Assembly (NCBI RefSeq): GCF_013408795.1
Contig: NZ_JACCCC010000001.1
Location: 3,410,001 to 3,474,000 of the forward strand
Direction of reading: 5' to 3'
DNA length: 64,000 nt
Source of the DNA: Spinactinospora alkalitolerans
Lineage (GTDB): Bacteria > Actinomycetota > Actinomycetes > Streptosporangiales > Streptosporangiaceae
The notes under the pieces were generated by a model. That model saw only the letters and a list, made by a program, of their open reading frames with translations, searched no databases and was not told the DNA's origin. A program made the position numbers and the translations under genes. Below, one piece after another: positions 1 through 64,000 of the stretch (positions are counted from its first letter, which is position 1; each line of letters starts with the position of its first letter).

Positions 1-309
1 CCGGTCGATAGTGAGGCCGAGGTCGGCGAGCTCTTCGGTGATCCGATGGGCGGACCACTTGTGTGTTCGGCGCCAGGACTCGATCTGCTCGATGATCCAT
101 GCCGGTGTCGCGTTCGGACTGCGGCGGGGCGCCGAGGGGCGATCGTGCAGCCCAGCATCGCCGTGCCGACGCCAGCGGTTTACCCGCTTCGATGCACAGG
201 CGCGGGAGATCCCCATCTCTGCGGCAACGTGGGCGATTGGTCGCGTGCGGCTGCGCTCGACGAGTCGTCGTCGGCCCTCGAATGACAGCGGGGCATTCTG
301 GTGACTCAT
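1..309 (-). CDS. IS481-type transposase, N-terminal part (cut by window edge)
   Basis: Read on the minus strand from an ATG at 307-309, an open frame of 103 codons runs off the left edge. It begins MSHQNAPLSFEGRRRLVER and has the layout of IS481 transposases: a winged-helix start with AAEMGISRACASKRVNRW, the linker GLHDRSSAPRRSPNATP, then the segment that precedes the rve/DDE catalytic domain, which would lie outside the window. IS481 enzymes are DDE transposases that move a short one-gene insertion sequence. I see no terminal repeat inside the window, so I cannot say whether the element is whole. The family call is from pattern recognition and is fairly firm. Confidence 0.75.
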   Translation of the reverse strand, partial: MSHQNAPLSFEGRRRLVERSRTRPIAHVAAEMGISRACASKRVNRWRRHGDAGLHDRPSAPRRSPNATPAWIIEQIESWRRTHKWSAHRITEELADLGLTIDR

Positions 310-707
310 CGGGGCCGCTGGTCTCGAAGTTCGCCGCCGATGACCCAGAGATGGCCGAACGGGTCCCTCACCCTGCCTTGCCGCTTGCCGTAAGGGCGGT
401 CTTCGACCGGGATCACGAGCTCAGCCCCGTGCTGCACCATGCGGTCCGCTGTCGCGTCGGGGTTCTGCACTGTGAGCATGATCAGGACCGGCGACCCGCC
501 CACCGACCGTGGATCGTTCCACCCCCATTCCTCCACGCTCTGGGCCAGGGCAAAGGCGACGGAGTCGAGCGCGAGCTCGGCGTGGTTCACCACGCCGCGG
601 TCATCGGCGACTCGGAGATTCACCTGGGCTTCGAGTGCCTGGGTGTAGAACGTGATCGCTGCGTCGGCATCGGAGACCAGCAGCTTGGGAATCAGTTGGA
701 TGTTCAT
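306..707 (-). CDS. VOC family (glyoxalase/bleomycin-resistance-like) protein
   Basis: A 133-residue single-domain protein with the vicinal-oxygen-chelate pattern of PhnB/YdcJ-like members: MNIQLIPKLLVSDADAAITF at the start, a central HAELALDSVAFALAQS strand and the closing segment GRVRDPFGHLWVIG. The ATG at 707 is chosen because the homology begins there and a G-rich stretch lies just upstream; longer in-frame starts would run into the AraC-type gene that ends at 718. Such proteins bind a metal and a small ligand, but most of this subgroup have no known substrate. It lies 10 bp downstream of the AraC regulator on the same strand, so the two are probably co-transcribed. Its stop overlaps the transposase start at 309. 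Confidence 0.8.
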   Translation of the reverse strand: MNIQLIPKLLVSDADAAITFYTQALEAQVNLRVADDRGVVNHAELALDSVAFALAQSVEEWGWNDPRSVGGSPVLIMLTVQNPDATADRMVQHGAELVIPVEDRPYGKRQGRVRDPFGHLWVIGGELRDQRPR

Positions 708-717
708 GCCCCCAGGG

Positions 718-1521
718 TCATGGGGCGGGGCGCCGCCAGCCTTGTAGATTTCGGCCCTCTTCATCGAGCCACGCGGATGGAGACGTGTCCATGAGGTCTC
801 GGAAGTCACGCACAAGATGACTCTGGTCGTGGTACCCCGACTCGGCTGCCACTTCGGCCCACGAGGCCGCTCCTGCGCCAGCACGGCTCACCGCAGAGCC
901 CAGACGCGCCACGCGAGAGGCGAACTTCGGGGTGATTCCCAGTGATCGTCGCACTACATATCGCAATCGCCGGGGGCTCAGGTGCGCCTCATGCGCCAGT
1001 TCCTCAACCGATACAGTGCCTCTCCGGGCTCTGATCAGGTCCAGTGTTCGGAGGACGTCTTCAGAGCCAATGTCGTCGTGGTCAGCCCTGTGCATCTGCT
1101 CGAGAAGCCTGACGCGCAAGACAGCCTCTCGCTGAGCGACCGGATGGTCCGCCAGTTCCTCAGACAGCGAGTTCACCCAAGGAAGAACCGCATCGGCGCT
1201 GACACCGCCCGCGTCGAACTCTCTCAGCGGCACCCCGGTCAGACGTTGCAACGCGGCTGGCGACAACTCGGCATAGGCCACCGGCTGCTGTGAGCGCAGA
1301 GTCGTGGCCGCAGTCGCGACCCCCGGTCGCATCAACCCCGCGACAAGCGCCTCGACATGCTGGACCTCTGCGTCGTATCGAACCTCGATCGGGCCATCCA
1401 GGCTCACAACCAATCGAGCTGACAGTGCCGGGACGGCCCGATGCAGCCGAGCCTGACCATCGTGTTCGCTGACGGCTACTACGCCGATGCCCGCGGCGCG
1501 ACATGCCCGACGCAACTCCAC
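718..1521 (-). CDS. AraC family transcriptional regulator
   Basis: A 267-residue regulator. The N-terminal half (about 1-150) resembles the small ligand or sensor domain found in DUF6597-type AraC proteins, and residues about 160-260 form two helix-turn-helix motifs with VSVEELAHEAHLSPRRLRYV and a second helix around WAEVAAESGYHDQSHLVRDF, followed by the usual SPSAW. The start is a GTG at 1519-1521. The VOC gene follows at once, so the pair probably forms a small operon whose product is sensed or processed by the VOC protein. The ligand is unknown. Confidence 0.85.
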   Translation of the reverse strand: MELRRACRAAGIGVVAVSEHDGQARLHRAVPALSARLVVSLDGPIEVRYDAEVQHVEALVAGLMRPGVATAATTLRSQQPVAYAELSPAALQRLTGVPLREFDAGGVSADAVLPWVNSLSEELADHPVAQREAVLRVRLLEQMHRADHDDIGSEDVLRTLDLIRARRGTVSVEELAHEAHLSPRRLRYVVRRSLGITPKFASRVARLGSAVSRAGAGAASWAEVAAESGYHDQSHLVRDFRDLMDTSPSAWLDEEGRNLQGWRRPAP

Positions 1522-1597
1522 CGTCGCATTGTCACATTCTCGTGCTTGACCGCGAGGGCGACCAGGAGCATGTCATCAACCTCCTGCCCCGCAACAG

Positions 1598-2614
1598 CTA
1601 GACCCTTAGTTTCTCAGTCCCTACACCGAAGTCGGCACCTGTCCGGGCGGTGCGGAAACGGGCCAGGTACGCGGAAGGCGTGGTGCCCAGGTGGCGCGCG
1701 AACGCCCTGCGTAGGGTCTCGTCGCTGCCCAGGCCGCTTTGCCGCGCTGCGGCGGTGACGGTCTCACCCCGTTCGAGCAGGATGCGGGCGGCCTCCAGGC
1801 GGATGGTCTCCACGTAGGCGGCGGGGGTGGTGCCGGCCTGGTCCTTGAAGAGTCTGGTCAGGTGCCGCGGGCTGAGGCCGGCCTGTTTGGCGAGGGTGTG
1901 CGGGCTGTGGTCGGCTGCCGGATCGGCCGCGATCCGGTCCAGGACCGGACGCAGGGCGGGGTGGCGTGTGACGGGAGTACGGGAGGCGGCGGAGAACTGG
2001 GACTGGCCACCGGGCCGTTGGAGAAAGACCACCAGGTCACGGGCGACGCGGCGGGCCTCTCGCGCGCCGTGGTCTCCTTCCACCAGAGCCAGGCACAGGT
2101 CGATGCCGGCGGTGACGCCGGCAGAGGTGAAGACCGGCCCATCCTGAATGTAGATGGCGTCGGGGGTGACGGCGGTGTCGGGGTAGCGGCGGGCGAGATC
2201 CGAGGCGTGCTCCCAGTGGGTTGTCGCCCTGCGGCCGCACAGGAGCCCCGCGGCGGCGAGGAGGAAGGCCCCCGTGCACACGGACGCCACCCGCCGGGAC
2301 CTGGCGGCCAGCCGGGCGACGTGATCGGTGAGGGCGGGATGCTGCGCGAGGGTGCTGACGTGAGCGGGGCCGGGCACGACGAGGAGATCCGTCCGCTCCA
2401 CCCGGTCGGCGGGGAGATCGGCCTCGATGCGCAGCCCGGCGGAGGTGCGGATGGCCTGCCCGTCGGGGGTGCACACCTGTACGGTGTAGGAGCCTGAGCC
2501 CTGGGCCGCGGTGGTGAAGACCTCCAAGGGAGCGGACAAGTCCATCAGCCGTACGCCCTCGAAGGCGAAGACGGTCACGTGCTGGGGGCCGGGCCCGGCC
2601 GGTCGGTGGGGCAT
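1598..2614 (-). CDS. GlxA family regulator (DJ-1/PfpI domain plus AraC HTH)
   Basis: 338 residues from the ATG at 2614. The first about 190 residues are a DJ-1/PfpI-like class I amidotransferase fold, with the nucleophile-elbow motif VASVCTGAFLLAAAGLL. The rest is an AraC-type double HTH (HSPHTLAKQAGLSPRHLTRL and SGLGSDETLRRAFARHLGTT). The reading frame stays open upstream to 2704, but the added 30 residues look non-coding and the domain starts at MPHRPAGPGPQHVTVFAF. These regulators sense small nitrogenous or aldehyde metabolites in characterised cases. It is divergent from the HD-domain gene at 2779, and the intergenic stretch holds a 9-bp direct repeat, so it probably controls that gene. 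Confidence 0.88.
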   Translation of the reverse strand: MPHRPAGPGPQHVTVFAFEGVRLMDLSAPLEVFTTAAQGSGSYTVQVCTPDGQAIRTSAGLRIEADLPADRVERTDLLVVPGPAHVSTLAQHPALTDHVARLAARSRRVASVCTGAFLLAAAGLLCGRRATTHWEHASDLARRYPDTAVTPDAIYIQDGPVFTSAGVTAGIDLCLALVEGDHGAREARRVARDLVVFLQRPGGQSQFSAASRTPVTRHPALRPVLDRIAADPAADHSPHTLAKQAGLSPRHLTRLFKDQAGTTPAAYVETIRLEAARILLERGETVTAAARQSGLGSDETLRRAFARHLGTTPSAYLARFRTARTGADFGVGTEKLRV

Positions 2615-2655
2615 GCCCTCACGGTAGCGGCAGCGGCCGACCGTGCCGTCGCACA

Positions 2656-2699
2656 GCAGACATGTCCGTATTCGTGGTTTTTCTGTCTTCGCAGACATG
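2656..2699. promoter_or_regulatory. Direct repeat GCAGACATG x2 in divergent promoter region
   Basis: The 9-mer GCAGACATG occurs at 2656-2664 and again at 2691-2699, a 35-bp repeat distance, between the GlxA-type regulator and the HD-domain gene. AraC/GlxA proteins commonly bind direct repeats, so this is a candidate operator. This is inferred from position only. Confidence 0.4.
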
Positions 2700-2778
2700 G
2701 CCACCAGGCGGCGTCCCGATGCAGTGTGAAGGGGTATCAGGGCTGAGACCGGCCTTTCACACCGAGGAGACCACCGTC

Positions 2779-3426
2779 ATGACCGTTCATGAATCCTTCG
2801 CCGCCGGGGTGGGCGCACCGAACACCAAGCTCGCCGCCGAGGCCACCGAACTCATCCGCGACACGACCAGTGAGCTGATCTACAACCACTCCCGGCGGGT
2901 CTTCTGGTTCGGCAGCCTGCAAGGCCGCAACCGGGACCTGAGCTTCGATTCGGAACTGCTCTACATCGGTGCGATGTTCCACGACCTGGGCCTGGACAAG
3001 AGGTTCCACGACAGCGGCCGGCGCTTCGAGGTGGACAGCGCCGACGAGGCCCGGCGCTTCCTGCAGAGCCGCGGGGTGCCCGAGGACAGCATCCGCCGGG
3101 TGTGGACGGCCATCGCCCTGCACACCACCCCCGGCATCCCCGCGTTCATGGAGCCGGAGGTCGCGCTGGTCACCGCCGGCGTCGAGTACGACGTCCTGGG
3201 CATCGGCTACCACGACATCAGCGACGCCGACCGCGCCGAGATCACCGCTCTGCACCCCCGTCCCGATTTCAAGCGGCGCATCCTGCGGGCGTTCACCGAG
3301 GGCATCGCCCCCAAGCCTGAAACCACCTTCGGCAACGTCAAGGCCGACGTCCTGCAGCATTTCGCCCCCGGCTTCGTCCGTGGCGACTTCGTCGAGGTGA
3401 TCCAGGACTCTCCCTGGCGGGAGTAG
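2779..3426 (+). CDS. HD-domain hydrolase, cyanamide-hydratase-like
   Basis: 215 residues, started at the ATG at 2779 because GAGGAG sits at 2764-2769. The HD-domain metal ligands are visible: H37 in YNHSRRVFWFG, H68-D69 in GAMFHDLGLD, and D138 in AGVEYDVLG, with an extra H115. The HSRRVF-type opening and overall length match the cyanamide hydratase/Ddi2-like HD subfamily, which hydrates a nitrile-like group using a metal centre; many relatives have no proven substrate. It is transcribed away from the GlxA regulator, suggesting induction by a small nitrogen compound. I am sure of the HD fold and not of the reaction. Confidence 0.85.
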   Translation: MTVHESFAAGVGAPNTKLAAEATELIRDTTSELIYNHSRRVFWFGSLQGRNRDLSFDSELLYIGAMFHDLGLDKRFHDSGRRFEVDSADEARRFLQSRGVPEDSIRRVWTAIALHTTPGIPAFMEPEVALVTAGVEYDVLGIGYHDISDADRAEITALHPRPDFKRRILRAFTEGIAPKPETTFGNVKADVLQHFAPGFVRGDFVEVIQDSPWRE

Positions 3427-3447
3427 CCGACCCGCACCGTCCGTCGC

Positions 3448-3494
3448 GACCGGCCGGGCCGGACAACCCATCGATACGGGCAGCCCGGCCGGTC
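3448..3494. terminator. GC-rich stem-loop between convergent genes
   Basis: A perfect 12-bp inverted repeat, GACCGGCCGGGC at 3448-3459 and GCCCGGCCGGTC at 3483-3494, with a 23-nt loop. It lies just past the stop of the HD-domain gene and before the convergent end of the alcohol dehydrogenase operon, so it probably acts as a terminator for the HD gene or both units. There is no T-run. Confidence 0.55.
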
Positions 3495-3640
3495 GGCGCA
3501 GCGCAGCGCACCGCTTTCAGCGTCTGCTGCCATCCGGTCTCGCCGCATGTCCGCGGAAACCAGCAGAGGGCCACGACACCACCGGCCATCCGCGGGCATC
3601 GCCGTGGTGCCGCAGCCGCCAGAACCACCAGCTCGGCCCG

Positions 3641-4798
3641 CTACATCAGGACGACCTGGCGCACCGCCTCTCCGGAGGCGAGGCGGTCGAACCCCTCGTT
3701 GATCCCGTCCAGCGCCAGGCGGCCGGACAGCAGCTCTGTGACCGGCAGCAATCCCTGCTTATAAAGCGAGATGTAGGAGGGGATGTCGCGGGCGGGCACG
3801 CCCGACCCGAGGTAGCTGCCGCGCAGGGTGCGCTCTTGGGCGACCAGGCTCACCGCGGGGATCGCCAGCATCCGGTCCGGGTGCGGCAGGCCGACGGTGA
3901 CCGTCGTCCCTCCCGGGCGGGTCGCCGTGTAGGCCTGCGCCAGCACTCCGGCGTTGCCGGTGGTGTCGACGACCTTGTCGGCGCCGCCGCCGGTGAGCTC
4001 CTTGACCGCCTCGACCACGTCGTCGCCGCCGACCAGTGTCTCGGTCGCACCGAGGCGGCCGGCCAGTTCCCGCTTGCCCAGCACCGGGTCGACGCCGATG
4101 ATCTGCGCCGCCCCGGCGACCTTGGTCCCGAGCAGAGAGGAGAGGCCGACACCGCCGAGCCCGAACACCGCGACCCGCTCCCCCGGGCGCACGTCCGCCG
4201 ACTTCAGTGCCGCCCCGACACCGGTCAGCACGGCGCAGCCGAACAGCGCGGCCGTCTCGAACGGCAGGTCCGGGTCGACCCGGACCGCGGAGTCGGCAGA
4301 GACCACGGTGTACTCAGAAAACGCTGACACGCCCAGGTGGTGCGCAGGCTCATCGCCGGATGGGTCCACCCAGCGGCGCCCGCCGCCGACCAGGTCGCCG
4401 GCCCCGTTCGCAGCGGCGGCCCGCTCGCACAGTGCCGCGCGGCCCTCCAGACACCGGGCGCACACGCCGCACGGCGCGACGAAGAACAGCACCACGCGAT
4501 CGCCTTCGGCGAAGCGCGCATCCGTCCCCGGGCCGAGAGCCGCGACCTCGCCGGCGGCCTCGTGCCCCAGCACCATGGGGACCGGACGCGGCCGCGCGCC
4601 GTCGACCACGGACAGGTCGGAGTGGCACAGGCCCGCGGCGCGCACTCGCACCAGCAGCTCTCCAGGGCCGGGGGCGCGCAGCCCGACCTCGCGGACGCTG
4701 ATCGGCCGCGATCGCTCGTAGGGCCCTTCGGCCCCGATGGTCTCCAGTACGGCGGCCCGCACGGTGCGTTCGGGCGCGCCGACGCTGGTGGTGCTCAT
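3641..4798 (-). CDS. Zinc-dependent alcohol dehydrogenase, class III-like
   Basis: 385 residues, medium-chain dehydrogenase/reductase. Catalytic zinc ligands are visible at C58 (GLCHSD) and H79-E80 (GHEAAG). The structural zinc loop is complete with C110, C113, C116 and C124, and the NAD-binding turn is FGLGGVGLSS. The class III-like layout fits NAD-dependent oxidation of primary alcohols or thiol-aldehyde adducts, but the substrate cannot be read from sequence. It is the last gene of the minus-strand operon that starts at 12059 and follows the ABM gene by 69 bp. In this setting it may oxidise an alcohol or aldehyde released from the polyol handled by the operon. Confidence 0.92.
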   Translation of the reverse strand: MSTTSVGAPERTVRAAVLETIGAEGPYERSRPISVREVGLRAPGPGELLVRVRAAGLCHSDLSVVDGARPRPVPMVLGHEAAGEVAALGPGTDARFAEGDRVVLFFVAPCGVCARCLEGRAALCERAAAANGAGDLVGGGRRWVDPSGDEPAHHLGVSAFSEYTVVSADSAVRVDPDLPFETAALFGCAVLTGVGAALKSADVRPGERVAVFGLGGVGLSSLLGTKVAGAAQIIGVDPVLGKRELAGRLGATETLVGGDDVVEAVKELTGGGADKVVDTTGNAGVLAQAYTATRPGGTTVTVGLPHPDRMLAIPAVSLVAQERTLRGSYLGSGVPARDIPSYISLYKQGLLPVTELLSGRLALDGINEGFDRLASGEAVRQVVLM

Positions 4799-4867
4799 TT
4801 CTGCCCTCTTCTGCCTTCGACTTCGCTGTCCCGCTCTCCCGCTGCCTCGCCGACCGGCGCGGCCCGG

Positions 4868-5173
4868 TCAGGCGGGGCCGACGTATGCGGTGATCACCCG
4901 GTCCGCGAGGAGCGGGATGATGCATCCGACGCCGATCCGCTGGAAGTGCTCGCTGTCGCGGTGCGCCTGGAAGGCGGCGGCGTCGGTGTAGCGTTCCTCG
5001 ATGAGGATCCGGTCCGGCCGTTCGAGGTCTTGGTGGAACCGGTAGCCCAGGTTGCCCGACTCGGACCGGGACGCTTCGGCGAGCTCCCTCAGCAGGGAGA
5101 TCACCTGTTCGGCCCGCCCTTCTCGGGGGAAGTACTCGGCCAGCACCAGGTAGTGGCCTACCGCGTGGCTCAT
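4868..5173 (-). CDS. ABM-domain (antibiotic biosynthesis monooxygenase) protein
   Basis: 101 residues from ATG 5173, preceded by AGGAGA. The single ferredoxin-like ABM fold is recognisable from HYLVLAEYFPREGRAEQV, GNLGYRFHQDLERPDRILI and the closing YTDAAAFQAHRDSEHFQRI. Members work as dimers; some are cofactor-free oxygenases, others degrade heme or autoinducer (LsrG-like). The gene sits sixth in the glp-like operon, between GlpP (43 bp upstream) and the alcohol dehydrogenase. LsrG-like isomerase activity on a phosphorylated or dihydroxyacetone-like intermediate is possible, but this is inference. Confidence 0.85.
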   Translation of the reverse strand: MSHAVGHYLVLAEYFPREGRAEQVISLLRELAEASRSESGNLGYRFHQDLERPDRILIEERYTDAAAFQAHRDSEHFQRIGVGCIIPLLADRVITAYVGPA

Positions 5174-5216
5174 GGGACGGCTCTCCTGTCTGTTCTGCGT
5201 GTCCGCGCGGCGCGCC

Positions 5217-5870
5217 CTAGTCCTGCTGCGCGGCGCGGGCCGCCCGCGCGGCGGCCCGGAGCTCCTCCGCAGGGGCGTCCCACAAGGCCTGGTCACTGGT
5301 TGCCGCGGCCTTCGCACCGAGGGCCAGCGCCAGACTGACGTCGGTCCGGCGCTGTACGAAACCGGCCGCGACGAACGGGGACAGCTCAGCGCGGACGCCC
5401 TTCTCGATCCTCGGCACCACCGGCCAGGGCATGAGCTCCAACAGGTCGGGCTTGCTCATCGCAGTGGAGGTGACGCTGCGCGGCAGGTTGGAACGGTCGG
5501 TGACGAATACTTTCTGCATGGTCGCCTGCCCCAGTGCCTTGGCCCGCTCCACCAGGGCGGTGCGAGTGCTGACGACGCCGGGGACCCGCAGGGAGCGCAG
5601 GTACTCCAGGGCGCCCTTGTCCTGGGCGAGCCCCCGGCACGAGTCGATGTTGAGGAAGAAGAACTTGCCGCCGTCGCGCAGCTCGGCTACGACGTCGGCC
5701 ATGTCCTTGAGCTCGATGGAGGCGACCACCGCGATCTGGGCCCGCGACGCGTGGAACGCCGAGACGGGTCCGCGGCCGACGACCGAGGCCACCACGGCGC
5801 TCTTCTCGAACGCCTCCCGGAGCCGGTTCAGGTGGGCGATCCGGTTCTGGCGTTCAGGGGTTTCGGACAT
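5217..5870 (-). CDS. glpP: GlpP-type glycerol-3-phosphate-responsive antiterminator
   Basis: 217 residues covering the whole G3P_antiterm family (TIM-barrel-like, RNA-binding). Matches to the Bacillus-type GlpP pattern run through the protein: GKFFFLNIDSCRGLAQDKGA, VVSTRTALVERAKALGQATM, KPDLLELMP, and the phosphate-binding end VAAGFVQRRTDVSLALALGA then AATSDQALW. In Bacillus, GlpP with glycerol-3-phosphate binds the leader RNA of glpD and prevents termination at an intrinsic terminator. Here it is encoded inside the operon, 21 bp after the flavoenzyme, and the operon leader at 12116-12161 carries just such a terminator. Autoregulation by antitermination is therefore likely. Confidence 0.88.
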   Translation of the reverse strand: MSETPERQNRIAHLNRLREAFEKSAVVASVVGRGPVSAFHASRAQIAVVASIELKDMADVVAELRDGGKFFFLNIDSCRGLAQDKGALEYLRSLRVPGVVSTRTALVERAKALGQATMQKVFVTDRSNLPRSVTSTAMSKPDLLELMPWPVVPRIEKGVRAELSPFVAAGFVQRRTDVSLALALGAKAAATSDQALWDAPAEELRAAARAARAAQQD

Positions 5871-5891
5871 GGGTTCTCTTCCTCGTCATTC

Positions 5892-7430
5892 TCAGGCCAG
5901 GCCGAGCTTGCCCGGATTGAGGATGTTGTTGGGGTCGACGGCGCGCTTCACCGAGCGGAGGACCTCGAAACCGCCGCCCAGGGCGTCGGCCATGTAAGGG
6001 GCGCGCAGCAGGCCCACGCCATGGTGGTGGCTGAGTCCCGCACCCGCCTTCAACAGTACGTCGTTGGCCGCGTCCCAGGCCGCGCGGTACCAGTCGGCCC
6101 GTTCCTCGGGCTGCACGTCGCCGCGCAGCGAGAAGTACAGGCAGGCCCCGTCGACATAGGCGTGCGACTGGTGCGCCGAGGCCGCGAGCGTGCCGGGCAC
6201 GGAGTTGACGGCCGCGACGACGTCGTCGTAGATCTGCGGCAGGTCTCGCCAGCGGCCGACCATCTCCAGGGTGTCGGCGACGAAGCCGGGGCTGGGCGTG
6301 AAGCCCTCGCCGCTCTTGCCGGTCAGGTAGCGGGTCTCCAGCCAGCGCTGCAGGCAGGCCTCGCCGTCCAGGGCAGCGCCCGACTCGCTGCAGACACGTT
6401 CGGTGACGGCCATGTTGGCGTCGACGAACTCGGGGAAGCCCTCGTCGGCGATGAGCAACACGTTGGTGTCGGGGTGGTCGAACTGGACCCCGCTCTCCAG
6501 CTCGTCGTAGAGGCGCAGCGCGGCGGGGTTCGCCCCGGACTGCAGGATGCGGCGGCAGGCCTCCAGTCCGTCTGCGAAGGTGGGGAATCCGTAGGCCAGT
6601 GCGCGGCTGTAGTCGGGCAGCTTGTGCGCCTTGAGCCGGGCACGGGTGATGACACCGAGGGTGCCCTCGGAGCCGATGAACAGGCTCTGCAGGTCGGGGC
6701 CGATCGCGGCACGGGCGTGGCCGCCGACGGAGATCTCCTCACCACCGGGCAGGACGACGTCCATGCCCAGGACCATGTCTTCGATCTTGCCGTAGCGGGT
6801 GGACAGCTGGCCGGCGCCGCGGCACGCGATCCAGCCGCCGATGGTGCTGATCGCGTAGGAGGACGGCCAGTGACCGAGGGTGACGCCGTAGCGCTGTTGG
6901 ATCCCGGCCTCGAAGACGTCGCCGAACATGCCCGCTTCGACCTCGACGACCTGCGACTTCTCGTCATAGTCGAGAATGCGGTTCAGGGCGCACACATCGA
7001 GCACGATGCCGCCCTTGGTCGGAAGGGCCGCGCCGGTGACGTTGCTGCGCCCGGCCGAGGGGGTGACCGGTATACGGTGCTCGTCGGCGATCCGCATGAC
7101 GGCGCCGACCTGGTCCGCGTCGGCGGCCCTGACGACGACGGCGGTGGGGGTGGCCGGCCGCCCGGCGGTCTCGCCGATCATGCTGCCGGCCCACCAGTCG
7201 CGGGTGCCCCGCACCACGTCGTCGTGGTCGGTGAGCACCTCGGCCCCGGAGGCCTTCAGCTCCTCCAGCACCGCGGCGGGCACCGCGACCGGGTCGGTCT
7301 GGAAGTACGCCTCGCCCTGAGCGGGTTCGGTGGTGCGCCCATAGCGGGGCGGGGTGGGCGCCCCCACGACGTAGTCGCCGCGGTTGAACGGGCGGGTCGC
7401 TGCGTCTCTGCTGAGCATGTGCTCGGTCAC
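5892..7430 (-). CDS. FAD-linked oxidase, alkyl-DHAP-synthase-like
   Basis: 512 residues. The N-terminal half is a PCMH/VAO-type FAD-binding domain: TPSAGRSNVTGAALPTKGG, then GHWPSSYAISTIGGWIACRG and the GQLSTRYGKIEDMV block characteristic of alkyldihydroxyacetonephosphate synthase relatives. The C-terminal cap ends in the usual VKRAVDPNNILNPGKLGL. The paired histidines LSHHHGVG near residue 470 occupy the active-site region. It overlaps glpD by 4 bp (ATGA), so the two are translationally coupled. True alkyl-DHAP synthase makes ether lipids, but many bacterial relatives oxidise hydroxy acids or polyol derivatives. I favour an oxidase role here, with modest confidence. Confidence 0.85.
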   Translation of the reverse strand: MTEHMLSRDAATRPFNRGDYVVGAPTPPRYGRTTEPAQGEAYFQTDPVAVPAAVLEELKASGAEVLTDHDDVVRGTRDWWAGSMIGETAGRPATPTAVVVRAADADQVGAVMRIADEHRIPVTPSAGRSNVTGAALPTKGGIVLDVCALNRILDYDEKSQVVEVEAGMFGDVFEAGIQQRYGVTLGHWPSSYAISTIGGWIACRGAGQLSTRYGKIEDMVLGMDVVLPGGEEISVGGHARAAIGPDLQSLFIGSEGTLGVITRARLKAHKLPDYSRALAYGFPTFADGLEACRRILQSGANPAALRLYDELESGVQFDHPDTNVLLIADEGFPEFVDANMAVTERVCSESGAALDGEACLQRWLETRYLTGKSGEGFTPSPGFVADTLEMVGRWRDLPQIYDDVVAAVNSVPGTLAASAHQSHAYVDGACLYFSLRGDVQPEERADWYRAAWDAANDVLLKAGAGLSHHHGVGLLRAPYMADALGGGFEVLRSVKRAVDPNNILNPGKLGLA

Positions 7431-9094
7431 TCTCCCATCAGGATGCGGCGCTCGTGCGCGACCGCTGACGTGTACTGCTCCACCTGTGCGGTGGTCTGCT
7501 CATCGCTGAGGCCCAGCTCCTGCTGGACGAGCCGGCCCACCTCCGCGGCGGCCTCGGCCGAGGCGTCGCGGGCCATCAGACGGGCGCGGGTGCGCCGGGA
7601 CATGACGTCGTCGACGCTGCGGGCCATCTCGTGCCGCACCGCGTAGACGACCTCGGCCTTGAGGTAGGGAAGGCCCTCCACGACCGGCTCGCCCAGCGGC
7701 GGGTCCTCGATGACGAGGTCGGTGATGAAGCGGGCCTCGGTGCCGTACCGCTCGCCGAGATGGGCGGCGAGGCCACCGGAGGCCACCACGGCCTCGGCGT
7801 CGTAGCCGGCCGCGCCGAGCAGCTTGAGGTTCTTGGTGCGGCAGCGGCCCTTGCGGCCCAGCACCCGCTCGACCTTGTCCACGGTCTGCTCCGCCATGTG
7901 CCGCGACGTGGTGAGCTTGCCGCCGACGACGGTCACCAGCCCGTCGCGGCCCACCCGGATCTCGTGGTTGCGCTTGACCTCGACGCTCTTGCCTCCGGGC
8001 GGCGCCACCAGCGGTCGCAGGCCGGCGTAGCTGCCGACGACGTCGTCGGCCTCCAGGTCGGTGTCGAGTGCGGAACGCGCCCCTTCCAGCAGGAAGTCCA
8101 GTTCCTCGCGGGTACAGTGCACGTCGTCCAGGTCGCCCCGGTAGTCCTCGTCCGTGGTCCCCAGGTAGGACACGTTGCCCCAGCGGGTGATGGTGGCGCG
8201 CCGGGTGCGCCCGGGCACCGGGATGGTGACCGTGCAGTCGTTGCGGATCTTGGACCAGGGGACGACGACGTGCACACCCTTGGCGGGCCGGATGGAGGGC
8301 ACCGCGGTGCCTGCGCCGGCCCCCGACCAGTCCCGCAGCCAGACCCCGGTGGCGTTGACGACCGACGTGGCGCGGACGTTCACCTCCTGGTCGCCGATCT
8401 GGACCACCACTCCGGAGACACGGCCGCCGGAACGCGTCACTTCGGTGGCCTTGACGCCGTTGAGCACGGTCGCGCCGTAGAAGGCAGCGGTGCGGGCGAT
8501 GTTCATGGTCAGCCGGGCGTCGTCGGCGCGCGCGTCGTAATACATGAACCCACCGCGCACCTCCTCGGGTTTGAAGGTGGGGCAGTGCGCCAACACCTCG
8601 TTCTTCGACAGCTTCTGGTGCAGCACACCCTCGCGCCAGCCGCCGGCCAGGTCATAGGTCCACAGCAGGCTCTCGAAGCCGGCCGCGAGTCGTTTGTCGA
8701 AGATCCCGTTCTTCTCCAGCACGGGGAACAGGAACGGCAGCCGCTGCACCAGATGGCTCGCGTTGCCACGGAGCCGCTGCCGCTCCAGCAGGGAGTGCCG
8801 GACCAGCGGAAGATTGCCCTGCTCGATGTAGCGCAGGCCTCCGTGGACCATCTTGGAGGACTTCGAGGAGGTGCCCGAGGCGAAGTCGTCCTTCTCCAGC
8901 AGGGCGGTGCGCAGGCCGCGGGTGGCCGCGTCCAGCGCGGTGTAGGCGCCGGTGACGCCGCCGCCGATCACGACGACGTCGTAGACCGTCTCCTGCAGGG
9001 CTGCGACCTGGTCGGCCCGGTCGAGGCGGAGCGGGCGATCATAGGAGAGCCGCTTGGCCTGCGCCTTGGGTTTGCGGGCGGGAAGGGAGAACAT
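7427..9094 (-). CDS. glpD: FAD-dependent glycerol-3-phosphate dehydrogenase
   Basis: 555 residues, the normal length for GlpD. The dinucleotide fold VVIGGGVTGAYTALDAATRG is at about residue 40, followed by the diagnostic SGTSSKSSKMVHGGLRYIEQ block, FAD and G3P contacts around GLRPLVAPPGG, and the C-terminal helical domain (residues about 430-550). The enzyme oxidises glycerol-3-phosphate to dihydroxyacetone phosphate at the membrane and passes electrons to quinone. It starts 6 bp after the FGGY kinase gene and overlaps the flavoenzyme. Because the kinase upstream lacks one glycerol-binding residue, the physiological substrate could be a related polyol phosphate. Confidence 0.92.
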   Translation of the reverse strand: MFSLPARKPKAQAKRLSYDRPLRLDRADQVAALQETVYDVVVIGGGVTGAYTALDAATRGLRTALLEKDDFASGTSSKSSKMVHGGLRYIEQGNLPLVRHSLLERQRLRGNASHLVQRLPFLFPVLEKNGIFDKRLAAGFESLLWTYDLAGGWREGVLHQKLSKNEVLAHCPTFKPEEVRGGFMYYDARADDARLTMNIARTAAFYGATVLNGVKATEVTRSGGRVSGVVVQIGDQEVNVRATSVVNATGVWLRDWSGAGAGTAVPSIRPAKGVHVVVPWSKIRNDCTVTIPVPGRTRRATITRWGNVSYLGTTDEDYRGDLDDVHCTREELDFLLEGARSALDTDLEADDVVGSYAGLRPLVAPPGGKSVEVKRNHEIRVGRDGLVTVVGGKLTTSRHMAEQTVDKVERVLGRKGRCRTKNLKLLGAAGYDAEAVVASGGLAAHLGERYGTEARFITDLVIEDPPLGEPVVEGLPYLKAEVVYAVRHEMARSVDDVMSRRTRARLMARDASAEAAAEVGRLVQQELGLSDEQTTAQVEQYTSAVAHERRILMGE

Positions 9095-9100
9095 CGTGCT

Positions 9101-10624
9101 TCATCGTCCAATCTGGGAGCGGTCCAGCAGTTCCAGCTCGGCCCGGATACGTCGGTTCCAGGCCGCTCTGCGCTCGGACCGCTCATCACTGCTGATCGCG
9201 GGCTCGAAGACGTCTTCCGAGCCGCGTGTCGACGCCGCCTCGGCCAGGGTCTCCCAGAACAGTCCGCGTGATCCCGCCAGGTAGGCCGCACCGCGCAGGC
9301 TCGCGGTGTCCGCGTCGCGCACCCGGGCCATCGGCACGCCGATCAGGTCGGCCTGCATCCGCATCAGCGGGGCGCTCGCCGAGAGGCCGCCGCCGACCTG
9401 CATGGACGTGATCGGTGCCGCCACCACCCGGGAGACCCCGGCGGCGCTGTCCGCGACCGCGTGGGCGATGCCTTCGAGGACCGCGTGCGCGACGTGGGCG
9501 CGAGTGGTGGACATGGTCATCCCGGACAATCCGGCGCCCAGCCGGGGTTCTGTCACCGGGGTGCGCAGTCCGGCCAGGGTCGGCAGGAACACGGTGCCGC
9601 CGGCATCGGGAACACTGGCGGCGAGCTCGCTGACGTCGCGGGCGGAGGAGAACCCGGCGAAGGTGTTGCACATCCAGTCCAGCGCCGATCCGGTGGTGGA
9701 GGAGAACGACTCGACGGTGTACACCGAGCGGCCACCGGTGCGCCATCCGATCAGGGTGAGGGCGCCGGCGACTTCGCCGGTGTTGGGCGGCACCTCGGTT
9801 CCGGCCACCACGTCGACGAAGCTCCCGGTCCCGTGCACGCACATCGCCTGGCCGGCGTCGAGACAGCCCAGCCCGATCGTGGCGGCGTGCTGATCGCCGA
9901 GAACCGCCAGCACCGGGACGCCGTCCACTCCGTTGCCCAGCAGGCCGGGGAGGACCGTGCCCAGTTCGTCGCCGTCCTCCCTGAGCTCCGGCAGCAGCTC
10001 GCCGGGGAAACCCAGTGCGTCGATCCAGTCGCGCTGGTAGGCGTGCTCGGCCAGCGTGTAGGCGCCGGACGAGCAGACGTTGGTCGGGGTCACCGCGTAG
10101 ACCGCGCCGCCGGTGAGGTTCCAGAGCAGCCACGTGTCGATGGTGCCGAACCGCAGCGCGCCCGTCCGGTAGGCCTCTCGGACCTCGGGGGTGCCCTCGA
10201 TGTGGCGGGCCGCCCACAGGTACGGGGACCGCACACCCACGGGCCGTCCGGTCTGCGCGACCAGCCGCGCGTCCCACACTCCGGCGTAGTCCGCCAGCTC
10301 GCCGGCGTATCGGGTGTCCTGCCACACCATGGCGGGCACAAGGGAGCGCCCGGTCCGGGTGTCCCAGAGCACGCTCGTCGCACGCTGGGTGGTGACGGCG
10401 ACCGCGGCCGGAGCGGCCCCGCCTCCGGCGGCCACCGCGGCCCGGCACACATCGAGAGTGCGTTCCCAGATCTCATCGGCGTCCTGCTCGACCACACCGG
10501 GGTGGGGACTGTCCACGCCCAGCCGCCGGTACGCGAGACCGGAGACCTCGCCCGCCTCGGAGACCAGGGCGGCGCGGGTGCCGGTGGTGCCTTCGTCGAC
10601 CGCGAGGATCACCCTGCCGTCCAT
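9101..10624 (-). CDS. FGGY-family kinase, divergent glycerol-kinase relative
   Basis: 507 residues with the two-lobed FGGY layout: ATP/phosphate motif AVDEGTTGTRAAL, FGTIDTWLLWNLTGG, GDQHAATIGLG with the catalytic-base Asp, and the C-terminal ADENOSINE-type region MQVGGGLSASAPLMRMQADL. It is closest in layout to GlpK. However, the GlpK sugar-site pair Arg83-Glu84 (in NQRET) reads TQRATSVLW here, so the Glu is replaced by Ala. Trp (VWQDTRY), a Tyr (SPYLW) and Asp are kept. The usual GAPYWDP segment is also replaced. This suggests a kinase for glycerol or a related polyol with altered selectivity. It sits between the MFS gene (16 bp) and glpD (6 bp). Confidence 0.85.
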   Translation of the reverse strand: MDGRVILAVDEGTTGTRAALVSEAGEVSGLAYRRLGVDSPHPGVVEQDADEIWERTLDVCRAAVAAGGGAAPAAVAVTTQRATSVLWDTRTGRSLVPAMVWQDTRYAGELADYAGVWDARLVAQTGRPVGVRSPYLWAARHIEGTPEVREAYRTGALRFGTIDTWLLWNLTGGAVYAVTPTNVCSSGAYTLAEHAYQRDWIDALGFPGELLPELREDGDELGTVLPGLLGNGVDGVPVLAVLGDQHAATIGLGCLDAGQAMCVHGTGSFVDVVAGTEVPPNTGEVAGALTLIGWRTGGRSVYTVESFSSTTGSALDWMCNTFAGFSSARDVSELAASVPDAGGTVFLPTLAGLRTPVTEPRLGAGLSGMTMSTTRAHVAHAVLEGIAHAVADSAAGVSRVVAAPITSMQVGGGLSASAPLMRMQADLIGVPMARVRDADTASLRGAAYLAGSRGLFWETLAEAASTRGSEDVFEPAISSDERSERRAAWNRRIRAELELLDRSQIGR

Positions 10625-10640
10625 ACGTGCCCCTCCCTTC

Positions 10641-12059
10641 TCACTTGGCGAACTGCGGAGCGTCGAGCTCCTCGTCGGGACTGATCGCGGCGCGGGTCGG
10701 CTCCCACTTGATGACGGAGCAGATGACGCAGCAGGCCAGCGGCACCAGCGACACCAGCAGGAACGTCTTGGGCAGCCCGATCGCGTCCTTCACCAACGGG
10801 AAGAGGTAGAGACCGAGCACAGTGCCGAAGCTCCCCAACGCGCCGATGACGCCGTTCGCGGTCGCGCGCACCTCACTGCGGAACGACAGTGCGGACATGC
10901 TCTTACCGTTGGCGCCGGGGCCCGCAGAGTGGGACAGGATGAACACCGACGGCAGCAGGAACGCCGCCCACAGCGGCAGCTGCTCGAAGGTCAGCCCCAT
11001 GACCAGCAGGATCACGAAGACGACCCCGAAGCCGATGGCGGACGCCATGCGCAGGCCGAGCCGCTTGGCCACGGCCGGCGCGGCGAACCCGCCGACGATG
11101 CCGAAGAGGTTGAACACCAGGGTCCCCAGAGTGGCGAAGAGGAAGTCCGCCCCGAACAGCTGGAGACTGATGATGGGCAGGTACCAGCCCACGGCGAAGT
11201 ACTGGATGGCCTGGCCGATCTGGATGGTCGAGGCCAGCACCGCGCGCGGCAGGTAGGTGCCGCGGACCAGTAGCGCGACGTTGGCGATACCGCGGTTGGC
11301 GGTGGCCGGGGTCCCGCTGGTGTCGGCGCTGTCGGCACCGGTGAAGGCCTCTCCGTAGATGCGCCGCATGCGCTCGGCGGCCTCGGAGAGCCGCCCCTTG
11401 CGAGCGAGCCAGCAGGGGCTCTCCACCATGAAGGCCAGCTGGAGCACGAGCAGCGCCGCGGCGATCACACCGGCCGAGCCCAGCGAGAAACGCCAGATGG
11501 CCAGGCCCGCGCCGAGCTCGTGGAAGCCTATGGCCAGCAGCAGGTTGAAGGACACCGCCGTGTACCAGACGCCCTGCCACACGTTGAGGCGGTTCTTGAA
11601 CCTGGCCGGCGTCATCTCGGCGAGCACCGCCATCGCGATGGCGAAGTCGATCCCGTAGGCGGCGCCGACGAAGACCCGACCCAGCACGACGATCTCGAAG
11701 ACGGGGGCGAACGCGGCGATCGCGGCGCCCGCCAGGGCGAGGACCTTCGCCGCGATCAACGGGGGAATCCGGCCATAGCGGTCGGCCAGCCAGCCGCCGA
11801 TCGGGTTGAACACCAGGGCCACGACCGATGCCGACGCGGTGAGAAGGGCGGTCTGGCTCGCTGCCAGCCCGAGGTCCTCGTTCAGCGCGGCCAGTCCCGC
11901 GCTGAGCGCGGAGTTGGCGTAGGCGTCCAGGAAGAGGCCGGCCAGTGCGAGCCACCAGATGACCATCGCACGCCCCTTGATCGAGGGGCGGGAGTCGATG
12001 TATGAGACGACGTCGCTGACCGACGCGATCACATGCGCTCGGGTCCGGGTTTCAGTCAT
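10641..12059 (-). CDS. MFS transporter, first gene of glp-like operon
   Basis: 472 residues with 12 predicted membrane segments. The cytoplasmic loop motif GWLADRYGRIPPLIAAKVL after TM2-3 and ARFKNRLNVWQGVWYTAVSF are typical of the sugar/metabolite:proton symporter group. The ATG at 12059 is preferred because homology starts there; a GTG nine bases upstream is also in frame and RBS evidence does not separate them clearly. As the leading gene of the operon it probably imports the polyol or phosphoester that the FGGY kinase and GlpD use. It is read from the promoter at 12172-12200 and through the leader terminator, so its expression should depend on GlpP. Confidence 0.88.
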   Translation of the reverse strand: MTETRTRAHVIASVSDVVSYIDSRPSIKGRAMVIWWLALAGLFLDAYANSALSAGLAALNEDLGLAASQTALLTASASVVALVFNPIGGWLADRYGRIPPLIAAKVLALAGAAIAAFAPVFEIVVLGRVFVGAAYGIDFAIAMAVLAEMTPARFKNRLNVWQGVWYTAVSFNLLLAIGFHELGAGLAIWRFSLGSAGVIAAALLVLQLAFMVESPCWLARKGRLSEAAERMRRIYGEAFTGADSADTSGTPATANRGIANVALLVRGTYLPRAVLASTIQIGQAIQYFAVGWYLPIISLQLFGADFLFATLGTLVFNLFGIVGGFAAPAVAKRLGLRMASAIGFGVVFVILLVMGLTFEQLPLWAAFLLPSVFILSHSAGPGANGKSMSALSFRSEVRATANGVIGALGSFGTVLGLYLFPLVKDAIGLPKTFLLVSLVPLACCVICSVIKWEPTRAAISPDEELDAPQFAK

Positions 12060-12071
12060 TCCCCACACTCA

Positions 12072-12096
12072 CAGCCGGGAGATTTCCTGCCGGCTG
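12072..12096 (-). promoter_or_regulatory. Second leader hairpin before the MFS start
   Basis: A perfect 7-bp inverted repeat, CAGCCGG at 12072-12078 and CCGGCTG at 12090-12096, with an 11-nt loop. It lies in the untranslated leader between the intrinsic terminator and the ATG at 12059. It may stabilise the antiterminated RNA or shape translation start; no T-run follows, so it is not a terminator. Confidence 0.4.
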
Positions 12097-12115
12097 AAAG
12101 AAAGGGGTCAACACC

Positions 12116-12161
12116 AAAAAAGGGCACGACGAAGGCCGACAGGCGGTCTTTCGTCTTACCC
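12116..12161 (-). terminator. Intrinsic terminator in the glp-like operon leader (probable GlpP target)
   Basis: On the minus strand the leader RNA forms a long stem. Outer arms GGGTA (from 12161) and TGCCC pair, then GACGAA pairs with TTCGTC, then a short inner stem closes on a 5-nt CCTGT loop, with one bulge and two mismatches. Six consecutive T residues (12121 down to 12116) follow the stem directly, as in an intrinsic terminator. The hairpin starts only a few bases after the predicted transcription start near 12165 and lies about 57 bp before the first start codon. A terminator between promoter and first gene, in an operon that encodes GlpP, is the arrangement used for G3P-responsive antitermination in Bacillus. 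Confidence 0.75.
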
Positions 12162-12171
12162 TGTGACTCGC

Positions 12172-12200
12172 ACCATAAGGACTGTCGACCTGGATGTCAA
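12172..12200 (-). promoter_or_regulatory. Sigma-70-type promoter of the glp-like operon
   Basis: Minus-strand TTGACA at 12200-12195 and TATGGT at 12177-12172 are separated by 17 bp, a near-ideal housekeeping promoter. The expected start is near 12165, giving a leader of roughly 105 nt that contains the terminator hairpin. Confidence 0.75.
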
Positions 12201-12351
12201 TCCGATGACGAGCGGTTTGCCGGGAGATGGCACGTTCGGGCGGCCGCCGGCAGGCCGACACGGCTTCCGCCTGGGTAGGGCGCTGCGCTTCCTGGTGTCC
12301 ACAGCGCCTGCGCGGCGGAGCGGAAGCCGGGTAAGAAGGTCCGCCCCCAGC

Positions 12352-12588
12352 CGTGAGGACGGCTACCACGCGTTGAGACACGGTTTCGCGTTGGTGCTCT
12401 TGGACGCTGGCGTATCCATCCGGGCGCTGGCCGAATACCTCGGACACACCGACCCTGGATTCACGCTGCGGGTGTATGCGCACACGATGCCGAACAGCGA
12501 AGCGAAGATACGCGTCGCGATCGACCGCGCGTGGGCAGCTCCTTCGGAGGCCGCAAGTGCGCCCCATGTGCGCCCGGTCAACGGGTGA
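12352..12588 (+). pseudogene. Tyrosine recombinase (integrase) C-terminal remnant
   Basis: The last about 78 residues of this plus-strand frame are the catalytic end of a phage or plasmid integrase. DGYHALRHGFALVLLDAG carries the box II H-x-x-R, AEYLGHTDPGFTLRVYAHTM carries the second His and the tyrosine nucleophile, and a short basic tail follows. No N-terminal or SAM-like domain can be found upstream, where the sequence is the promoter region of the glp-like operon. It is therefore a truncated remnant of an integrative element. I could not find an att core or tRNA next to it. Confidence 0.75.
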
Positions 12589-12717
12589 GGCACGTATGCG
12601 CAGGCCGGCACGCTGTCTATGCACTACTACGACGTGTGACCCACGGGTGCCTCGGCCTTTGGCAGGAGCGGCGGGCAGGGGGCCGGCATCCGGACGCGGA
12701 CGCCGGCACCCGAGCGC

Positions 12718-14151
12718 TCAGGCCATGGGAGCGGCCAGCGGCCAGGGCCGCGCCGCCTCCAGGCGGGCGGCCGCCGCCAAAACCCGGGCGTCCTCGTGCC
12801 TGCGGCCGACGATCTGCAGGCCGACCGGTACTCCGTCGACCATCCCCGCCGGTACCGAGACGGCGGGATGTCCGGACAGGTTGAACGGGAACGTCAGACT
12901 GATGCTTCCCCAGTGGTTCACCGGCCGCCCCGCTATCTCGCTCGGCATGGGCCCCTCCGCGGCGAACGCCGGGGTCTGCGTGGTCGGTGTGACCAGGAAG
13001 TCGGCCTCTCGGAAGACCTCCGCCAGCGTCGCGACGATCCGGTGCCGCCCCTCTTGCGCGTCCACAAGGGCGTCGGCGTCGAGTTTCCTCGCCGCTTCCA
13101 CGTACTGCCGTGCCGTGCCGTCCATCTCGGCGAGCCGCGCCTCGGGCAGGCGGCGCAGCGCTTGATAGACGTCCAAAGCGACGAACGTCTGGTACGTCCT
13201 GCCGCAGTCGGGCCCCAGCCGCACCGGGAAGTCGACCGGGCGCGCGCCGATCGCGCGCACCAGGTCGCGTGCGGCGTCGGACGCCATATCGACCACTCGG
13301 CCATCGCACACCGTGAAGCCGAGGTCACCGCTCCAGAGCACGGCGGAGCCCTCCAGGTCGAGCCGGCCAAGAGTGTCGATCAGCCCCGGTTCCGGACGTG
13401 GCGGGGAGCCGGGATCCCATTCGTCCACTCCCATGACGCAGTCCAGGAACAGGGCGGTGTCGCGTACGGTGCGGGTGAGCGCGCCGTAGTTCTCGGTATG
13501 GGCCATACCGCCGTAGTCGGGACCTCTCGGGACGCGCCCGAACGTCGGTTTGAATCCCACGAGCCCGGTGAACGCGGCCGGGATGCGCAGCGATCCCGCG
13601 CTGTCGGTGCCGGTCGCCAGGGGGACCAGCCCGGCCGCCACGGCAGCCGCCGACCCGCCGCTGGACCCGCCGGGCGTGCGTTCCGGGTTCCACGGGTTGC
13701 GGCAGACGCCGTGCAGCGCCGACGCGGTGAAGGAGGCTCGCCCCATCTCGGGCGAGGCGGTGAGCCCGATCGGGACGGCCCCAGCGGCGCGGGCCCGCTC
13801 GACCATGGTGGCGGTACTGGTGGCGATCGTGTCGGCGAACGCCATGCTCGCCATGGTCAGCGGCCATCCCCGGACCGGCTGGATCTCCTTGACTCCCAAG
13901 GGGACGCCGGCCAGCGGCCCGGGGTCGTCTCCAGCCGCGATCCGGGCGTCGATCTCCGCCGCCCCGGCCGCCGCGCCCTCCTCGTCGACGTGCACGAACG
14001 CGCCAAGGCAGGGATTGACCTGCCTGATGGCCGCCAGTGTCCGCGCCACGACCTCCGTGGCCGGGACCTTCCGCGAGCGCACCCGCTCGGCCAGTACCGC
14101 GGCGCCGTCGAGTGCCGCCTCCGCTTCCGCATTCCGCTCGAGGCCCGTCAT
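12718..14151 (-). CDS. Amidase signature family hydrolase
   Basis: 477 residues from the ATG at 14151. The Ser-cisSer-Lys triad is visible as K88 (GVPLGVKEI), S163/S164 in GGSSGGSAAAVAAG and S187 in TDSAGSLRIPAAF. The sequence just before the nucleophile reads TDSAG instead of the more usual TDGGG. The fold hydrolyses amides, including C-N bonds of carboxamides and some lactam products. It overlaps the stop of the upstream permease by 4 bp (ATGA), so transporter and amidase are coupled and likely act on the same imported amide. The operon has the shared TGCACA repeat at 15756-15784. Confidence 0.92.
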   Translation of the reverse strand: MTGLERNAEAEAALDGAAVLAERVRSRKVPATEVVARTLAAIRQVNPCLGAFVHVDEEGAAAGAAEIDARIAAGDDPGPLAGVPLGVKEIQPVRGWPLTMASMAFADTIATSTATMVERARAAGAVPIGLTASPEMGRASFTASALHGVCRNPWNPERTPGGSSGGSAAAVAAGLVPLATGTDSAGSLRIPAAFTGLVGFKPTFGRVPRGPDYGGMAHTENYGALTRTVRDTALFLDCVMGVDEWDPGSPPRPEPGLIDTLGRLDLEGSAVLWSGDLGFTVCDGRVVDMASDAARDLVRAIGARPVDFPVRLGPDCGRTYQTFVALDVYQALRRLPEARLAEMDGTARQYVEAARKLDADALVDAQEGRHRIVATLAEVFREADFLVTPTTQTPAFAAEGPMPSEIAGRPVNHWGSISLTFPFNLSGHPAVSVPAGMVDGVPVGLQIVGRRHEDARVLAAAARLEAARPWPLAAPMA

Positions 14152-15662
14152 GACAGTCCTCCCACGAGCGCCGTGGCGACGACTAGGCCGGTGACCACGG
14201 GGAGGAAGAGCTTGCGCGCCAGGTCGATCACTGAGACGTTCGTGACCGCGGCAACGGCCACCAGGGAACTCCACACCACGAGCGTCCCTCCTCCGGTCCA
14301 GGTGGAGCCGTTCTGCGCGACGGCCGCGAGCGTGGCGACGTCCAACCCCACTTCCGGGCCGAGCGCGCTGGCGAGCGTGCCGGTGAACGGCAGGGCCGGC
14401 CAGCCCGAGCCATCCAGTCCGACCAGCATGCCGATGATCAGCATGGCGAAGAGGACGAAGAACGGGCTCTGCGGAATGTAGCCTTGCACGCTCATCACCG
14501 CGTCGAGCAGGAAAGCCGGCCCTTGTGCGCCTTCATCGAGACCGAGGATCGGGCCGGAGAAGTCCGACAGGCCGATGAAGACGAAGCCCGCCACCGGAAT
14601 GACGACTCCCATCATTCGGAAGGCCTCCGAAATACCGGAGACGAAATTGTCCGCGCATACCTCCAGCCATTCCCGGCGGTCACTGATGAGAGCGCTGACC
14701 AGCAGCAGCACGCCAGCCGTCCCGCCGACGAGTGGAGCGCCCAGTCCGCTGTCCACCGGCGGCACCAGCGAGGTGAGCTTGCCCAGTAGCAGGTACGCCA
14801 GCAGGACACCGAAGCAGCCGGGAACGAGGACGGCCAGAAACTGGGCACGGCGGCCGGGAGGAGGCTGCCCGTCTTGAGACTCGACCGCCTCGGTGTCCGC
14901 ACCGGCGAAGTCGGCCGTGTGAGAGGACGTGTCGCCGTCTCCCGTTGCCGCCGCCCGCGCCGCACCGGCGGCTGGCCGCGAGCGCGGCCGCAACGCGATC
15001 CACCCCGCGTCCGAGGCCGCCACTGCCCTCAGGTCGCGGCGTATGTACATCAGGTAGGACAGGGAGAGTGCGACGACTCCGGTGATCACGGCTATCAGCA
15101 GCGCGCGGTCAGCGATCCGTGCCGCGTCCACGCCCGCGCCGCTGGCGGAGAGGCCGGGTGCCACGCCCATGATGTAGTCGGTGGACAGGGCCATGCCCTG
15201 ACCCGCGATCGCGATCGCGATGGCGCATCCGAGTGGGGACAGCCCCACTCGCAGGGCGGCGGGGATGAGGATGGCGGCGATCAGCGGCAGCATCGGGGTC
15301 GGCCAGAATACGCTGGAAAGGCCGAAGGTCACCGCGGCCAGCACGATGTAGGCGGCGGCTCCAGTGCGCATCAGTCCCTGGAAGGGACGCACCATCAGTT
15401 GGTCGGCGCCCAGCGTCTGCAGTGTTCGCAGCAGCGCCAGCACGATCGCGATGATCATGAAGATTGTGAACAGCTCGGTGGCCGCGGTGAGGAATGCGGA
15501 GAAGATCGCCTGTAGGCCGGTCAGAACGCTGCCGCTGAAGGCTAGGGCGGTGAGGAATGTGGCGATGATCGCGGGGGCGACGATATTCTTCTTCGCCACC
15601 ACCAAGGCGATGACGGTGGCGATACCGCCGAGGTAGATCCAGTGAGCGGGGGTGAGTTCCAT
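14148..15662 (-). CDS. Integral membrane permease of unassigned family (paralogue 1)
   Basis: 504 residues from the ATG at 15662, which has GGGAGAAAGG upstream. About 11-12 hydrophobic segments are seen, with a hydrophilic, low-complexity loop near residues 235-285 that splits two halves. Distinctive stretches are GQGMALSTDYIMGVAPGLSA and GLDGSGWPALPFTGTLASAL. They recur nearly unchanged in the protein at 16104-17786. I do not recognise a named family; the two-half plan with re-entrant Gly/Pro-rich motifs resembles ion-transporter-superfamily carboxylate carriers. Coupling to the amidase points to uptake of an amide or organic anion. Confidence 0.8.
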   Translation of the reverse strand: MELTPAHWIYLGGIATVIALVVAKKNIVAPAIIATFLTALAFSGSVLTGLQAIFSAFLTAATELFTIFMIIAIVLALLRTLQTLGADQLMVRPFQGLMRTGAAAYIVLAAVTFGLSSVFWPTPMLPLIAAILIPAALRVGLSPLGCAIAIAIAGQGMALSTDYIMGVAPGLSASGAGVDAARIADRALLIAVITGVVALSLSYLMYIRRDLRAVAASDAGWIALRPRSRPAAGAARAAATGDGDTSSHTADFAGADTEAVESQDGQPPPGRRAQFLAVLVPGCFGVLLAYLLLGKLTSLVPPVDSGLGAPLVGGTAGVLLLVSALISDRREWLEVCADNFVSGISEAFRMMGVVIPVAGFVFIGLSDFSGPILGLDEGAQGPAFLLDAVMSVQGYIPQSPFFVLFAMLIIGMLVGLDGSGWPALPFTGTLASALGPEVGLDVATLAAVAQNGSTWTGGGTLVVWSSLVAVAAVTNVSVIDLARKLFLPVVTGLVVATALVGGLS

Positions 15663-15755
15663 GGCGCCGCCTTTCTCCCGGCGTCGGGGGAACGCCGGTG
15701 ACATGGGCATTGCCAGAAATCTCACCTATAGCGGTGAAATGATCAAGAATGAAAG

Positions 15756-15784
15756 CGCACAAGAGTGAATCGCCAGATTGTGCA
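15756..15784 (-). promoter_or_regulatory. Inverted repeat CGCACA-N17-TGTGCA upstream of permease 1
   Basis: CGCACA at 15756-15761 and TGTGCA at 15779-15784 flank 17 bp, about 94-122 bp upstream of the permease start at 15662. The same arrangement occurs at 17882-17910 and 23634-23663 before the other units of this island, so it is a candidate operator for the island's regulator, probably the PucR protein. Confidence 0.6.
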
Positions 15785-15799
15785 GCGTGCCAGGTCGCT

Positions 15800-16019
15800 T
15801 CCGTGCCGGTGTCGGATGAGGTCGAGAGGGCGGGCGGACGCCGCGTAGGAAACCCGGCGGACCGCTTCGGGGATGTGGGCGAGGTCCGCCGGTGATGCGG
15901 GTAACGGGACGGCGGGGTTGCCCAGCATGGCCGTAGTTCCGGGACCCGTGGTCGGTCCGGACCCGGGAGGCGTCCTCGCCGAAGGCGACGTCCCTGATGT
16001 GGTGCAGCGCCTCGATGCC
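15800..16019 (-). pseudogene. ISAs1-type transposase C-terminal remnant
   Basis: Between the two permease genes, minus-strand translation gives GIEALHHIRDVAFGEDASRV followed by RT, the end of the DDE domain of ISAs1-type transposases. A frameshift then leads into AMLGNPAVPLPASPADLAHI and the decayed C-terminus. No start, no catalytic Asp residues and no terminal repeats remain. It shows the spacer between the paralogous permeases was once hit by an insertion sequence. Otherwise the gap 15663-16103 holds no gene. Confidence 0.6.
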
Positions 16020-16103
16020 CCGGGTCCATACGAGGAGGACTCAGCGGAGCCATATGAGCCGCGGTAGTCGGCCTCGCGATTGACGGCGGCGGCGATTCCC
16101 CGC

Positions 16104-17786
16104 CTAGAAAACGGCGATCGCGACCGTGGTGGAGATGATCAGTCCTGCGACCACGGGAAAGAACGCGATGCGAACCAGGTCGATGACGGAGATCCGGGCG
16201 AAACCGGCCACCGCGAGAAGCGAGGACCAGGCGATGAGCACCCCGCCGCCGGTCCAGATGGAGCCCATCTGACCGATCGCCGCGAGCAGCGCCGGATCGA
16301 AGCCCACCGCGGGGCCGAGGCTGCCGGCCAAGGCTCCGGTGAGCGGGAGTCCGGAGAACCCCGAGCCATCGAGACCGGTGATCATTCCAATGATCAGAAG
16401 GCTGAATCCGACCACGAACGGATTGCTGGGAATGGCCCCTTGCGCCGCTGTGACCAGCTCGAACAGGAAGCTGGGGGCGGGCGTCCCTTCGGTGAGGCCC
16501 ATGATGGACCCGGCGAAGTCGGAATTGCCGATGAAGAAGAAGCCGGCGATCGGGATGACCACCCCCATCGCCTTGACCGAGAATATGAGCCCGTCAACGA
16601 TGTGGGCGGCACAGCTCTCCAGTGCCCGGTGTCCGTCCAGCGATATCGACGCCATGAGCAGAATCAGCGCGACGACCCCTCCGACCAGCGCCGCCGCGTC
16701 GTTGCCGAGGAGCTCGGGAACCAGGTCGGTGAACTTCCCCAGCATCATGTAGACGACCAGCCCGATGAGTACGAGCGGGACCGCTACAGCGAATGACTTG
16801 GAGCGGAGCACGGGCGTGCGCGCCGCCTCCGCCGTGTCCTCGGCCCGTTCCCGGCCTCCCCCGGCATCGTCGGCGGTCACCGGCGCGGGCTCCGGGTCTC
16901 CGATGCGCTGCGTGGGCACCGGGGACCCGGGATTCGACGGCGCGGCCCCGGTCCCCGCCCCGCCTCCGGAGCCGCTCGTCGCACCGGCCCCAGCCGGACC
17001 GCTGTTCCCCGCTCCGACCTCGGCCGGCTCCGGGGCGCGCGCGGGTCCCGCCGCCGGCTCAGGAGCCGGTTTCGCCGATGCCGCGGCGGCCTTCCTGCCG
17101 ATCACGGCATCGGTCCTGGCCTCCCAGCGCTCCAGCAGTTTCGGATCGGGGCGCACGATGGTGCGCCGAATCATCAGGTAGCCCAGCAGCAGAGCGGTGA
17201 GTCCGGTGATCGAGGAGAGCACCAGCGCGTAGTCCGCGACGCGGCTCGCGTCCGTGCCCGCCGCGGTCGCTGACAGTCCTGGGGCGACCTGGATGACGTA
17301 GTCGCTGGAGAGGGCCATCCCCTGGCCGGCGATCGCCATGGACAGGGCGGCCGCCAGCGGCGACAACCCGGCGCGGACGGCAGCGGGGAACAGGATGGCC
17401 CCGATCAGCGGAACGGCGGGAGTGGGCCAGAAGAAGAGACTGATGATGAAGGACACCAGCGCGATGACCCAGAAGGAGGTGTGCCCGTTGTTCATGACGT
17501 AGCGGAACGGCTCGATCATCCGCCGGTCCGCCCCGAGCGCCCGTAGTGCCCCCAGCAATGCGGTGACGAAGGCGATGATGAGGAAGATGTTGAACAGCTC
17601 CGCCGCCGCGGTAAGGCTTGCTTTAAAGATGGACTGCAGGCCTGCTGCGAAGCTTCCGGTAAATGCCCATGCGGTCAGAAAAGTCGCCACGACCGCGGGG
17701 ATCACGACATTCTTCTTGGTGGACATCACGAAAATGATGACCACTATTCCAGCCAAATAGATCCAGTGCGCGGAAGTCAGGACCAT
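16104..17786 (-). CDS. Integral membrane permease of unassigned family (paralogue 2)
   Basis: 560 residues from the ATG at 17786, with GGAGGGG directly upstream. It is clearly homologous to the permease at 14148-15662: GQGMALSSDYVIQVAPGLSA, FFWPTPAVPLIGAILFPAAV and GLDGSGFSGLPLTGALAGSL all have counterparts there. It differs by a longer Pro/Ala/Gly-rich linker at about residues 225-320 between the two membrane halves. It is divergent from the gamma-glutamyltransferase-like gene, with the repeat TGCACA-N17-TGTGCA in between. Two copies of one carrier in one island suggest either two related substrates or a heteromeric transporter. Frame extension upstream to 18119 was rejected because it lacks coding character. 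Confidence 0.82.
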   Translation of the reverse strand: MVLTSAHWIYLAGIVVIIFVMSTKKNVVIPAVVATFLTAWAFTGSFAAGLQSIFKASLTAAAELFNIFLIIAFVTALLGALRALGADRRMIEPFRYVMNNGHTSFWVIALVSFIISLFFWPTPAVPLIGAILFPAAVRAGLSPLAAALSMAIAGQGMALSSDYVIQVAPGLSATAAGTDASRVADYALVLSSITGLTALLLGYLMIRRTIVRPDPKLLERWEARTDAVIGRKAAAASAKPAPEPAAGPARAPEPAEVGAGNSGPAGAGATSGSGGGAGTGAAPSNPGSPVPTQRIGDPEPAPVTADDAGGGRERAEDTAEAARTPVLRSKSFAVAVPLVLIGLVVYMMLGKFTDLVPELLGNDAAALVGGVVALILLMASISLDGHRALESCAAHIVDGLIFSVKAMGVVIPIAGFFFIGNSDFAGSIMGLTEGTPAPSFLFELVTAAQGAIPSNPFVVGFSLLIIGMITGLDGSGFSGLPLTGALAGSLGPAVGFDPALLAAIGQMGSIWTGGGVLIAWSSLLAVAGFARISVIDLVRIAFFPVVAGLIISTTVAIAVF

Positions 17787-17881
17787 GGCCCCTCCAAGCA
17801 GGGTACAAGCCGTGCGGGAACGAGGGAAGGCGATATGCGGAAATTTTCCTGACCGCCCACTCGGATGAACAAGCGGGAAAC

Positions 17882-17910
17882 TGCACATTACCTTCGCAGA
17901 GCTTTGTGCA
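17882..17910. promoter_or_regulatory. Perfect inverted repeat TGCACA-N17-TGTGCA
   Basis: TGCACA at 17882-17887 and TGTGCA at 17905-17910 with 17 bp between. It lies about 96-124 bp upstream of permease 2 and within the divergent region shared with the gamma-glutamyltransferase-like gene. A looser cluster of the same half-site, TGTGCACTGTGC at 18002-18013, lies closer to the latter gene. Confidence 0.65.
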
Positions 17911-18085
17911 ACCTGCGCAATAGGTGTCGTCATACCACTGATGAGCTGCGGTTCAGTGCACCGCGCCGCGGAGGGACCGCCCGTTCGCGGCCGCGCACGT
18001 CTGTGCACTGTGCCTGAATCCGCGTCGGTTTCCACGGCACTGTGTCCATAGAAGGTCGGCATCGACCCGCCGGACACTGAGCCGT

Positions 18086-19702
18086 GTGAATACGGCACCA
18101 CGCGATGTCCAGATCCCACCGCGGGGCCCCGCGGTCTCCCATGGCGGTATGGTCGCCGCCGGCCACCCCTCCGTGAGCATGGCGGGCGCGCGCGTGCTCG
18201 CCGATGGCGGCAACGCCGTCGACGCCGTCCTCGTCATGGCCGCGGTCTCCTGGCTGGTGCTCCCCGGCCAGTGCGGTATCGGAGGCGACGCCTTCGCCCT
18301 GTATCGCGGCCCTGACGGCCGCGTGACCTCGTTCGGCGGGAGCGGCTACGGCCCAGATGGCGCCGGCACCGGTTTCTACCGCGAGCTGGGGCTTACGGCG
18401 ATCCCTCTCAGCGGAGCACTGGCCGTGGCGGTTCCCGGCGCGGTCGCGGCCATCGCCGCGCTGCACCGTGCGGGCGCCTCCCGACCTCTCGCGGAGCTGT
18501 GGGCACCGGTCGCCACCATGGCGGAGACGGGCGTGCCCTGCACCGCCAAGACCCACGACGACGTCTCCCAGCATGCCGAGTCGCTCGCTCGCGACCCCGA
18601 TGCCGCCCGCGCCTTCCTCCCCGGTGGGCGCCCGGTCCGGACGGGACAGCGGGTACTGCATCCCGCCCTGGCGCAGACGCTGCGCCGGCTGGCCGACGAT
18701 CCGGCCTGCCTGTACCGGGGGGAGCTCGGCGAACGCGCGGTAGCGCTGCTCACCGCCGCGGGCGCCCCCTTCTCCGGGGCCGAGTGGGAGGCGGGCGCCG
18801 ACGTCTCGGGCGAACCCTCGATCACCGCGGAGTACGGGGGCCTACTGGTGCACCAGACGCCGCCGCCCACCCCGGGGTGGATGGTCCTGCAGCAGGCCGG
18901 AATATGCGCAGACCGGCTCGGCTCACTGCCCTGGCTCGGATCCGACGCCGTGCACTGGCTCGCGAGCGCGGCGCGCACCTCCTTCGCCGACCGCGCGCGA
19001 GCGGGGTCCGACACCCCCTTCTGGCGAACTCTGCTCGAACCGGAGTCCTTGCGGGTGCGCCGGGAGCGCATCGAGAACGGGACGGCGCCCCGGCCCGGTG
19101 CGATGGACATCGACGGCGACACCACCTCAATGGTCGCGGTGGACGGTGCCGGACGCGCCGTCGGCCTGATCCATTCGCTGGCCCACACCTTCGGCGCCCG
19201 GCTTTCGGTCCCCGGCACCGGGATCATGCTGAACAACCGGTTGGGACGCGGGGCCTACCTCGCCGAAGGGCACCCCAACGCGGTGGCCCCGCGCCGCAGG
19301 CCGCTGCACACGCTGAACGCCTGGCTCGTCACCGATGACGTGGGGGAACTGCGACACATCGGCAACGTCCCCGGCGGTGACGGCCAGGTCCAGTGGAACA
19401 CCCAGCTGCTCTCGCACCTGATCGATCACGGTACCGATCCGTACACAGCGGTCAGCGCCCCGCGTTTCACCGTCTTCCCCGGCAGCGACGCCGACGTCCT
19501 CGAACAGGCCCCGGAGCTGCGGTGCGAATCCCGTTTGGACCCCTCTGTGCTGCGGCGGCTGCACGACCTCGGACACCCGGTGCGTCGGGTGGGCGCATGG
19601 GGGGCCGGAGGCAGTGCGCAGGTGGTGAGTCTCGACGCCGCCACCGGCGCCCTGCTCGGCGGCTCCGATCCCCGCCAGGACGGGGTGGCGATCGGTGTCT
19701 GA
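18086..19702 (+). CDS. Gamma-glutamyltransferase homologue, cytoplasmic
   Basis: 538 residues from a GTG at 18086, the normal GGT length. The N-terminal part has ASVSMAG-like and GGNAVDAVLVMAAVSWLVLP, and GGDAFALYRGPDGRV. The autoprocessing region reads DIDGDTTSMVAVDGAGRAVG, with Thr346 as the probable nucleophile; the usual T-T-H after the cut site is T-T-S here. No signal peptide or membrane anchor is present, unlike classical periplasmic or secreted GGTs. GGT-fold Ntn hydrolases cleave gamma-glutamyl or acyl amides. It overlaps ridA by 8 bp and leads the operon with ETF and aldehyde dehydrogenase, so an intracellular amide-cleaving role in the pathway is likely. Confidence 0.88.
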   Translation: MNTAPRDVQIPPRGPAVSHGGMVAAGHPSVSMAGARVLADGGNAVDAVLVMAAVSWLVLPGQCGIGGDAFALYRGPDGRVTSFGGSGYGPDGAGTGFYRELGLTAIPLSGALAVAVPGAVAAIAALHRAGASRPLAELWAPVATMAETGVPCTAKTHDDVSQHAESLARDPDAARAFLPGGRPVRTGQRVLHPALAQTLRRLADDPACLYRGELGERAVALLTAAGAPFSGAEWEAGADVSGEPSITAEYGGLLVHQTPPPTPGWMVLQQAGICADRLGSLPWLGSDAVHWLASAARTSFADRARAGSDTPFWRTLLEPESLRVRRERIENGTAPRPGAMDIDGDTTSMVAVDGAGRAVGLIHSLAHTFGARLSVPGTGIMLNNRLGRGAYLAEGHPNAVAPRRRPLHTLNAWLVTDDVGELRHIGNVPGGDGQVQWNTQLLSHLIDHGTDPYTAVSAPRFTVFPGSDADVLEQAPELRCESRLDPSVLRRLHDLGHPVRRVGAWGAGGSAQVVSLDAATGALLGGSDPRQDGVAIGV

Positions 19703-20165
19703 GGCCGAGTTCTCCCCCGCCGCCGCACCGCGCCCCCAGGGGCGCTACGTGACCGCCGTCGCCGGAGCGGGCCTGCTCGTCAGCGCCGGCATGACGCCGC
19801 GGGCCGGGGGCGAGTTGGTGCTACGCGGCAGGGCCGGTGCGGAGCTGGACACCGTAGCCGCGGCCGGTGCGGCCCGGATCGCCGCCCGCAACGCGCTGGC
19901 GGCGCTCGCCGGCATCGCCGGCGGCCCGGACGGGATCGGCCGTCTGTTGCGGATGACCGTGTACGTGGCCTGCACCGACGACTTCACCGCCCTGTCGGCG
20001 GTCGCGGACGGCGCCTCCGCGGCACTCGCCGAGATGCACGGGGCCGAGGCGCTGCCCGCCCGCAGCGCGATCGGCGTCCGCGCGCTCCCCGACGGCGCTC
20101 CGGTCGAGGTGGAACTGATGGCCGCGGCCGTGACCGAGAACCCCGCACGGAGGAGACAACCGTGA
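19695..20165 (+). CDS. RidA/YjgF family protein
   Basis: 156 residues from a GTG at 19695. The RidA core is visible: GRYVTAVAGAGLLVSAGMTP, ARNALAALAGIAGGPDGIGR, MTVYVACTDDFTALSAVADG and the active-site strand LPARSAIGVRALPDGAPVEV followed by EL, which keeps the substrate-binding Arg and a conserved Glu. RidA proteins hydrolyse reactive imines and enamines released by amine oxidation. It overlaps the gene before (8 bp) and after (4 bp, GTGA), so all three are translationally coupled. An imine-forming oxidation step in this pathway is implied. Confidence 0.9.
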   Translation: MSEAEFSPAAAPRPQGRYVTAVAGAGLLVSAGMTPRAGGELVLRGRAGAELDTVAAAGAARIAARNALAALAGIAGGPDGIGRLLRMTVYVACTDDFTALSAVADGASAALAEMHGAEALPARSAIGVRALPDGAPVEVELMAAAVTENPARRRQP

Positions 20166-21970
20166 AGATCATGGTATTCGCCGCTCCCGGAGCACAGGGG
20201 CCGTCGAAGGGCGTCGTCGACGCCCTCGACCACGCGGTCGCCCTGCGCGCGGGGATCCGCGCCCAAGGCGGGAATGCCGCTGTCGTCCTCGCCGCGCTCA
20301 TCGAGGCCGAGGGCTCCCCCGGAGGAGAGGGAGCCGACGGATGGGTGTGCGAGCACCCGGTGGCCGATCAGGTGCTGCTGGTCCGCGCGACCCCGGACAC
20401 CCCCGTCGACTCGCTGCGCGCGGCCCGGACGCTCACCCGGTTGGCCCGCCGGGTCCGTCCCGACGTGGTGCTGTGCGCCGCCGGCTCCGACGGGCGCGAA
20501 GCCGTGGAACTCGCGGCCCGGGCCTCCGAACTGGCGCTGCTGCCCGCAGCGACCTCGGTCGTGCGGCTGGCCCCGGAGCAGCGTTCCTTGGTCGCGCTGC
20601 GGGAGGTCGAGCACGGCTGGCAGGAGATGCGCGTGGACCTCCCGTGCGTCATCGGCGTCTCCAGGGGGCCCGATCCCCGCCCGGATCCCGAGGGCCGCAA
20701 CGACGCCGAGGTACGCGTGCTCGACGCGGCCGAACTGCTCGGATCGGACCGGCCGGGCTCCGCCCGCGGCACCGCAGAGTCCCCTCCGCCCTCCCGCATC
20801 CTCCACTCCTCCTCGGCGCCGACGCCCCGGGCCGGCATGCGCACCGGCGACCCCCGCACGGCCGTCCGCCACCTCGCGGCCGCGCAGGCCCGCACCTCGC
20901 CCCTCCCCCGGCCGCGGCGCCCGATCGGCGCACGCCGCCAGGTCTGGGTGCCCGTCCAGTACCGGGACGGCCTCTGCCATCCGGCCTCGCTCGAAGGCCT
21001 GGACCTGGCCGCGCGCCTGCACCCGGCTCTGGCAGCGGTCGCCGTGGTCCCCTGCGCGGCCCCGGAGCAGGCCCGGGCACTGGCCCCGGAACTCGGCCGG
21101 TGCGGGGCCGAGCAGGTGCTCGCCCTGGTCGCCGACGGCCTGGAGAGCCGTTCCCCGGCCGGATACGCCCGGGCGCTCTCCTGCGCCGCGGCGGAGGAGG
21201 CCCCACTGGCGGTGATCGGCGCCGGTACCGCGGACGGCCGGGAGTACCTGGCCCGGCTGGCCGTCCGGCTGAACACGGACCTGATCGGCGACGTCGTGAA
21301 CGCACGCGTGGACGCGCCACCGCAGGCAGGTCCCGCCGCTTTCGTGTGGACGCGGGCGGCCGGCGCCGACCGGGAGCACCTTCACCTGGTCACCCGCGCC
21401 GCGTGCGCGGTGGCCGCGCTGCGTCCGGGCTGCCGCCCCCACCCCCGGTCCCCGAGCGAGCCCGCACCGCCCGAGCTCCGGATGCTGCGTCCGGGGATCG
21501 GTGTGCCCGACGGGCGAATCACCGAACTGGACCGCTGGGAGGACCGATTGGCCCGGCGGCACGTCGAACAGGCGGCGGTGGTGGTGCACCTGGGCGCCGG
21601 GGTGTCCGCCGACACGGCCGAGGCCGCCCACCGGATCGCGGACGCGCGCGGGTGGACGGTCGGCGGTTCCCCGCAGGCGGTGCAGGCGGGGCTGGTCCCG
21701 CCACAGATGGAGATCAGCGTGGAACGGCTGTGCGTCTTTCCGTCGGTCGCGCTCTGCCTGGGCGCCGAACCGCGGGACCTGGACGCCGTCCAGGGCGCCG
21801 GCCTGGTCATCGCGGTGCCCGCGTTCTCCGGGCGGGGACGTGCCGTCCCCGGCGCCGATCTGACCGTCGACACCGACGCCGACCGGGTCCTTCGGACCCT
21901 CTCCACCGACCGTCCGCCGTCTCCGGTACGGCCGGGGACACAGGCGGCGACCGATTCCGCGAACCATTGA
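20162..21970 (+). CDS. Fused electron transfer flavoprotein beta-alpha protein, divergent
   Basis: 602 residues. Residues about 1-190 resemble EtfB, with DALDHAVALRAGIRAQGGNA and VRPDVVLCAAGSDGREAVEL. A variable Pro/Arg-rich linker covers about 200-260. Residues 265-590 resemble EtfA, with HPALAAVAVVPCAAPEQARA, LAVRLNTDLIGDVVN and the C-terminal domain start VVHLGAGVSADTAEAAHRIA. The FAD motif of normal EtfA (S-R then Q-V-G-Q-T-G) is not kept: SPQAVQAGLVPPQMEISVER stands in its place. ETFs normally shuttle electrons from dehydrogenases to ETF:quinone oxidoreductase, but neither partner is nearby. It may be an unusual electron carrier or a carrier that no longer binds FAD in the usual way. Confidence 0.78.
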   Translation: MKIMVFAAPGAQGPSKGVVDALDHAVALRAGIRAQGGNAAVVLAALIEAEGSPGGEGADGWVCEHPVADQVLLVRATPDTPVDSLRAARTLTRLARRVRPDVVLCAAGSDGREAVELAARASELALLPAATSVVRLAPEQRSLVALREVEHGWQEMRVDLPCVIGVSRGPDPRPDPEGRNDAEVRVLDAAELLGSDRPGSARGTAESPPPSRILHSSSAPTPRAGMRTGDPRTAVRHLAAAQARTSPLPRPRRPIGARRQVWVPVQYRDGLCHPASLEGLDLAARLHPALAAVAVVPCAAPEQARALAPELGRCGAEQVLALVADGLESRSPAGYARALSCAAAEEAPLAVIGAGTADGREYLARLAVRLNTDLIGDVVNARVDAPPQAGPAAFVWTRAAGADREHLHLVTRAACAVAALRPGCRPHPRSPSEPAPPELRMLRPGIGVPDGRITELDRWEDRLARRHVEQAAVVVHLGAGVSADTAEAAHRIADARGWTVGGSPQAVQAGLVPPQMEISVERLCVFPSVALCLGAEPRDLDAVQGAGLVIAVPAFSGRGRAVPGADLTVDTDADRVLRTLSTDRPPSPVRPGTQAATDSANH

Positions 21971-21984
21971 CCCCAGGGGGAACC

Positions 21985-23445
21985 GTGACACCGACGCATG
22001 AGGGACGCAACTACATCGCAGGCGAGTGGGTCGCCTCGGCCTCGGGCCGGACCTTCGACCGCCGCAACCCCGCCGACCAGGACGACCTGGTCGGCGTCTT
22101 CCCCGATTCCACCGCCGCGGACTCAGCCGATGCGGTGTCCGCCGTGGCCGACGCGGCACCTGCCTGGGGCCGAGTCCCGGCGCCCGAGCGGGCGCTGGTC
22201 CTGCAACGCGCCGCCGACATCTTGGAGCGCCGAGCCGACGAGCTCGCCGTCGAACTGGTCCGGGAGGAGGGCAAGACCCTCGCCGAAGCCACCGCGGAGA
22301 CCCGCCGGACACCGCAGAATCTGCGCTTCTACGCCGGTGAGGCGCTGCGGATCGCCGGTGACTCCTTCCCCTCCGAGGGACAGGGCGCGGTCTACACCAC
22401 GCGCGAACCCGTGGGTGTGGTGGGCGCGGTGACCCCGTGGAACTTCCCGCTCAACATCCCCTCGCGCAAGCTCGGCCCGGCGCTGGCCGCGGGCAACGGC
22501 GTGGTGTACAAGCCCTCTCCGGTCTCGCCGCTGTTGGGGCAGCGGCTGGTGGAGGCACTGCTGGAGGCGGGGCTCGCACCGGGGGCGATCGCGCTGGTGC
22601 AGGGCGGCGCGGAGGCCGGGGCCGCCGTGGTGGGCGACCATCGGGTGGGCGCGGTCACGTTCACCGGGTCGACCGAGACGGGCCGCCGGATCCACAGCGC
22701 CGTCGGACCCTCGCGGCGCTGCCAACTGGAGATGGGCGGCAAGAACCCGGTGCTGGTCCTGCCCGATGCCGACCTGGACCGCGCGACCGCGCTGATCGTC
22801 AAGGGCGCCTTCGGCCTCAGCGGACAGGCCTGCACCGGGACCAGCCGGGTCCTGGTGCACGAATCGGTGCACGACCGACTGGTGGAACTCCTCGCGGCGG
22901 CCGCGGACTCGCTGACGGTAGGGCCCGGCCTCGGCGACGGCGTCGACATGGGGCCGCTCGCCGCCGACTTCCAGTTGCGCAAGACGCTCGACTACGTCGC
23001 GATCGGGTGCAAGGAAGGCGCCGAACCGGTGGCCGGGGCGCAGCGCCCCGCCGGCCCCGGCACGGACCGGGGGTTCTTCGTCCGGCCGACGGTGTTCACC
23101 GGGTGTACCACGGACATGCGGATCGTCCGGGAGGAGATCTTCGGCCCCGTCATCGCGGTGCAGCGGTTCGGCACCTTCGAGGAGGCGCTCACCCTCGCCA
23201 ACGACTCCGATTACGGGCTGGCCGCCGGGATCGTCACCCGCGATCTGAATCGGGCGTTGGAATTCGCCCGGAGCTCGAAAAACGGACTGGTGAAAATCAA
23301 CCAACCGACCACGGGAATGGGCATGACCGTCCCCTTCGGCGGCCTCAAGGAATCCAGCACCCAGACATTCAAAGAGCAGGCCGGCAATTCGATGATGATG
23401 TTCTACACCCAGGAGAAGAGTGTTTACATCTCCGCTCTTTCCTGA
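21985..23445 (+). CDS. Aldehyde dehydrogenase (2,5-dioxovalerate/KGSADH-like)
   Basis: 486 residues from the GTG at 21985 with AGGGGG just upstream. ALDH landmarks are clear: VGAVTPWNFPLNIPSRKLGP, FTGSTETGRRI, catalytic Glu in QLEMGGKNPVLVLPDA and catalytic Cys in GLSGQACTGTSRVLV, EEIFGPVIAVQRF and the C-terminal PFGGLKESSTQTFKEQ. The GQACTGTSR form and overall length are typical of alpha-ketoglutarate semialdehyde-type dehydrogenases. It starts 14 bp after the ETF gene and probably oxidises a semialdehyde made when the amine substrate is deaminated. Its exact aldehyde is not readable. Confidence 0.93.
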   Translation: MTPTHEGRNYIAGEWVASASGRTFDRRNPADQDDLVGVFPDSTAADSADAVSAVADAAPAWGRVPAPERALVLQRAADILERRADELAVELVREEGKTLAEATAETRRTPQNLRFYAGEALRIAGDSFPSEGQGAVYTTREPVGVVGAVTPWNFPLNIPSRKLGPALAAGNGVVYKPSPVSPLLGQRLVEALLEAGLAPGAIALVQGGAEAGAAVVGDHRVGAVTFTGSTETGRRIHSAVGPSRRCQLEMGGKNPVLVLPDADLDRATALIVKGAFGLSGQACTGTSRVLVHESVHDRLVELLAAAADSLTVGPGLGDGVDMGPLAADFQLRKTLDYVAIGCKEGAEPVAGAQRPAGPGTDRGFFVRPTVFTGCTTDMRIVREEIFGPVIAVQRFGTFEEALTLANDSDYGLAAGIVTRDLNRALEFARSSKNGLVKINQPTTGMGMTVPFGGLKESSTQTFKEQAGNSMMMFYTQEKSVYISALS

Positions 23446-23633
23446 CCCGTCGGGGCGCGGAGGCGGAAGAGCACGGTGCGGACCACCGCACTCCGGATGA
23501 ATTGCGCGGCGGCCACATTCGTACGACCCCGCCGCCACATCACGACGGCCACCACCGAACCGGCGCCGCCGCCGGGCCGTGCGCCATCACGCGCCTGCAC
23601 GGCTTACAGCCGTAGGAAAAGCTCAGTGCACGG

Positions 23634-23663
23634 TGCACATCGATCTCCGCGGGACTCTGTGCC
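23634..23663 (+). promoter_or_regulatory. Inverted repeat TGCACA-N18-TGTGCC upstream of the diiron-protein gene
   Basis: TGCACA at 23634-23639 and TGTGCC at 23658-23663 enclose 18 bp, about 85-114 bp upstream of the ATG at 23748. This matches the repeats before permease 1 and permease 2 in half-site, spacing and distance. The 302-bp gap 23446-23747 holds no gene and otherwise only the GAAAGGGAG ribosome site at its end. Confidence 0.6.
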
Positions 23664-23747
23664 GAATCACCATAGGACCGGATGGGGCGCGTCCGTAGCG
23701 TGGAGGCGTGCAGAAATCCGGGGCACCAGGGAAAGGGAGCACCAAAA

Positions 23748-24461
23748 ATGCAGGAATTGTTGCAACGGGACGAATTCCGCCAGGCCCTCCAGGACGCCAT
23801 CAAGGGCCGGGAGGCCAAGAACGCGTCATTCAGCAAGGCATGGGCCGAAGGGACGCTCAAGCACGAGCACTTCGCTCGCTGGGCTGAGAACCACTACCAC
23901 TACGTGGGCCCCTTCGCCGATTACCTCTCCTACGTCTACGCCAACATCCCCGACGCCTTCACCGGGGCGAAGGACTTCACGCTGCAGAACATGTACGAGG
24001 AGGAGCTGGCCGACATCCGGCACACCGATCTGCTCATCCGGTTCGCTGAGGCCTGCGGGACCACGCGGGAGCGGATCGAGGATCCCTCCAACATGAATCC
24101 CGTCACGCGTGGACTGCAGTCCTGGTGCTACGCCGTCGCGATGCGCGAGCACTTCGTGGTCGCCACCGCGGCCCTGGTAGTGGGGCTGGAGTCCCAGGTG
24201 CCCAGCATCTACCGCAAGCAGATCGTTCCCCTGCGGGAGGTCTACGGGTTCACCGAGGACGAGATCGAGTTCTTCGACCTGCACATCACCTCCGACGAGG
24301 TGCACGGCGAGCGGGGCTACCAGATCGTTCTCGACCACGCCGACACCCCTGAACTGCAGCAGCGCTGCCTGCAGATGTGCCGCTGGGGCGCGGAAATGCG
24401 CTTCTCCTACACACAGGCCCTCTACGACACCTACGTCAAGCCCGACCTGATGACCGCCTGA
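23748..24461 (+). CDS. Heme-oxygenase-like diiron protein (HDO; TenA/PqqC/CADD-like)
   Basis: 237 residues, all-helical TenA/PqqC fold. All six metal ligands of the CADD-type diiron site are present with matching spacing: E85 and H92 (in MYEEELADIRHTDLL), E148 (GLESQ), then H179, D183 and H186 (FFDLHITSDEVHGERGY). HDOs use a diiron centre and oxygen to decarboxylate, N-oxygenate or cleave C-C bonds of small acids and amines. The start at 23748 is supported by GAAAGGGAG. Downstream genes encode Rieske protein, ferredoxin reductase and another Rieske protein, a natural electron supply for the diiron site. I am confident of the family; the substrate is unknown and could be an amine linked to the amidase and RidA upstream. 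Confidence 0.85.
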   Translation: MQELLQRDEFRQALQDAIKGREAKNASFSKAWAEGTLKHEHFARWAENHYHYVGPFADYLSYVYANIPDAFTGAKDFTLQNMYEEELADIRHTDLLIRFAEACGTTRERIEDPSNMNPVTRGLQSWCYAVAMREHFVVATAALVVGLESQVPSIYRKQIVPLREVYGFTEDEIEFFDLHITSDEVHGERGYQIVLDHADTPELQQRCLQMCRWGAEMRFSYTQALYDTYVKPDLMTA

Positions 24462-24472
24462 GGACGGTCCGG

Positions 24473-24511
24473 CCGGCGGCGCCGCCTCCCTCCGGGAACG
24501 CGCCGCCGGCG
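24473..24511 (+). terminator. Stem-loop after the diiron-protein gene
   Basis: A perfect 11-bp inverted repeat, GCCGGCGGCGC at 24473-24483 and GCGCCGCCGGC at 24501-24511, 11 bp past the stop. No T-run follows. It may be a partial terminator that lowers expression of the downstream electron-transfer genes relative to the diiron protein, or an RNA-stability element. Confidence 0.5.
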
Positions 24512-24575
24512 CCGATCGCCCGCCGAAACCCCCGGCCCGCCGCCATGGGCCGGTGAGCGCAGTTGGGACAGCAGA

Positions 24576-24935
24576 TTGACCGAATGGGTAGAGGTCGCCA
24601 CGCTCCAGGAACTCCGCCGACGCAAGCGCAAGCTCGTCATCATCGGCGACACCCGGATCGCGCTCTTCCTCGTCGATGACCGGGTGTACGCGCTGGCCGA
24701 CACCTGCGTCCACAAGCAGAGGTCATTGACCAAGGGCACGGTCCTGCACGGCCGGGTCATCTGCCCCGGCCACCAGTGGGCCTTCGACCTCGAAAGCGGC
24801 CGAGCCGATGACCGCGACGAGTGCCAGCCGACCCACGACGTGCGGATCGACGACTCCACCGTCTACCTCGATCCCCGACCCCACCCCGCCCCGCACAGGG
24901 CGCTGCAGGAAGCGCGAATGTCCAAGGAGCCGTGA
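24576..24935 (+). CDS. Rieske-type [2Fe-2S] ferredoxin 1
   Basis: 119 residues. The Rieske cluster ligands are C44-x-H46 (DTCVHKQRSL) and C63-x-x-H66 (VICPGHQWAFDLESG), in the bacterial ferredoxin arrangement with a tail beyond residue 90. The start is a TTG at 24576; no in-frame ATG or GTG occurs nearby, and the ribosome site is weak (GGGACAG). It overlaps the ferredoxin reductase start by one base (TGATG), so the two are coupled. It probably relays electrons from the reductase to the diiron protein or another oxygenase. Confidence 0.88.
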   Translation: MTEWVEVATLQELRRRKRKLVIIGDTRIALFLVDDRVYALADTCVHKQRSLTKGTVLHGRVICPGHQWAFDLESGRADDRDECQPTHDVRIDDSTVYLDPRPHPAPHRALQEARMSKEP

Positions 24936-26152
24936 TGCTGGAAACCATCCTGATCGTCGGCGCCGGCCAGACCGCCGCCGTCGCGATACGCACCCTTCGC
25001 CGCCGCGGCTTCGACGGGCGCATCATCCTCATCGGTGCCGAAGCCGATCTGCCCTACCAGCGCCCGCCGCTGTCAAAGGAGTACCTGCTCGGTGAGCAGG
25101 ACCGCTCCGAACTGGACCTGCTGCCGGCGCAGTGGTGCGAGCACAACGGCGTCGAGACCTGCACCGGAGCGGAAGTCCGGCGCGTGGACACCGGCGGGGG
25201 AGGCGTCGAGCTGTCCGATGGTTCGCGGATCAGCGGCGATGCCGTGCTGCTGGCCACGGGAGGCCGCCCTCGGCGGCTGAGCGTCGACGGCGATGAGCAC
25301 GTGCACTACCTGCGCACCCTCGCCGACGCCGACCGGATCCGCACGTTGATCCGCCCCGACGCACACGTCATCGTGGTCGGTGCGGGCTTCATCGGTTCGG
25401 AGCTGGCCTCCTCCGCTCGAACTCGGGGAGCCGCCGTGACCGTGCTGGAACAGGCCGCCTGTCCGTTCGGAAACGTCGTCGGTCCTGTGATCGGAGACGT
25501 GTGCGCCGCGGCGCAACGGGAACACGGAGTGGACCTGCGCACAGCGACGACGGTCACCGAGGTCGGTCGCACCTCCGCCGGAACGTTCGTGCGCACCGGA
25601 TCCGGAGCGGTGATCGAGGGAGACATCGTGGTAGCCGGCGTCGGAATGCTGCCCAATGCCGAGCTCGCCCGCGATTCCGGGATCGCGACCGACGACGGCG
25701 TCCTGGTGGACGAGTACTGCCGGACCTCCGCGGCGAACGTCTTCGCAGCAGGCGATGTGGCCCGCCACCATCACCCGCTGTTCGGCCGGCGCATGCGCGT
25801 GGAGCACTTCGACAACGCCAGCAAGCAGGGTATGACGGCCGCCAAGAACATCCTGGGCAGACCGACGGCCTACACGGATCCGCACTGGTTCTGGTCGGAC
25901 CAGTTCGGTCTCAATCTGCAGTGCATCGGGCGCACCTCCAACGCCGACGACATCGTCATCCGCGGCCGGCTCGACGCCTTCGACTTCACCGCCTTCTACC
26001 TGGAGGAGGGGGTGCTCCGGGCGGCGTTCACCGTGGAGCGCGGCGGCGACGTGCCCCTTGCCGGGGCGCTCATCACCCAGCAGGTCAGGCCGGACGTCGA
26101 CGCGCTGCGCGACGAGGACCACGACCTCGCCGATCTGCTCACGACCGCATAA
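24935..26152 (+). CDS. FAD-dependent ferredoxin reductase (oxygenase-type)
   Basis: 405 residues from the ATG at 24935. Two dinucleotide folds are seen: FAD motif LIVGAGQTAAVAIRTLRRRG at the start and NAD motif VIVVGAGFIGSELASSARTR at about residue 147. The FAD-closing motif TSAANVFAAGDVARHHHP and the C-terminal reductase domain with HWFWSDQFGLNLQCIGRTSN are typical of BphA4/PuxA-type reductases. It takes electrons from NADH and reduces a Rieske or [2Fe-2S] ferredoxin. Coupling to the preceding Rieske gene makes that its probable partner. No oxygenase alpha subunit is nearby, so the diiron protein is the likely terminal acceptor. Confidence 0.93.
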   Translation: MLETILIVGAGQTAAVAIRTLRRRGFDGRIILIGAEADLPYQRPPLSKEYLLGEQDRSELDLLPAQWCEHNGVETCTGAEVRRVDTGGGGVELSDGSRISGDAVLLATGGRPRRLSVDGDEHVHYLRTLADADRIRTLIRPDAHVIVVGAGFIGSELASSARTRGAAVTVLEQAACPFGNVVGPVIGDVCAAAQREHGVDLRTATTVTEVGRTSAGTFVRTGSGAVIEGDIVVAGVGMLPNAELARDSGIATDDGVLVDEYCRTSAANVFAAGDVARHHHPLFGRRMRVEHFDNASKQGMTAAKNILGRPTAYTDPHWFWSDQFGLNLQCIGRTSNADDIVIRGRLDAFDFTAFYLEEGVLRAAFTVERGGDVPLAGALITQQVRPDVDALRDEDHDLADLLTTA

Positions 26153-26245
26153 GCCCTCACGCACGTCGCGTTCCTTCCCGATGTGGGACCACGGTCCCAC
26201 CCGATCCCAGCGGCCGGACCCCGGCCCGCGTGGAGGAGACATTCC

Positions 26246-26602
26246 ATGGAGTTCGTTCGGGTCGCCCGCTCCGGACAGATCCCCGAGGGGATCGTCCGCC
26301 GCTTCTTCGTCAACGGCGTGGAACTCGCCGTTGCCCGCTCCGAAGAGGGAGCGGTGCACGTCATGTCCAACTACTGCACACACCTGGACTGCCTGCTGTC
26401 CTCCGGCAGGGTGACCGACGACGGGTTGCTCTGCTCGTGCCACGGCAGCGTCTTCGACTTCGATTCCGGGGAACCCATCACCCCACCGGCGACTCGGCCC
26501 GTGCGCGTGTTCGAGGCCAAGGAGGAGGACGGCCAGGTCTACGTCGCCCTCCCTGCCGAGACCCAGCGCACGGAACGGCCCAAGCGGCGGCTGAGCACGT
26601 AG
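26246..26602 (+). CDS. Rieske-type [2Fe-2S] ferredoxin 2
   Basis: 118 residues from ATG 26246 with GGAGGAGA upstream. Cluster ligands are C44-x-H46 (NYCTHLDCLLSSG) and C63-x-C65-H66 (LLCSCHGSVFDFDSGEP); two extra cysteines (C49 and C65) sit beside the ligands, as in high-potential Rieske proteins that form a disulphide. It differs clearly from Rieske 1, so the two may have different potentials or partners. It follows the reductase by about 90 bp. One of them could receive electrons from the reductase and the other could deliver them to the diiron enzyme. Confidence 0.87.
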   Translation: MEFVRVARSGQIPEGIVRRFFVNGVELAVARSEEGAVHVMSNYCTHLDCLLSSGRVTDDGLLCSCHGSVFDFDSGEPITPPATRPVRVFEAKEEDGQVYVALPAETQRTERPKRRLST

Positions 26603-26674
26603 TGAGGTCGGCGAGGCCGGAGCGGAGGTGACCGGCGAAGCAGCCACCGGGGACCGGACCGCGGGGAGCACCGA

Positions 26675-28054
26675 GTGAATCGAAGAGAACCGGCCGGCGA
26701 GGGGCGGCGCAACCGCTGGGCACTGCTGCCCCTGCTCCTCGCGACGTTCACCGGGACAGTGGCGAACAGCATCGTCAACGTCCCGCTCGCCCTGATCGTG
26801 GCCGACCTCGGCGTCACGGTCGCGGCGGGGTCGCTGATCGTCGTGGCCTTCGCCGCGGTTCTGGCCTCGCTGATGCCCGTCACAGGGTGGCTCGCGGACC
26901 GCTGGGGGCGCCGCAGAGTGTTCGTCTGCGCGATGGGGGCCATGGCGGGCTCCTCCGCTGGGGCCGCGTTCGCGCCCGATCTCGGGATCCTCGTGCTGTG
27001 CAGGGCCGCGCAGGGAGCCGCGTGCGCGGCCGTTCTTCCCACCGTCATGGCGCTGCTGGTGACCTCCTCGGGAGAGCGGCGCCGAAGCCGGACGCTCGGA
27101 CTGTGGGCGGCGGCGAACGGCCTGGGCCAGGCGGCCGGGCCGGCGCTGGGCGGGGCCCTGGCCACCTGGTTCGGCTGGCGCGCGGTGTTCTGGCCAATCG
27201 TCGCGCTGGCGCTGCTCGCCCTGGCCGGAGCGCTGTGGCTGCTCCCCCGGGACGCGCCCCGGCCGCTGCGCCTGGACTGGGGCGGCGCCCTGATGCTCAC
27301 CCTGGCCGCCGCCCTGATGATGGGCTCGGCGGCGGCGACCGCCCCGCTCGGACCGGCATCCCCCCTCGTCTGGGGGAGCGCTTTCGCCGGGATCGCCGCG
27401 ACGTGCGCGTTTCTGCTGGTGGAACGGGGACGGGCGGACCCGTTCCTGCATCTGCACCTGCTGCTGGAAACGCGCTACCTCCGCTCGTGCCTGGCCGCAT
27501 TGGCACAGATGTTCTGCCTGGGAGCTCTGCTGATCGGGATCCCCCTCTACCTCACCGGCCAGAAAGGCGCCACCCCCCTGGCCTCGGGCCTGGTCCTGCT
27601 GAGCATCCCCGTGACGATGGCGCTGCTCGCTCCGGTGGTCGGTGCCCTCAGCGATCGCTGGGGCGCCCGCCACGCCCTGCGGTTCGGGCTCGTCTTGCTC
27701 ATCATCGGTCAGCTCCTGACCGTGGCCGCGGTGGCTCTCGATTCGGGAGTGGGTCCCTTGCTCATCACCGCCCTGATCGCCGCGGGTGCCGGCATGGCGT
27801 CCGTGCAGACCCCCGCGGCGACCGGGGCGTCGCGTTCGCGCCTGGGCCGGCACGGGACCGGACTCGGGCTGTTCAACCTGGTGCGCTTCGGCGGTTCGGG
27901 GCTGGGGGCGGCATGGGTCGCACTGGCGGTGGACCGGTCGCCGATGTTCGGATCGGCCTTCGCCGTCTGCGCAGGGGTCGCGGTCATCGGGCTCGTCGGC
28001 GCGTTCGCGGGTCGGGACCCCGGCCCCGATACGCGCCCGGCGCCTCGGAACTGA
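26675..28054 (+). CDS. MFS transporter, DHA2/EmrB-QacA type
   Basis: 459 residues from a GTG at 26675. About 13-14 hydrophobic segments and the DHA2 motifs are visible: NSIVNVPLALIVADLGVTVA in TM1, GWLADRWGRRRVFVCAMGAM after TM2, and the motif-C-like GLGQAAGPALGGALATWFGW in TM5. DHA2 members export drugs, metals or metabolites in exchange for protons. As the last plus-strand gene of the diiron and Rieske block, it may export a product or a toxic intermediate. It converges on the PucR gene, whose stop lies 26 bp away. Confidence 0.9.
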   Translation: MNRREPAGEGRRNRWALLPLLLATFTGTVANSIVNVPLALIVADLGVTVAAGSLIVVAFAAVLASLMPVTGWLADRWGRRRVFVCAMGAMAGSSAGAAFAPDLGILVLCRAAQGAACAAVLPTVMALLVTSSGERRRSRTLGLWAAANGLGQAAGPALGGALATWFGWRAVFWPIVALALLALAGALWLLPRDAPRPLRLDWGGALMLTLAAALMMGSAAATAPLGPASPLVWGSAFAGIAATCAFLLVERGRADPFLHLHLLLETRYLRSCLAALAQMFCLGALLIGIPLYLTGQKGATPLASGLVLLSIPVTMALLAPVVGALSDRWGARHALRFGLVLLIIGQLLTVAAVALDSGVGPLLITALIAAGAGMASVQTPAATGASRSRLGRHGTGLGLFNLVRFGGSGLGAAWVALAVDRSPMFGSAFAVCAGVAVIGLVGAFAGRDPGPDTRPAPRN

Positions 28055-28080
28055 GGGGCGTGGCGGCACCGGGCGGCCGG

Positions 28081-29856
28081 TCAGTGCGGGAACACATCAT
28101 TGGCGGGCGGCGCGAGTTCCTGTTCGATGGCGGAGGCGATGGAGCCCAGGGTGTCGATGTGGTGCGCCAGCCACACCATGAACTGGGTATCCGCCGAACG
28201 CAGGTCCCGACCCAGCACCCGAGAGGCGCGCTCCAGTTTGTAGAGCATGGTGTTGCGGTGCAGTCGCATCGACCGCGCCGCCGCATTGAGGTTGCCCCCC
28301 GATCTGATATAGGCGAGGACGACCTGCTCCAAGTCGCCCGTCTGGCTGTGGACGTCCCGCAGCGGTGTCAGCACTTCATCGACGAAGGCCCGCCCCCGAC
28401 GGCTCCCACCCAGATCCCTGAGCACCGCGAACACGCGGAGTTCGGAATAGCCGCAGACCGGATCGGCCTCCAGGCGGCGGGCCAGCCCCATGGCGACCCG
28501 GGCTTCGTAGTAGCTCGTCGACACCCCGGCCGCCCCCAGCCCGCAACGCCCGTAGGAGACCCTGACCTCGGATCCCAGACGGCGACTGAAAGCCCGGTGC
28601 AACCGCTGCGCGAACCGGGTGATGGTCTTGTCCTCCTCGTCGCCCTGCAACGAGTCCGGTCCTGAAGGCAGCGGGTCGATCACCACCAGCATCGTCCCCA
28701 TCACCGTGGCAAGGCGCGGCCTGTCACCGGGGGGATCCAGGGTCTGGGCGATCCGTGCCATGGAGGCTCCCCGCTGCATGGTGGACCGGTCCGATGGAAT
28801 CAGTGCGGAGGAGGCCACGATGTGGACGGCGTAGCGGCCCTCGATGTCGAACTCCTGGTGCCGTGCACGCGCTCGGAGTTCGTGCTCGTCGGCGAACCGA
28901 CCGTGCACGAGCGCGTAGATGAAGTCACCGCGCGTCCGTTCCTCGGCGGTGCGCATGGACCACTGGCGCAGCATCTCCGATCCGATGAGGGTCGCCCCGT
29001 GCTCGACGATGATCCGGTGCTGGGCGAGATCGTGGCGCTCGGGCGGCCGGTGTCCCTCCGCCACCGCGAGCCACCCGTAAACCTCTCCCGCGACCATAAT
29101 CGGAGCGCTGAGAACGTGAGCAGGGGTCCATTCCTCGCCCCCGCCGCTCTCCAACACGATGCCGTGCGTGGGAGGGCCGTGTCCCTGCTCGTCGCCTTCA
29201 AGGGGGATCTCACCGAGGCGCTCGGCCAAGGGGACCGCGATCGACGACGGATCAGCGTTCCACGCTCCGGGCGGCACCGCCGAGGCGATGACCTCGCCGG
29301 CCGCACCGAGCACCAGGACCGGACTCCGCGCCAGGCCCGTGATGGCCTGGGCCATAGCCGGGATCCCCGCCCCCCGGGAGAGCACTTCGGCCAGCGTGCG
29401 GTGCACCCTCATGCTGTATTCGAGGACGTGCGCGGTCTGTGCCAGCGCCTTCTGCCCGACCAGTCGGCTGACCGCCGGATAGTCGGCGGCGCACGGGAGC
29501 ACGACCAAGGGCAGGCCCCGCTCCCTCGCCGCAGAGGATGCCGCGGCGAGTTCCATGGGATCGCTATCCGGCGGCCACGCCAGCAGGGCCGATCCGGCGC
29601 GATCTGCCACCTCCCCGACCACGGAGCAGGCGCCACTGGGATCCCGGATGGCGGTGGTGGACACGTGGACGGCGACTCCGGCGAGGTCGTTCTTCGAGCG
29701 CGCCCCTCCCACGTTGATCTCCGACCAGGGCAGGCACCACGCCACCTGCGTCCGGCCGATGTCGCCTTCGAGAACGAGGGCGGAGCGCAACAGCGGCTCG
29801 GCGAGCAGGTCCTCGACGCTGACACGGCCTTCGGGGCCGCTGCGGTCATGTGCCAT
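28081..29856 (-). CDS. PucR family transcriptional regulator
   Basis: 591 residues from ATG 29856. The N-terminal two-thirds hold sensor domains (a PucR-type purine-catabolism-like N-domain and a GAF-like part with PIMVAGEVYGWLAVAEGHRP). Residues about 420-500 are a GGDEF-like CdaR domain. The C-terminal HTH is the characteristic PucR one: GNLNAAARSMRLHRNTMLYK then LERASRVLGRDL. PucR proteins usually activate catabolic genes for purines, amines or amino acids in response to a metabolite. It faces the GlcG/HbpS gene divergently, and I infer that it reads the TGCACA-N17-TGTGCA repeats of the island. Confidence 0.9.
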   Translation of the reverse strand: MAHDRSGPEGRVSVEDLLAEPLLRSALVLEGDIGRTQVAWCLPWSEINVGGARSKNDLAGVAVHVSTTAIRDPSGACSVVGEVADRAGSALLAWPPDSDPMELAAASSAARERGLPLVVLPCAADYPAVSRLVGQKALAQTAHVLEYSMRVHRTLAEVLSRGAGIPAMAQAITGLARSPVLVLGAAGEVIASAVPPGAWNADPSSIAVPLAERLGEIPLEGDEQGHGPPTHGIVLESGGGEEWTPAHVLSAPIMVAGEVYGWLAVAEGHRPPERHDLAQHRIIVEHGATLIGSEMLRQWSMRTAEERTRGDFIYALVHGRFADEHELRARARHQEFDIEGRYAVHIVASSALIPSDRSTMQRGASMARIAQTLDPPGDRPRLATVMGTMLVVIDPLPSGPDSLQGDEEDKTITRFAQRLHRAFSRRLGSEVRVSYGRCGLGAAGVSTSYYEARVAMGLARRLEADPVCGYSELRVFAVLRDLGGSRRGRAFVDEVLTPLRDVHSQTGDLEQVVLAYIRSGGNLNAAARSMRLHRNTMLYKLERASRVLGRDLRSADTQFMVWLAHHIDTLGSIASAIEQELAPPANDVFPH

Positions 29857-29905
29857 GTGCCCACATCCCGGTACTCGTTTTCGGCAAAGTGTACATTGCC
29901 GGACA

Positions 29906-29927
29906 ATAGCATTCCATATGAAGCTAT
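29906..29927. promoter_or_regulatory. Inverted repeat in pucR-glcG divergent region
   Basis: ATAGC at 29906-29910 and GCTAT at 29923-29927, with TTC/GAA continuing the symmetry around CATAT after a single unpaired A. It sits 50 bp upstream of the PucR gene in the 259-bp divergent region, an AT-rich stretch by local standards. It is a candidate operator for autoregulation. Confidence 0.4.
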
Positions 29928-30115
29928 GAGCGATATCGATCGACGGTTTTCCATTCAGAGATCCGGCGATCGGCCTCCGAATAGACAACAGCTTCAATCA
30001 CAGGAGAAGTATTTTCAATAGCGGGTGACCGGTTTTGCACCTCGAAATCAATCTCCGGTTCCACCACAACACGGAGGCAACAAAGTAATGGCACCTTCCT
30101 CTTGAAGGAGTGGGT

Positions 30116-30574
30116 ATGCACACGGTGTACCGATTGACCCTCGAAGACGCCCTGGTGGTACTGCGCGCAGCCGAGCAGGAAGCCGAGAGGATCGGAGTTC
30201 GGCAGACCATCTGCATCGCAGATGACGGTGCCCATCCCATCGCATTGCACAGGATGACCGGGGCGCGATTGACCGGAGTCGAAATCGCCATGGCCAAGGC
30301 ATTCACAGCTGCCGGCCACCAGCGTGACACGCATAAATTCAATGAACCGCCGGACGGCCCCGCCCTCCCCGGCAACGAGGCGTTTGGGATCAGCCACATG
30401 CACCCGGGACGCTTCGCCGTCTTCGTCGGCGGGTTCCCCATCGTGTACGAGGAGCAGGTGATCGGCGCCGTCGGTGTCAGCGGCGGCAACGGCGACCAGG
30501 ACAAGGCGGTCGGCGCCGCGGCGCTGGCGGCCTTCCGCCACCGGGTCGCCGCGGTCGGTGCACCCACTGCCTGA
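30116..30574 (+). CDS. GlcG/HbpS family (DUF336) protein
   Basis: 152 residues. The ATG at 30116 follows AAGGAG at 30105-30110. The HbpS/GlcG fold is clear from YRLTLEDALVVLRAAEQEAE, CIADDGAHPIALHRMTGARL, the glycine-rich PGNEAFGISHMHPGRFAVF and the end GGFPIVYEEQVIGAVGVSGG. HbpS binds heme in Streptomyces and signals redox stress; other members occur beside degradative oxygenases with unknown roles. Its place beside PucR and the iron-based oxygenase block suggests a small-molecule or heme/iron-handling function. No signal peptide is visible. Confidence 0.9.
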   Translation: MHTVYRLTLEDALVVLRAAEQEAERIGVRQTICIADDGAHPIALHRMTGARLTGVEIAMAKAFTAAGHQRDTHKFNEPPDGPALPGNEAFGISHMHPGRFAVFVGGFPIVYEEQVIGAVGVSGGNGDQDKAVGAAALAAFRHRVAAVGAPTA

Positions 30575-30650
30575 CCGCCTTCCGGCGTCCACGCCGGTCC
30601 GGCTCACTTTCGGCTCTGTCCCGCTTTCGGTGATGACCTAGAGCAGCGTT

Positions 30651-31481
30651 GTGTCACGCACGGCTATGCGTGCTGTCAACGAGCTTGTGCAGCTCGTGTC
30701 CGCGGGCCTGTTTCCCCTGGATACTGAGGATGTCAGCAGCGAGGACGGGATGATCCGGATCCGGGCGCGCACTCCCGAGAGGCCGGCGCCCTGCCCAGTG
30801 TGCGGGACTCGTTCCGCTCGGGTGCACGCCTTCCGAGCGCACCGTGGCCGATGCGCCGGTGGACTGCCGGCGCGTGGCCGTGGTGGTGCGGGTGCGCCGC
30901 CTGGTGTGCCCCATTCTCGGCTGTGAGCGACAGACCTTCCGGGAGCAGCTTCCCGGCGTGCTGGAGCGCTACCAGCGGCGCACGCCCCGGCTGGCCGCTC
31001 AGATCGGCGCGGTCGTGAGGGAGTTGGCCGGTCGGGCGGGCGCGAGAGTGATGTCCGCCCTGGCCATGCAGACATCGGAGAACACCGCCTGCGCGCGCTG
31101 AAGCGCTTGGCGCTGCCGGTGCGGCCGATGCCGCGGGTGCCGGAGGTGGACGACTTCGCCCTGCGCAAGAGCCACCGGTATGCCACCGTGCTCACCGACG
31201 CGGCGACCAACGTCCGCGTCGATGTCTTGGCCGACCGCAGCGCCGACACGTCCGCGGCGTGGCTGCGCGACCATCCCGGCGTCGAAGTCGCCGTCCGCGA
31301 CGGGGCGGCCTCCTATCCCGAGGCCGTGCGCCGGGCGCTTCCCGACGCCCTCCAGGTGGCCGACCGCTGGCACCTGTGGCACGACCTCTCCGAGGCCGTA
31401 GCCAAAGAAGCCGCGGCTCACAGCGGATGCTGGGCCAAGGCCGGGCCACCACGCCAAAAGTTGACTCGGCAGGAGACCTGA
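30651..31481 (+). pseudogene. ISL3-type transposase, frameshifted and truncated
   Basis: Three reading frames together give an ISL3 transposase. Frame one from 30651 has the N-terminal zinc finger APCPVCGTRSARVH. After a frameshift near 30835 comes the second zinc-finger half, VRRLVCPILGCERQTFREQL. A further shift near 31100 leads to VPEVDDFALRKSHRYATVLT and VRDGAASYPEAVRRALPDAL with QVADRWHLWHDL, the catalytic D-D part. The C-terminus and the final Glu are missing, and no terminal repeats were found. It is an inactive remnant that ends close to the broken isomerase gene. Confidence 0.8.
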
Positions 31482-31566
31482 GGGGCCCTGATTCCAGCAT
31501 GGAGTGTCCTTCGCCAGCAGGGCGCTCCTACTTCGGATCCGATCTCGACGCTCGAATCCTTGCAAG

Positions 31567-31802
31567 TCAACGGAAGAGGAATCCGCCGACCGCCCCCAGC
31601 CCGTGGTGGTCCAAAACCCTTGCCGCGACCTCGGGCTCTTTGGGCAGGAATCCCTCGGGCCCGAACTCGGTCGCGGTCAACCCGACCTCGCGCATCTCCC
31701 GGAGTACGCGCTCAGGCCGCATCTGGTGTCCCCAGCCGGGCACCTCGCACACACCCAGGAGATCGGTGCGCCGGCGATCCTGCACGGCTGTCCGGCCGTC
31801 AT
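31567..31802 (-). pseudogene. Sugar-phosphate isomerase/epimerase (IolE-like) start, frameshifted and truncated
   Basis: From ATG 31802 the minus strand reads IAGAPISW, then a one-base loss in a G-run at about 31753-31755 shifts the frame to GVCEVPGWGHQMRPERVLRE and MREVGLTATEFGPEGFLP, which is the first beta-alpha units of an AP-endonuclease-2/IolE-type TIM barrel. The frame stops at 31567, after about 75 residues, where a full enzyme has about 280. It lies directly downstream of the LacI gene on the same strand and next to the ISL3 remnant, so the transposon probably removed the rest. Related enzymes act on inosose or keto-sugars. Confidence 0.7.
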
Positions 31803-31871
31803 CTGATCCGTGTCCATACCTTCACCTTGTCGGTCCGCATCGATCTTCCACCGCCGGGCCCGGCCCGACGA

Positions 31872-32921
31872 TCAGGTGGTCGGGGAGGATGCCCCGGGAA
31901 TCGGCACCGTTGATCCGCGGACCTGGAGCGAGGGCTCGACCAGGTCCACATGCGCCTGCCGGAGCGGATCGTCGATCCGGGCAAGCAGCGCACGCCCCGC
32001 CCGGCGGCCGACCTCCTCGTTGGCCGGATCGACACTCGTCAGCCACAGATGGCGCAGGCGCGCCAGGTAGGTGTTGTCATAGCCGACCAGGGACAGCTCC
32101 TCCGGTGTTCTGACGCCGACGTCGTCCGCGGCCGACAGCGCGCCGATGCATGACATGTCGTTCGACGCAAAGATGGCCGTGGGCCGCTTTCCGCCGCTCA
32201 GCAGCTTGACCGCCGCGCGGTACGCGCCCTCTTCTCCGCCGTCGCCCGCCTCGACCGCGATGTCGTCCTCAAGCCCGCATGCGCGCATCGTCTCCTCATA
32301 CGCCTGTCGGCGGATCGCGCCCACCACTCCGCGGCCGGAGATGTGGGCGATCCTGGTGTGGCCGAGTTCGATGAGGTGGCGAGTGGCGCTTTCGGCCCCC
32401 CTCCAGTCATCGGCGGCGATGGTGTCGACGCTGGGCAGGTCGATGTCCCGGCTGCTCGCTATCACTGTCGGGACCTCTCCCGCGATCTGCGCGATCGCCG
32501 GTGAGATCGGGATGGTCCCGACGAGCACCAGCCCGTCGACGCGCATTTCGAGGAATGTCTGGATCAGGCTCTCATCTGTCCGCTGGTTGAGTCGGCCGTC
32601 GCCAAACAGCATCCGCAGGCCGTGTTCGTGGAGTATCGGGTGCAGCCCGTCCAGCAGATCGACGATCCACGGGTTGCGCAGATGGCTGAGCAGCACACCG
32701 ATCGTCCCGGTACGCCGCGCGCTGAGGCTGCGCGCCGCCGCGTTCGGTCGGTACCCAATCTGCTCCATCGCCTGCAACACTGCGCCGCGCCGAGCAGGGC
32801 TCACCTGGTCCGAGCCCTGCAGTACCAGTGACACCAGTGACTTGGAGACGCCGGCATGCTTGGCGACATCGCGGATCGTCGGCCGCCGCACCTCGCCCTG
32901 CTCGGGCGGGATACTCGTCAT
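31872..32921 (-). CDS. LacI family transcriptional regulator
   Basis: 349 residues from ATG 32921. The N-terminal LacI headpiece is textbook: PTIRDVAKHAGVSKSLVSLV then LQGSDQVSPARRGAVLQAME and the hinge RPNAAARSLSARRTGTIGVL. The rest is a periplasmic-binding-like effector domain ending in DPANEEVGRRAGRALLARID. The divergent ABC transporter has two copies of the operator TGGACCGGTCCA/TGGATCGGTCCA in the intergenic region, so this protein is the probable local repressor. The ligand is likely the transported sugar-like compound or its derivative. Confidence 0.93.
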   Translation of the reverse strand: MTSIPPEQGEVRRPTIRDVAKHAGVSKSLVSLVLQGSDQVSPARRGAVLQAMEQIGYRPNAAARSLSARRTGTIGVLLSHLRNPWIVDLLDGLHPILHEHGLRMLFGDGRLNQRTDESLIQTFLEMRVDGLVLVGTIPISPAIAQIAGEVPTVIASSRDIDLPSVDTIAADDWRGAESATRHLIELGHTRIAHISGRGVVGAIRRQAYEETMRACGLEDDIAVEAGDGGEEGAYRAAVKLLSGGKRPTAIFASNDMSCIGALSAADDVGVRTPEELSLVGYDNTYLARLRHLWLTSVDPANEEVGRRAGRALLARIDDPLRQAHVDLVEPSLQVRGSTVPIPGASSPTT

Positions 32922-32955
32922 GTGGCCATCTCCTCCACGTCCCGTGAACTCTAAT

Positions 32956-32967
32956 TGGACCGGTCCA
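32956..32967. promoter_or_regulatory. LacI-type operator O1 (TGGACCGGTCCA)
   Basis: A perfect 12-bp palindrome TGGACCGGTCCA with the CG centre typical of LacI operators, 35 bp before the regulator's own start codon. It probably mediates autorepression. Confidence 0.65.
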
Positions 32968-33084
32968 TCCACCCCTGACTGTCGCGGAGTCATTTCTTCC
33001 TGTCAACCCCTGCAAGGCGGATCCGCCAAGACCGCAGATCAGTGGAGTGCCATTCCTTTCCTTTGTGGATTTCTTGACGGGGCC

Positions 33085-33136
33085 TTGACAGATCTGCGTG
33101 GCACATATCACAGTTGCTAGCAATTGGATCGGTCCA
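33085..33136 (+). promoter_or_regulatory. Promoter and LacI-type operator O2 upstream of ABC transporter
   Basis: TTGACA at 33085-33090 is a strong -35 match; the -10 is uncertain (TATCAC at 33106-33111 gives a short 15-bp spacer). Operator O2, TGGATCGGTCCA at 33125-33136, differs from O1 by one base and lies downstream of the promoter, where bound repressor would block transcription. A further half-like site TTCGTCCAATT follows at 33141-33151. The 356-bp intergenic gap has no gene. Confidence 0.5.
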
Positions 33137-33277
33137 TGATTCGTCCAATTCAGGCGAGCCGCCCTTCCCTCCGACAAGGACGACCACTCCGGCGGCCAAT
33201 CCCCCCTCGTCACCCGCGCGATCACCATCCGCCGCAGTCGCACGCCCCCCCGAACAACGTGCAAGGAGAAGTCCACG

Positions 33278-34882
33278 ATGCGCCACCGCCAACGCAGACA
33301 CCGCGTGCCACTCCGCTGGGCCGCCGTACTGGCCGCTGTCCCGACGCTGGCCGCCGGCTGTGCCCTCGGCGGGCACGCATCCCCTGAGGACCTCGGTGCC
33401 GAACTCGTCGTCGCCGCGAACATGGAGCCCCAGGACCTCGCCGCCCAGGGCGCCTACAAGGAGGTCAACGCCGTCGGGCTGCGCAACGTGGTCGAGACCC
33501 TGTTGCAGATCAGTCCGGAAACCGGCGAGATCGAGGGCGTCCTGGCCGAGAGCTGGGAGGTCGTCGACTCGCATACGGTGCGGCTCAAGATCCGTGAGGG
33601 CGTCACCTTCCACGACGGCACGGCCCTCGACGCGGAGACGGCCGCCTACATGACCGAGTTCGTGTGGGACAAGGACAACAACTTCACGATCCAGGAGTAC
33701 GGCGGTCCGCAGATCAGCGCTCGCGCCATCGGCGACTACGAGATGGAGGTCACCACCGACGAGCCCGATCCGACGCTGCTGCACCGCCTCACCCTCCACG
33801 GGATCACCTCGCGCAAGCAGATCGAGGAGGATGCGAGCGCGCACAGTCAGGAGCCCATCGGAACCGGACCGTACAGATTCGTCGAGTGGCAGCGCGGGTC
33901 GTACTGGAGTGCCGAACGGTGGGACGGCTGGTGGGGCTATGAGGCGGACGACGCCCCGGGAACGACCGAGCCGCCGTTCGAGAGGTTGCGGTTCGAGTTC
34001 CGCCCCGAGGAGGGCGTCCGCACGGCGATGGCAAAGAGCGGTGAGGCCCACATCGCGATGTTCCCCGCTGCGGCCGACTGCAACGAGGCCGAGCACGTGA
34101 ACACCTACACCTGCCTGGCGGGCCCGTCCGACACTTACCTGTACGCGCGCCTCGACCACCCCAGCGCCGGCGCGGATCCGCGCCTCGGTGACAAGCGGAT
34201 CAGGGAGGCGTTCTTCCTGTCGATCGACGCACAGAGCCTGAACGAGCACGTCATCGAATTCGGCACGCCCCTGCAGGGCCAGCTCTCCTGGGACGGGGTC
34301 ACCGGTTTCAATCCGGAGTTGGACCCCTACCCCTACGATCCGGACCGTGCCGCCGGACTGCTCGGCGAAGCCGAGTCGGACGGCGTTGACGTCGCGGGCA
34401 TCCCGCTGGAGGTCCGGGGCCGCACCGGGGCGACACCGGGCATCGGATCGATCGTCGAGGCGATCGGCGGCATGGTGAACGACACGGGCTTCAACGCGCA
34501 GTTCGGTCTCCAGGAACCCGCGGTCGCCAACGAGATCATCAACACGAAGCCGACACAGGACCGCGCCTACGTCCAGGTGCACGTCAGGCAGAACCCGTTC
34601 CAGGACCTGGGTCTCGTGCTCGAATCCAACTACTACTGCGCATCACGCGCGGTGGTGTGGTGCGACGACGGGTTCGACGCGGAGCTTGAGAACGCGCTCA
34701 CGCTCTCCGGGACAGAGCGCGCCGCCGCCTTCGAGCAGCTCGCCGCCGACATCCACGGCGAGTACGTCATCTATCCGCTGAGCCAGTTGGAGCGCTCCTA
34801 CCTGGTCAACGACGGCATCGCCGACTGGGAGTTCGGCCTTGGCCACCGCCTCCAGGCCATCTACATGACCCCCGCCAGCTGA
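33278..34882 (+). CDS. ABC transporter substrate-binding lipoprotein (Dpp/Opp type)
   Basis: 534 residues with a lipoprotein signal: basic start, hydrophobic stretch and lipobox LAAGC with lipidated C28. The mature protein is a family-5 solute-binding protein, with LAESWEVVDSHTVRLKIREG, VTFHDGTALDAETAAYM and EEPIGTGPYRF-like QEPIGTGPYRFVEWQRG. The ATG at 33278 is preceded by AAGGAG. Such proteins bind peptides, nickel, or in several actinobacterial systems sugars and glycosides. Since a LacI regulator and an inositol-phosphatase-like enzyme flank it, a sugar-like or phosphorylated ligand is possible. Confidence 0.92.
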   Translation: MRHRQRRHRVPLRWAAVLAAVPTLAAGCALGGHASPEDLGAELVVAANMEPQDLAAQGAYKEVNAVGLRNVVETLLQISPETGEIEGVLAESWEVVDSHTVRLKIREGVTFHDGTALDAETAAYMTEFVWDKDNNFTIQEYGGPQISARAIGDYEMEVTTDEPDPTLLHRLTLHGITSRKQIEEDASAHSQEPIGTGPYRFVEWQRGSYWSAERWDGWWGYEADDAPGTTEPPFERLRFEFRPEEGVRTAMAKSGEAHIAMFPAAADCNEAEHVNTYTCLAGPSDTYLYARLDHPSAGADPRLGDKRIREAFFLSIDAQSLNEHVIEFGTPLQGQLSWDGVTGFNPELDPYPYDPDRAAGLLGEAESDGVDVAGIPLEVRGRTGATPGIGSIVEAIGGMVNDTGFNAQFGLQEPAVANEIINTKPTQDRAYVQVHVRQNPFQDLGLVLESNYYCASRAVVWCDDGFDAELENALTLSGTERAAAFEQLAADIHGEYVIYPLSQLERSYLVNDGIADWEFGLGHRLQAIYMTPAS

Positions 34883-34936
34883 CGGCTCGGTCGCTGAACG
34901 GAACCGGCTCCAGAGCCGAATCCCTCGGAGGAAACG

Positions 34937-35902
34937 TTGGCACAGTACATCCTGAAGCGCTCAGTACAGTCGCTGATCCTGCTCTTCGTCATCATGAGCG
35001 CCGTCTTCGTCGGCGGCCGGCAGATCGGCGACCCCGCGTCCCTGATGCTCGGCGGTCAGGCGACCGAGGAACAGGTCCGGCAACTGCGCAGGAGCCTGGG
35101 TCTCGAAGCGCCGCTGTGGGAGCAGTACGTCGGTTTCCTGACGAACATCATCAGGGGTGACTTCGGCGAATCGATGCGCTACGGATACGCCCACACGATG
35201 ACGACGGGGCCGGAGGCACAGGGGCAGGCGGTCCTGCCGCTGGTCCTGGAGCGCCTACCAGCCACCCTCTCACTGGCCTTTCTGGCCATCCTGCTCGCTG
35301 TCGCGATCGCTGTTCCGCTGGGGTGCTTCGCCGCGATGCGCCCCGGCTCCGCGATCGACCGGGCCGTGACGGTCGTGTCCCTCGCTGGAGTGTCGCTTGT
35401 CCAGTTCTGGCTCGGCCTGATGCTGATCCTCATCTTCGCGGTCCAGCTCGGCTGGCTGCCCACATCCGGATACGGATCCGGGGGTCTCGCCTATGCCATC
35501 CTGCCGGCGCTGACACTGGCCGCCCGACCCATCGGCCGACTGGCGCAGATCGTCCGTTCATCCATGCTCGACGAACTCTCGAAGCCCTACATCGCCGCCG
35601 CCCGGGCCAAGGGCGCCTCCGAGATGCGGCTGGTCTTCGGCCACGGGCTGAAGAACGCGGCGATACCGATCATGACCATGCTCGGTGACGAGCTGGCCAA
35701 CGTCATGACGGGGGCGATCGTGGTCGAGGTGGTGTTCGGATGGCCGGGGATCGGAGCACTCGTGGTGAGCGCACTCTCGATCCGCGACCTTCCGCTCATC
35801 GAAGCGTCCATCTTCGTCATCGCGATCATGGTGATCCTCATCAACCTCGCGGTGGATCTCAGCTACAAGTATCTGAATCCGAAGGTGCGGCTCCACGCTT
35901 GA
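34937..35902 (+). CDS. ABC transporter permease (DppB type)
   Basis: 321 residues, starting at a TTG at 34937 behind GGAGGAAA. Six membrane segments; the N-terminal MAQYILKRSVQSLILLFVIM and the periplasmic block LRRSLGLEAPLWEQYVGFLT are typical of DppB. The EAA loop reads KPYIAAARAKGASEMRLVFG with its conserved Gly, the contact to the ATPase. It follows the binding protein by 54 bp and pairs with the DppC-type permease downstream. Confidence 0.93.
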   Translation: MAQYILKRSVQSLILLFVIMSAVFVGGRQIGDPASLMLGGQATEEQVRQLRRSLGLEAPLWEQYVGFLTNIIRGDFGESMRYGYAHTMTTGPEAQGQAVLPLVLERLPATLSLAFLAILLAVAIAVPLGCFAAMRPGSAIDRAVTVVSLAGVSLVQFWLGLMLILIFAVQLGWLPTSGYGSGGLAYAILPALTLAARPIGRLAQIVRSSMLDELSKPYIAAARAKGASEMRLVFGHGLKNAAIPIMTMLGDELANVMTGAIVVEVVFGWPGIGALVVSALSIRDLPLIEASIFVIAIMVILINLAVDLSYKYLNPKVRLHA

Positions 35903-35928
35903 AATCCCGATGTGAAAGGAGATGCCCG

Positions 35929-36924
35929 ATGCCTGGAGCGGATCCTCAGGAGAACGGCCACGACACGGCAGCGCCGTCAGGGGAAGAGCGTCTGGAAAGG
36001 GTGCGCGCGTCCCACTTCGTGGCCGCACTCGTCCGAGACCCCATCACCCTCATCAGCCTGTCGTGGCTGGTCCTGGTCGTCGTAACCGGACTGGGCGCGG
36101 CGTTCTTCGCGCCCTACGACGCCGCCGACCAGGACATCGCCCGCCGACTCCTTCCGCCCCTGACACACAACCCGGACGGGGGGTTCCACCTGCTGGGAAC
36201 GGACCAGAACGGCCGGGACGTGCTGAGCATGCTGTTGTTCGGCGGTCGCGTGTCAGTGACGGTCGCCCTGCTGGGGACCCTGGCCTCCGGGCTGCTCGGC
36301 GTGACCATCGGACTGCTGGCAGGCTACTACGGCGGACGCTTCGACGCGGTCGTCATGCGCATCGTGGACGGGATGATGTCCATCCCCAGTCTGCTCCTCG
36401 CCCTTTTCGTGCTGTTCATCATCGGCGGTGGATTCCTCAACGTCGTCCTGGTCTTCGCCCTGCTCAGGTGGATGATCTATGCCCGGATCGCCCGCGCGCA
36501 GGCTCTGTCCTACCGCGAATCGGCGTTCGTCGACGCCGCGCACGCCATCGGCGCGCCGACGCCGCGGATCCTGGTCCGCCACCTGCTGCCCAACATGGCC
36601 TCGCCGCTCCTGGTCTTGGCGACACTGGAGGTCTCCTACCTCATCCTGACCGAGGCATCGCTCAGCTTCCTCGGGTTCGGAATCCAGCGCCCGCTGAGCT
36701 CCTGGGGTCTGATGATCACGCAGGGGCGCGACTACATCGGCGAGGCCTGGTGGCTGGTGACGATCCCCGGACTGATCATCTTCTTCACCGCGCTCGGCCT
36801 GAACCTGCTCTCGTCGTGGGCGCGCACCATGGCCGATCCGGCACAGCGGTGGCGGTGGATGAAGAACAAACCGTCGTCGCGGACCGCGGACTCCGCGGGG
36901 ACCGCCACCCGTTCGACTTCTTGA
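35929..36924 (+). CDS. ABC transporter permease (DppC type)
   Basis: 331 residues. The ATG at 35929 is used because AAAGGAGA precedes it and the longer in-frame extension overlaps dppB. The N-terminal cytoplasmic stretch and OppC_N segment (VRDPITLISLSWLVLVV) lead to six membrane helices. The DppC signature HLLGTDQNGRDVLSMLLFGG and the EAA loop ESAFVDAAHAIGAPTPRILV are clear. It forms the transmembrane pore with the DppB-type protein. Confidence 0.93.
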   Translation: MPGADPQENGHDTAAPSGEERLERVRASHFVAALVRDPITLISLSWLVLVVVTGLGAAFFAPYDAADQDIARRLLPPLTHNPDGGFHLLGTDQNGRDVLSMLLFGGRVSVTVALLGTLASGLLGVTIGLLAGYYGGRFDAVVMRIVDGMMSIPSLLLALFVLFIIGGGFLNVVLVFALLRWMIYARIARAQALSYRESAFVDAAHAIGAPTPRILVRHLLPNMASPLLVLATLEVSYLILTEASLSFLGFGIQRPLSSWGLMITQGRDYIGEAWWLVTIPGLIIFFTALGLNLLSSWARTMADPAQRWRWMKNKPSSRTADSAGTATRSTS

Positions 36925-36936
36925 GGAGATACGGCA

Positions 36937-38034
36937 ATGGACTCCACCGACACCCATTCCTCTGCCGCGGCAACCGGCCGCACCCCCTCCGCCGACAGCG
37001 CATCGGCGGTCGAAACCGTGGCTCGGCCCAAGCCGAGACACGCCAAGCGGAACGAACCGCTGCTGCGCGTCGACGGACTCAGGGTGCGGTTCCAGAGCCC
37101 GTTCGGCACCGTGAACGCGGTCAACGGTGTCGATCTCACGCTGAATCCCGGCGAGACGTTGGGCATCCTCGGTGAATCCGGATCGGGGAAGAGCATCACC
37201 GCCCAGGCGATCATGGGCCTCGTTCCCAGCCCCCCGGGCGAGGTCTCGGGGAACGGCGTCTACTTCAAGGGACAGAACCTCCTGGGGGCATCCGGGAGGA
37301 AGCTGCGTAGAGTCCGCGGCAAAGAGATAGCGATGGTATTCCAGGACTCGATCAGCTCGCTCAATCCCGGTTTCACCGTCGGCCGGCAGATCGCGGAGAT
37401 GTTCCGCCTGCACGAGGGAGCCTCCCGCCGCGAGTCCCTGCGCCGGGCCGTCGAGATGATAGAACGAGTGGGGATCCCCTCGCCCGAGGTCCGTGCGGGC
37501 CACTACCCCCATCAGTTCTCCGGTGGCATGAGCCAGCGCATCATGATCGCCACCGCGTTGGCGCTCAGACCGGCCGTGGTCATCGCCGACGAGCCGACGA
37601 CCGCACTCGATGTGACGGTTCAGGCTCAGATCATGGCCCTGCTCAAGCAGCTGCAGGAGGAGACCGGCATGGGCCTGATCCTCATCACCCACGACCTCCA
37701 TGTGCTGGCGGAGGTGGCGGACCGGGTCACGGTCATGTACGCGGGGCGCGTGGTCGAGACCGGGACGCTGCGCGAGATCTACGACCGCCCGCGCCACCCC
37801 TACACCGCGGGCCTGATGAGATGCGTTCCCGGTATCCGCCGGAAAGAGGGCTCGCTCCAGCCGATCGCGGGCCAGCCGCCCGTGCTCACCCACATTCCGA
37901 ACGGCTGCGCGTTCCACCCCCGCTGCCCGTTGCGTGTCGACGAGTGCACGCACTCCGTCCCCCGGCTGAGGACCGTTTCCAGTGAGCACTCGACCGCGTG
38001 CATCCGCCATGAGGAGATCGACAATGCCGGATAA
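36937..38034 (+). CDS. ABC transporter ATP-binding protein (DppD type)
   Basis: 365 residues. An N-terminal extension of about 40 residues precedes the nucleotide-binding domain. Walker A is GESGSGKSITAQAI, signature FSGGMSQRIMIATALALRPA, Walker B VVIADEPTTALD and the H-loop ITHDLHVLAEVADRV. The C-terminal oligopeptide/dipeptide module has the cysteine-rich CAFHPRCPLRVDECTHSVP typical of DppD. It starts 12 bp after the DppC gene and overlaps the second ATPase by 11 bp. Confidence 0.94.
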   Translation: MDSTDTHSSAAATGRTPSADSASAVETVARPKPRHAKRNEPLLRVDGLRVRFQSPFGTVNAVNGVDLTLNPGETLGILGESGSGKSITAQAIMGLVPSPPGEVSGNGVYFKGQNLLGASGRKLRRVRGKEIAMVFQDSISSLNPGFTVGRQIAEMFRLHEGASRRESLRRAVEMIERVGIPSPEVRAGHYPHQFSGGMSQRIMIATALALRPAVVIADEPTTALDVTVQAQIMALLKQLQEETGMGLILITHDLHVLAEVADRVTVMYAGRVVETGTLREIYDRPRHPYTAGLMRCVPGIRRKEGSLQPIAGQPPVLTHIPNGCAFHPRCPLRVDECTHSVPRLRTVSSEHSTACIRHEEIDNAG

Positions 38035-39055
38035 CCCCATGGACGACGCGCCGGTCCTCAGGGTCCGGAACCTGGTCACCGAGTACACGGTACGGACAGG
38101 AGCGGGCCTCATTCAGCGCAGGAAGCCGCTGCGCGCCGTTGACGATGTGTCCTTCGACCTGGGGCGCGGGGAGACCCTCGGCCTCGTCGGCGAGTCGGGG
38201 TGCGGGAAGTCCAGCCTGGCCAAGACGCTGCTCCGCCTCGTCCCCGCATCCTCGGGGAGCATCACCTTCGAGGGGACCAGCCTGACGGACCTGTCCCACA
38301 AGAGGATGCGTTCGCTGCGCAGGGACATCCAAGTCATCTTCCAGGACCCCTTCACATCGCTCAATCCCCGCATGAAGGTGTCGAGGATCATCAGCGAGCC
38401 CTGGGAGATCTTCCCCGACACCGTCCCGGCGGACCGACGGGAGGAGCGCGTCTCCGAGCTGCTGCACCAGGTGGGTCTGAACGCCGGGGACAAGGACCGC
38501 TTTCCGCACCAGTTCTCCGGAGGCCAGCGCCAGCGAATCGGTATCGCCCGGGCGCTGGCGGTCGAACCGAAACTGATCGTCTGCGACGAACCGGTCAGCG
38601 CCCTGGACGTTTCCGTCCAGGCCCAGGTGGTCAACCTGCTCCAGGACATCCAAAAGCGCCTCGGGTTGAGCTACGTGTTCATCTCCCACGACCTCTCGGT
38701 CGTCAGGCACATCGCCGACCGCGTCGCCGTGATGTACCTGGGCAAGATCGTGGAGATCGGTGACGTCGACCAGGTCTATGACGCCCCCTTCCACCCCTAC
38801 ACCCAGGCCCTGATCTCCGCGGTCCCCGACAGCGAACGCGGCCGGGAGGAATCCACCGCGCGCCGCATCATCCTGGAGGGCGACGTACCGAGTCCGCTCG
38901 ATCCTCCCTCGGGATGCAGGTTCCGGACCCGCTGCTGGAAGGCGGTCGAGCGCTGCGCCGTGGAGCAGCCGGAGCTGCGCGTCCGCCCTCGAACCGGTCA
39001 CGCATCGGCGTGCCATTTCGCTGAGCCGGCCCCGATCCTGAAAGGCGCACGATGA
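38024..39055 (+). CDS. ABC transporter ATP-binding protein (DppF type)
   Basis: 343 residues from the ATG at 38024, which has GAGGAG upstream and overlaps the previous stop. Walker A GESGCGKSSLAKTLLRL, signature FSGGQRQRIGIARALAVEPK, Walker B LIVCDEPVSALD and H-loop ISHDLSVVRHIADRV are complete. The C-terminal cysteine module CRFRTRCWKAVERCAVEQ follows. Together with the DppD-type protein it makes the ATPase heterodimer. Its stop overlaps the start of the phosphatase-like gene by 4 bp. Confidence 0.94.
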   Translation: MPDNPMDDAPVLRVRNLVTEYTVRTGAGLIQRRKPLRAVDDVSFDLGRGETLGLVGESGCGKSSLAKTLLRLVPASSGSITFEGTSLTDLSHKRMRSLRRDIQVIFQDPFTSLNPRMKVSRIISEPWEIFPDTVPADRREERVSELLHQVGLNAGDKDRFPHQFSGGQRQRIGIARALAVEPKLIVCDEPVSALDVSVQAQVVNLLQDIQKRLGLSYVFISHDLSVVRHIADRVAVMYLGKIVEIGDVDQVYDAPFHPYTQALISAVPDSERGREESTARRIILEGDVPSPLDPPSGCRFRTRCWKAVERCAVEQPELRVRPRTGHASACHFAEPAPILKGAR

Positions 39056-39903
39056 CCGCCGTGCACCCACTGTCGGACGGCCGGATCAGCGCACAGGCGT
39101 CGGTCGCGCTGGCGGCCGACGCGAAAGCTGCGGCGCTGCGCGGGGGCGGTATCGCACTGGAGGGGTTCCGCAAACAGGTGAGGGTCGTCGGCAAGGGCAG
39201 CGACTACGACATCGTCACCCGATACGACCGGCTCTCCGAGGAGGCGATCACCGAGTACCTGCTCACCGAGCACCCGGAGGCGGCCGTGCTCGGGGAGGAG
39301 GCCGGGCAGTCGGGCGACGGCGACCTGGTGTGGTTCGTCGATCCCATCGACGGAACCAAGAACTTCGCGTCCGGGCTGCCGCTCTTCTGCGTCTCGGTGG
39401 GAGCGGCCTACCGCGGCTCCATGGTTGCGGCGGCGGTGTACGACCCGGTCCACGACGATCTCTACTCCGCGTCGTTGGGCGGCGCCTTCCTCAACGGTGA
39501 ACCTCTGCGCTCACACGGTTCCGAGCTGCCGTGCGAGAGCGTGGTCCTCATCGACGGCCCGGACGAGGGGCCCGAGTACCCGCCGACGCACCAAGAGATC
39601 CTGATCGACTGCCTGCGCGAGTTCAGAGCGGTGCGGCGCATCGGGTCATGCGCCCTGGAGCTCGCCTATGTCGCGAGTGGCCGGGCGGACGTGCAGGTGG
39701 GGCTCGACATCCATCCGTGGGACGTCGCGGCGGGCATGTTCATCCTGCGGCAGTCCGGGGGACACTACGAGGTTCCGGCCGACGCGGCGAGCGGCGGCCA
39801 GCCTGAATGGGAGTCGCCCGTCTTCCTGGCATACACAGCGAATTTCCGGATCCGGAGGTCGCGGCTCCGATCGAGGATTCTCGGCGTGCACGGCTCCCCG
39901 TAG
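39052..39903 (+). CDS. Inositol monophosphatase family protein
   Basis: 283 residues, normal IMPase length. Metal-site motifs are complete: AVLGEEAG, WFVDPIDGTKNFASGLPLFC and the C-terminal IHPWDVAAGMFILRQSGG. The family removes phosphate from inositol phosphates, sugar phosphates or 3'-phosphoadenosine phosphates. It overlaps the ATPase gene (ATGA), so it is translationally coupled to the importer and probably dephosphorylates the imported ligand or an intermediate. The coupling to a Dpp-type importer is unusual and points to a phosphorylated polyol or sugar. Confidence 0.92.
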   Translation: MTAVHPLSDGRISAQASVALAADAKAAALRGGGIALEGFRKQVRVVGKGSDYDIVTRYDRLSEEAITEYLLTEHPEAAVLGEEAGQSGDGDLVWFVDPIDGTKNFASGLPLFCVSVGAAYRGSMVAAAVYDPVHDDLYSASLGGAFLNGEPLRSHGSELPCESVVLIDGPDEGPEYPPTHQEILIDCLREFRAVRRIGSCALELAYVASGRADVQVGLDIHPWDVAAGMFILRQSGGHYEVPADAASGGQPEWESPVFLAYTANFRIRRSRLRSRILGVHGSP

Positions 39904-39979
39904 TGCACATACCCGCGCTCCGCCCCTCCCGGACATCACCGAGTACCCTCGACCGGCCCACAGAAAGGAAAGGACCGGC

Positions 39980-40831
39980 ATGCTCTCGTCGAACAGTGTC
40001 CTTGACGCGCTGAGCGGTGTCCACGCCGCGCACGAGTGGGGTTCCGCACCCGACGGCGTCCCGCCCACCCTGCGCGGGAAGCCGTTCTGGGTGGACCTGG
40101 AGCAGGTAACGACGCGCTGTGCCTTCTCCTATGTCGACGACGGCTGGCACCCGCACTGGGCCGCCCTCGCGGAGTACCAGCGGGACAACGACATCGACCA
40201 CAGCGGTTCCACACTGGCCCGCTTCTTCGCATCGTTCGTTCCTACGACCCTGCACGAGGCGCTTTTCAGCCCGGCCTCGACGCCGATCGCGCCGTTCGAC
40301 CGGTTGCCTCCGCTGCCGCTGGATTTCTGCAAGCGGATCTGGGAACTCGACAAGGACCGTGTCGACAGCCTGCTCGCGACCGCCCCCGAGAACCTCACTC
40401 CCAGGGGGAATCCGCATTACGGTCCGGTGTCCGCTGACTGGGTGCGACGCGAGTTCGGCAGGATCGTGAGGATCTACGAGAGCGTGCGCTCGACCGGCTA
40501 CCGGCCCGAGCACGTGGAGGACGGGTATGTCCACGGCTATTTCCTGGTGCGCGGAAGCCGCTACCGCTTCGTCGTCCTGGAGGGCAATCACCGTCTCGCC
40601 GCGCTGAAGGTGCTGGGTGAGCGGCGCGTCGCGGCGACGCTCTGGCCGTCGCTTCCGCTCGTTCGCTACGAGCATCTCGACGAGGTCGTGAAGCAACGCG
40701 GGCTGGTCTTCTCCGCGGACGCGGCGCGCTCGGTGTTCCTCCAGCTCTTCGAAGAGACCGGACGGAGAAAAGCGAGGGATCTCGGTATGGAGGTTTTGCC
40801 GGGCGCGGAGTCGATGGTCGCGGAGCGGTGA
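39980..40831 (+). CDS. Uncharacterised protein with ParB/sulfiredoxin-like motif
   Basis: 283 residues from ATG 39980 with AGGAAAGGA upstream. I do not recognise the protein as a whole. Near residues 183-222 the stretch VHGYFLVRGSRYRFVVLEGN followed by HRLAALKVLG, with E201-G-N-H-R205, closely resembles the conserved D/E-G-x-H-R segment of ParB/Srx-like folds. Those domains bind CTP in ParB and ATP in sulfiredoxin and act as kinases in SbnI/SerK-type proteins. The rest is a helical N-terminal part without known motifs. Its place after importer and phosphatase suggests a small-molecule kinase or nucleotide-binding role, not chromosome segregation. Confidence 0.7.
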   Translation: MLSSNSVLDALSGVHAAHEWGSAPDGVPPTLRGKPFWVDLEQVTTRCAFSYVDDGWHPHWAALAEYQRDNDIDHSGSTLARFFASFVPTTLHEALFSPASTPIAPFDRLPPLPLDFCKRIWELDKDRVDSLLATAPENLTPRGNPHYGPVSADWVRREFGRIVRIYESVRSTGYRPEHVEDGYVHGYFLVRGSRYRFVVLEGNHRLAALKVLGERRVAATLWPSLPLVRYEHLDEVVKQRGLVFSADAARSVFLQLFEETGRRKARDLGMEVLPGAESMVAER

Positions 40832-40942
40832 CCGGACAGGAGGCACCGTTCCCCTGGTGTGCCCGTCCAGCGATCGGCGCCGCGGGGCGGAGCGTCTCAC
40901 TCGGTCCAGCGCTCCGGGACTGTTCGTCCTCGGGCGGCGGCC

Positions 40943-41075
40943 TCAACCGCGCAATGCGCGCAGGGCTGTGGGAAGCGGCTGGACGTGGACGATGTGCAGG
41001 CTGCTCACCGCGCGGGTCAGGGCCACGTAGAGGTGGTGCAGACCGCACGGTTCGGCCGCGGCGACCGCGTCTGAG
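40943..41075 (-). pseudogene. UvrD/Rep-type helicase C-terminal remnant
   Basis: Minus-strand translation gives CGLHHLYVALTRAVSSLHIV followed by HVQPLP and a stop at 40943. LYVALTRA is motif VI of superfamily-1 helicases, with its conserved Arg. Only about 43 residues remain, and the reading frame upstream does not continue the helicase. It lies beside an IS3 tail, so the rest was probably lost by mobile-element activity. Confidence 0.6.
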
Positions 41076-41101
41076 GTTCCCCCGCTTTGCCGGAGACTCG
41101 G

Positions 41102-41222
41102 TTACCCGGCTCCGACCGGGGTCGGCGGGAGCCTATCGACATCGTGTTGGTCACGTGGGATGTCGTAGGCCTCCTCGTACTCATCGGGGGACAGTCCACC
41201 GAGACCGTGCTGGGGCGTGTTC
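41102..41222 (-). pseudogene. IS3-type transposase C-terminal remnant
   Basis: Minus-strand translation reads RNTPQHGLGGLSPDEYEEAY then a short tail and stop at 41102. This is the end of the integrase-core domain of IS3 OrfB proteins (consensus R-x-H-x-x-L-G-x-x-S-P-x-x-Y-E). No catalytic residues remain. The remaining stretch to 41353 holds nothing I can identify. Confidence 0.55.
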
Positions 41223-41353
41223 CGAGTGAAGCATTTCCACCTCACCACGCCGACGGCGCCGGATTGCACCCCGGCTGGGTCAGCGATCTGTACACGCGCC
41301 TGGTCACCGAGCCGACATACCGCACCGCGGCAGTGGTCGTCCTTGCGCAGCCG

Positions 41354-42913
41354 TCAGCGCACATGTGCAACGGGCTCGGTTGAGAACAAGCTGGTCAGCC
41401 TGGACGCGGCCTGACGGACAACGCGGGCTGTCTGATCGGAACGATCCGGGTCCATCCGATGCCTGGGAACCGTCACGGTCACCGCTCCCCTGATCCGCCG
41501 GTCGATGAAGAACGGCGCGGCGATTCCGTATGCCTCGGAGATCCGCTCGCCCTCGCCGATGGCCCATCCCCGCGCCGCGATCCGCGCCAGTTCCGCGCGC
41601 AGGCCGGCCTTGTCCACTTGGGTGCGCTCGGTAAGCGGAACCAGCTCGATCGACTCCAGCAACTCCGGGACATACGCCAGGATGGATTTGCCGATGGCCC
41701 CCGCGTGGAGCGGAACCTCCACGCCGGTCTCCAGGACGTACCTGATGGCCTCTCTTCCAGGCACGGTGGCCACTAGACGCGCGCGGCTTCCGTCAAAGGT
41801 CGCAAGGCCCACCGTCTCACCGGTGTCCGCCGCCAGCCGGGCCAGCTCCTCCGCGGCCAGATCAGCGAGATCGAGTTCGGCTTCGGCCCCAGCGGCCAGT
41901 GCCGCGGCCCAGCCCAGCAGCAAGGGACCGGCAGCGAGGGCGGCATCGTCATCCCACGAGAGCAGACCGGAGGCCTCCGCCGCACGGACGAGCCGCTCGG
42001 TGGCGACGGAGCGTGCGCCCACCGCGGCGGCCAGATCCGCCGCTGTCGTCACGGCCGTCGGCACCGCGCACAGACAGGTGATGAGGCGCGTGATCCTGCC
42101 GATCAGCGTGGGTTCCGGCCCCGAGTGGAAGGGCACCAGGGCGCGAGCCTGTCGTCTCCCGTGAGCCAGAGCCGCGGTGAGTTCTCCGATCGTCTGCGAG
42201 ATAAGGGCAAGTGTGTCGTCCACCTGGGCGTCGTCGAACTCGACTCGAGGGCGGGAGACGGAGATGGAGCCGGCCATGCCCTGGTTGACGCGGAATCCCT
42301 GCGCGACTCCGGCCGCATCGGGAATGTGCTTGCCGATGCTCACAACACCGCCCCGCCGTTCGGCTGCCGTCAACAGTTCGGCAACACCGTCCGGGGTTCT
42401 CGGCGACGACGGCGTGGGCGGATCGAGCTTGGGCGGCAGCGCAGCCGTTCCTAGTCGGGTGAGGATCGCCAGACCCGCAGCACCGGCATAGCTGGGCAGT
42501 TGGGTGCCCGGCCGCAGCGTGTACCGCACCGGGACCATAGGTTCCCGGCACAGCAGCACCGTGCATCGGCTGGGGTCGGGTGTGGAGACCGAGAGGACGG
42601 CGGTGGCCTGTGTGGCGTCTCGGAGCCCGTCCAGAAGCGGACCGGCGGCGGCGAAGAGTGGATGCCTGTGGCGCAGTGCCGCGCTGAGCACGCGGAGACG
42701 AGGGCCCACCGTGTACAGGCCGCCGGATGCCTGTCCGGCCAGGCGGTGCTCGGCCAAGCTCGCCAGCGCGCGGTTGACCGTGCTCCGGCTGGAGCCCAAG
42801 TGATCAGCGAGTTCGCGCACGCCCCAGCCCTGCGGTGCCCGGCTGACCAGGGCGTTCATGATGGCCAGTACCTCGATCGCGCCCCCGTGGGCCTGCTGGT
42901 CGGAGGTAGCCAT
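41354..42913 (-). CDS. Double-length (tandem) IclR family regulator
   Basis: 519 residues from ATG 42913, twice the usual IclR length. Unit one: HTH GWGVRELADHLGSSRSTVNR and an effector domain up to about 245. Unit two, from about 260: a weaker HTH around VTTAADLAAAVGARSVATER and a complete effector domain with VPLHAGAIGKSILAYVPELL, then RGWAIGEGERISEAYGIAAP and PFFIDRRIRGAVTVTVPRHR. IclR proteins normally dimerise, so the fusion may be a built-in pseudodimer with two different ligand pockets. It is divergent from the MHS transporter and probably controls the 43044-46099 operon. Confidence 0.88.
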   Translation of the reverse strand: MATSDQQAHGGAIEVLAIMNALVSRAPQGWGVRELADHLGSSRSTVNRALASLAEHRLAGQASGGLYTVGPRLRVLSAALRHRHPLFAAAGPLLDGLRDATQATAVLSVSTPDPSRCTVLLCREPMVPVRYTLRPGTQLPSYAGAAGLAILTRLGTAALPPKLDPPTPSSPRTPDGVAELLTAAERRGGVVSIGKHIPDAAGVAQGFRVNQGMAGSISVSRPRVEFDDAQVDDTLALISQTIGELTAALAHGRRQARALVPFHSGPEPTLIGRITRLITCLCAVPTAVTTAADLAAAVGARSVATERLVRAAEASGLLSWDDDAALAAGPLLLGWAAALAAGAEAELDLADLAAEELARLAADTGETVGLATFDGSRARLVATVPGREAIRYVLETGVEVPLHAGAIGKSILAYVPELLESIELVPLTERTQVDKAGLRAELARIAARGWAIGEGERISEAYGIAAPFFIDRRIRGAVTVTVPRHRMDPDRSDQTARVVRQAASRLTSLFSTEPVAHVR

Positions 42914-43043
42914 CGCCCAAGTATGGCAGACGCCTCGCTTGCACTGCCGCCCCCCAATGCGCCTTGACAAGGAGGAACGTCGATGTGAACCTGATTACCC
43001 CCTTAGTGGGACACCGTCTCATTTTTCTGAAAGAGGTTCTCCG

Positions 43044-44351
43044 ATGCCGGACACCCGCATGGAGGAGACCGATCATCGGCGCCGCGCCAAGAAGGCGACC
43101 GGCGTCGCGGTTTTCGGAACCTTCATCGAGTACTACGACTTCAGCGTCTACGGCTATGTGGCCGCGACCCTGGCGCTCGTCTTCTTTCCCAGCGACGACC
43201 CGACCGTCGGCCTGCTCAACACGCTGCTGGTCTTCGGTTCAGCCTTCGTGGTCCGGCCGCTCGGCGCCGTTTTCTTCGGACGCCTCGGGGACCAGCGCGG
43301 ACGTCGGTACAGCCTGGTCGCCAGCATCACCTGTATGGGGGCGGCCGCCACACTGACCGGGCTTCTTCCGGGTTACGCGCAGATCGGCATCCTCGCCCCC
43401 ATCCTCCTGGTACTGCTGCGCATGCTGCAGGGCTTCTCCACCGGCGGTGAGATCGGCGGTGCGGCCGCCTACATCCGCGAGTGGGCGGCGCCCAGGCACC
43501 GCTCCCTCTACGTCTCCTTCATCCCCGGTGTGGCGCAGGTGGGCAAAGGGCTCGCCGCCGGCCTGGCCGCACTGATCGCAGCCGCGCTGCCGGCGGACGC
43601 CTTGGCGGACTGGGGGTGGCGAATCCCGTTCCTGCTGGCGCTGCCGTTGGGGGCCCTCTGCCTCTACCTGCGCCTGAAGGTCGAGGACAGCCCTGAGTTC
43701 CAGTCCATCGAGGCCAAGGGAGACAAGACCGAGAAGCCGTTCACCGAAGTCCTCACCCGCTACCCGAAGGCCCTGGCCAAGGTCACCTCCATCTCCTTGG
43801 TGCAGAACCTGGGCACCTACATCGGCACGGTATTCGTGGCGGTGTACTTCAGCGAGGTGCTCGGCTTCAGCAAGGGCGACGCCTCGACCATCGTGCTGAT
43901 CGCCGTGCTCTTCGCCGCCTTCCTCATCCCGGTGGCGGGGCAGGTGGGCAACCGGATCGGCGGTAAGCGGGTGCTGCTCTGCTCGTATCTGGCCTACGTG
44001 GCGCTGACGCTGCCGTCCTTCGCGCTCATGAACCAGGGCTCCGTCGGCCTCGCCCTGGCCGGGCTCATGCTCGGCATCCTGCCCTACGCCCTGTGCCAGG
44101 CGGGAACGTACGCCACCATGTCCGAGCTCTACCCGACGCGCGTTCGGCACACCGGCGTCGCCGTGGGCCACAGCGTCGGCGCCGTGCTCGGCGGTGGGCT
44201 GGGGCCGTATCTGGCCACCTGGCTGATCTCGGCGACCGACAACACGTTCATGCCCGCCTTCATGCTGGTGGGTGCGGGAATCGTCGGACTGCTCGTGGTG
44301 GGTGTCGCGGTCAAGCCCAACAGCGACCCGGGCAATCACCTCTACCGCTAG
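43044..44351 (+). CDS. MFS transporter, metabolite:H+ symporter (MHS) type
   Basis: 435 residues from ATG 43044 with AAAGAGG upstream. MHS landmarks: FGTFIEYYDFSVYGYVAATL in TM1, FFGRLGDQRGRRYSLVASIT after TM2, GFSTGGEIGGAAAYIREWA in TM4-5 and TLPSFALMNQGS near the end. This group imports small organic acids such as alpha-ketoglutarate, shikimate or proline betaine. It leads the operon with a 2-hydroxyacid dehydrogenase (12 bp after) and an RraA-like aldolase, so the substrate is probably a hydroxy or keto acid. Confidence 0.92.
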   Translation: MPDTRMEETDHRRRAKKATGVAVFGTFIEYYDFSVYGYVAATLALVFFPSDDPTVGLLNTLLVFGSAFVVRPLGAVFFGRLGDQRGRRYSLVASITCMGAAATLTGLLPGYAQIGILAPILLVLLRMLQGFSTGGEIGGAAAYIREWAAPRHRSLYVSFIPGVAQVGKGLAAGLAALIAAALPADALADWGWRIPFLLALPLGALCLYLRLKVEDSPEFQSIEAKGDKTEKPFTEVLTRYPKALAKVTSISLVQNLGTYIGTVFVAVYFSEVLGFSKGDASTIVLIAVLFAAFLIPVAGQVGNRIGGKRVLLCSYLAYVALTLPSFALMNQGSVGLALAGLMLGILPYALCQAGTYATMSELYPTRVRHTGVAVGHSVGAVLGGGLGPYLATWLISATDNTFMPAFMLVGAGIVGLLVVGVAVKPNSDPGNHLYR

Positions 44352-44363
44352 GAAGCACACACC

Positions 44364-45356
44364 GTGACCGAGATTTACGTATCCGATGCCATCCACCCCG
44401 ACGTCCTCGCCACCATCGGCGAGTCAGCGCGGGTCCATTTGGGCTGGGGGGACGACGCGGTCGACTACGCCCGGGTGGCTCCGGCGGTCGACGCCGTGAT
44501 CCTCCGCGCGGAGACCTTCAGCCGAGCCGTGATCGAGGCATCGCCCAACCTGAGAATCATCGCCCGCCACGGGGTGGGCACGGACAACGTGGACCTCCAC
44601 GCCGCCGCCGAACACTGCGTGTGGGTCACCACCACCCCGGGAGCCAACAGCAACGCCGTGGCCGAATACGTCTTCGCCCTACTGCTCTCGGCCGCCAGGA
44701 AAGTGCCCCAGGCGATGGAGCGCGTACGCGGTGAACGCTGGTCCGAGGGCAAGTCCGACCTCGTCGGCTTCGAACTCGGCGGCCGCACCATCGGCGTCCT
44801 GGGCTTCGGCTCCATCGGCAGGGCGGTGACGCGGATCGCCACCGGATTCCGAATGCGCGTCCTGGCTTACGACCCCGCCGTGGAACCCGCCGACATCGCG
44901 GGAGCCGGTGCGGGGCCGGTCGAGCTGAGAGAGTTGCTCGCCGCCTCCGACGTGGTCACCGTCCACGTGCCCCTGCTGCCGTCCACCCGCAATCTGCTCG
45001 GCGCCGACGAGATCGCTCGGATGAAACCCGGCAGCATCCTGGTCAACACGTCCCGGGGCGGGCTGGTCGATGAGAACGCCCTGGCCGACGCGCTGCGGTC
45101 CGGCCGACTGGGTGGCGCGGTCCTGGACGTCCTCGAGGCCGAGGCAGCCGACATGAAGGACCCGCTGCGCCACAACGCGCTCCCGCTGGGCACCACACCC
45201 GCTCTCGGGGTCACCCCTCATGTGGCCGGCCAAACCACCGAGGCGTTCCGCCAAGCCGGACACATGGCCTGGGAGGCGGTACAGGCGGCCCTGGCCGACA
45301 GGACCCCGCCGCACGCGGTGCAGCCAAGGGGAGGCCGAATGGCGGCCGAAGCCTGA
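44364..45356 (+). CDS. NAD-dependent D-2-hydroxyacid dehydrogenase
   Basis: 330 residues from a GTG at 44364. The NAD fold GVLGFGSIGRAVTRIATGF sits near residue 150. The catalytic trio is visible as Arg in VNTSRGGLVDENALADAL, Glu in the DVLEAEAADM region, and His in GVTPHVAGQTTEAFRQAGH. It resembles the serA/glyoxylate-reductase branch without an ACT domain. It interconverts a 2-hydroxy acid and a 2-oxo acid, which would fit feeding the downstream aldolase. Confidence 0.9.
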   Translation: MTEIYVSDAIHPDVLATIGESARVHLGWGDDAVDYARVAPAVDAVILRAETFSRAVIEASPNLRIIARHGVGTDNVDLHAAAEHCVWVTTTPGANSNAVAEYVFALLLSAARKVPQAMERVRGERWSEGKSDLVGFELGGRTIGVLGFGSIGRAVTRIATGFRMRVLAYDPAVEPADIAGAGAGPVELRELLAASDVVTVHVPLLPSTRNLLGADEIARMKPGSILVNTSRGGLVDENALADALRSGRLGGAVLDVLEAEAADMKDPLRHNALPLGTTPALGVTPHVAGQTTEAFRQAGHMAWEAVQAALADRTPPHAVQPRGGRMAAEA

Positions 45357-45454
45357 CGGAGCTCGCCGCCACCGGAGTCGGCGGCGCGGTTCCAGCAGCC
45401 CCGACCCCCGTCCGGGCCATCAACACCTCGAGAAGAACTGATTGAAGGAGCGCA

Positions 45455-46099
45455 ATGTACATCGATGCCGCCGCCGACAACATCCGGGTGTCCCGACCCT
45501 GGGCGCGCCCAACCGCAGATCTCGTCAACGGTCTCGCCGCCTATCCGACGGCGCTCATAGGCGACGTCCGCAGACGCATGGGCCTGATGTCATCGGAAAT
45601 CCGTTGTCTGACGCCGGGTCTCAGGCTGGCCGGCTCCATCCTGCCCATCCAGATCTGGGAAGGAGACAATCTGGCCATCCACCGCGGCCTGGACGAAGCC
45701 CAACCGGGTGACGTGCTGGTCGTCGCGGGCAATTCCGTCACCGGTAGGTCTGTCTTCGGCGGCATCCTGGCCGAAATCTGCCTCGCCCACGGTGTCAAGG
45801 GCGTGATCGTCGACGGAGCCGTGCGGGACCTGGAGGAGACGGCCCGCCTGGGACTTCCGGTCTTCGCCCGGGCGGTCAGCCCCGCAGGCCCCTCCAAGAA
45901 CGGCCCTGGCACCGTAGGCGCGCCGGTGGCCTGCGGAAACATGGTGTGCAACCCCGGTGATGCGGTCATCGGCGACGACGACGGCATCATCGTGGTGCCC
46001 GCCGACGAGGTGGAGGAGACGCTGGCACTCCTTCCTGCCCAGCAGCAGGCCGAAACCGCCATCCTCAACAGACTCGCGGCCGAGCGCAAGCAGAGTTGA
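45455..46099 (+). CDS. RraA-like/HMG-CHA aldolase family protein
   Basis: 214 residues from ATG 45455 with GAAGGAG upstream. The HMG/CHA aldolase signature is complete: GRSVFGGILAEICLAHGVKG, VIVDGAVRDLEETARLGLPV with the Arg-Asp pair, and PGDAVIGDDDGIIVVPADEV. Class II enzymes of this family cleave 4-hydroxy-4-methyl-2-oxoglutarate or 4-carboxy-4-hydroxy-2-oxoadipate to pyruvate plus a 2-oxo acid; RraA itself is a non-enzymatic RNase E inhibitor. Metabolic neighbours favour the aldolase. A terminator follows at 46171. Confidence 0.88.
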   Translation: MYIDAAADNIRVSRPWARPTADLVNGLAAYPTALIGDVRRRMGLMSSEIRCLTPGLRLAGSILPIQIWEGDNLAIHRGLDEAQPGDVLVVAGNSVTGRSVFGGILAEICLAHGVKGVIVDGAVRDLEETARLGLPVFARAVSPAGPSKNGPGTVGAPVACGNMVCNPGDAVIGDDDGIIVVPADEVEETLALLPAQQQAETAILNRLAAERKQS

Positions 46100-46170
46100 G
46101 AAGCGAACCGGTGCGGTGTCCGGGGTTCCCGGCATGAGGAGCACCACAAGCGCGAAAAGAACCTTCGCCC

Positions 46171-46213
46171 CGGCTTAGGCCCCGTCTCCCCCCGAGCCGG
46201 GGCCTAAGCCGGA
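46171..46213. terminator. Strong stem-loop terminator
   Basis: A perfect 15-bp inverted repeat, CCGGCTTAGGCCCCG at 46171-46185 and CGGGGCCTAAGCCGG at 46199-46213, with a 13-nt loop. It closes the plus-strand operon that ends at 46099. Confidence 0.75.
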
Positions 46214-46584
46214 CACGCAGAGCGGAGCTGCGGCAAGTGCGCGGTCAGCACGCGGGCGTACTCAGCCAGAACCTCCGAGAGCCGCTCGGCCTGCTCTTCT
46301 ACGGGCTCGGCCTCCTCCTCGCCGGACCACTCGGACTCCTCGCCGGCGAGGAGCCGCCGACGAGCCTCGGCCATGTGCGGGCCGGCCTCAAGCGAACCGT
46401 CCACGGCCTCCACCGCCGCAGCGGCCACACCCCGCCGATGGAGCTCATCGACGAGTTCGGCGGTGCCGGACAGCAGCGGAGCCTGCGGCTCTTCCCACAC
46501 CGCGCCCCACAGGCGCTGGCGCAGGCGGACTGCCGCAGCTCGGCTGCGACATGGAGCTGTGTGGCGCTGCCGGCGCGCCTGCAT
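46204..46584 (-). CDS. Hypothetical protein, doubtful
   Basis: An open frame of 126 residues, rich in Glu, Ala and Arg. Its middle reads TAELVDELHRRGVAAAAVEA and its C-terminal part GEEEAEPVEEQAERLSEVLA could form a coiled coil. No family is recognised. Its stop lies inside the terminator stem and no ribosome site is obvious, so it could be a chance frame or a gene fragment. Confidence 0.3.
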   Translation of the reverse strand: MQARRQRHTAPCRSRAAAVRLRQRLWGAVWEEPQAPLLSGTAELVDELHRRGVAAAAVEAVDGSLEAGPHMAEARRRLLAGEESEWSGEEEAEPVEEQAERLSEVLAEYARVLTAHLPQLRSACPA

Positions 46585-46631
46585 GGTGACTGCGGTGACC
46601 AGCCCACCCCGGGATGGTCACCGCGCGCCGG

Positions 46632-47939
46632 TCACACCTCGGCGAGCTCCATGTGGCGGCGATCCTTGGCGAGGTAGCCGCCGACCAGCAACAGCGCGCC
46701 TCCCGCGGCGAGGACGACCACCGGGGTGTAGTCGTAGGGCATGACGTCGCCCAGCCACACCATGTAGTAGGCGTAGAACGCCGGGATCATGCTGGGCAGG
46801 CTGTAGGCGATGCCGTAGCCCGAGGCGCGGACCTCGGTCGGGAACAGCTCCATCAGGAACGCGGTGATCATCGCCCAGACGAACAGGCCGCCGATGATCG
46901 CCACGACCGTGAAGGGGATCACCGCGAGGGCGTCGCTCTGGCTCACCGCGAGACCGAGCGCGACCGGGCCCACCACAAGGTTGACCCCGCCCAGGACCAT
47001 GATGACCTGCCGCCGGCCGAAGCGCTGCCCCAGGTGTCCCACGAACGGGAACAGGACCATGCCGATGGCCGCCGACACCAGGATGATCAGGTTGATCCGG
47101 GAGACGTCCACCCCGAGCCCGCCGAAGTGGCTGGAGAACACGCCGACCGTGCCGTTGAGGGTGAGCCAGCATCCCGAGCCGACGATGAACGCGACGCCGA
47201 ACGACGCCAGGTTCCGGCCGGAGAAAAGCACCTTCAGGGGGTTGCCGGCCTCGGGCACCTCCGTCCACAGCTCCGACTCGGGCACCGACCGCCAGTAGAG
47301 GACGAACAGCGCGACGCAGAACACGAACCCGACGGCGAACGGGACGCGCCACCCCCACACCGAGTAGGGCGCGTCCGGCCCTCCGGTCGGGAACAGCGCG
47401 AGGGTGAGCATGGTGACGATGGTGATGAACCCGAGGGCGGCCGGGTAGCCCATGTTGATCAGCGACCCGAAGACCCCCCGCCGGTTGCGGGGGGCGTACT
47501 CCATCGCCAGTGGGTTGGCCGCGGTGTACTCGCCGCCGAGGAACACCCCGTCGAGGAGCCGCAGGACCACCAGCAGGACCAAGGCCGCCACCCCGATGGT
47601 GTGGAACCCCGGCATCACCGTCATGATGCCGGTGCACACCGCCGACCCTCCGGCGGCGATCAGGGTCGTACGCCGACGCCCCAGCCGGTCTCCCATGGGG
47701 CCGAAGATGAGGGACCCCAGCGGGCGCCCGACGATCGAGGCAACGAAGATCAACGCCGAGAAGACGGCCACGTCGACGTCGGAGGAGCCGGTGGCGGTGA
47801 AGTACGCCATCGCCGGGGTCAGGGCGATCACCGGCAGGTAGATGTCGTACATGTCGACAAAGAAGCCGAACATCGCCCCACCCAGGGCACGGCGTCGCTT
47901 GGCGCGCTGGCCGGGGGCTGACTGGGCTGTGTCAGTCAT
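46632..47939 (-). CDS. MFS transporter of the MHS/phosphate-symporter-like group
   Basis: 435 residues from ATG 47939. Twelve membrane segments; VDMYDIYLPVIALTPAMAYF in TM1, RPLGSLIFGPMGDRLGRRRT after TM2 and LLDGVFLGGEYTAANPLAME in TM4-5 are typical of the metabolite:proton symporter group. Its start overlaps the nitrilase stop by 8 bp, so the nitrilase is upstream in the same operon. It probably imports the nitrile substrate or exports or imports the acid product. Regulation by the divergent TrmB protein is expected. Confidence 0.9.
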   Translation of the reverse strand: MTDTAQSAPGQRAKRRRALGGAMFGFFVDMYDIYLPVIALTPAMAYFTATGSSDVDVAVFSALIFVASIVGRPLGSLIFGPMGDRLGRRRTTLIAAGGSAVCTGIMTVMPGFHTIGVAALVLLVVLRLLDGVFLGGEYTAANPLAMEYAPRNRRGVFGSLINMGYPAALGFITIVTMLTLALFPTGGPDAPYSVWGWRVPFAVGFVFCVALFVLYWRSVPESELWTEVPEAGNPLKVLFSGRNLASFGVAFIVGSGCWLTLNGTVGVFSSHFGGLGVDVSRINLIILVSAAIGMVLFPFVGHLGQRFGRRQVIMVLGGVNLVVGPVALGLAVSQSDALAVIPFTVVAIIGGLFVWAMITAFLMELFPTEVRASGYGIAYSLPSMIPAFYAYYMVWLGDVMPYDYTPVVVLAAGGALLLVGGYLAKDRRHMELAEV

Positions 47940-48963
47940 TGGGCTCGTTCTCCTCGCCTTGGGGCTCGGGTCGTGCGGGGGTGTCGTCGACGAGCGTCAC
48001 GGCCGCGGGACGGCTGGTGTCGACACGGAGTTGGAAGAGGTCGGTGCGCTGGTAGGTGCCGACGATGTCGTGGATGCGCTTGAGCACGACCTCGTCCTGG
48101 AGGTCGACGTCGGCGTAGAGAATGCCCTCACCGCCCACGAGGGGTCCGGCCAGGACCTCGCCGCGAGGGCCGACGATGAGGGAGGCGGTGGGCGCGGAGC
48201 GAAGGAGCTGTTCCACGCGGCTGTCGCCTTCGGCGACGGCGGCCACGGCATCGTCGCCCAGGGCGGTGGCCGCTACGACGCTGAACACCTTTCCCTCGAA
48301 GGCGTGGGCGGCGCTGCGAATGCGGATGGCGTCCTGCAGGTCGTAGTCGGCCTGTCCCTCGCGCTGGTCGAAGGGCCATGACGGAGGGTAGGAGGCCACG
48401 TGCACCCGTTCCCCCTGGGCGAGCAGGGTGTAGCGGGCGAGGGTGTTGGTGTTCTCCCCGCAGATCAGGGCGCCGACGTTCCAGCCGTCCAACTCCACCG
48501 GTCGCAGGTCGTGTGCGTCGCCGTGGGACCAGGTGAGGCGCTCGTAGTAGGTGGCAACGAGCTTGCGCCGGTGGTTGACCAGGCGTCCCTCCCGATCGAA
48601 GATCAGGTTGCTGTTGAAGAGCTGTCCCAGGGAGTGCGGCGCCCGCTCGTTCACGCCCACCGACAGCAACACCGAGTGACGGGTCGCGATCTGGCCGAGG
48701 CGCGCCACCTCGCTACCGGGCACGGTGATAGACGAGGCGACGAGCCGTTCGTGCAGGCCGTGCTGCTCGATGGGCGGCAGCACTCCTCCCCAGACGGGAA
48801 AGCCCGCGACGAAGCTCTCCCCGAAGGCGACGAGCTCGGCCCCGTTGCCCGCCGCCTCCCCCACGAGATGGTCGAGCTTGTCCAGCGTTCCCTCGACGTC
48901 GAGGAACTGCGGAGCCGCCTGCACCGCGGCCACCGTGAGCGCGGGTAGACCCCTGTCGGCCAT
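47932..48963 (-). CDS. Nitrilase (C-N hydrolase family, branch 1)
   Basis: 343 residues from ATG 48963, with AGGGAAG upstream. The catalytic Glu-Lys-Cys triad is E49 (VAFGESFVAGFPVW), K134 (HRRKLVATYYERLTWSHGD) and C168 (ALICGENTNTLARYTLLAQG). The RRKLxxTYxERLxWxxGD and CGENxNxLAR forms are those of true nitrilases, not amidases or cyanide dihydratases in general. It hydrolyses R-CN to the acid plus ammonia. It leads the nitrilase and MFS operon and is divergent from the TrmB-type regulator with its operators at 49029 and 49137. Confidence 0.93.
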   Translation of the reverse strand: MADRGLPALTVAAVQAAPQFLDVEGTLDKLDHLVGEAAGNGAELVAFGESFVAGFPVWGGVLPPIEQHGLHERLVASSITVPGSEVARLGQIATRHSVLLSVGVNERAPHSLGQLFNSNLIFDREGRLVNHRRKLVATYYERLTWSHGDAHDLRPVELDGWNVGALICGENTNTLARYTLLAQGERVHVASYPPSWPFDQREGQADYDLQDAIRIRSAAHAFEGKVFSVVAATALGDDAVAAVAEGDSRVEQLLRSAPTASLIVGPRGEVLAGPLVGGEGILYADVDLQDEVVLKRIHDIVGTYQRTDLFQLRVDTSRPAAVTLVDDTPARPEPQGEENEPND

Positions 48964-49028
48964 GGCTTCCCTGCCCTTCTCAAGAGAACCGGAGATGTGG
49001 CATCGACAAAACAACGCCGAAAACGTTA

Positions 49029-49048
49029 TTGTCGACGAATCTCGACAA
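49029..49048. promoter_or_regulatory. Operator TTGTCGA-N6-TCGACAA (copy 1)
   Basis: A perfect 7-bp inverted repeat with a 6-bp spacer (TTGTCGA, CGAATC, TCGACAA), 66 bp upstream of the nitrilase start in an AT-rich divergent region. It matches the second copy near the TrmB gene. Confidence 0.65.
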
Positions 49049-49136
49049 CAATTCTTTCGCCTTTACGACTGGCGAACACCATAAATATCCAGGCCACGAT
49101 GGTCAATATGTTGTGTTTTGGAGATATGGTTTTATG

Positions 49137-49156
49137 TTGTCGAGGATCGTCGACGG
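49137..49156. promoter_or_regulatory. Operator TTGTCGA-N6-TCGACGG (copy 2)
   Basis: The same operator with two mismatches at the far end, only 12 bp before the TrmB start codon at 49169. Binding here would repress the regulator's own gene. The two copies are 108 bp apart centre to centre. Confidence 0.6.
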
Positions 49157-49168
49157 AAGGGTCCGGGC

Positions 49169-49936
49169 ATGCTGGAGGAGTTGGAGCAGATCGGTCTGGA
49201 CCCGAAGGAGGCTCGCTTCTACCTGGCCGTACTCAATCTCGACCGACCCACCGTCGCCGAAGCGGCCCAGTCGGCGGACCTTACGCGCACCAACGGCTAC
49301 GACATCGCCAAGCGCCTGGCCCGGCGAGGGTTCATCACCGTCACCGAGACAGGGGACCGCGCCGGGGGAGGCCGACGCACGCGGACCGTGCTCACGGCCA
49401 ACGACCCGCAGGTGCTGCTGGACGAATGGCAGCAGCGCAAGCGGGCCCTGGATGCGTTGATGCCTCGGCTGCAGGCGATGCGGGCCAAGAGCAGCGCCCA
49501 TCCCCGGGCACGTTATCTGGAAGGAGCCTCCGGGATCCGCAGGGCGCTGTTCGAGACCCTCGACTGGTCCAACCCGCTGCTCGGCATCCTGTCGATGCGG
49601 GACCTGTTCACCGTGCCGGGGCATCGGGCGATGGAGGAGTACATCGCCGGTCGACGAGAGCGTGGCCTGTGGCTGAAGGTGGTGCGCTCGCCGGAAAAGG
49701 ACCTGGCCGACGACTGGCACTCCAGCGCGGTCGACCTGCGGGAGACCCGGTTCGCCCCTCCGGGGATGGTGTTCACCATGACCATGATCATCGGGGAGCG
49801 GACGGTGGCGGCCCTCTCCTCCCGCGGCGAGAACTTCGCCATGATGATCGAGAGCCAGGAGTACGCCGACACCCAGCGCAACCTCTTCGAGGTGCTGTGG
49901 CACACGAGTCAGCCCGACCAACCGGCTGGAGAATGA
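49169..49936 (+). CDS. TrmB family transcriptional regulator
   Basis: 255 residues from ATG 49169, behind GGAAGGG. N-terminal winged helix: EQIGLDPKEARFYLAVLNLD, then PTVAEAAQSADLTRTNGYDI and AKRLARRGFITVTETGDRAG. A short coiled-coil linker (WQQRKRALDALMPRLQAMRA) leads to the PLD-like TrmB C-terminal ligand domain, with YLEGASGIRRALFETLDWSN. TrmB-type proteins sense sugars in archaea; bacterial ones control diverse operons. Here it is divergent from the nitrilase operon and has two matching operators, so it probably senses a nitrile or its acid. Confidence 0.85.
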   Translation: MLEELEQIGLDPKEARFYLAVLNLDRPTVAEAAQSADLTRTNGYDIAKRLARRGFITVTETGDRAGGGRRTRTVLTANDPQVLLDEWQQRKRALDALMPRLQAMRAKSSAHPRARYLEGASGIRRALFETLDWSNPLLGILSMRDLFTVPGHRAMEEYIAGRRERGLWLKVVRSPEKDLADDWHSSAVDLRETRFAPPGMVFTMTMIIGERTVAALSSRGENFAMMIESQEYADTQRNLFEVLWHTSQPDQPAGE

Positions 49937-50173
49937 GCCGCACGGCTACGGACTCGGCCGCACGGACTCGATGGATTGGACCTGCAGCCGCACGCCGAAG
50001 CGTTCCGGGGGCGATCTGCTCGACCTCCTCGTTCCGCATCCGCTGCTCGTCGACGGTCGACCCCTCATCGATGCGCGCAGGATCTGCTCCAGAGGCGCCT
50101 TGGCGCGGAGCAGATGCGGGCACGGGCTCATGCCGATGCGGCGTTCCAGATCGCTGTGGACCCGGACCAGCGG

Positions 50174-50575
50174 TTACGACGCGATCATGTCTTGGTCCTT
50201 GGTCGAGGGCTGGCGGCGGGATGGGCGTGAACGCGTCCAGGGAAGGCGTCCGTGCGCTGCCATGATCCCGAGGATGACCAGCACCGCGCCGAGAGGTTGA
50301 TACCACCTAAGGGGTTCGCCGAGCAGCACAATTCCGAGGACGGCCCCGACGACCGGAGACAGGTGAGTGACAGCGGCTGCGTTGGTCGCGCCCAAACAGG
50401 CGAATTGCGCAGTCAGGCTGTGCCCTGCTCCGAGGCCGTTCCACGGTCCGATGATGGTGACCACCCCGAGAAATCCCAGGCCCAAGCCGAGACTGCGATG
50501 CCGGGTCAGCCGCTCGCTGGTCAAGGCCAGGGCTGCGACCAGCATGGTGATCAATGGAGTAGTCGCATTGAAATC
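50174..50575 (-). pseudogene. EamA/DMT transporter remnant with internal deletion
   Basis: Minus-strand translation shows the second half of an EamA transporter: TTPLITMLVAALALTSERLT, then GLGLGFLGVVTIIGPWNGLG, QFACLGATNAAAVTHLSPVV and LLGEPLRWYQPLGAVLVILG. Two membrane helices that should separate QFACLGA from TNAAAVTH are missing, and the N-terminal half is replaced by unrelated sequence. It is therefore a decayed gene. Nothing else is recognised between 49937 and 50837. Confidence 0.6.
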
Positions 50576-50837
50576 GCCGTCGGGGCGCAGACACCGCAGG
50601 GGGAAGGCACGCCCGGCCTGGAGTTTGAGGTGCTGCCCGGCGGACCCGTGGCCGAGACCGTGCACATCGGGACCTACACCCAGCCGCCCTTGGCCTACAA
50701 TGCCCTCTTCGCCGCCATCCACGAGCGTGGACTGCGCCCGCAGGCGCCCGTACGTGAGGCATACCTCGTCGGACCGGCAGAGGCACCGCAAGAGGAACTG
50801 ATGACCCGGCTGGTCCCCCTCTCGAGGAGAACGCGGC

Positions 50838-51827
50838 ATGATCACGGTAGAAGACATCGATGCCCGCGGTACACAGCACTGCGAGACGACAGCACTGGGG
50901 GTGCTGCTGCGGCACGAAGGACTCGATCTGTCCGAGCCCATGCTCTTCGGTCTCGGCTCCGGCCTGTCCTTCATCTACTGGGACAGCAAGAACATGGGCT
51001 TCCCCTTCCTCGGGGGGCGAGTCAAGCCCTTCGACCTCACCAGAAACCTGGCCGCCATACTCGGGTTGGAACTACTGGTCCAGGAGACCACCTCGCCCCG
51101 CAGGGCATGGGAGAACGTGACGGTTCCCATCGACGCCGGGCACCCGGTCGGGCTGCAGCTCGACAGCTACTACCTGGACTACTTCGGGTCGAAGGTGCAC
51201 TTCGGCGGCCATGTCGTCGCCATGTGCGGCTACGACGAGTACGACGCTTACCTGGTGGACACCGACCGGCAAGGTGGAGCGGTAACCACCAGCCTGACCA
51301 GCCTCGCCCAGGCCAGAGCCGCACGCGGCCCGATGGCCGCCAAGCACCGCTCCTTCACCCTCACCACTCCAAGGAACCCGCCCTCCCCACAGGGTCAGAT
51401 CGTTCCCGCCATCACCGCCTGCGCCGACGCCTTCCTCAACCCGCCCATCGCCAACCTGGGCCACCGAGGCATCGAGAAGACCGGCAAGCTGGTACGCACA
51501 TGGCTCCAGCGCACCGACACCCCGCAGCGGGACCTGCCGCAGGCCGCCCTCTTGATGGAGGAGGCCGGCACAGGTGGCGCCCTGTTCCGCAACCTCTACC
51601 GCGACTTCCTCGCCGAATGCACCGAGCTGCTCGACAGCAGCCACCTGCGCACCGGCCACACGCTGTACACCGAGGCAGCCACCCTGTGGACGGAAGTGGC
51701 AGCACTGATCAAGAAGGCCGGTGAATCAGGCGAGGCGCAATGCCTCGTACAGGCCGGAACGGTCCTCTGCGATCTTTCGCGCATGGAGCGCGAGGCCATG
51801 CAGGCGCTGAGCTGCCTGGAGGCGTGA
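50838..51827 (+). CDS. BtrH-like acyltransferase/papain-fold protein (DUF4872 C-terminus)
   Basis: 329 residues. The N-terminal BtrH_N domain is clear: GTQHCETTALGVLLRHEGLD with C15, FGLGSGLSFIYWDSKNMGFP, and the His-Asp end HFGGHVVAMCGYDEYDAYLV with H125 and D141, a papain-like Cys-His-Asp arrangement. The C-terminal part is a helical DUF4872 domain. BtrH moves an acyl group from a carrier protein to an aminoglycoside in butirosin synthesis, but most relatives are orphans like this one. No carrier protein or aminoglycoside gene is nearby, so its role is unknown. Confidence 0.85.
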   Translation: MITVEDIDARGTQHCETTALGVLLRHEGLDLSEPMLFGLGSGLSFIYWDSKNMGFPFLGGRVKPFDLTRNLAAILGLELLVQETTSPRRAWENVTVPIDAGHPVGLQLDSYYLDYFGSKVHFGGHVVAMCGYDEYDAYLVDTDRQGGAVTTSLTSLAQARAARGPMAAKHRSFTLTTPRNPPSPQGQIVPAITACADAFLNPPIANLGHRGIEKTGKLVRTWLQRTDTPQRDLPQAALLMEEAGTGGALFRNLYRDFLAECTELLDSSHLRTGHTLYTEAATLWTEVAALIKKAGESGEAQCLVQAGTVLCDLSRMEREAMQALSCLEA

Positions 51828-51945
51828 GGCATCAAGCGCGATCCAACCCGACAGTAGTCGTCCGCGTGCATCCGGGTCGCACGTTCGCGCAGCTCATCGG
51901 GTAATTCCTCGGTGCTGCCATGGCTCTCACCCTTCCCGGGAAATC

Positions 51946-51955
51946 GAAGCGTTTC
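51946..51955. promoter_or_regulatory. LacI-type operator copy 1 before rhamnosidase
   Basis: GAAGCGTTTC inside TCGAAGCGTTTCAAG, a near-palindrome with a central CG step. Its centre lies exactly 200 bp upstream of copy 2. The gap 51828-52389 holds no gene, only these sites and a promoter. Confidence 0.55.
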
Positions 51956-52102
51956 AAGTTGTTTTGACGCCAACTCTAGGAGGGAGTACCGACCCGAGCC
52001 AAGGTGGACCGCGACCGCGCGTCACTGCCCCCACACTGGCGTTCATTCGAGACGCACCTCATTCCCTGCACCTTCGCCGAGGGGACGACCGTTACGCAGG
52101 GG

Positions 52103-52132
52103 TTGACGCCGCAATGTGATCGATATTAAGTT
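52103..52132 (+). promoter_or_regulatory. Promoter of the rhamnosidase gene
   Basis: TTGACG at 52103-52108 and TAAGTT at 52127-52132 with an 18-bp spacer, in an AT-rich patch. Operator copy 2 lies 13 bp further on. Confidence 0.5.
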
Positions 52133-52145
52133 TTCGCCAAAATAT

Positions 52146-52155
52146 AAAACGTTTC
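52146..52155. promoter_or_regulatory. LacI-type operator copy 2 before rhamnosidase
   Basis: AAAACGTTTC inside AAAACGTTTCAAC, with the same central CG and the same TTTCAA flank as copy 1. It overlaps the expected start of transcription, the position of a repressor. No LacI gene is adjacent, so the repressor is encoded elsewhere. Confidence 0.55.
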
Positions 52156-52389
52156 AACTCCTCCACGCACCTCACCGCCACTCAGCAACCGTGCGCAGCT
52201 GCCCCCGACATCGCCGCGTTCCTGAGTCACATCGGCGACGTCGGCCACCACGACTGCCAACAACCGCCGGGCTTGAGATCACCCGCCCTCACTCCCACGA
52301 CCGACCTCACCGCAGTGCCGTCGGAGAACCGGTGCCCGCCAGTGCACCGCCAGCCGACGGCGTCCCCCACCCCCATTCGGGAGAGGCCG

Positions 52390-55300
52390 ATGTTGAAACG
52401 CCCACCGCTACCGATGACGCTCGCACTCGTGCTGACGCTGGGACTCTTCGTGGCCCCCATGAACGCTGCCCCGGTCATCGCAGCGGCGACCAAGGTGTCA
52501 CCGATCGACCTGAGAGTGGAGGACGCCCCGAAACCCCTGGGTATCGACGCCGCGCAGCCACGACTGTCGTGGCGTCTGAAGTCCGAGCAGCGCGGCGTCC
52601 GACAGACCGCGTACCAGGTGCAGGTGGCCAGCTCGAAATCGGCCCTGGTCGACGGCGACGCGGACATATGGGACTCCGGCAAGGTCAAGAAGAACGCCTC
52701 TGCGCAGATCCCCTACGCCGGACCGAACCTGGACTCCGCCACGCGCTACCACTGGCGAGTCCGCGTGTGGGACGCGACCGGCGCCAAGACCGAATGGAGC
52801 TCCCCCAGCTGGTGGGAGACAGGGCTGTTCGACGACGCCGCCTGGAAGGGCGCCGACTGGATCAGCCGCGACCTGACCAACCAAGGTCCCGACGCCGACC
52901 ACCCGCCCGCGCCGCGCTTTCGGCACGAGTTCGACTCGAACGGACCGATCGCCAAGGCCCGCCTCTACCTCAGCGGCCTCGGATACTCGGTCGCGCACAT
53001 CAACGGCCGGCGCGTGGGAACATCGGTACTCGATCCCGGGCAGACCGACTACAGCGACACCGCCTTCTACGTGGCCCACGATGTCACCAAGCTCCTGAAC
53101 AAGGGCGAGAACGCGATCGGGGTCGAGCTCGGCCGCGGATTCTACGGCATCAGCACCGAGAACTCCTGGAACTGGAACAGCGCGCCCTGGTGGTCCGATC
53201 CCGAACTCCGCGCCCTGCTGGTCATCACCCACCCCGACGGCTCGACCACCACGATCACGTCGAACGAGGAGTGGCAGACGAGCGACGACGGGCCGACCAG
53301 GTATGACGAGGTCTTCGTCGGCGAGACCTACGACGCACGGCGCGAACAGCCCGGTTGGAGCGGACCGGACTACGACGGCGTAGACGCGTGGGAGTCGGCG
53401 GAGCCGTCGGACGGCCCTGCGGGCAGTCTGCGAGCCCGGCCGCACGAGCCGATCCGTGTCACCGAGACACTCACCCCCGTCGAGATCACCGAGCCCGAGT
53501 CCGGCGTGCACGTGTTCGACCTCGGAGTCCAGATCGCGGGGTGGGCCCGGCTGAAGGTCCACGGAGAGCCCGGAACCGAGGTCACCATGCGCTACGGGGA
53601 GCGGCTCGGGGACGACGGTCTCGTAACGGTCCCGCAGTACGGCAACTTCCACGACGTTCCGCGCGCCCAGACCGACACCTATGTTCTCGGCGGAGGCGGT
53701 GGCCCGGAAGTCTGGGAACCCTCCTACACCTACAAGGGGTTCAGGTTCGTGGAGGTCCGCGGCCTGCCGTCCGAACCCACGACGGAGACCGTCCAGGGTC
53801 GGCGGACACACAACGACTTCGAGTCCATCGGCCACTTCGACAGCGGCTCCGAGCTGCTCAACACCATCCGCGGCAACACACGCCGCGCCCTGCTCAACAA
53901 CCACCAGCACGTCCCCACGGACACCCCCGTTTACGAGAAGGCCGGATGGACGGGCGACGCGCAACTGACGGCCACGACCATGAGCTACGAGTTCGACACG
54001 AGCCGGTTCCACAGGAAATTCCTGGACGACATGCTGGACGCGCAGCGCCCCTCGGGGGAACTTCCCACGATCGTGCCGACTCCCGGCTGGAGCTACGAAG
54101 GCGCCCCCGGGTGGCCGGCCGTCCAAGGCCCCACCCCGGCGTGGGACGTGGCCCTGTTCGTGCTGTCGCGCAACCTGTACGAAATGGAAGGCGACGTCGG
54201 AGTCCTCGAACGCCACTACGGCGGGATGCAGCGCTACTTCTCGTGGCTGGAGTCCCGGGCCGACGCCGACGGCCTGTACCCTGTCGGCCTGGGCGACTGG
54301 CTCGCTCCCGGCGGAAACCCGCCGGAGGGCCCGGTGCTGAGCTCGACGGCCCACGCCTACCGCATGGCGAGCTGGCTGGCCGATACCGCGGAGATCCTCA
54401 ACGACACCGAGCAGGCAACGGCATACCGGACCCGTGCAGGCGAGATCCGCGACGCCTTCAACACGGCGTTCCTCGACAAAGAGGGCGGGCTGTATCAGAC
54501 ACCCGGTGTGAGTGAGTACCGGCAGACGTCGAACATCCTGCCGCTGGCCTTCGGGCTCGTTCCCGAGAAACACGTCGACGAGGTCGCCGACAACCTCGTC
54601 GCCGACATCCGGGACCGCGGCAACCGGCTCGACACGGGTGTCGTCGGCACCCGCTATCTGCTGCCCGTCCTCACTCACCACGGTGAGATCGACGTGGCCT
54701 ACGCGGTGGCGACGCAGACCGAGGAGCCGAGCTGGGGCTACTGGATCGAACTCGGACGCACGTCACTCCAGGAACACTGGCATGCCGACACCCGATCCCT
54801 GAACCACCACTTTTTCGGTTCCATCGGCCATTGGATGTTCGCCGACCTGGCCGGGATCACCGCCGCTGAACCGGGGTATGCGACAGCGAGGATCAAGCCG
54901 CACATTCCCAGTGGGCTGAACCATGCCGAGGCCAGCACTCAGACAGTGCGGGGCGAGGTCGCCTCAAATTGGCGCCGCGACGGTGAAGGCGGCCTGGACC
55001 TGGAGGTTGTCGTTCCGCCCAACGCAACCGGTGAGATACATGTGCCTCTCCTCGGTCGAAGCGCCGAGCATGTCGCGGCGTCCCCCGAGGCCGACTTCGT
55101 CGATGCGCGTGACGGCTACGCGGTTTACAAGGTCGGCTCGGGGAAATGGCGCTTCGTGGTGGCCGACGATGTCAGCGACGTCTGCGTCGATCCACAGCCG
55201 GCAACCGTCGTTTTCGGTGACGTGGACAGCGGCGTCGAGAACCGCACTGTCGCAGGCTCGTGCACCATCAACCACCGGATCCTGGGTGATGGTGACTGGT

Positions 55301-55428
55301 CGAATCACGGCGAATTCGTCAGTCACGTGGCCGATGCGGCCAAGACCCTCCGCTCCGACGGCATCATCAGCCGGCGCGAGTCCTCCACGCTGACCAGCGC
55401 GGCGGCTCGCTCGGACGTCGGTCGATAG
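52390..55428 (+). CDS. Secreted alpha-L-rhamnosidase (GH78) with FIMAH-like C-terminus
   Basis: 1012 residues from ATG 52390 (GAGAGG upstream). A signal peptide is visible (basic start, LPMTLALVLTLGLFVAPM, then an AAPVIAA-type cut). GH78 order follows: N-terminal Fn3-like and carbohydrate-binding domains with RYHWRVRVWDATGAKTEWSS, then LGVQIAGWARLKVHGEPGTE, the catalytic (alpha/alpha)6 barrel with PTDTPVYEKAGWTGDAQL and WGYWIELGRTSLQEHW, and a final beta domain. After about residue 930 an extra stretch ends in FVSHVADAAKTLRSDGIISR then a helical tail, resembling FIMAH domains that attach enzymes to the surface. It would release L-rhamnose from plant glycans outside the cell. Confidence 0.9.
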   Translation: MLKRPPLPMTLALVLTLGLFVAPMNAAPVIAAATKVSPIDLRVEDAPKPLGIDAAQPRLSWRLKSEQRGVRQTAYQVQVASSKSALVDGDADIWDSGKVKKNASAQIPYAGPNLDSATRYHWRVRVWDATGAKTEWSSPSWWETGLFDDAAWKGADWISRDLTNQGPDADHPPAPRFRHEFDSNGPIAKARLYLSGLGYSVAHINGRRVGTSVLDPGQTDYSDTAFYVAHDVTKLLNKGENAIGVELGRGFYGISTENSWNWNSAPWWSDPELRALLVITHPDGSTTTITSNEEWQTSDDGPTRYDEVFVGETYDARREQPGWSGPDYDGVDAWESAEPSDGPAGSLRARPHEPIRVTETLTPVEITEPESGVHVFDLGVQIAGWARLKVHGEPGTEVTMRYGERLGDDGLVTVPQYGNFHDVPRAQTDTYVLGGGGGPEVWEPSYTYKGFRFVEVRGLPSEPTTETVQGRRTHNDFESIGHFDSGSELLNTIRGNTRRALLNNHQHVPTDTPVYEKAGWTGDAQLTATTMSYEFDTSRFHRKFLDDMLDAQRPSGELPTIVPTPGWSYEGAPGWPAVQGPTPAWDVALFVLSRNLYEMEGDVGVLERHYGGMQRYFSWLESRADADGLYPVGLGDWLAPGGNPPEGPVLSSTAHAYRMASWLADTAEILNDTEQATAYRTRAGEIRDAFNTAFLDKEGGLYQTPGVSEYRQTSNILPLAFGLVPEKHVDEVADNLVADIRDRGNRLDTGVVGTRYLLPVLTHHGEIDVAYAVATQTEEPSWGYWIELGRTSLQEHWHADTRSLNHHFFGSIGHWMFADLAGITAAEPGYATARIKPHIPSGLNHAEASTQTVRGEVASNWRRDGEGGLDLEVVVPPNATGEIHVPLLGRSAEHVAASPEADFVDARDGYAVYKVGSGKWRFVVADDVSDVCVDPQPATVVFGDVDSGVENRTVAGSCTINHRILGDGDWSNHGEFVSHVADAAKTLRSDGIISRRESSTLTSAAARSDVGR

Positions 55429-55448
55429 CGCTGTCGCCCCGCCTACTA

Positions 55449-56605
55449 CTGAGCTTTTCGTTAGTTCTGTGGGCGCGAAGAAGGCGATCGTAGGACCCTG
55501 AAGCCATGCCCCTCGCTACCAGATCCGGCACCCCCGCAGAAGCCGTCCCGGCGCTGAGGCGCCCGCAACTGGCCGAGGCCCGGCGCGTCCGCGCCGCCGA
55601 ACTGCTGGAACAAGGCCGCCCTCAAACTGAGATCGCCCGGATACTCGGCGTGACACCGGAAAGCGTGCGGCGCTGGAAGCGCCGATGGGAACAAGGCGGA
55701 ACCGCGGCGCTGCGCCGCCGCCCGGCCACCGGGCGGCCACCCAAGCTGGCCGATGCGCAGGTAGAACAGGTGCGCGCCGTGCTGGAGCAGGGCGCTGTGG
55801 CCCACGGATTCGAATCGGAACTTTGGACCCTGGAGCGGGTAGGGCGTGTCGTGGAGCGCACTACCGGCGTGGCGCTGGCGCGGGCCTCGGTCTGGCGGCT
55901 GCTCACCGTGCGGCTGGGCTGGAGCCTGCAGCGTCCCCAGCGCGTGGCGGCCGAACGCGATGAGTCCGAGATCGCCCGGTGGGTCGCCCACGAGTGGCCG
56001 CGCATTAAAAGGGGGCCGTAGAAAACCGGGCATGGATCGTGTTCTTTGACGAATCGGGCGTGTCGCTGCTGCCGGTCGTGCGCCGAACCTATGCTCCCCG
56101 CGGACGCACGCCCGCGCTGAGGCACCGGCTGAACTGGAAACGTGCCGGCATGGCCGCCGCGCTGGGCTACCACGCCGCCGATGCATGCCGCGGAGCGCGC
56201 TTGTGCTTCGACCTGCGCCCGGGGACCTATGACACCGTCGCGTTGATCGAGGTGCTCGAACAACTCAAGCGGTTCTACCGGGGTGAGCCGGTGGTACTGG
56301 TCTGGGACGGGCTCGGGGCGCACTGGAGCCATGCGATGCGGGACTGGGCGGCGCGGCAGGACTGGCTGACCCTGGAGCGGCTGCCCGCCTATGCTCCCCA
56401 GCTCAACCCGGTGGAGATGCTGTGGTCGGCCATCAAGGCACGGGAGCTGGCCAATGTGGCCGGGGAACATCTGGCCGACGTTGCCGATGCCGCCGAGGCC
56501 GGGATCAACCGGGTGTGTGAGGAGGAGCGGCTTGCCTGGTCGTTCCTGGCCCACACCGGCCTGAAGATCCATACTTCGCGCCCACAGAACTAACGAAAAG
56601 CTCAG
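55449..56605 (+). mobile_element. Intact IS630 insertion sequence
   Basis: A 1157-bp element bounded by perfect inverted repeats that, including the flanking bases, extend over 55446-55480 and 56574-56608 (35 bp each). The ends are CTGAGC and GCTCAG, and each side is flanked by TA (55447-55448 and 56606-56607), the target duplication expected of IS630/Tc1-type elements. It landed 20 bp beyond the rhamnosidase stop and disrupts no recognisable gene. Perfect ends indicate recent insertion. Confidence 0.9.
55506..56593 (+). CDS. IS630 transposase, two frames joined by -1 frameshift
   Basis: Frame one (55506-56021) has the HTH part, with GRPQTEIARILGVTPESVRR, and stops just after EWPRIKRGP. Frame two holds the DDE domain: VFFDESGVSLLP (first D), VVLVWDGLGAHWSHAM (second D) and APQLNPVEMLWSAIKA (E). 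The frames meet at TTAAAAGGGGG near 56005-56015. A -1 slip there gives a continuous protein, KGAVENRAWIVFFDE, as in many IS630 elements. With intact repeats and catalytic residues the element looks active. Confidence 0.85.
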
Positions 56606-56608
56606 TAG

Positions 56609-57106
56609 AGGACGTCTGAAAAGGGTCAGAGCGAGGGGTGGGTCAGGCGGCGCAGCAGGGTCGGGCTCATCGCGAGGTAGATCACGCTCTCCGAGGTCGC
56701 GGATCGCGGCATACAGCTCGACCTTGGACATGGGTGACATCGGCGCTCCCTCATACAGAGCACGCCCCGGCCCCCACCACAAGCAACCACGTGACGTCGA
56801 AATTCACCGGCACCGATCCGCCACGATGCGGCTGCCGTCACCGTTCGCCGACAAACGACGTCACTTCACACGAACAGAACCGAATGGCTATGTCGGTGTC
56901 TGAGGAGAGCACTTATCGATGAGTTCCAGCAGCGCCCAACACGCCAAAGCCTCCCAGGAACCGGGGTGCCGGTAAGGAGCGTGTCACCAGGTACCAACTG
57001 ACCCGCGGGTAACTCAGAGGTTCTCCGGACACCCGGCCCCTGCCGCCGCCACGATGGCCACGTGCACGACCCGATTGCGGGGATGGCGGCGTAAAGGGCG
57101 GTTCGG
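56609..57106. other. Gap without a recognised gene
   Basis: About 500 bp between the IS630 element and the Tn3 remnant. A short minus-strand stretch near 56735, MSKVELYAAIRDL, resembles the start of IS21 IstA proteins but soon loses similarity. Nothing else could be identified; it looks like mobile-element debris. Confidence 0.3.
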
Positions 57107-57790
57107 GTGGCGCGTGATCTGGACCTGGACGAGCTGCTGGACGCGTTCGCCCTGGACACCGACGGCCTGGCGCTGCTGCGCAACAAGAGCGGGCCCACCC
57201 GGCTCGTCTTCGCCGTGGTGCTGCGGTTCCTGCTCTGGCGCGGCCGGTTCCCCGCGGGCGGGGCGAGGTGCCCGACAACGCCGTGGCGCACGTGGCCTTC
57301 CAGGTCGGGGGCGGGGCCTCCGAGGTCGCCTTCTACGACTGGCAGGGCCGGTCGGGCAAGCGCAATCGCTCCGAGATCCGCCGGGCCACCGGCCACCGGT
57401 TTTCGGGAGTGCTCGGTGGCCGACGCGGACAAGATCACGCTGTTGCCGGCCGAGGACGTGTGGGCCGAGGAGCGCTCCTTCGAGCGAGTCCGTGAGCGGA
57501 TGCTCCGGTACCGCCCCCTCCGAGCGCATCAAGCCGCCGGAGAAGTCCCGCATCGAGCGGACCGTGCGGGCCGGGTTGAGCCGGGCCGAGGAGGAGATGA
57601 CGGCCCGGGTAGCCGATCGGATCGGCCCCGATGCTCTGGAGCGGATGAGCGCACTGATCGGGCAGGCCAGCGACTACCCCGATCAGATGGTCAAGTACGC
57701 CACCGCGATCCGGTCGGGCACCGCCTCCACCGAGGCGATCCTGCGCCGCTTCACCCGCAACGCCCCCCACCCCGCCTACGCGGCGATGCT
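57107..57790 (+). pseudogene. Tn3 family transposase, frameshifted with internal deletion
   Basis: The N-terminal DUF4158 part is spread over three frames: LDELLDAFALDTDGLALLRN and GPTRLVFAVVLRFLLWRGRF, then VAHVAFQVGGGASEVAFYDW, then FRECSVADADKITLLPAEDV. After that comes ERIKPPEKSRIERTVRAGLS, and then the frame joins directly to the very C-terminal DDE part QMVKYATAIRSGTASTEAIL then RRFTRNAPHPAYAAMLE. A normal Tn3 transposase is about 1000 residues, so roughly 600 residues in the middle are missing. It is a dead transposon end. Confidence 0.75.
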
Positions 57791-58025
57791 GGAGGCCGGC
57801 CCGGTGTGGACCGGTCAGCGCGTCGCCCTCACCGACTCCGGCATCACCCGGGCCGTCCTCGCCATCGGCCGCGCCGGGTCGAAGGAGAACGCCGCTGTCG
57901 TCGAACGCGTCTTCGACCAGTAGACGTATCACTCCGCCGTGCGACTGGGCCGCGTTCGGGAGAACACCTCCGTCACCGATTGCGATTCGCGCCCTGTCCG
58001 GCGGTCCCGGGGCCGATGCGGCGGT

Positions 58026-60668
58026 TCAGGCGAGGATCTGGACGTACCCGTCGGTTCCGTGAACGCGGATCCGCTGCCCGTCCCGGATTCTCCGGGTGGC
58101 CTGCTCCACACCCACGACAGCCGGCAGACCGTACTCCCGCGCGATCACCGCCCCGTGCGTCATAAGTCCGCCTACCTCCGTCACCAGTCCGGCGACGGTG
58201 ACGAACAGGGGGGTCCAGCTGGGGTCGGTGTAGGCGGTGACCAGGATGTCGCCCGCCTCAAGGTCGGCCTGCGCCATATCCGTGACGACACGGACACGGC
58301 CTTCGACGGCCCCGGCCGAGACCGGGAGGCCGGCCAGCGCGCCGGGCGGGGCGTCGTCACGCCGATACCGGCCGGTGACGGCCTCGCCGTCCGATGTGAG
58401 GAGCCGGGGCGGGGTGAGCGCCTCGTACGACCGGAACGTCTCCCTCCTTTCCAGAATGAGTTCGGCGTCCACGTCGTTGGTTCGCACGGCTTCTTCCAGC
58501 TCCTGGAACCGGAGGAAGAAGATGTCCTCGTCCTCACGCAGGGCGCCGGACCGGGCGAGGCGGTCGGCTTCCCGCAGCAACGCCTGCTTGTAGACGAAGT
58601 AGCGGCTGACCATGCCGTACTTGGGGTACTCCCGGTATCCGGCGAAGGTGCGGACGCGGTCGATCATCCGCTTGGTCTCCTCGGCCTTGCCCTCGCCGTC
58701 GGGAAGGGCGCGCAAGCGCGCCATCAGTTCCTGTTCCTTCCGTCGTGACTCCCGGAGCCCCCGTTCGAAGCGCCGCTCGCCTTCGCCCGGCTCGAAGTTC
58801 TTGATGTTGCCGAGGATGGCGGGCACGAGTGCGGCGGGCTGCTCGCTCCAGCGCATTCTGGTGATGTCGATCTCGCCCACGCAGCGCATTCCGTACGTGT
58901 CGAGGTAGCTTCGGATGGCGTCACGTGCCTCCGGTCCGCCGACCAGCCCGGCCATCTCGTTCAAAAAGCCGTCGCCCTCCCGGCCTTCGTCCACGACACG
59001 GTGCAGGAACACCACGACGTCCGCGTGCGGCCGGATGGTGTCCGCCACGTCGAGAAGCGCCAGCCCCATCTCCGAGGTGACGTTGCGGGGGACGGATCGC
59101 GTGAGCACATCGGCCGCGTTCTTCTCGCCCAGCCACGCCTCCAAGTGCTCATTGAGCCACCGGCTCGCCTCCATCGCCGCCATGATCACCTGAAGGCTCT
59201 GCGGATCGAAAAGGATGCGCTTCAGCTCTGCGATGTCGGCCCGGATGAAGTCGAGCAGCGCCGGCCCGGACAGATTCCGGATCTCGCGCTGCAGGGCGGC
59301 GACGGAGGCCTCATTGCGTCGGATCAGCTCGCTGACGACGTCGGGATCGGCCGCGATCGGGGCGGGTGCGTCACCGGCGGGTGCGGCGATGGAATCTTCT
59401 TCCGGCAGCGTGCGCAGGAAGTCGCCGCGGTCGAGGACGGTCTGCAGCGCGTCCCCGAGCAGCGGGTCGGAGCTCCCCAGGGTCTCCACGAGGCTCGCGC
59501 GGCCTGCGGGCGTCGCCAGGGCGGGGGCGACGTCGACGAACAACCGTCCGCCCGCCTCGTGCATCGGCCGTGGGGTCGTCAGCTGCCACAGGGAGAGCCC
59601 CAGCGGCTTCATCGCGTCGGTCATCATCTGCTGGTGACCGACAGAGACGTAGACGTGGTTCTCTTGGTCATCGGTCGTGGGGACGGGGAACAGGGTGGTG
59701 ATCGGCCGACTCTGGACGATGTGGAAGTCATCGCCGACCCGACACCATTCGATGTCCTGGGGCCGGCCGAAGTGCGCTTCGATGCGCCGACCCAGCCGCA
59801 CCAGGCGCACGACCTGTGATTCTGTCAGAGTCGACTGCGTCTGCCGCTTCGGCTCGATCGGTGCGTCATGGGTACCGCCTCCCGGCGACGCCTGCGCGAA
59901 CCGGGGCTTGGTGGCGATCGCTGTGGAGACGACCTGGTCGTCGCGCACCGTGTAGACGTCACCGGAGACCAGACCGGAGACGAGCGCCTCGCCGAGCCCC
60001 CAACCGGCTTCCACGGTGACGGTCTTGCGGTTCGAGGTCACCGGGTCCGCGGTGAACAGGGTCCCGGCCGCGTCCGGGAACACCATTTGCTGTACGACCA
60101 CGGCCATACCTATCTTCCGGTGGTCGAAGCCGTTGCGGATACGGTAGGTCACCGCCCGCTCGGTGAACAGCGAGGCCCAGCACCGCCGGACGTGCCGAAG
60201 GATCGCCGCCGGACCCGTGATGTTCAGGTACGAGTCCTGCTGGCCGGCGAAGGACGCAGTCGGCAGGTCCTCGGCGGTCGCGCTGGACCGCACCGCGTAG
60301 GAGGCGTGCTCCCCGAGCCGGGTGAGCGCTTCGCTGATCGCCGCCGCAAGGTCGTCGGGCACCGCGACGCCTTCGACGCTGCGGCGTATATCGGCGCTCA
60401 GGGTACGGATCGCCGCGCGGTCGTCCGGTTCCACGCGCGACAGCAGGTCGAACCGAGTATCGATCGACGGTACCTCGGCAACGATCCGCCGGAAGGCGCC
60501 CGTCGTGACGCAGAAGCCGTCCGGCACGCGGATACCGGCGATCCGCGAGAGCTCGCCCAGAAACGCCCCCTTCCCACCGACGTCTGCGACATTCGTCGCG
60601 TCGATATGCTCGAAACCCAGCACGTAGCGCAATTCCGTTTCCCCGTCGTTCGTCGAGTCGATTCGCAA
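58026..60668 (-). CDS. rph: Rifampin phosphotransferase
   Basis: 880 residues in the three-domain RPH order: an ATP-grasp domain (GGKGAFLGELSRIAGIRVPD, SYAVRSSATAEDLPTASFAG, QQMVFPDAAGTLFTADPVTS), a large central drug-binding domain, and the C-terminal swivelling His domain VTEVGGLMTHGAVIAREYGL with H838. It moves the beta-phosphate of ATP onto the ansa-bridge hydroxyl of rifamycins, giving resistance. The annotated start is a TTG at 60668; a second TTG at 60632, behind GGGGA and directly before RYVLGFEHID, fits the family start better. It stands alone, with an inverted repeat GGAGC/GCTCC at 60681-60698 upstream and no visible rifamycin-associated element. Confidence 0.9.
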   Translation of the reverse strand: MRIDSTNDGETELRYVLGFEHIDATNVADVGGKGAFLGELSRIAGIRVPDGFCVTTGAFRRIVAEVPSIDTRFDLLSRVEPDDRAAIRTLSADIRRSVEGVAVPDDLAAAISEALTRLGEHASYAVRSSATAEDLPTASFAGQQDSYLNITGPAAILRHVRRCWASLFTERAVTYRIRNGFDHRKIGMAVVVQQMVFPDAAGTLFTADPVTSNRKTVTVEAGWGLGEALVSGLVSGDVYTVRDDQVVSTAIATKPRFAQASPGGGTHDAPIEPKRQTQSTLTESQVVRLVRLGRRIEAHFGRPQDIEWCRVGDDFHIVQSRPITTLFPVPTTDDQENHVYVSVGHQQMMTDAMKPLGLSLWQLTTPRPMHEAGGRLFVDVAPALATPAGRASLVETLGSSDPLLGDALQTVLDRGDFLRTLPEEDSIAAPAGDAPAPIAADPDVVSELIRRNEASVAALQREIRNLSGPALLDFIRADIAELKRILFDPQSLQVIMAAMEASRWLNEHLEAWLGEKNAADVLTRSVPRNVTSEMGLALLDVADTIRPHADVVVFLHRVVDEGREGDGFLNEMAGLVGGPEARDAIRSYLDTYGMRCVGEIDITRMRWSEQPAALVPAILGNIKNFEPGEGERRFERGLRESRRKEQELMARLRALPDGEGKAEETKRMIDRVRTFAGYREYPKYGMVSRYFVYKQALLREADRLARSGALREDEDIFFLRFQELEEAVRTNDVDAELILERRETFRSYEALTPPRLLTSDGEAVTGRYRRDDAPPGALAGLPVSAGAVEGRVRVVTDMAQADLEAGDILVTAYTDPSWTPLFVTVAGLVTEVGGLMTHGAVIAREYGLPAVVGVEQATRRIRDGQRIRVHGTDGYVQILA

Positions 60669-61182
60669 AGCAGCAAGTATGGAGCAATTTTCAGCTCCTC
60701 ATGAGACGCGCGAATCAGATATAAAGTGGAAGTGGCGGGGAGCGATCCGCACCTCGTGCGTGGCCCCGGCCGACCCTCTCCCGGCACCGTGACCGAACTG
60801 TCGGCGTCACCGGTCCGAGCACGCCGCGGCGACGACCACCGCGTCTTCCACGGATACGCCGCCGAGCTCGGCGGGTCCCGCGCCGGTAGGAGCTGGACGT
60901 TCTTCCACCACTCGGAACCGGCGCTGGTCTTCGGCCGCTCTGGGCGCATGTCGGCCCGGTTCAGCGCCTACGGCGTGCACCACGCGGCCCATGAGCTGCG
61001 CCGCCGACCCGGACGCGACCTCTGTTCACCCTGCACGTCGTCCACTCCTGCCTGCAGCTGGGCCGCGAGGACGAGATCGAGGACTACCGGACCTGGTCGC
61101 CGGGTGCGACCCGGCCTCGGCGCACTTCAAGCCGCCCCGCGGGCGCTGAGACGGCAGGCACCCGGGCAGATGCCTGGTCCTA
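60669..61182. other. Gap without a recognised gene
   Basis: Plus-strand frames are open here, for example one from 60726, and one frame reads FTLHVVHSCLQLGREDEIED, which looks protein-like, but none carries a known motif over more than about 60 residues and the frames shift. It may be a decayed gene interrupted by the IS5-type element to the right. Confidence 0.3.
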
Positions 61183-62120
61183 GGGCGCGTCCTGTAAGGG
61201 TTCCGACCTGGGGTCAGTGATCATGGCCGAGTGGTAGGGCGCGGTGAGCTGACAGACAAGGCCTGGGCACAGATCGAGCCGCTGCTGCCTCCGCGGGAAA
61301 GCGGAGGCCGCAGGTGGCGTGATCACCGCCAGGTGATCAACGCGATCCTGTGGAAACTCCGCACCGGCGCCCCGTGGCGAGATCTACCTGAGCGCTACGG
61401 ACCCTGGAAGACCGGGCACGAACGGCTGCGGATCTGGACCGCGGACGGCACTTGGGAACGCATCCTCGACCAGGTCATCGTCAAGGACGACTCCGTCGGC
61501 AACGTGGAGTGGACCTTCAGTATCGACTCGGCCTCAGTCCGGGCCCACCAGCACTCCGCCGGGGCCCGGAAAAAGGGGACTGCGCCACCGAGTGGGTCGA
61601 GGAACTCGCCGTCGACGGAGAAGCCCTCGGACGGTCCCGCAGCGGGCTGACCAGCAAGATCCACCTTGCTGTCGACGGCCGCGGCCTGCCGATGTCGATC
61701 ATCCTCACCCCGGGCCAGGCCGGGGACAACCCACAACTGCTGCCACTGCTCGACCAGATCGCGGTCGGCCGTGACGGGCCCGGGCGGCCTCGAAAGCGAC
61801 CTGAGCGGGTGCTGGCAGACAAGGCCTACTCCCATCCCTCGACCCGCGCGGCGATGCGCGAGCGCGGGATCGCGTTCACCAGCCCGGAGAAGAGCGATCA
61901 GATCGCTCGCCGCCGCGCGAAGGGCTCCCGGAGCGGCCGCCCACCACGCTTCGACGCTGAGATCTACGCGGAGCGCAACGTCGTCGAACGTTGTTTCGAC
62001 CGGCTCAAGCAGTTCCGCGCCCTGGCCACCCGCTACGCGAAGCGAGTGGCCTCCTACCGGTCGGAGATCATCATCGCGGCCGTCGTGTTGTGGCTTGCGC
62101 ACCGACTTACAGGACACGCC
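61183..62120 (+). mobile_element. IS5-type (IS427-like) insertion sequence
   Basis: Element ends are GGGCGCGTCCTGTAAG on the left (from 61183) and CTTACAGGACACGCC on the right (to 62120), inverted repeats that match except for one substitution and one extra base. TA flanks both sides (61181-61182, 62121-62122), the target duplication typical of this group. Length is about 938 bp, normal for the group. The TA plus the next base supplies the stop codon of the transposase. Confidence 0.8.
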
Positions 62121-62123
62121 TAA
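61231..62123 (+). CDS. IS5-type transposase, two frames joined by -1 frameshift
   Basis: Frame one (from 61231) has ELTDKAWAQIEPLLPPRESG, LWKLRTGAPWRDLPERYGPW and the first catalytic Asp in FSIDSASVRAHQHSAGARKK. At the A-rich run 61570-61574 followed by GGGG a -1 slip leads to frame two, with LTSKIHLAVDGRGLPMSIIL, ERVLADKAYSHPSTRAAMRE (second Asp) and ERNVVERCFDRLKQFRALAT (Glu). All DDE residues are present and the ends are intact, so it could be mobile. Confidence 0.85.
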
Positions 62124-62207
62124 CGCGCTGGCGCCCCGCTCCTCGCCTGCGGCTCGGTCTCACCTGCCCCGGCCCGGCCGCCGGCAGGTGAGACCAACCG
62201 GTGCGGC

Positions 62208-62765
62208 TCAGCGGGTCCGGTAGCGCGCGTAGATCAGTCCGCTGTCGAAGGCACGCTCCTCGACCAGCTCGAGATCAAGGCGCACGCCGTCGGGGAAGAA
62301 CCGCTTGCCGCCGCCGACCACGCTCGTGGTGATGAACAGGTGGTACTCGTCCACCAGGCCGGCCGCGATCGCCTGGGCCGCGAGGTTCGGGCCGTCGACG
62401 GTGAGGTCGTGATCAGCCTCGGCCTTGAGCTTGCGCACCGCGTCCAGGTCGAAGGTCCGCTCGATCCTGGTCTTCGCGCTGGACACCGACTCAAGCGTCG
62501 TGGAGTACACGATCTTCTCCGCGGCCTGCCAGTCGCGGGCGTACTGCAGGATGTGCGGCGGCTGGTCGGGCTCGGTGTGCGCGGTCTCCCAGTAGACCAT
62601 CGTCTCGTACATCCGTCGGCCGTAGAGGTACGTGCCGACGGGGCGGAAGAGATCGTTGATGAAGATATGCACCTCTTGGTCCTCGGCCCCGGTGCCGAGG
62701 TCGCCCTCCGCCGCCTCGGCGTAGCCGTCGAGCGAGGTGACCATCGAGTAGATGAGCTTTGCCAT
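62208..62765 (-). CDS. RibD C-terminal/dihydrofolate-reductase-like protein
   Basis: 185 residues of the DHFR-like fold of RibD C-terminal relatives: KLIYSMVTSLDGYAEAAEGD at the start, TYLYGRRMYETMVYWETAHT, KIVYSTTLESVSSAKTRIER and the NADPH-binding-type TVDGPNLAAQAIAAGLVDEY, ending FITTSVVGGGKRFFPDGVRL. Standalone members are common in actinomycetes; they are reductases of unknown substrate and do not replace folate DHFR. It starts at ATG 62765 and has no operon partner. Confidence 0.9.
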   Translation of the reverse strand: MAKLIYSMVTSLDGYAEAAEGDLGTGAEDQEVHIFINDLFRPVGTYLYGRRMYETMVYWETAHTEPDQPPHILQYARDWQAAEKIVYSTTLESVSSAKTRIERTFDLDAVRKLKAEADHDLTVDGPNLAAQAIAAGLVDEYHLFITTSVVGGGKRFFPDGVRLDLELVEERAFDSGLIYARYRTR

Positions 62766-62950
62766 GCGTCTCCTTCGAGTACGAGCGTGTCAGTCTGCCA
62801 GCGGTCCTGCAGGCTGTAGACCTCCGCACGACCCGGAACTCATCGATCGGCTGGCCGGCCGGTTCCGTCAACCGTCAGATCCCGGACGAAGCGCACCTCG
62901 TCGGCGGGGTGCCCGCGCTCACCAGGACGGTCTTCCACGCGATCCTGGAC

Positions 62951-63438
62951 ATGGACACGATGACCACCAGCCGCCCCGCGGCGGCTGCGCCCCGCCCCTC
63001 TGGTCTCCGCACCCCGCACAGCTTCCCGACCCGCACCGAACCAGAGATCACCTACCCGCCTTTGGCGGAAAGCGAGTCCCCGTCAATCGAACTCCACATC
63101 AAGCACCTGGCCGACACTAATGCGCACTGGCCCTTCGAACGGTTCCCCAGTGCATTCAGCAGGCCCGTGAGATCGTTGACATGGTCGGGGAAGCCGGCCA
63201 TCCCGACCGCGACACCCTCATCGAGGCCATTGCGAACCTCGATGGGCTCTACCAGCAACTCCACGCGCGCCTGAACCAGCGCGGCGCCGTAGTGGCCACC
63301 GTGGCCTCCGCCCGGCTTCTGCGCAGCGTCATCGGTCAGCGGCCCGACATCCTGCACGCCGGGCAGGTAATTTCCGGACTCCTACTCGACGCTCTGGCCT
63401 CCATGCCATCTGAGAACTCCAGCGACGCACAGACATAG
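62951..63438 (+). pseudogene. Hypothetical protein with a frameshift
   Basis: From ATG 62951 (or 62960) one frame ends with SPSIELHIKHLADTN near 63120. A -1 shift there leads to ALALRTVPQCIQQAREIVDM and NLDGLYQQLHARLNQRGAVV then SARLLRSVIG, which reads as helical, coding-type sequence to a stop at 63438. One missing base would join them. No family is recognised. Alternatively the second part alone (63181-63438, 85 residues) is a small gene. Confidence 0.35.
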
Positions 63439-63677
63439 CCAAGCATCAAAACACAGCCATAAACCCGCTACGACGTTCGTTCACCACCAAGCCCTTGAAC
63501 GGCCCTCGGTGACGGCCGGACAGCTCCCGGGAGGGCTTACTCCCCTACCGGCCCGGCCCTGCGGCATTCGCCGGCATGTGTCCGGGAACCCGCCGGAAGC
63601 GTCCGGGACCGGCCGGTGTTGCGGAAGCGGTATCTGCAACGGGTTCTACCGTGGCCGGGCGCCCCTAAGGTCATCCC

Positions 63678-63965
63678 ATGTCCACTCCTCGATCCCGCCC
63701 CAAGCGCTGGGCGCCGGGCCTGCTCGCCGGACTCGCCGTCCTGGTCCTCGTCGCAGCCGGAGTCGCTGTCTTCACTGTTCAGCGACCGTTTCCCGACTAC
63801 GACGGGGAACTGGCGCTGCCCGGGCTCAGCGCCCCGGTGACGGTGTACCGCGATTCCCACGGCATCCCCCAGCTCTACGCCGACACCGCCGAGGGCCTGT
63901 TCACCGCCCAGGGATACGTGCACGCCCAGGACCGGCTCCGGCAGACAGGCCTCACCACCGCATAA
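63678..63965 (+). pseudogene. Penicillin acylase family protein, truncated N-terminus
   Basis: A membrane anchor or signal (LLAGLAVLVLVAAGVAVFTV) is followed by the start of the acylase alpha chain, APVTVYRDSHGIPQLYADTA and EGLFTAQGYVHAQDRL, the conserved H-G-x-P and G-Y-x-x-A-Q-D-R blocks. After DRLRQ the frame runs into an unrelated TGLTTA and a stop, about 95 residues in place of about 800. The sequence to the window end does not continue the family, so the gene is broken. Confidence 0.7.
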
Positions 63966-64000
63966 CCCCACACCCCCCAGGCCACACCGCTGCACGGAGC

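Follow-up and report, generated by a model that had tools for sequence, protein, structure and literature searches.

To our knowledge, operators have been defined for few PucR-type regulators. PmfR of Arthrobacter nicotinovorans pAO1 is a PucR-type activator with a palindrome that has a long spacer, GTTT-N14-AAAC. GabR of Corynebacterium glutamicum, a PucR-type activator of gabTDP that has no GGDEF-like domain, uses a pair of 21-bp repeats (PMC7652997). For the PucR-type regulators AdeR and PutR of Bacillus, the account given in the same paper has one inverted-repeat site each, of 24 bp and 17 bp, respectively (PMC7652997). For MabR, structural models use half-sites separated by one helical turn (PMC11617747).

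Here we analyzed a 64,000-nucleotide stretch of the Spinactinospora alkalitolerans genome (the window), in which three inverted repeats precede genes of a putative catabolic cluster that includes a PucR-family gene. The locus resembles the GabR system in that a local PucR-family protein would regulate a catabolic operon and in that inverted repeats lie upstream of the promoter. Unlike GabR with its two 21-bp repeats, the present system has a single repeat of 29-30 bp, in which the half-sites are far apart, and an accessory half-site in addition, and the window PucR contains a GGDEF-like domain. AdeR and PutR are likewise PucR-type regulators, and the AdeR model gives the window PucR a weak score, far below its cut-off, but the target genes and the repeat length differ. 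The long-spacer palindrome recalls PmfR, to whose model the window PucR is also a weak match, but half-sites, genes and substrate are different. The NtrC box (TGCACCAnnnTGGTGCA; PMC8743547) shares the TGCAC half-site, which a Fis-type HTH recognizes; unlike the operators described here, the box has short spacing and is a sigma54 enhancer, and NtrC is not a PucR protein. The half-sites are 23-24 bp apart, wider than the one-turn spacing at which MabR was modelled, and the present geometry is therefore not predicted by the MabR work (PMC11617747). Literature searches gave no match to the operator motif or to the gene cluster. The regulon is new, and its kind, a PucR-type local catabolic regulon, is already known.

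The gene cluster

The genes are arranged as follows.

12718-14151, minus strand: amidase, likely start at 14151, overlapping the permease 1 stop
14148-15662, minus strand: permease 1, no Pfam or NCBIfam family
16104-17786, minus strand: permease 2
18086-19702, plus strand: GGT-like enzyme
19695-20165, plus strand: RidA-like protein
20162-21970, plus strand: ETF-domain fusion, not in relatives' clusters
21961-23445, plus strand: aldehyde dehydrogenase, nearest to 2,5-dioxovalerate/alpha-KG-semialdehyde dehydrogenases
23748-24461, plus strand: CADD/PqqC-like haem-oxygenase-fold diiron protein
24821-26152, plus strand: ferredoxin reductase
26183-26602, plus strand: Rieske ferredoxin
26675-28054, plus strand: MFS transporter
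28081-29856, minus strand: PucR-family regulator with GAF-like, GGDEF_2 and HTH_30 domains

Permease 2 is divergent from the genes for the GGT-like enzyme, RidA, the ETF fusion and the aldehyde dehydrogenase (ALDH). The diiron, ferredoxin reductase, Rieske ferredoxin and MFS genes follow, and the PucR-family gene is convergent with them.

Three inverted repeats and their rarity

Three repeats lie in front of these genes.

15756-15784, minus strand: operator O1, before permease 1/amidase, TGCACA-N17-TGTGCG in gene orientation, 93 bp to the permease 1 start
17882-17910, minus strand: operator O2, before permease 2, exact TGCACA-N17-TGTGCA, 95 bp to the permease 2 start
23634-23663, plus strand: operator O3, before the diiron gene, TGCACA-N18-TGTGCC, 84 bp to the diiron start

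On the forward strand O1 reads CGCACA-N17-TGTGCA, and the divergent GGT gene starts 175 bp from O2. The first-pass annotation had the coordinates of the repeats, their 17- or 18-bp spacing and their distances to the start codons right. It had also called the half-sites identical, which is true of the inner core GCACA-N17/18-TGTGC, perfect in all three sites, and not of the outermost base, where O1 and O3 have a single mismatch each and only O2 is exact.

That annotation had named beforehand a motif frequent throughout the genome as an observation that would speak against an operator, and the motif is not frequent. The exact form TGCACA-N17/18-TGTGCA is expected 0.02 times in the window, and pattern searches of the whole genome (6,684,050 bp) found a single copy, O2. 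With at most one mismatch, the N17 form has four sites genome-wide, two of them O1 and O2; the N18 form has 12, so that O3 on its own is unremarkable and draws its support from the conservation of the site in relatives. The core has 11 genome copies, including O1-O3. We considered the other eight as possible further regulon sites and rejected them: four are copies of a dispersed repeat of about 120 bp, four lie in open frames and look coding, and the promoter geometry of the operon sites is absent at all eight. The remaining two N17 sites with at most one mismatch (C1:4426485 and 4595366) are not regulon members either, one being probably coding and the other near an unrelated HTH gene.

Conservation of the site in relatives

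Besides this genome, 13 genomes of the family have a homologous cluster, as do Nocardioides, Pseudonocardia and Halopolyspora and another four genomes of the class. From these clusters we compared 46 regions that precede a permease or diiron gene. A site with at most one mismatch is present in 35 of them, 21 with a spacer of 17 bp and 14 with one of 18 bp, against a mean of 0.045 sites expected from shuffled regions. No site at this threshold occurred in the same regions at a spacer of 16 or 19-23 bp, and the remaining spacers gave scattered single matches, except for four at spacer 25. The site-bearing clusters span several actinobacterial families and orders, and the motif is thus found before the same genes well outside this genome, a check that the first-pass annotation had proposed. 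We consider it beyond reasonable doubt that the operators and a local regulon are real.

The permease 1-amidase pair is also preceded by the site in L164, L178 and L179, with a candidate in L177, and the position of O3 is shared with most diiron orthologues. Halopolyspora carries the site also before a second permease gene and the MFS gene, and in L107 an exact site lies within the divergent PucR/diiron intergenic region. The diiron-proximal site is absent in L097 and L102, where the ALDH and diiron genes nearly abut; none was found within 300 bp in L164/L165, and it is weak in L104-L106.

Promoter organization

Promoter-like elements follow each operator, and an accessory half-site lies on the distal side of O1 and O3.

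15787-15790, minus strand: accessory distal GCAC of O1
15741-15746, minus strand: -35 hexamer TTGATC of permease 1, 9 bp after O1
15718-15723, minus strand: -10-like hexamer GAGATT of permease 1, 17 bp after the -35
17867-17872, minus strand: -35 hexamer TTGTTC of permease 2, 9 bp after O2
17843-17849, minus strand: -10-like stretch of permease 2, GAAAAT at 18-bp spacing, weak
23627-23631, plus strand: accessory distal TGCAC of O3, a 7-bp direct repeat with the distal half-site
23673-23678, plus strand: -35 position TAGGAC of the diiron gene, non-consensus, 9 bp after O3
23696-23701, plus strand: -10 hexamer TAGCGT of the diiron gene, TAnnnT at the conserved offset

Offsets anchored on the proximal half-site are conserved among orthologous promoters. 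Among the permease promoters, 17 of 21 have TTG at +9 bp, and an nAnnnT hexamer lies at 32-34 bp; in 14 of 17 diiron promoters TAnnnT is at 32 or 33 bp, and none has it at any other offset from 15 to 45. The implied layout has the -35 and -10 separated by 17 bp and the operator centre at about -59 to -60. Two bp beyond TGCACA on the distal side is a third half-site, (T)GCAC; 22 of 38 sites have GCA at precisely this offset. Each promoter class has one poor hexamer, the -35 in the diiron and the -10 in the permease promoters. An inverted repeat upstream of the -35 at a conserved distance is the arrangement of an activator-type promoter, and the fixed spacing together with one poor hexamer per class fits activator-dependent promoters. 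The operators therefore likely activate their promoters, and the proposal of an activator site, made earlier from distance to the genes, is strengthened by this fixed geometry.

The PucR-family protein and its co-occurrence with the site

By its domains the window protein is a PucR-family member: HTH_30 (PF13556) is found with E 1.3e-15 (57 bits against a cut-off of 27) and the GGDEF-like domain (PF17853) above cut-off with E 2.9e-11. For the N-terminal PucR domain PF07905, orthologues reach at best 33.2 bits against a curated cut-off of 33.5, and the window protein is unreported at E<=1. The NCBIfam equivalog cut-offs are not reached for AdeR (43 of 700 bits), CdaR (50 of 612) or PmfR (30 of 800), so by these curated thresholds it is none of the three. 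The HTH is the most conserved part among the orthologues, matches the profile of the Fis-type HTH_8, the class to which NtrC belongs, weakly and has weak similarity to ZraR.

A further repeat lies at the start of the regulator gene.

29858-29886, minus strand: weak candidate autoregulatory site TGCCGA-N17-TGGGCA, abutting the PucR ATG and kept in close orthologues

Through this weaker site PucR may repress its own gene, and the repeat could thus be an autorepression site of pucR; constraint on the ribosome-binding site or start codon could be a partial alternative reason for its conservation.

PucR orthologues occur in 15 of 297 family genomes, among them all 14 with the diiron gene (Fisher p 4e-23); in the fifteenth, G203, PucR and MFS are located on a contig fragment. 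The exact site is present in 11 of the 14 diiron-gene genomes vs 35 of the 283 other family genomes. For ten of these 11 the site was seen within the PucR cluster itself; in G025, the eleventh, it lies before permease 2 and GGT on another contig. In the Nocardioides genomes and G465 the PucR orthologue is present beyond the cluster stretch or on another contig. Every actinobacterial genome that was checked and in which the site precedes these genes encodes a single clear PucR orthologue, which stands far above its paralogues. A PucR orthologue is missing from seven genomes that have the diiron gene (six Bacilli with permease and diiron genes, one actinobacterium with the diiron gene), and no site was found in them, the best matches having 3-5 mismatches; these genomes are distant and six are low-GC Bacilli, which limits the weight of the negatives. 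The PucR gene is itself inside the cluster, so co-occurrence cannot fully separate PucR from other cluster genes. The conservation of the site and its tracking of the PucR orthologue nevertheless strongly support PucR binding, and what had been a guess at the regulator now has strong comparative evidence. PucR very likely binds O1-O3.

The proposed regulon and alternative explanations

We propose, with a probability of about 0.83, that O1-O3 are the operators of one local PucR-activated regulon. The PucR-family protein (28081-29856) would bind TGCACA-N17/18-TGTGC[A] via its Fis-like HTH_30. The promoters would be of the sigma70 type, with the -35 9 bp past the proximal half-site and the operator centre about 59-60 bp before the start site. 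From this position PucR would activate the permease 1-amidase, permease 2, diiron oxygenase, ferredoxin reductase, Rieske and MFS genes. The distal (T)GCAC is probably an extra contact, and the imported substrate or an intermediate of the pathway would presumably act as the inducer.

The GGT/RidA/ETF/ALDH operon belongs to the regulon with weaker confidence. The first-pass annotation had included amidase, permease, ETF and oxygenase genes in one regulon, which is supported for the permease, amidase and diiron promoters. It is weaker on the GGT side of O2, where comparison of the shared intergenic region among relatives found no conserved promoter geometry, and for the ETF gene, which was not found in the relatives' loci and is part of the cluster only in this genome. 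ALDH, and usually also GGT, lies on the same strand 3' of the diiron gene in L015/L171, L104-L107 and L164-L166, which supports membership of the pathway and does not prove control by O2.

The operators could be real and bound by a regulator encoded elsewhere, such as a global nitrogen or carbon regulator. The tie between PucR and the site is comparative, and the 35 family genomes with exact sites and no diiron gene would fit such a protein; among the matches listed in family genomes without the cluster, one exact site is near a distant PucR paralogue (L126) and none is otherwise near the cluster or PucR. A global regulator would, however, be expected to have many sites, and the genome has no credible one outside the cluster. 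The site tracks the PucR orthologue, and PucR is the sole regulator recognized in the conserved cluster. The usual TetR, GntR, LacI and CRP sites are also unlike a 17-18 bp spacer, and we regard this explanation as improbable.

It is similarly unlikely that PucR binds and mainly represses the catabolic promoters. B. subtilis PucR both activates and represses (PMC7652997), and the weak site overlaps PucR's own start, but the catabolic sites keep a fixed distance from the -35 and lie wholly upstream of it, and one hexamer is poor in every promoter. PucR-dependent activation thus remains our preferred reading also over coincidental matches or sites copied when the permease gene was duplicated, an exceedingly improbable origin. 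Two of the three sites do precede paralogous permeases; yet spacer sequences diverge among the sites while the half-sites are kept, so that simple duplication fails as an explanation, and the unrelated diiron gene has a site as well. Conservation, the spacer test and the shuffles rule this origin out.

The operator comes with a phylogenetic footprint, an exact promoter geometry and about 20 orthologous promoters. It brings together, in what would be one inducible pathway, an amidase, two orphan permeases and a diiron oxygenase of the CADD-like kind along with its electron-transfer partners, so that growth or reporter screens could find the substrate. An uncharacterized diiron-oxygenase pathway and a poorly studied regulator family thereby become directly testable. 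Bacilli have a related gene set without PucR and the operator, and the one Bacillus cluster examined in detail has a GntR-type regulator in place of PucR, a case of regulator replacement. The neighbours in the Bacillus cluster at best suggest an amide or lactam substrate.

A more specific and rather doubtful possibility is a three-half-site operator, TGCAC-NN-TGCACA-N17/18-TGTGC, bound by a PucR dimer or tetramer whose Fis-type helix [LMIV]HRNTMLYKL would read TGCAC as NtrC does. If this reading is true, PucR-family operators would be predictable from the recognition helix, and the regulon would be the first of the PucR type to be linked to a haem-oxygenase-like diiron catabolic pathway. The third accessory half-site and the possible weak autoregulatory site at the PucR start are both additions to the first-pass annotation.

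The operator sequence outside the cluster

A genus that lacks the cluster has the exact site TGCACATGGCACCCTGTGACTGATGTGCA conserved at two loci, L120 and L126 (genomes G224 and G164, respectively). The L126 copy is close to a distant PucR paralogue, and recognition of these same half-sites may therefore extend to other members of the PucR family. In the source genome, a dispersed repeat of ∼120 bp is found at L188, L189, L194, and L195 (C1:1056052, 1468082, 3891354, and 4863253), with an additional copy at L187; the CGCACA-N17/18-TGTGCG within this repeat is coincidental.

Neighboring and related genes

5220-12068: glycerol-type cluster (G3P-responsive antiterminator, FAD oxidase, GlpD, GlpK-like kinase, MFS)
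14148-15662: permease paralogue
16104-17786: second permease paralogue

The glycerol-type cluster adjoins the operator-bearing cluster in the window and contains none of the operators. An ETF-domain fusion gene (20162-21970) sits as an insertion between the RidA and ALDH genes; it was not found in homologous clusters, only this genome having the insertion.

Neither permease matched a family in Pfam or NCBIfam, and the near kin of both are chiefly from halophilic and alkaliphilic Bacilli. Bacillus taeanensis carries a Bacilli form of the pathway (L048:9193-16571), where neither PucR nor the operator is present. Its genes encode a creatininase-like hydrolase, a permease, an aldehyde dehydrogenase, an HbpS-like protein, a GntR/FCD regulator, and the diiron protein (∼70% identity).

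Follow-up and report, generated by a model that had tools for sequence, protein, structure and literature searches.

A heme-oxygenase-fold diiron protein linked to a dedicated Rieske ferredoxin pair and reductase: a probable multicomponent oxygenase of actinobacterial catabolism

Organization of the locus

The window, a stretch of 64,000 nucleotides from Spinactinospora alkalitolerans, carries four core genes at positions 23748-26602, which encode a heme-oxygenase-like diiron oxidase/oxygenase (HDO), a Rieske ferredoxin (Rieske 1), a ferredoxin reductase and another Rieske ferredoxin (Rieske 2), all four where the preliminary description had placed them (Table 1). Pfam assigns the HDO to Haem_oxygenas_2 (PF14518; 6.5e-37), the two ferredoxins to Rieske (3e-15 and 9.1e-19, respectively) and the reductase, which is closest to reductases serving oxygenases, to Pyr_redox_2 (8.9e-62) and Reductase_C (1.4e-21). 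The TTG start of Rieske 1 is backed by an M-x-E-W-V start in its relatives, and the reductase ATG at 24935 shares one base with the stop codon of Rieske 1. The CxH...CxxH motif is complete in both Rieske proteins and in all 147 orthologues examined, and the two Rieske clades are both conserved and distinct from each other.

Table 1. Genes of the core and its surroundings (counts refer to the 62 full relative loci)
Feature	Position	Strand	Remarks
Amidase (PF01425)	12718..14151	-	accessory; 14/62
Second membrane protein	14148..15662	-	paralogue of the 16104..17744 protein; adjoins amidase
Multi-spanning membrane protein	16104..17744	-	no Pfam or NCBIfam match; 60/62
GGT-fold Ntn hydrolase	18149..19702	+	57/62
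RidA/Rid-family protein	19695..20165	+	59/62
Aldehyde dehydrogenase	21985..23445	+	61/62
HDO	23748..24461	+	237 aa; ligands E85, H92, E148, H179, D183, H186; predicted terminal oxygenase
Rieske [2Fe-2S] ferredoxin 1	24576..24935	+	119 aa; TTG start
FAD/NAD ferredoxin reductase	24935..26152	+	BphA4/putidaredoxin-reductase type; Reductase_C domain
Rieske [2Fe-2S] ferredoxin 2	26246..26602	+	118 aa; clade apart from ferredoxin 1 in all genomes
MFS transporter (DHA2-like)	26675..28054	+	57/62
PucR/CdaR-like transcriptional regulator	28081..29856	-	61/62
HbpS/GlcG-like (PF03928) protein	30110..30574	+	relative of formaldehyde sensor EfgA; 60/62

Most of the neighbouring genes recur across relatives, and the membrane protein without a family match is likely an uptake transporter. 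For the aldehyde dehydrogenase, the nearest NCBIfam model (2,5-dioxovalerate dehydrogenase) scores below cut-off and the solved relatives are generic, so that naming a substrate from this family was dropped. In the GGT-fold hydrolase the catalytic Thr is retained, and the positions aligned to R114, N411, D433, S462 and S463 of E. coli GGT, which we take to bind the gamma-glutamyl group, are occupied by Ser, Ala, a residue other than Asp, His and Thr, respectively. Because the residues that read the gamma-glutamyl group in E. coli are lost, the protein need not act on gamma-glutamyl compounds, and gamma-glutamyl chemistry finds no support in this gene. An ETF-like gene (602 aa) between the RidA and aldehyde dehydrogenase genes is absent from all 80 relatives and is therefore treated as a local insertion; a part for ETF was rejected on the same count.

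Read from these neighbours, the HDO substrate is likely an amine, amide or amino-acid-like compound. An amine or amino-acid-like substrate had been proposed before, and the proposal holds as far as it draws on RidA (59 of 62 loci) and aldehyde dehydrogenase (61 of 62), which fit the passage of an amine or imine to an aldehyde; it loses the amidase, which is present in only 14 of 62, and the GGT-like protein, devoid of its gamma-glutamyl-reading residues.

Fold and metal site of the HDO

The predicted HDO model (AF2, pLDDT 95.6; two rows from plasmid records were left out of the input alignment) is all-helical, and its best structural matches are CADD, UndA, HrmI and BesC. In the structural comparison that had been suggested for it, the model superposes on Chlamydia CADD with a Z score of 28 (1.5 Å over 213 residues) and on UndA with 25.7, followed by HrmI (24.9), BesC (21.8) and PolF (20.0); among solved structures, CADD and NePabS are its nearest relatives. 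PolF, HrmI and UndA all resemble the model in fold, and the rank by fold therefore cannot name the reaction of the HDO.

The six CADD-type ligands that the preliminary description had assigned to this TenA/PqqC-fold protein are found at the same positions and align with those of CADD (E85 with E81, H92 with H88, E148 with E142, H179 with H174, D183 with D178, and H186 with H181). All six are invariant in 87 of 87 distinct family members, and they account for half of the only 12 columns that stay invariant across the family and HDOs of 25-34% identity. This conservation supports a two-metal site, with no ligand missing from the predicted one. Asp58 is likewise invariant and, from its spacing relative to SznF, is a possible extra carboxylate ligand. 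Leu147 and Phe175 stand where CADD has Tyr141 and Tyr170, and because of this replacement an Fe/Fe content is predicted, following the rule given in PMC11965152.

Linkage to the electron-transfer genes

In total, 510 related genome loci were found and 80 examined, the full-flank set comprising 62 relatives in GTDB genomes. Rieske 1, the reductase and Rieske 2 all lie beside the HDO in 62 of 62 full-flank relatives, in three gene orders, and the adjacency of HDO, Rieske 1 and reductase survives in three rearranged architectures. The reductase is present in 79 of the 80 loci, the sole exception being a contig end. Since every full-flank relative keeps all three electron-transfer genes, chance linkage is excluded; the neighbourhood survey thus bears out the expectation that the four genes stay together, and among these relatives homologues consistently devoid of the Rieske and reductase genes did not appear. 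The HDO and its partners co-diverge with r of 0.76-0.79, a mirror-tree correlation that also carries shared species history. Among CADD-type HDOs with extended flanks from the same phylum, no Rieske gene is adjacent, and a search of viral contigs gave no match.

The gene set is strongly conserved in soil actinobacteria. Its conserved genes include no ferritin-like hydroxylase subunits, no effector protein and no other oxygenase, which supports the view that the conserved operon has no candidate for O2 activation other than the HDO. The earlier statement that a classical ring-hydroxylating alpha subunit is missing also stands: none (Rieske plus mononuclear iron domain, PF00848) occurs among the conserved HDO neighbours, and the two in the genome are distant.

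In Burkholderiales, an HDO of 69-74% identity is accompanied instead by a pair of plant-type ferredoxins with a BenC-like reductase, and another actinobacterial family has a hybrid set of electron partners. This exchange of chains around the same protein, a natural experiment on electron delivery, is the best evidence, at the level of genes, that the HDO would receive electrons. The GGT-like and RidA genes are absent from the Burkholderiales loci, and their steps are therefore not universal.

Proposed mechanism and alternatives

We consider it likely that the HDO is the terminal, O2-activating part of a soluble NADH-dependent multicomponent oxygenase, which opens a catabolic pathway via an aldehyde. 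Electrons would pass from NADH to the FAD reductase, on to one or both Rieske ferredoxins and then to the diferric HDO. The diferrous protein would take up a small external substrate in the pocket occupied, in CADD, by the sacrificial tyrosine, form a peroxo intermediate from O2, and hydroxylate or cleave the substrate next to nitrogen, giving an aldehyde and an amine, imine or ammonia. RidA may hydrolyse the reactive imine or enamine, the aldehyde dehydrogenase would oxidize the released aldehyde, and the HbpS/EfgA-like protein may sense or buffer it. The GGT-fold hydrolase, together with the amidase in some strains, would cleave an amide earlier or later in the pathway; the permease without a Pfam match would import the substrate, and the PucR-like protein would control expression. 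The HDO would thus probably be a reusable, multi-turnover enzyme that uses O2 to degrade a nutrient, likely one containing nitrogen.

The preliminary description had spoken of a three-component oxygenase with the HDO as terminal oxidase. The terminal role is favoured by the CADD-like scaffold, the sole O2-activating candidate and the dedicated chain (62 of 62); the number of components is less secure, and the chain may count as four because conservation extends to each of the two distinct Rieske ferredoxins. Burkholderiales, moreover, use another chain.

Some observations sit less easily with the proposed mechanism. A simple chain does not account for two different Rieske ferredoxins; the case for amine catabolism through an aldehyde comes from the neighbouring genes, among whose products the GGT-like protein is only a putative amidase; and most characterised HDOs run on chemical or generic reductants, none of those studied needing a protein effector according to a 2026 review (PMC13108848).

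A less probable reading, though one with real weight, is that the HDO, supplied by the chain, acts as an oxidase/desaturase or C-C lyase, like UndA, BesC or MboA, with no oxygen inserted and the Rieske proteins only re-reducing the cluster between turnovers. Characterised 3H/3C HDOs mostly carry out C-C cleavage or desaturation (PMC13108848), MboA requires MboB for its second desaturation (PMC13185094), the aldehyde dehydrogenase would also have a role if C-C cleavage released an aldehyde, and the conserved genes include one for a protein related to EfgA, a formaldehyde sensor. Hydroxylation next to nitrogen, however, accounts at least as well for a catabolic operon that contains RidA and hydrolases.

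It is improbable that the Rieske and reductase genes serve another enzyme, be it a distant ring-hydroxylating oxygenase or a further enzyme encoded in the operon, while the HDO works alone. The genome does hold two Rieske oxygenase alpha genes (PF00848), 77 kb and 2.8 Mb from the locus, but the former is BenA with its own BenC, and the latter has a reductase paralogue about 9 kb away. With alphas so distant and provided with their own partners, service to a Rieske oxygenase was rejected; the unbroken adjacency to the HDO and the Burkholderiales loci, where the HDO is kept alongside redox genes of a different type, argue against either form of the idea.

The fold is common to PqqC and TenA, so a ligand-binding or regulatory protein of TenA/PqqC type, without redox catalysis, might be imagined; this is very unlikely given that no family member departs from the six metal ligands and that the HDO, at a mean distance of 0.14, is conserved more strongly than the redox proteins encoded with it (0.31-0.46). 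The NCBIfam PqqC equivalog (TIGR02111) gives 50 bits against a cut-off of 240.

The sacrificial tyrosine (Y27 of CADD, Y25 of NePabS) is replaced by Ser29, and the amine-donor lysine (K152 and K159, respectively) by Gln158, in 87 of 87 family HDOs, whereas both are retained in 20 of 22 distant HDOs. Along the radical path, CADD Tyr43, Tyr47 and Trp92 correspond to Trp45, His49 and Leu96. Because the self-sacrificial Tyr27/Lys152 pair and the radical-path residues are gone, 'CADD-type' fits the HDO, on alignment grounds, in its ligands and fold only, and CADD-type p-aminobenzoate synthesis was rejected. A divergent self-sacrificing p-aminobenzoate synthase of CADD/PabS type is thus scarcely credible, although CADD and NePabS are the nearest solved structures, as the CADD model (TIGR04305) scores 92.1 bits against a cut-off of 200, the conserved neighbours include no folate genes, and a recycling chain would be pointless for a single-turnover protein.

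Relation to known systems and significance

About a dozen HDOs have been characterised, almost all of them from natural-product biosynthesis. UndA, BesC, HrmI, PolF and SznF share the HDO superfamily with the present protein but are biosynthetic and not described with Rieske chains. CADD and NePabS (PDB 1rcw, 8va9, 9pj4) share the fold, the six 3H/3C ligands with their spacing and the ESQ(V/I)P motif; unlike them, the present HDO has no sacrificial Tyr/Lys or radical-path aromatics, has dedicated Rieske and reductase genes, and lies in a catabolic rather than a folate context.

The first claim of a dedicated HDO redox partner dates only from 2026, with MboAB (PMC13185094). MboA, the HDO acetylenase of mangotoxin, resembles the present HDO in having a dedicated NADH-dependent partner, a linkage known here from genes, and MboB, going by its description, belongs to the same general class as the BenC-like flavin/2Fe-2S reductase of the Burkholderiales relatives. 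The actinobacterial partner, in contrast, is a Rieske pair with a glutathione-reductase-fold FAD reductase, and the neighbours are catabolic instead of a biosynthetic cluster.

Small Rieske proteins that feed non-Rieske oxygenases have precedents in AibH1H2 (PMC10401708) and isoprene monooxygenase (PMC9004368). In the 2-aminoisobutyrate hydroxylase AibH1H2-AibG-AibF of Rhodococcus, a non-Rieske dimetal catabolic monooxygenase draws its electrons from a small Rieske protein together with a flavoenzyme, and its authors applied the same genomic logic; the terminal component there is an amidohydrolase-superfamily Mn/Fe protein as opposed to the heme-oxygenase fold. IsoMO and T4MO, four-component soluble diiron monooxygenases, also rely for electrons on a Rieske ferredoxin with an NADH reductase, but have a ferritin-like multi-subunit hydroxylase and an effector protein, neither of which is present here.

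The literature searched, which took in few subscription journals, described neither this operon nor any HDO served by Rieske proteins, the nearest case being MboAB (2026). On balance, we favour the view that the system is a multicomponent oxygenase of a new class: a heme-oxygenase-fold diiron protein, supplied with electrons by a dedicated Rieske pair and a GR-type reductase, would open a widespread, undescribed actinobacterial catabolic pathway, Burkholderiales running the same HDO off an unrelated chain. Members of the family look like multi-turnover HDOs of catabolism that come with an entire NADH chain; a single operon gives the reagents for an assay, and related loci number in the hundreds. 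If true, this would reveal the way in which an HDO is re-reduced in vivo, would relate a self-sacrificing to a catalytic scaffold through the change of the sacrificial Tyr and Lys to invariant Ser and Gln, and would indicate a route of degradation, so far undescribed, that is common among Mycolicibacterium, Rhodococcus, Gordonia, Pseudonocardia and Actinomadura.

Fold and putative metal site of the HDO

The heme-oxygenase-like diiron oxidase/oxygenase (HDO) is encoded in a G+C-rich stretch of an actinobacterial genome of 6.68 Mb in one contig. Its AlphaFold2 model (49 sequences in the alignment; mean pLDDT 95.6, pTM 0.90) has as top structural match Chlamydia CADD, the self-sacrificing p-aminobenzoate (pABA) synthase (Z 28.3, 1.5 Å, 213 residues), with UndA, PqqC, HrmI, FlcD, BesC and PolF among the further top matches. 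The preliminary description had claimed a full set of CADD-type diiron ligands, and alignment to CADD places all six where it had put them: E85, H92, E148, H179, D183 and H186 are invariant in 87/87 distinct members of the family, which come from both Actinomycetota and Burkholderiales. When the alignment is extended with HDOs of 25-34% identity, only 12 columns stay invariant, six of which are the ligands. This invariance, within the family and across distant HDOs, supports a putative two-metal 3H/3C site. In the CADD-related enzyme NePabS, the counterparts of CADD Tyr141 and Tyr170 set the preference for Mn/Fe versus Fe/Fe (PMC11965152); since Leu147 and Phe175 stand at these positions here, the site is predicted to be Fe/Fe.

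Features of the HDO operon and its surroundings
Feature	Position	Strand	Remarks
Two paralogous multi-spanning membrane proteins, 504-546 aa	14148-15662; 16104-17744	opposite to HDO	upstream of HDO; no family match in Pfam or NCBIfam
Amidase		opposite to HDO	upstream of HDO
GGT-fold hydrolase, Rid-family protein, aldehyde dehydrogenase		as HDO	upstream of HDO
ETF-like gene	20162-21970	as HDO	upstream of HDO; 602 aa, contains ETF domains; an insertion separating the genes for Rid and aldehyde dehydrogenase
HDO, 237 residues	23748-24461	+	Haem_oxygenas_2 6.5e-37; weaker match TENA/THI-4/PQQC
Rieske ferredoxin 1	24576-24935	+	3' of HDO
Reductase	24935-26152	+	ATG shares one base with Rieske 1 stop codon
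Rieske ferredoxin 2	26246-26602	+	3' of reductase
MFS transporter, PucR-like regulator (divergent), HbpS/GlcG-like gene			downstream of Rieske 2
ISL3-type transposase fragment	31107-31481		adjoins HbpS-like gene; suggests past mobility near operon end

Difference from CADD

The sacrificial Tyr and Lys of CADD and NePabS are kept in 20 of the 22 distant sequences examined, whereas in the family these positions are Ser29 and Gln158 in 87/87 members. In the HDO studied here, the other CADD radical-path residues, Tyr43, Tyr47 and Trp92, are replaced by Trp45, His49 and Leu96. These losses, together with a score of 92 against the NCBIfam CADD model (cut-off 200), rule out the protein as a CADD. Within the phylum, identity falls sharply from 73% or more among family members to 34% or less for the next HDOs. 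Because the ligands are kept and the self-sacrifice residues gone, the HDO is expected to turn over an external substrate many times, and should therefore require re-reduction.

CADD/PabS-like HDOs with both sacrificial residues are fairly common in Actinomycetota (loci L102-L125, from various actinobacterial genomes), which suggests self-sacrificing pABA synthesis in their carriers. A third HDO type (L108:377-1063 and L132:4164-4841) keeps the six ligands, but Leu/Gly replace the Tyr/Lys pair of CADD; neither locus has a Rieske gene, and each contains a homologue of aldehyde dehydrogenase within about 6 kb. The host genome encodes a second PF14518 HDO-like protein (2720189-2720719), scoring 198.6 bits to that family, above the HDO studied here.

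Conserved linkage to the Rieske chain

A GTDB genome scan gave 510 relatives, the best 80 of which were kept for analysis, 62 of them with full flanks. Rieske 1, the reductase and Rieske 2 each occur at 62/62 of these full-flank loci, so the four-gene grouping from which the three-component oxygenase had been proposed persists throughout. Also present are genes for aldehyde dehydrogenase and the PucR-like protein (61/62 each), the HbpS-like and membrane proteins (60/62 each), Rid (59/62), GGT-like and MFS proteins (57/62 each) and the amidase (14/62). The ETF-like gene is found at 0/62, and at none of all 80 relative loci examined.

HDO, Rieske 1 and reductase are contiguous in each of three arrangements. 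In Streptosporangiales the aldehyde dehydrogenase gene lies ahead of the HDO; Mycobacteriales and others have the order HDO-Rieske-reductase-aldehyde dehydrogenase-Rieske-GGT-Rid; in Streptomyces and Pseudonocardia the order is HDO-Rieske-reductase-Rieske, and the remaining genes are divergent. In the tree, the Rieske proteins form two clean clades (support 1.0, zero misplaced), and 147/147 have the complete CxH...CxxH motif. The nearest relatives of the reductase are oxygenase-serving ferredoxin reductases (3lxd, BphA4, putidaredoxin reductase). Distances of the HDO and its partners are correlated (r 0.76-0.79, to which shared species history contributes), the HDO being the slowest-evolving component (mean distance 0.14 vs 0.31-0.46).

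In Mycolicibacterium (L048 and others) the whole operon adjoins rplN, rplX and rplE, where it seems to have been inserted next to the ribosomal operon. The paralogous membrane proteins, whose link to the HDO operon is conserved in actinobacteria as well as Burkholderiales, are probably an undescribed transporter family; at L085 and L087 a LivFGHMJ-like ABC transporter takes their place.

The HDO as probable terminal component

No other oxygenase is among the conserved neighbours. Of the two alpha genes for Rieske oxygenases in the host genome, one, BenA (836 bits, above cut-off), is 77 kb away with BenC adjoining; the other lies at a distance of 2.8 Mb and has a paralogue of the reductase at about 9 kb.

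On megaplasmids of Cupriavidus and Caballeronia, the gene for an HDO 69-74% identical stands ahead of genes for an aldehyde dehydrogenase, an HbpS-like protein and a BenC-like flavin/2Fe-2S reductase; two genes for plant-type 2Fe-2S ferredoxins, one for the same membrane protein and one of the ornithine-cyclodeaminase family are nearby, and there is no Rieske, GR-type reductase, Rid or GGT-like gene at these loci. A hybrid, L130 from another actinobacterial family (HDO 74% identical), combines Rieske and plant-type ferredoxins with ornithine-cyclodeaminase-family, HbpS-like and aldehyde dehydrogenase genes, the GGT-like gene being distant. If the HDO is what accepts the electrons, such an exchange of one chain for an unrelated one around it is to be expected. 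No Rieske gene occurs at the control CADD-type loci for which longer flanks were taken; a reductase homologue, distant and more than 5 kb away, is present at only two of them. We consider the HDO likely to be the terminal component of the Rieske/reductase chain; our confidence in the chemistry is much lower.

Proposed reaction and substrate

Electrons would pass singly from NADH through the FAD reductase and a Rieske ferredoxin to the diiron site, where O2 would give an intermediate of the peroxo type, like those of other HDOs (PMC13108848), that oxidizes a small external substrate. Conservation of the aldehyde dehydrogenase and of the HbpS-like protein, a relative of the formaldehyde sensor EfgA (PDB 6bws; PMC8153426), points to an aldehyde product. 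An imine intermediate would fit the presence of Rid in most actinobacteria and of the ornithine-cyclodeaminase-family protein in Burkholderiales. By alignment, the GGT-fold protein retains the catalytic threonine and lacks the residues with which E. coli GGT binds the gamma-glutamyl group, and is thus better called a predicted amidohydrolase without assigned specificity than a GGT. The putative substrate is most likely an amine, amide or amino-acid-like compound, an assignment we hold with about even confidence; hydroxylation and C-C cleavage/desaturation stand alike as readings of the reaction.

AibH1H2 (PMC10401708) and isoprene monooxygenase (PMC9004368) are non-Rieske dimetal oxygenases with a Rieske protein. 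No report of a Rieske-fed HDO was found in the literature searched, whose coverage mostly leaves out subscription journals. In MboAB, which according to the study of MboA may be the first HDO-redox partner pair to be characterised, the partner is a flavin/2Fe-2S reductase (PMC13185094); here the proposed partners are Rieske 1, an FAD reductase and Rieske 2. The operon would thus join a known scaffold to a new partner combination and a new physiological role.
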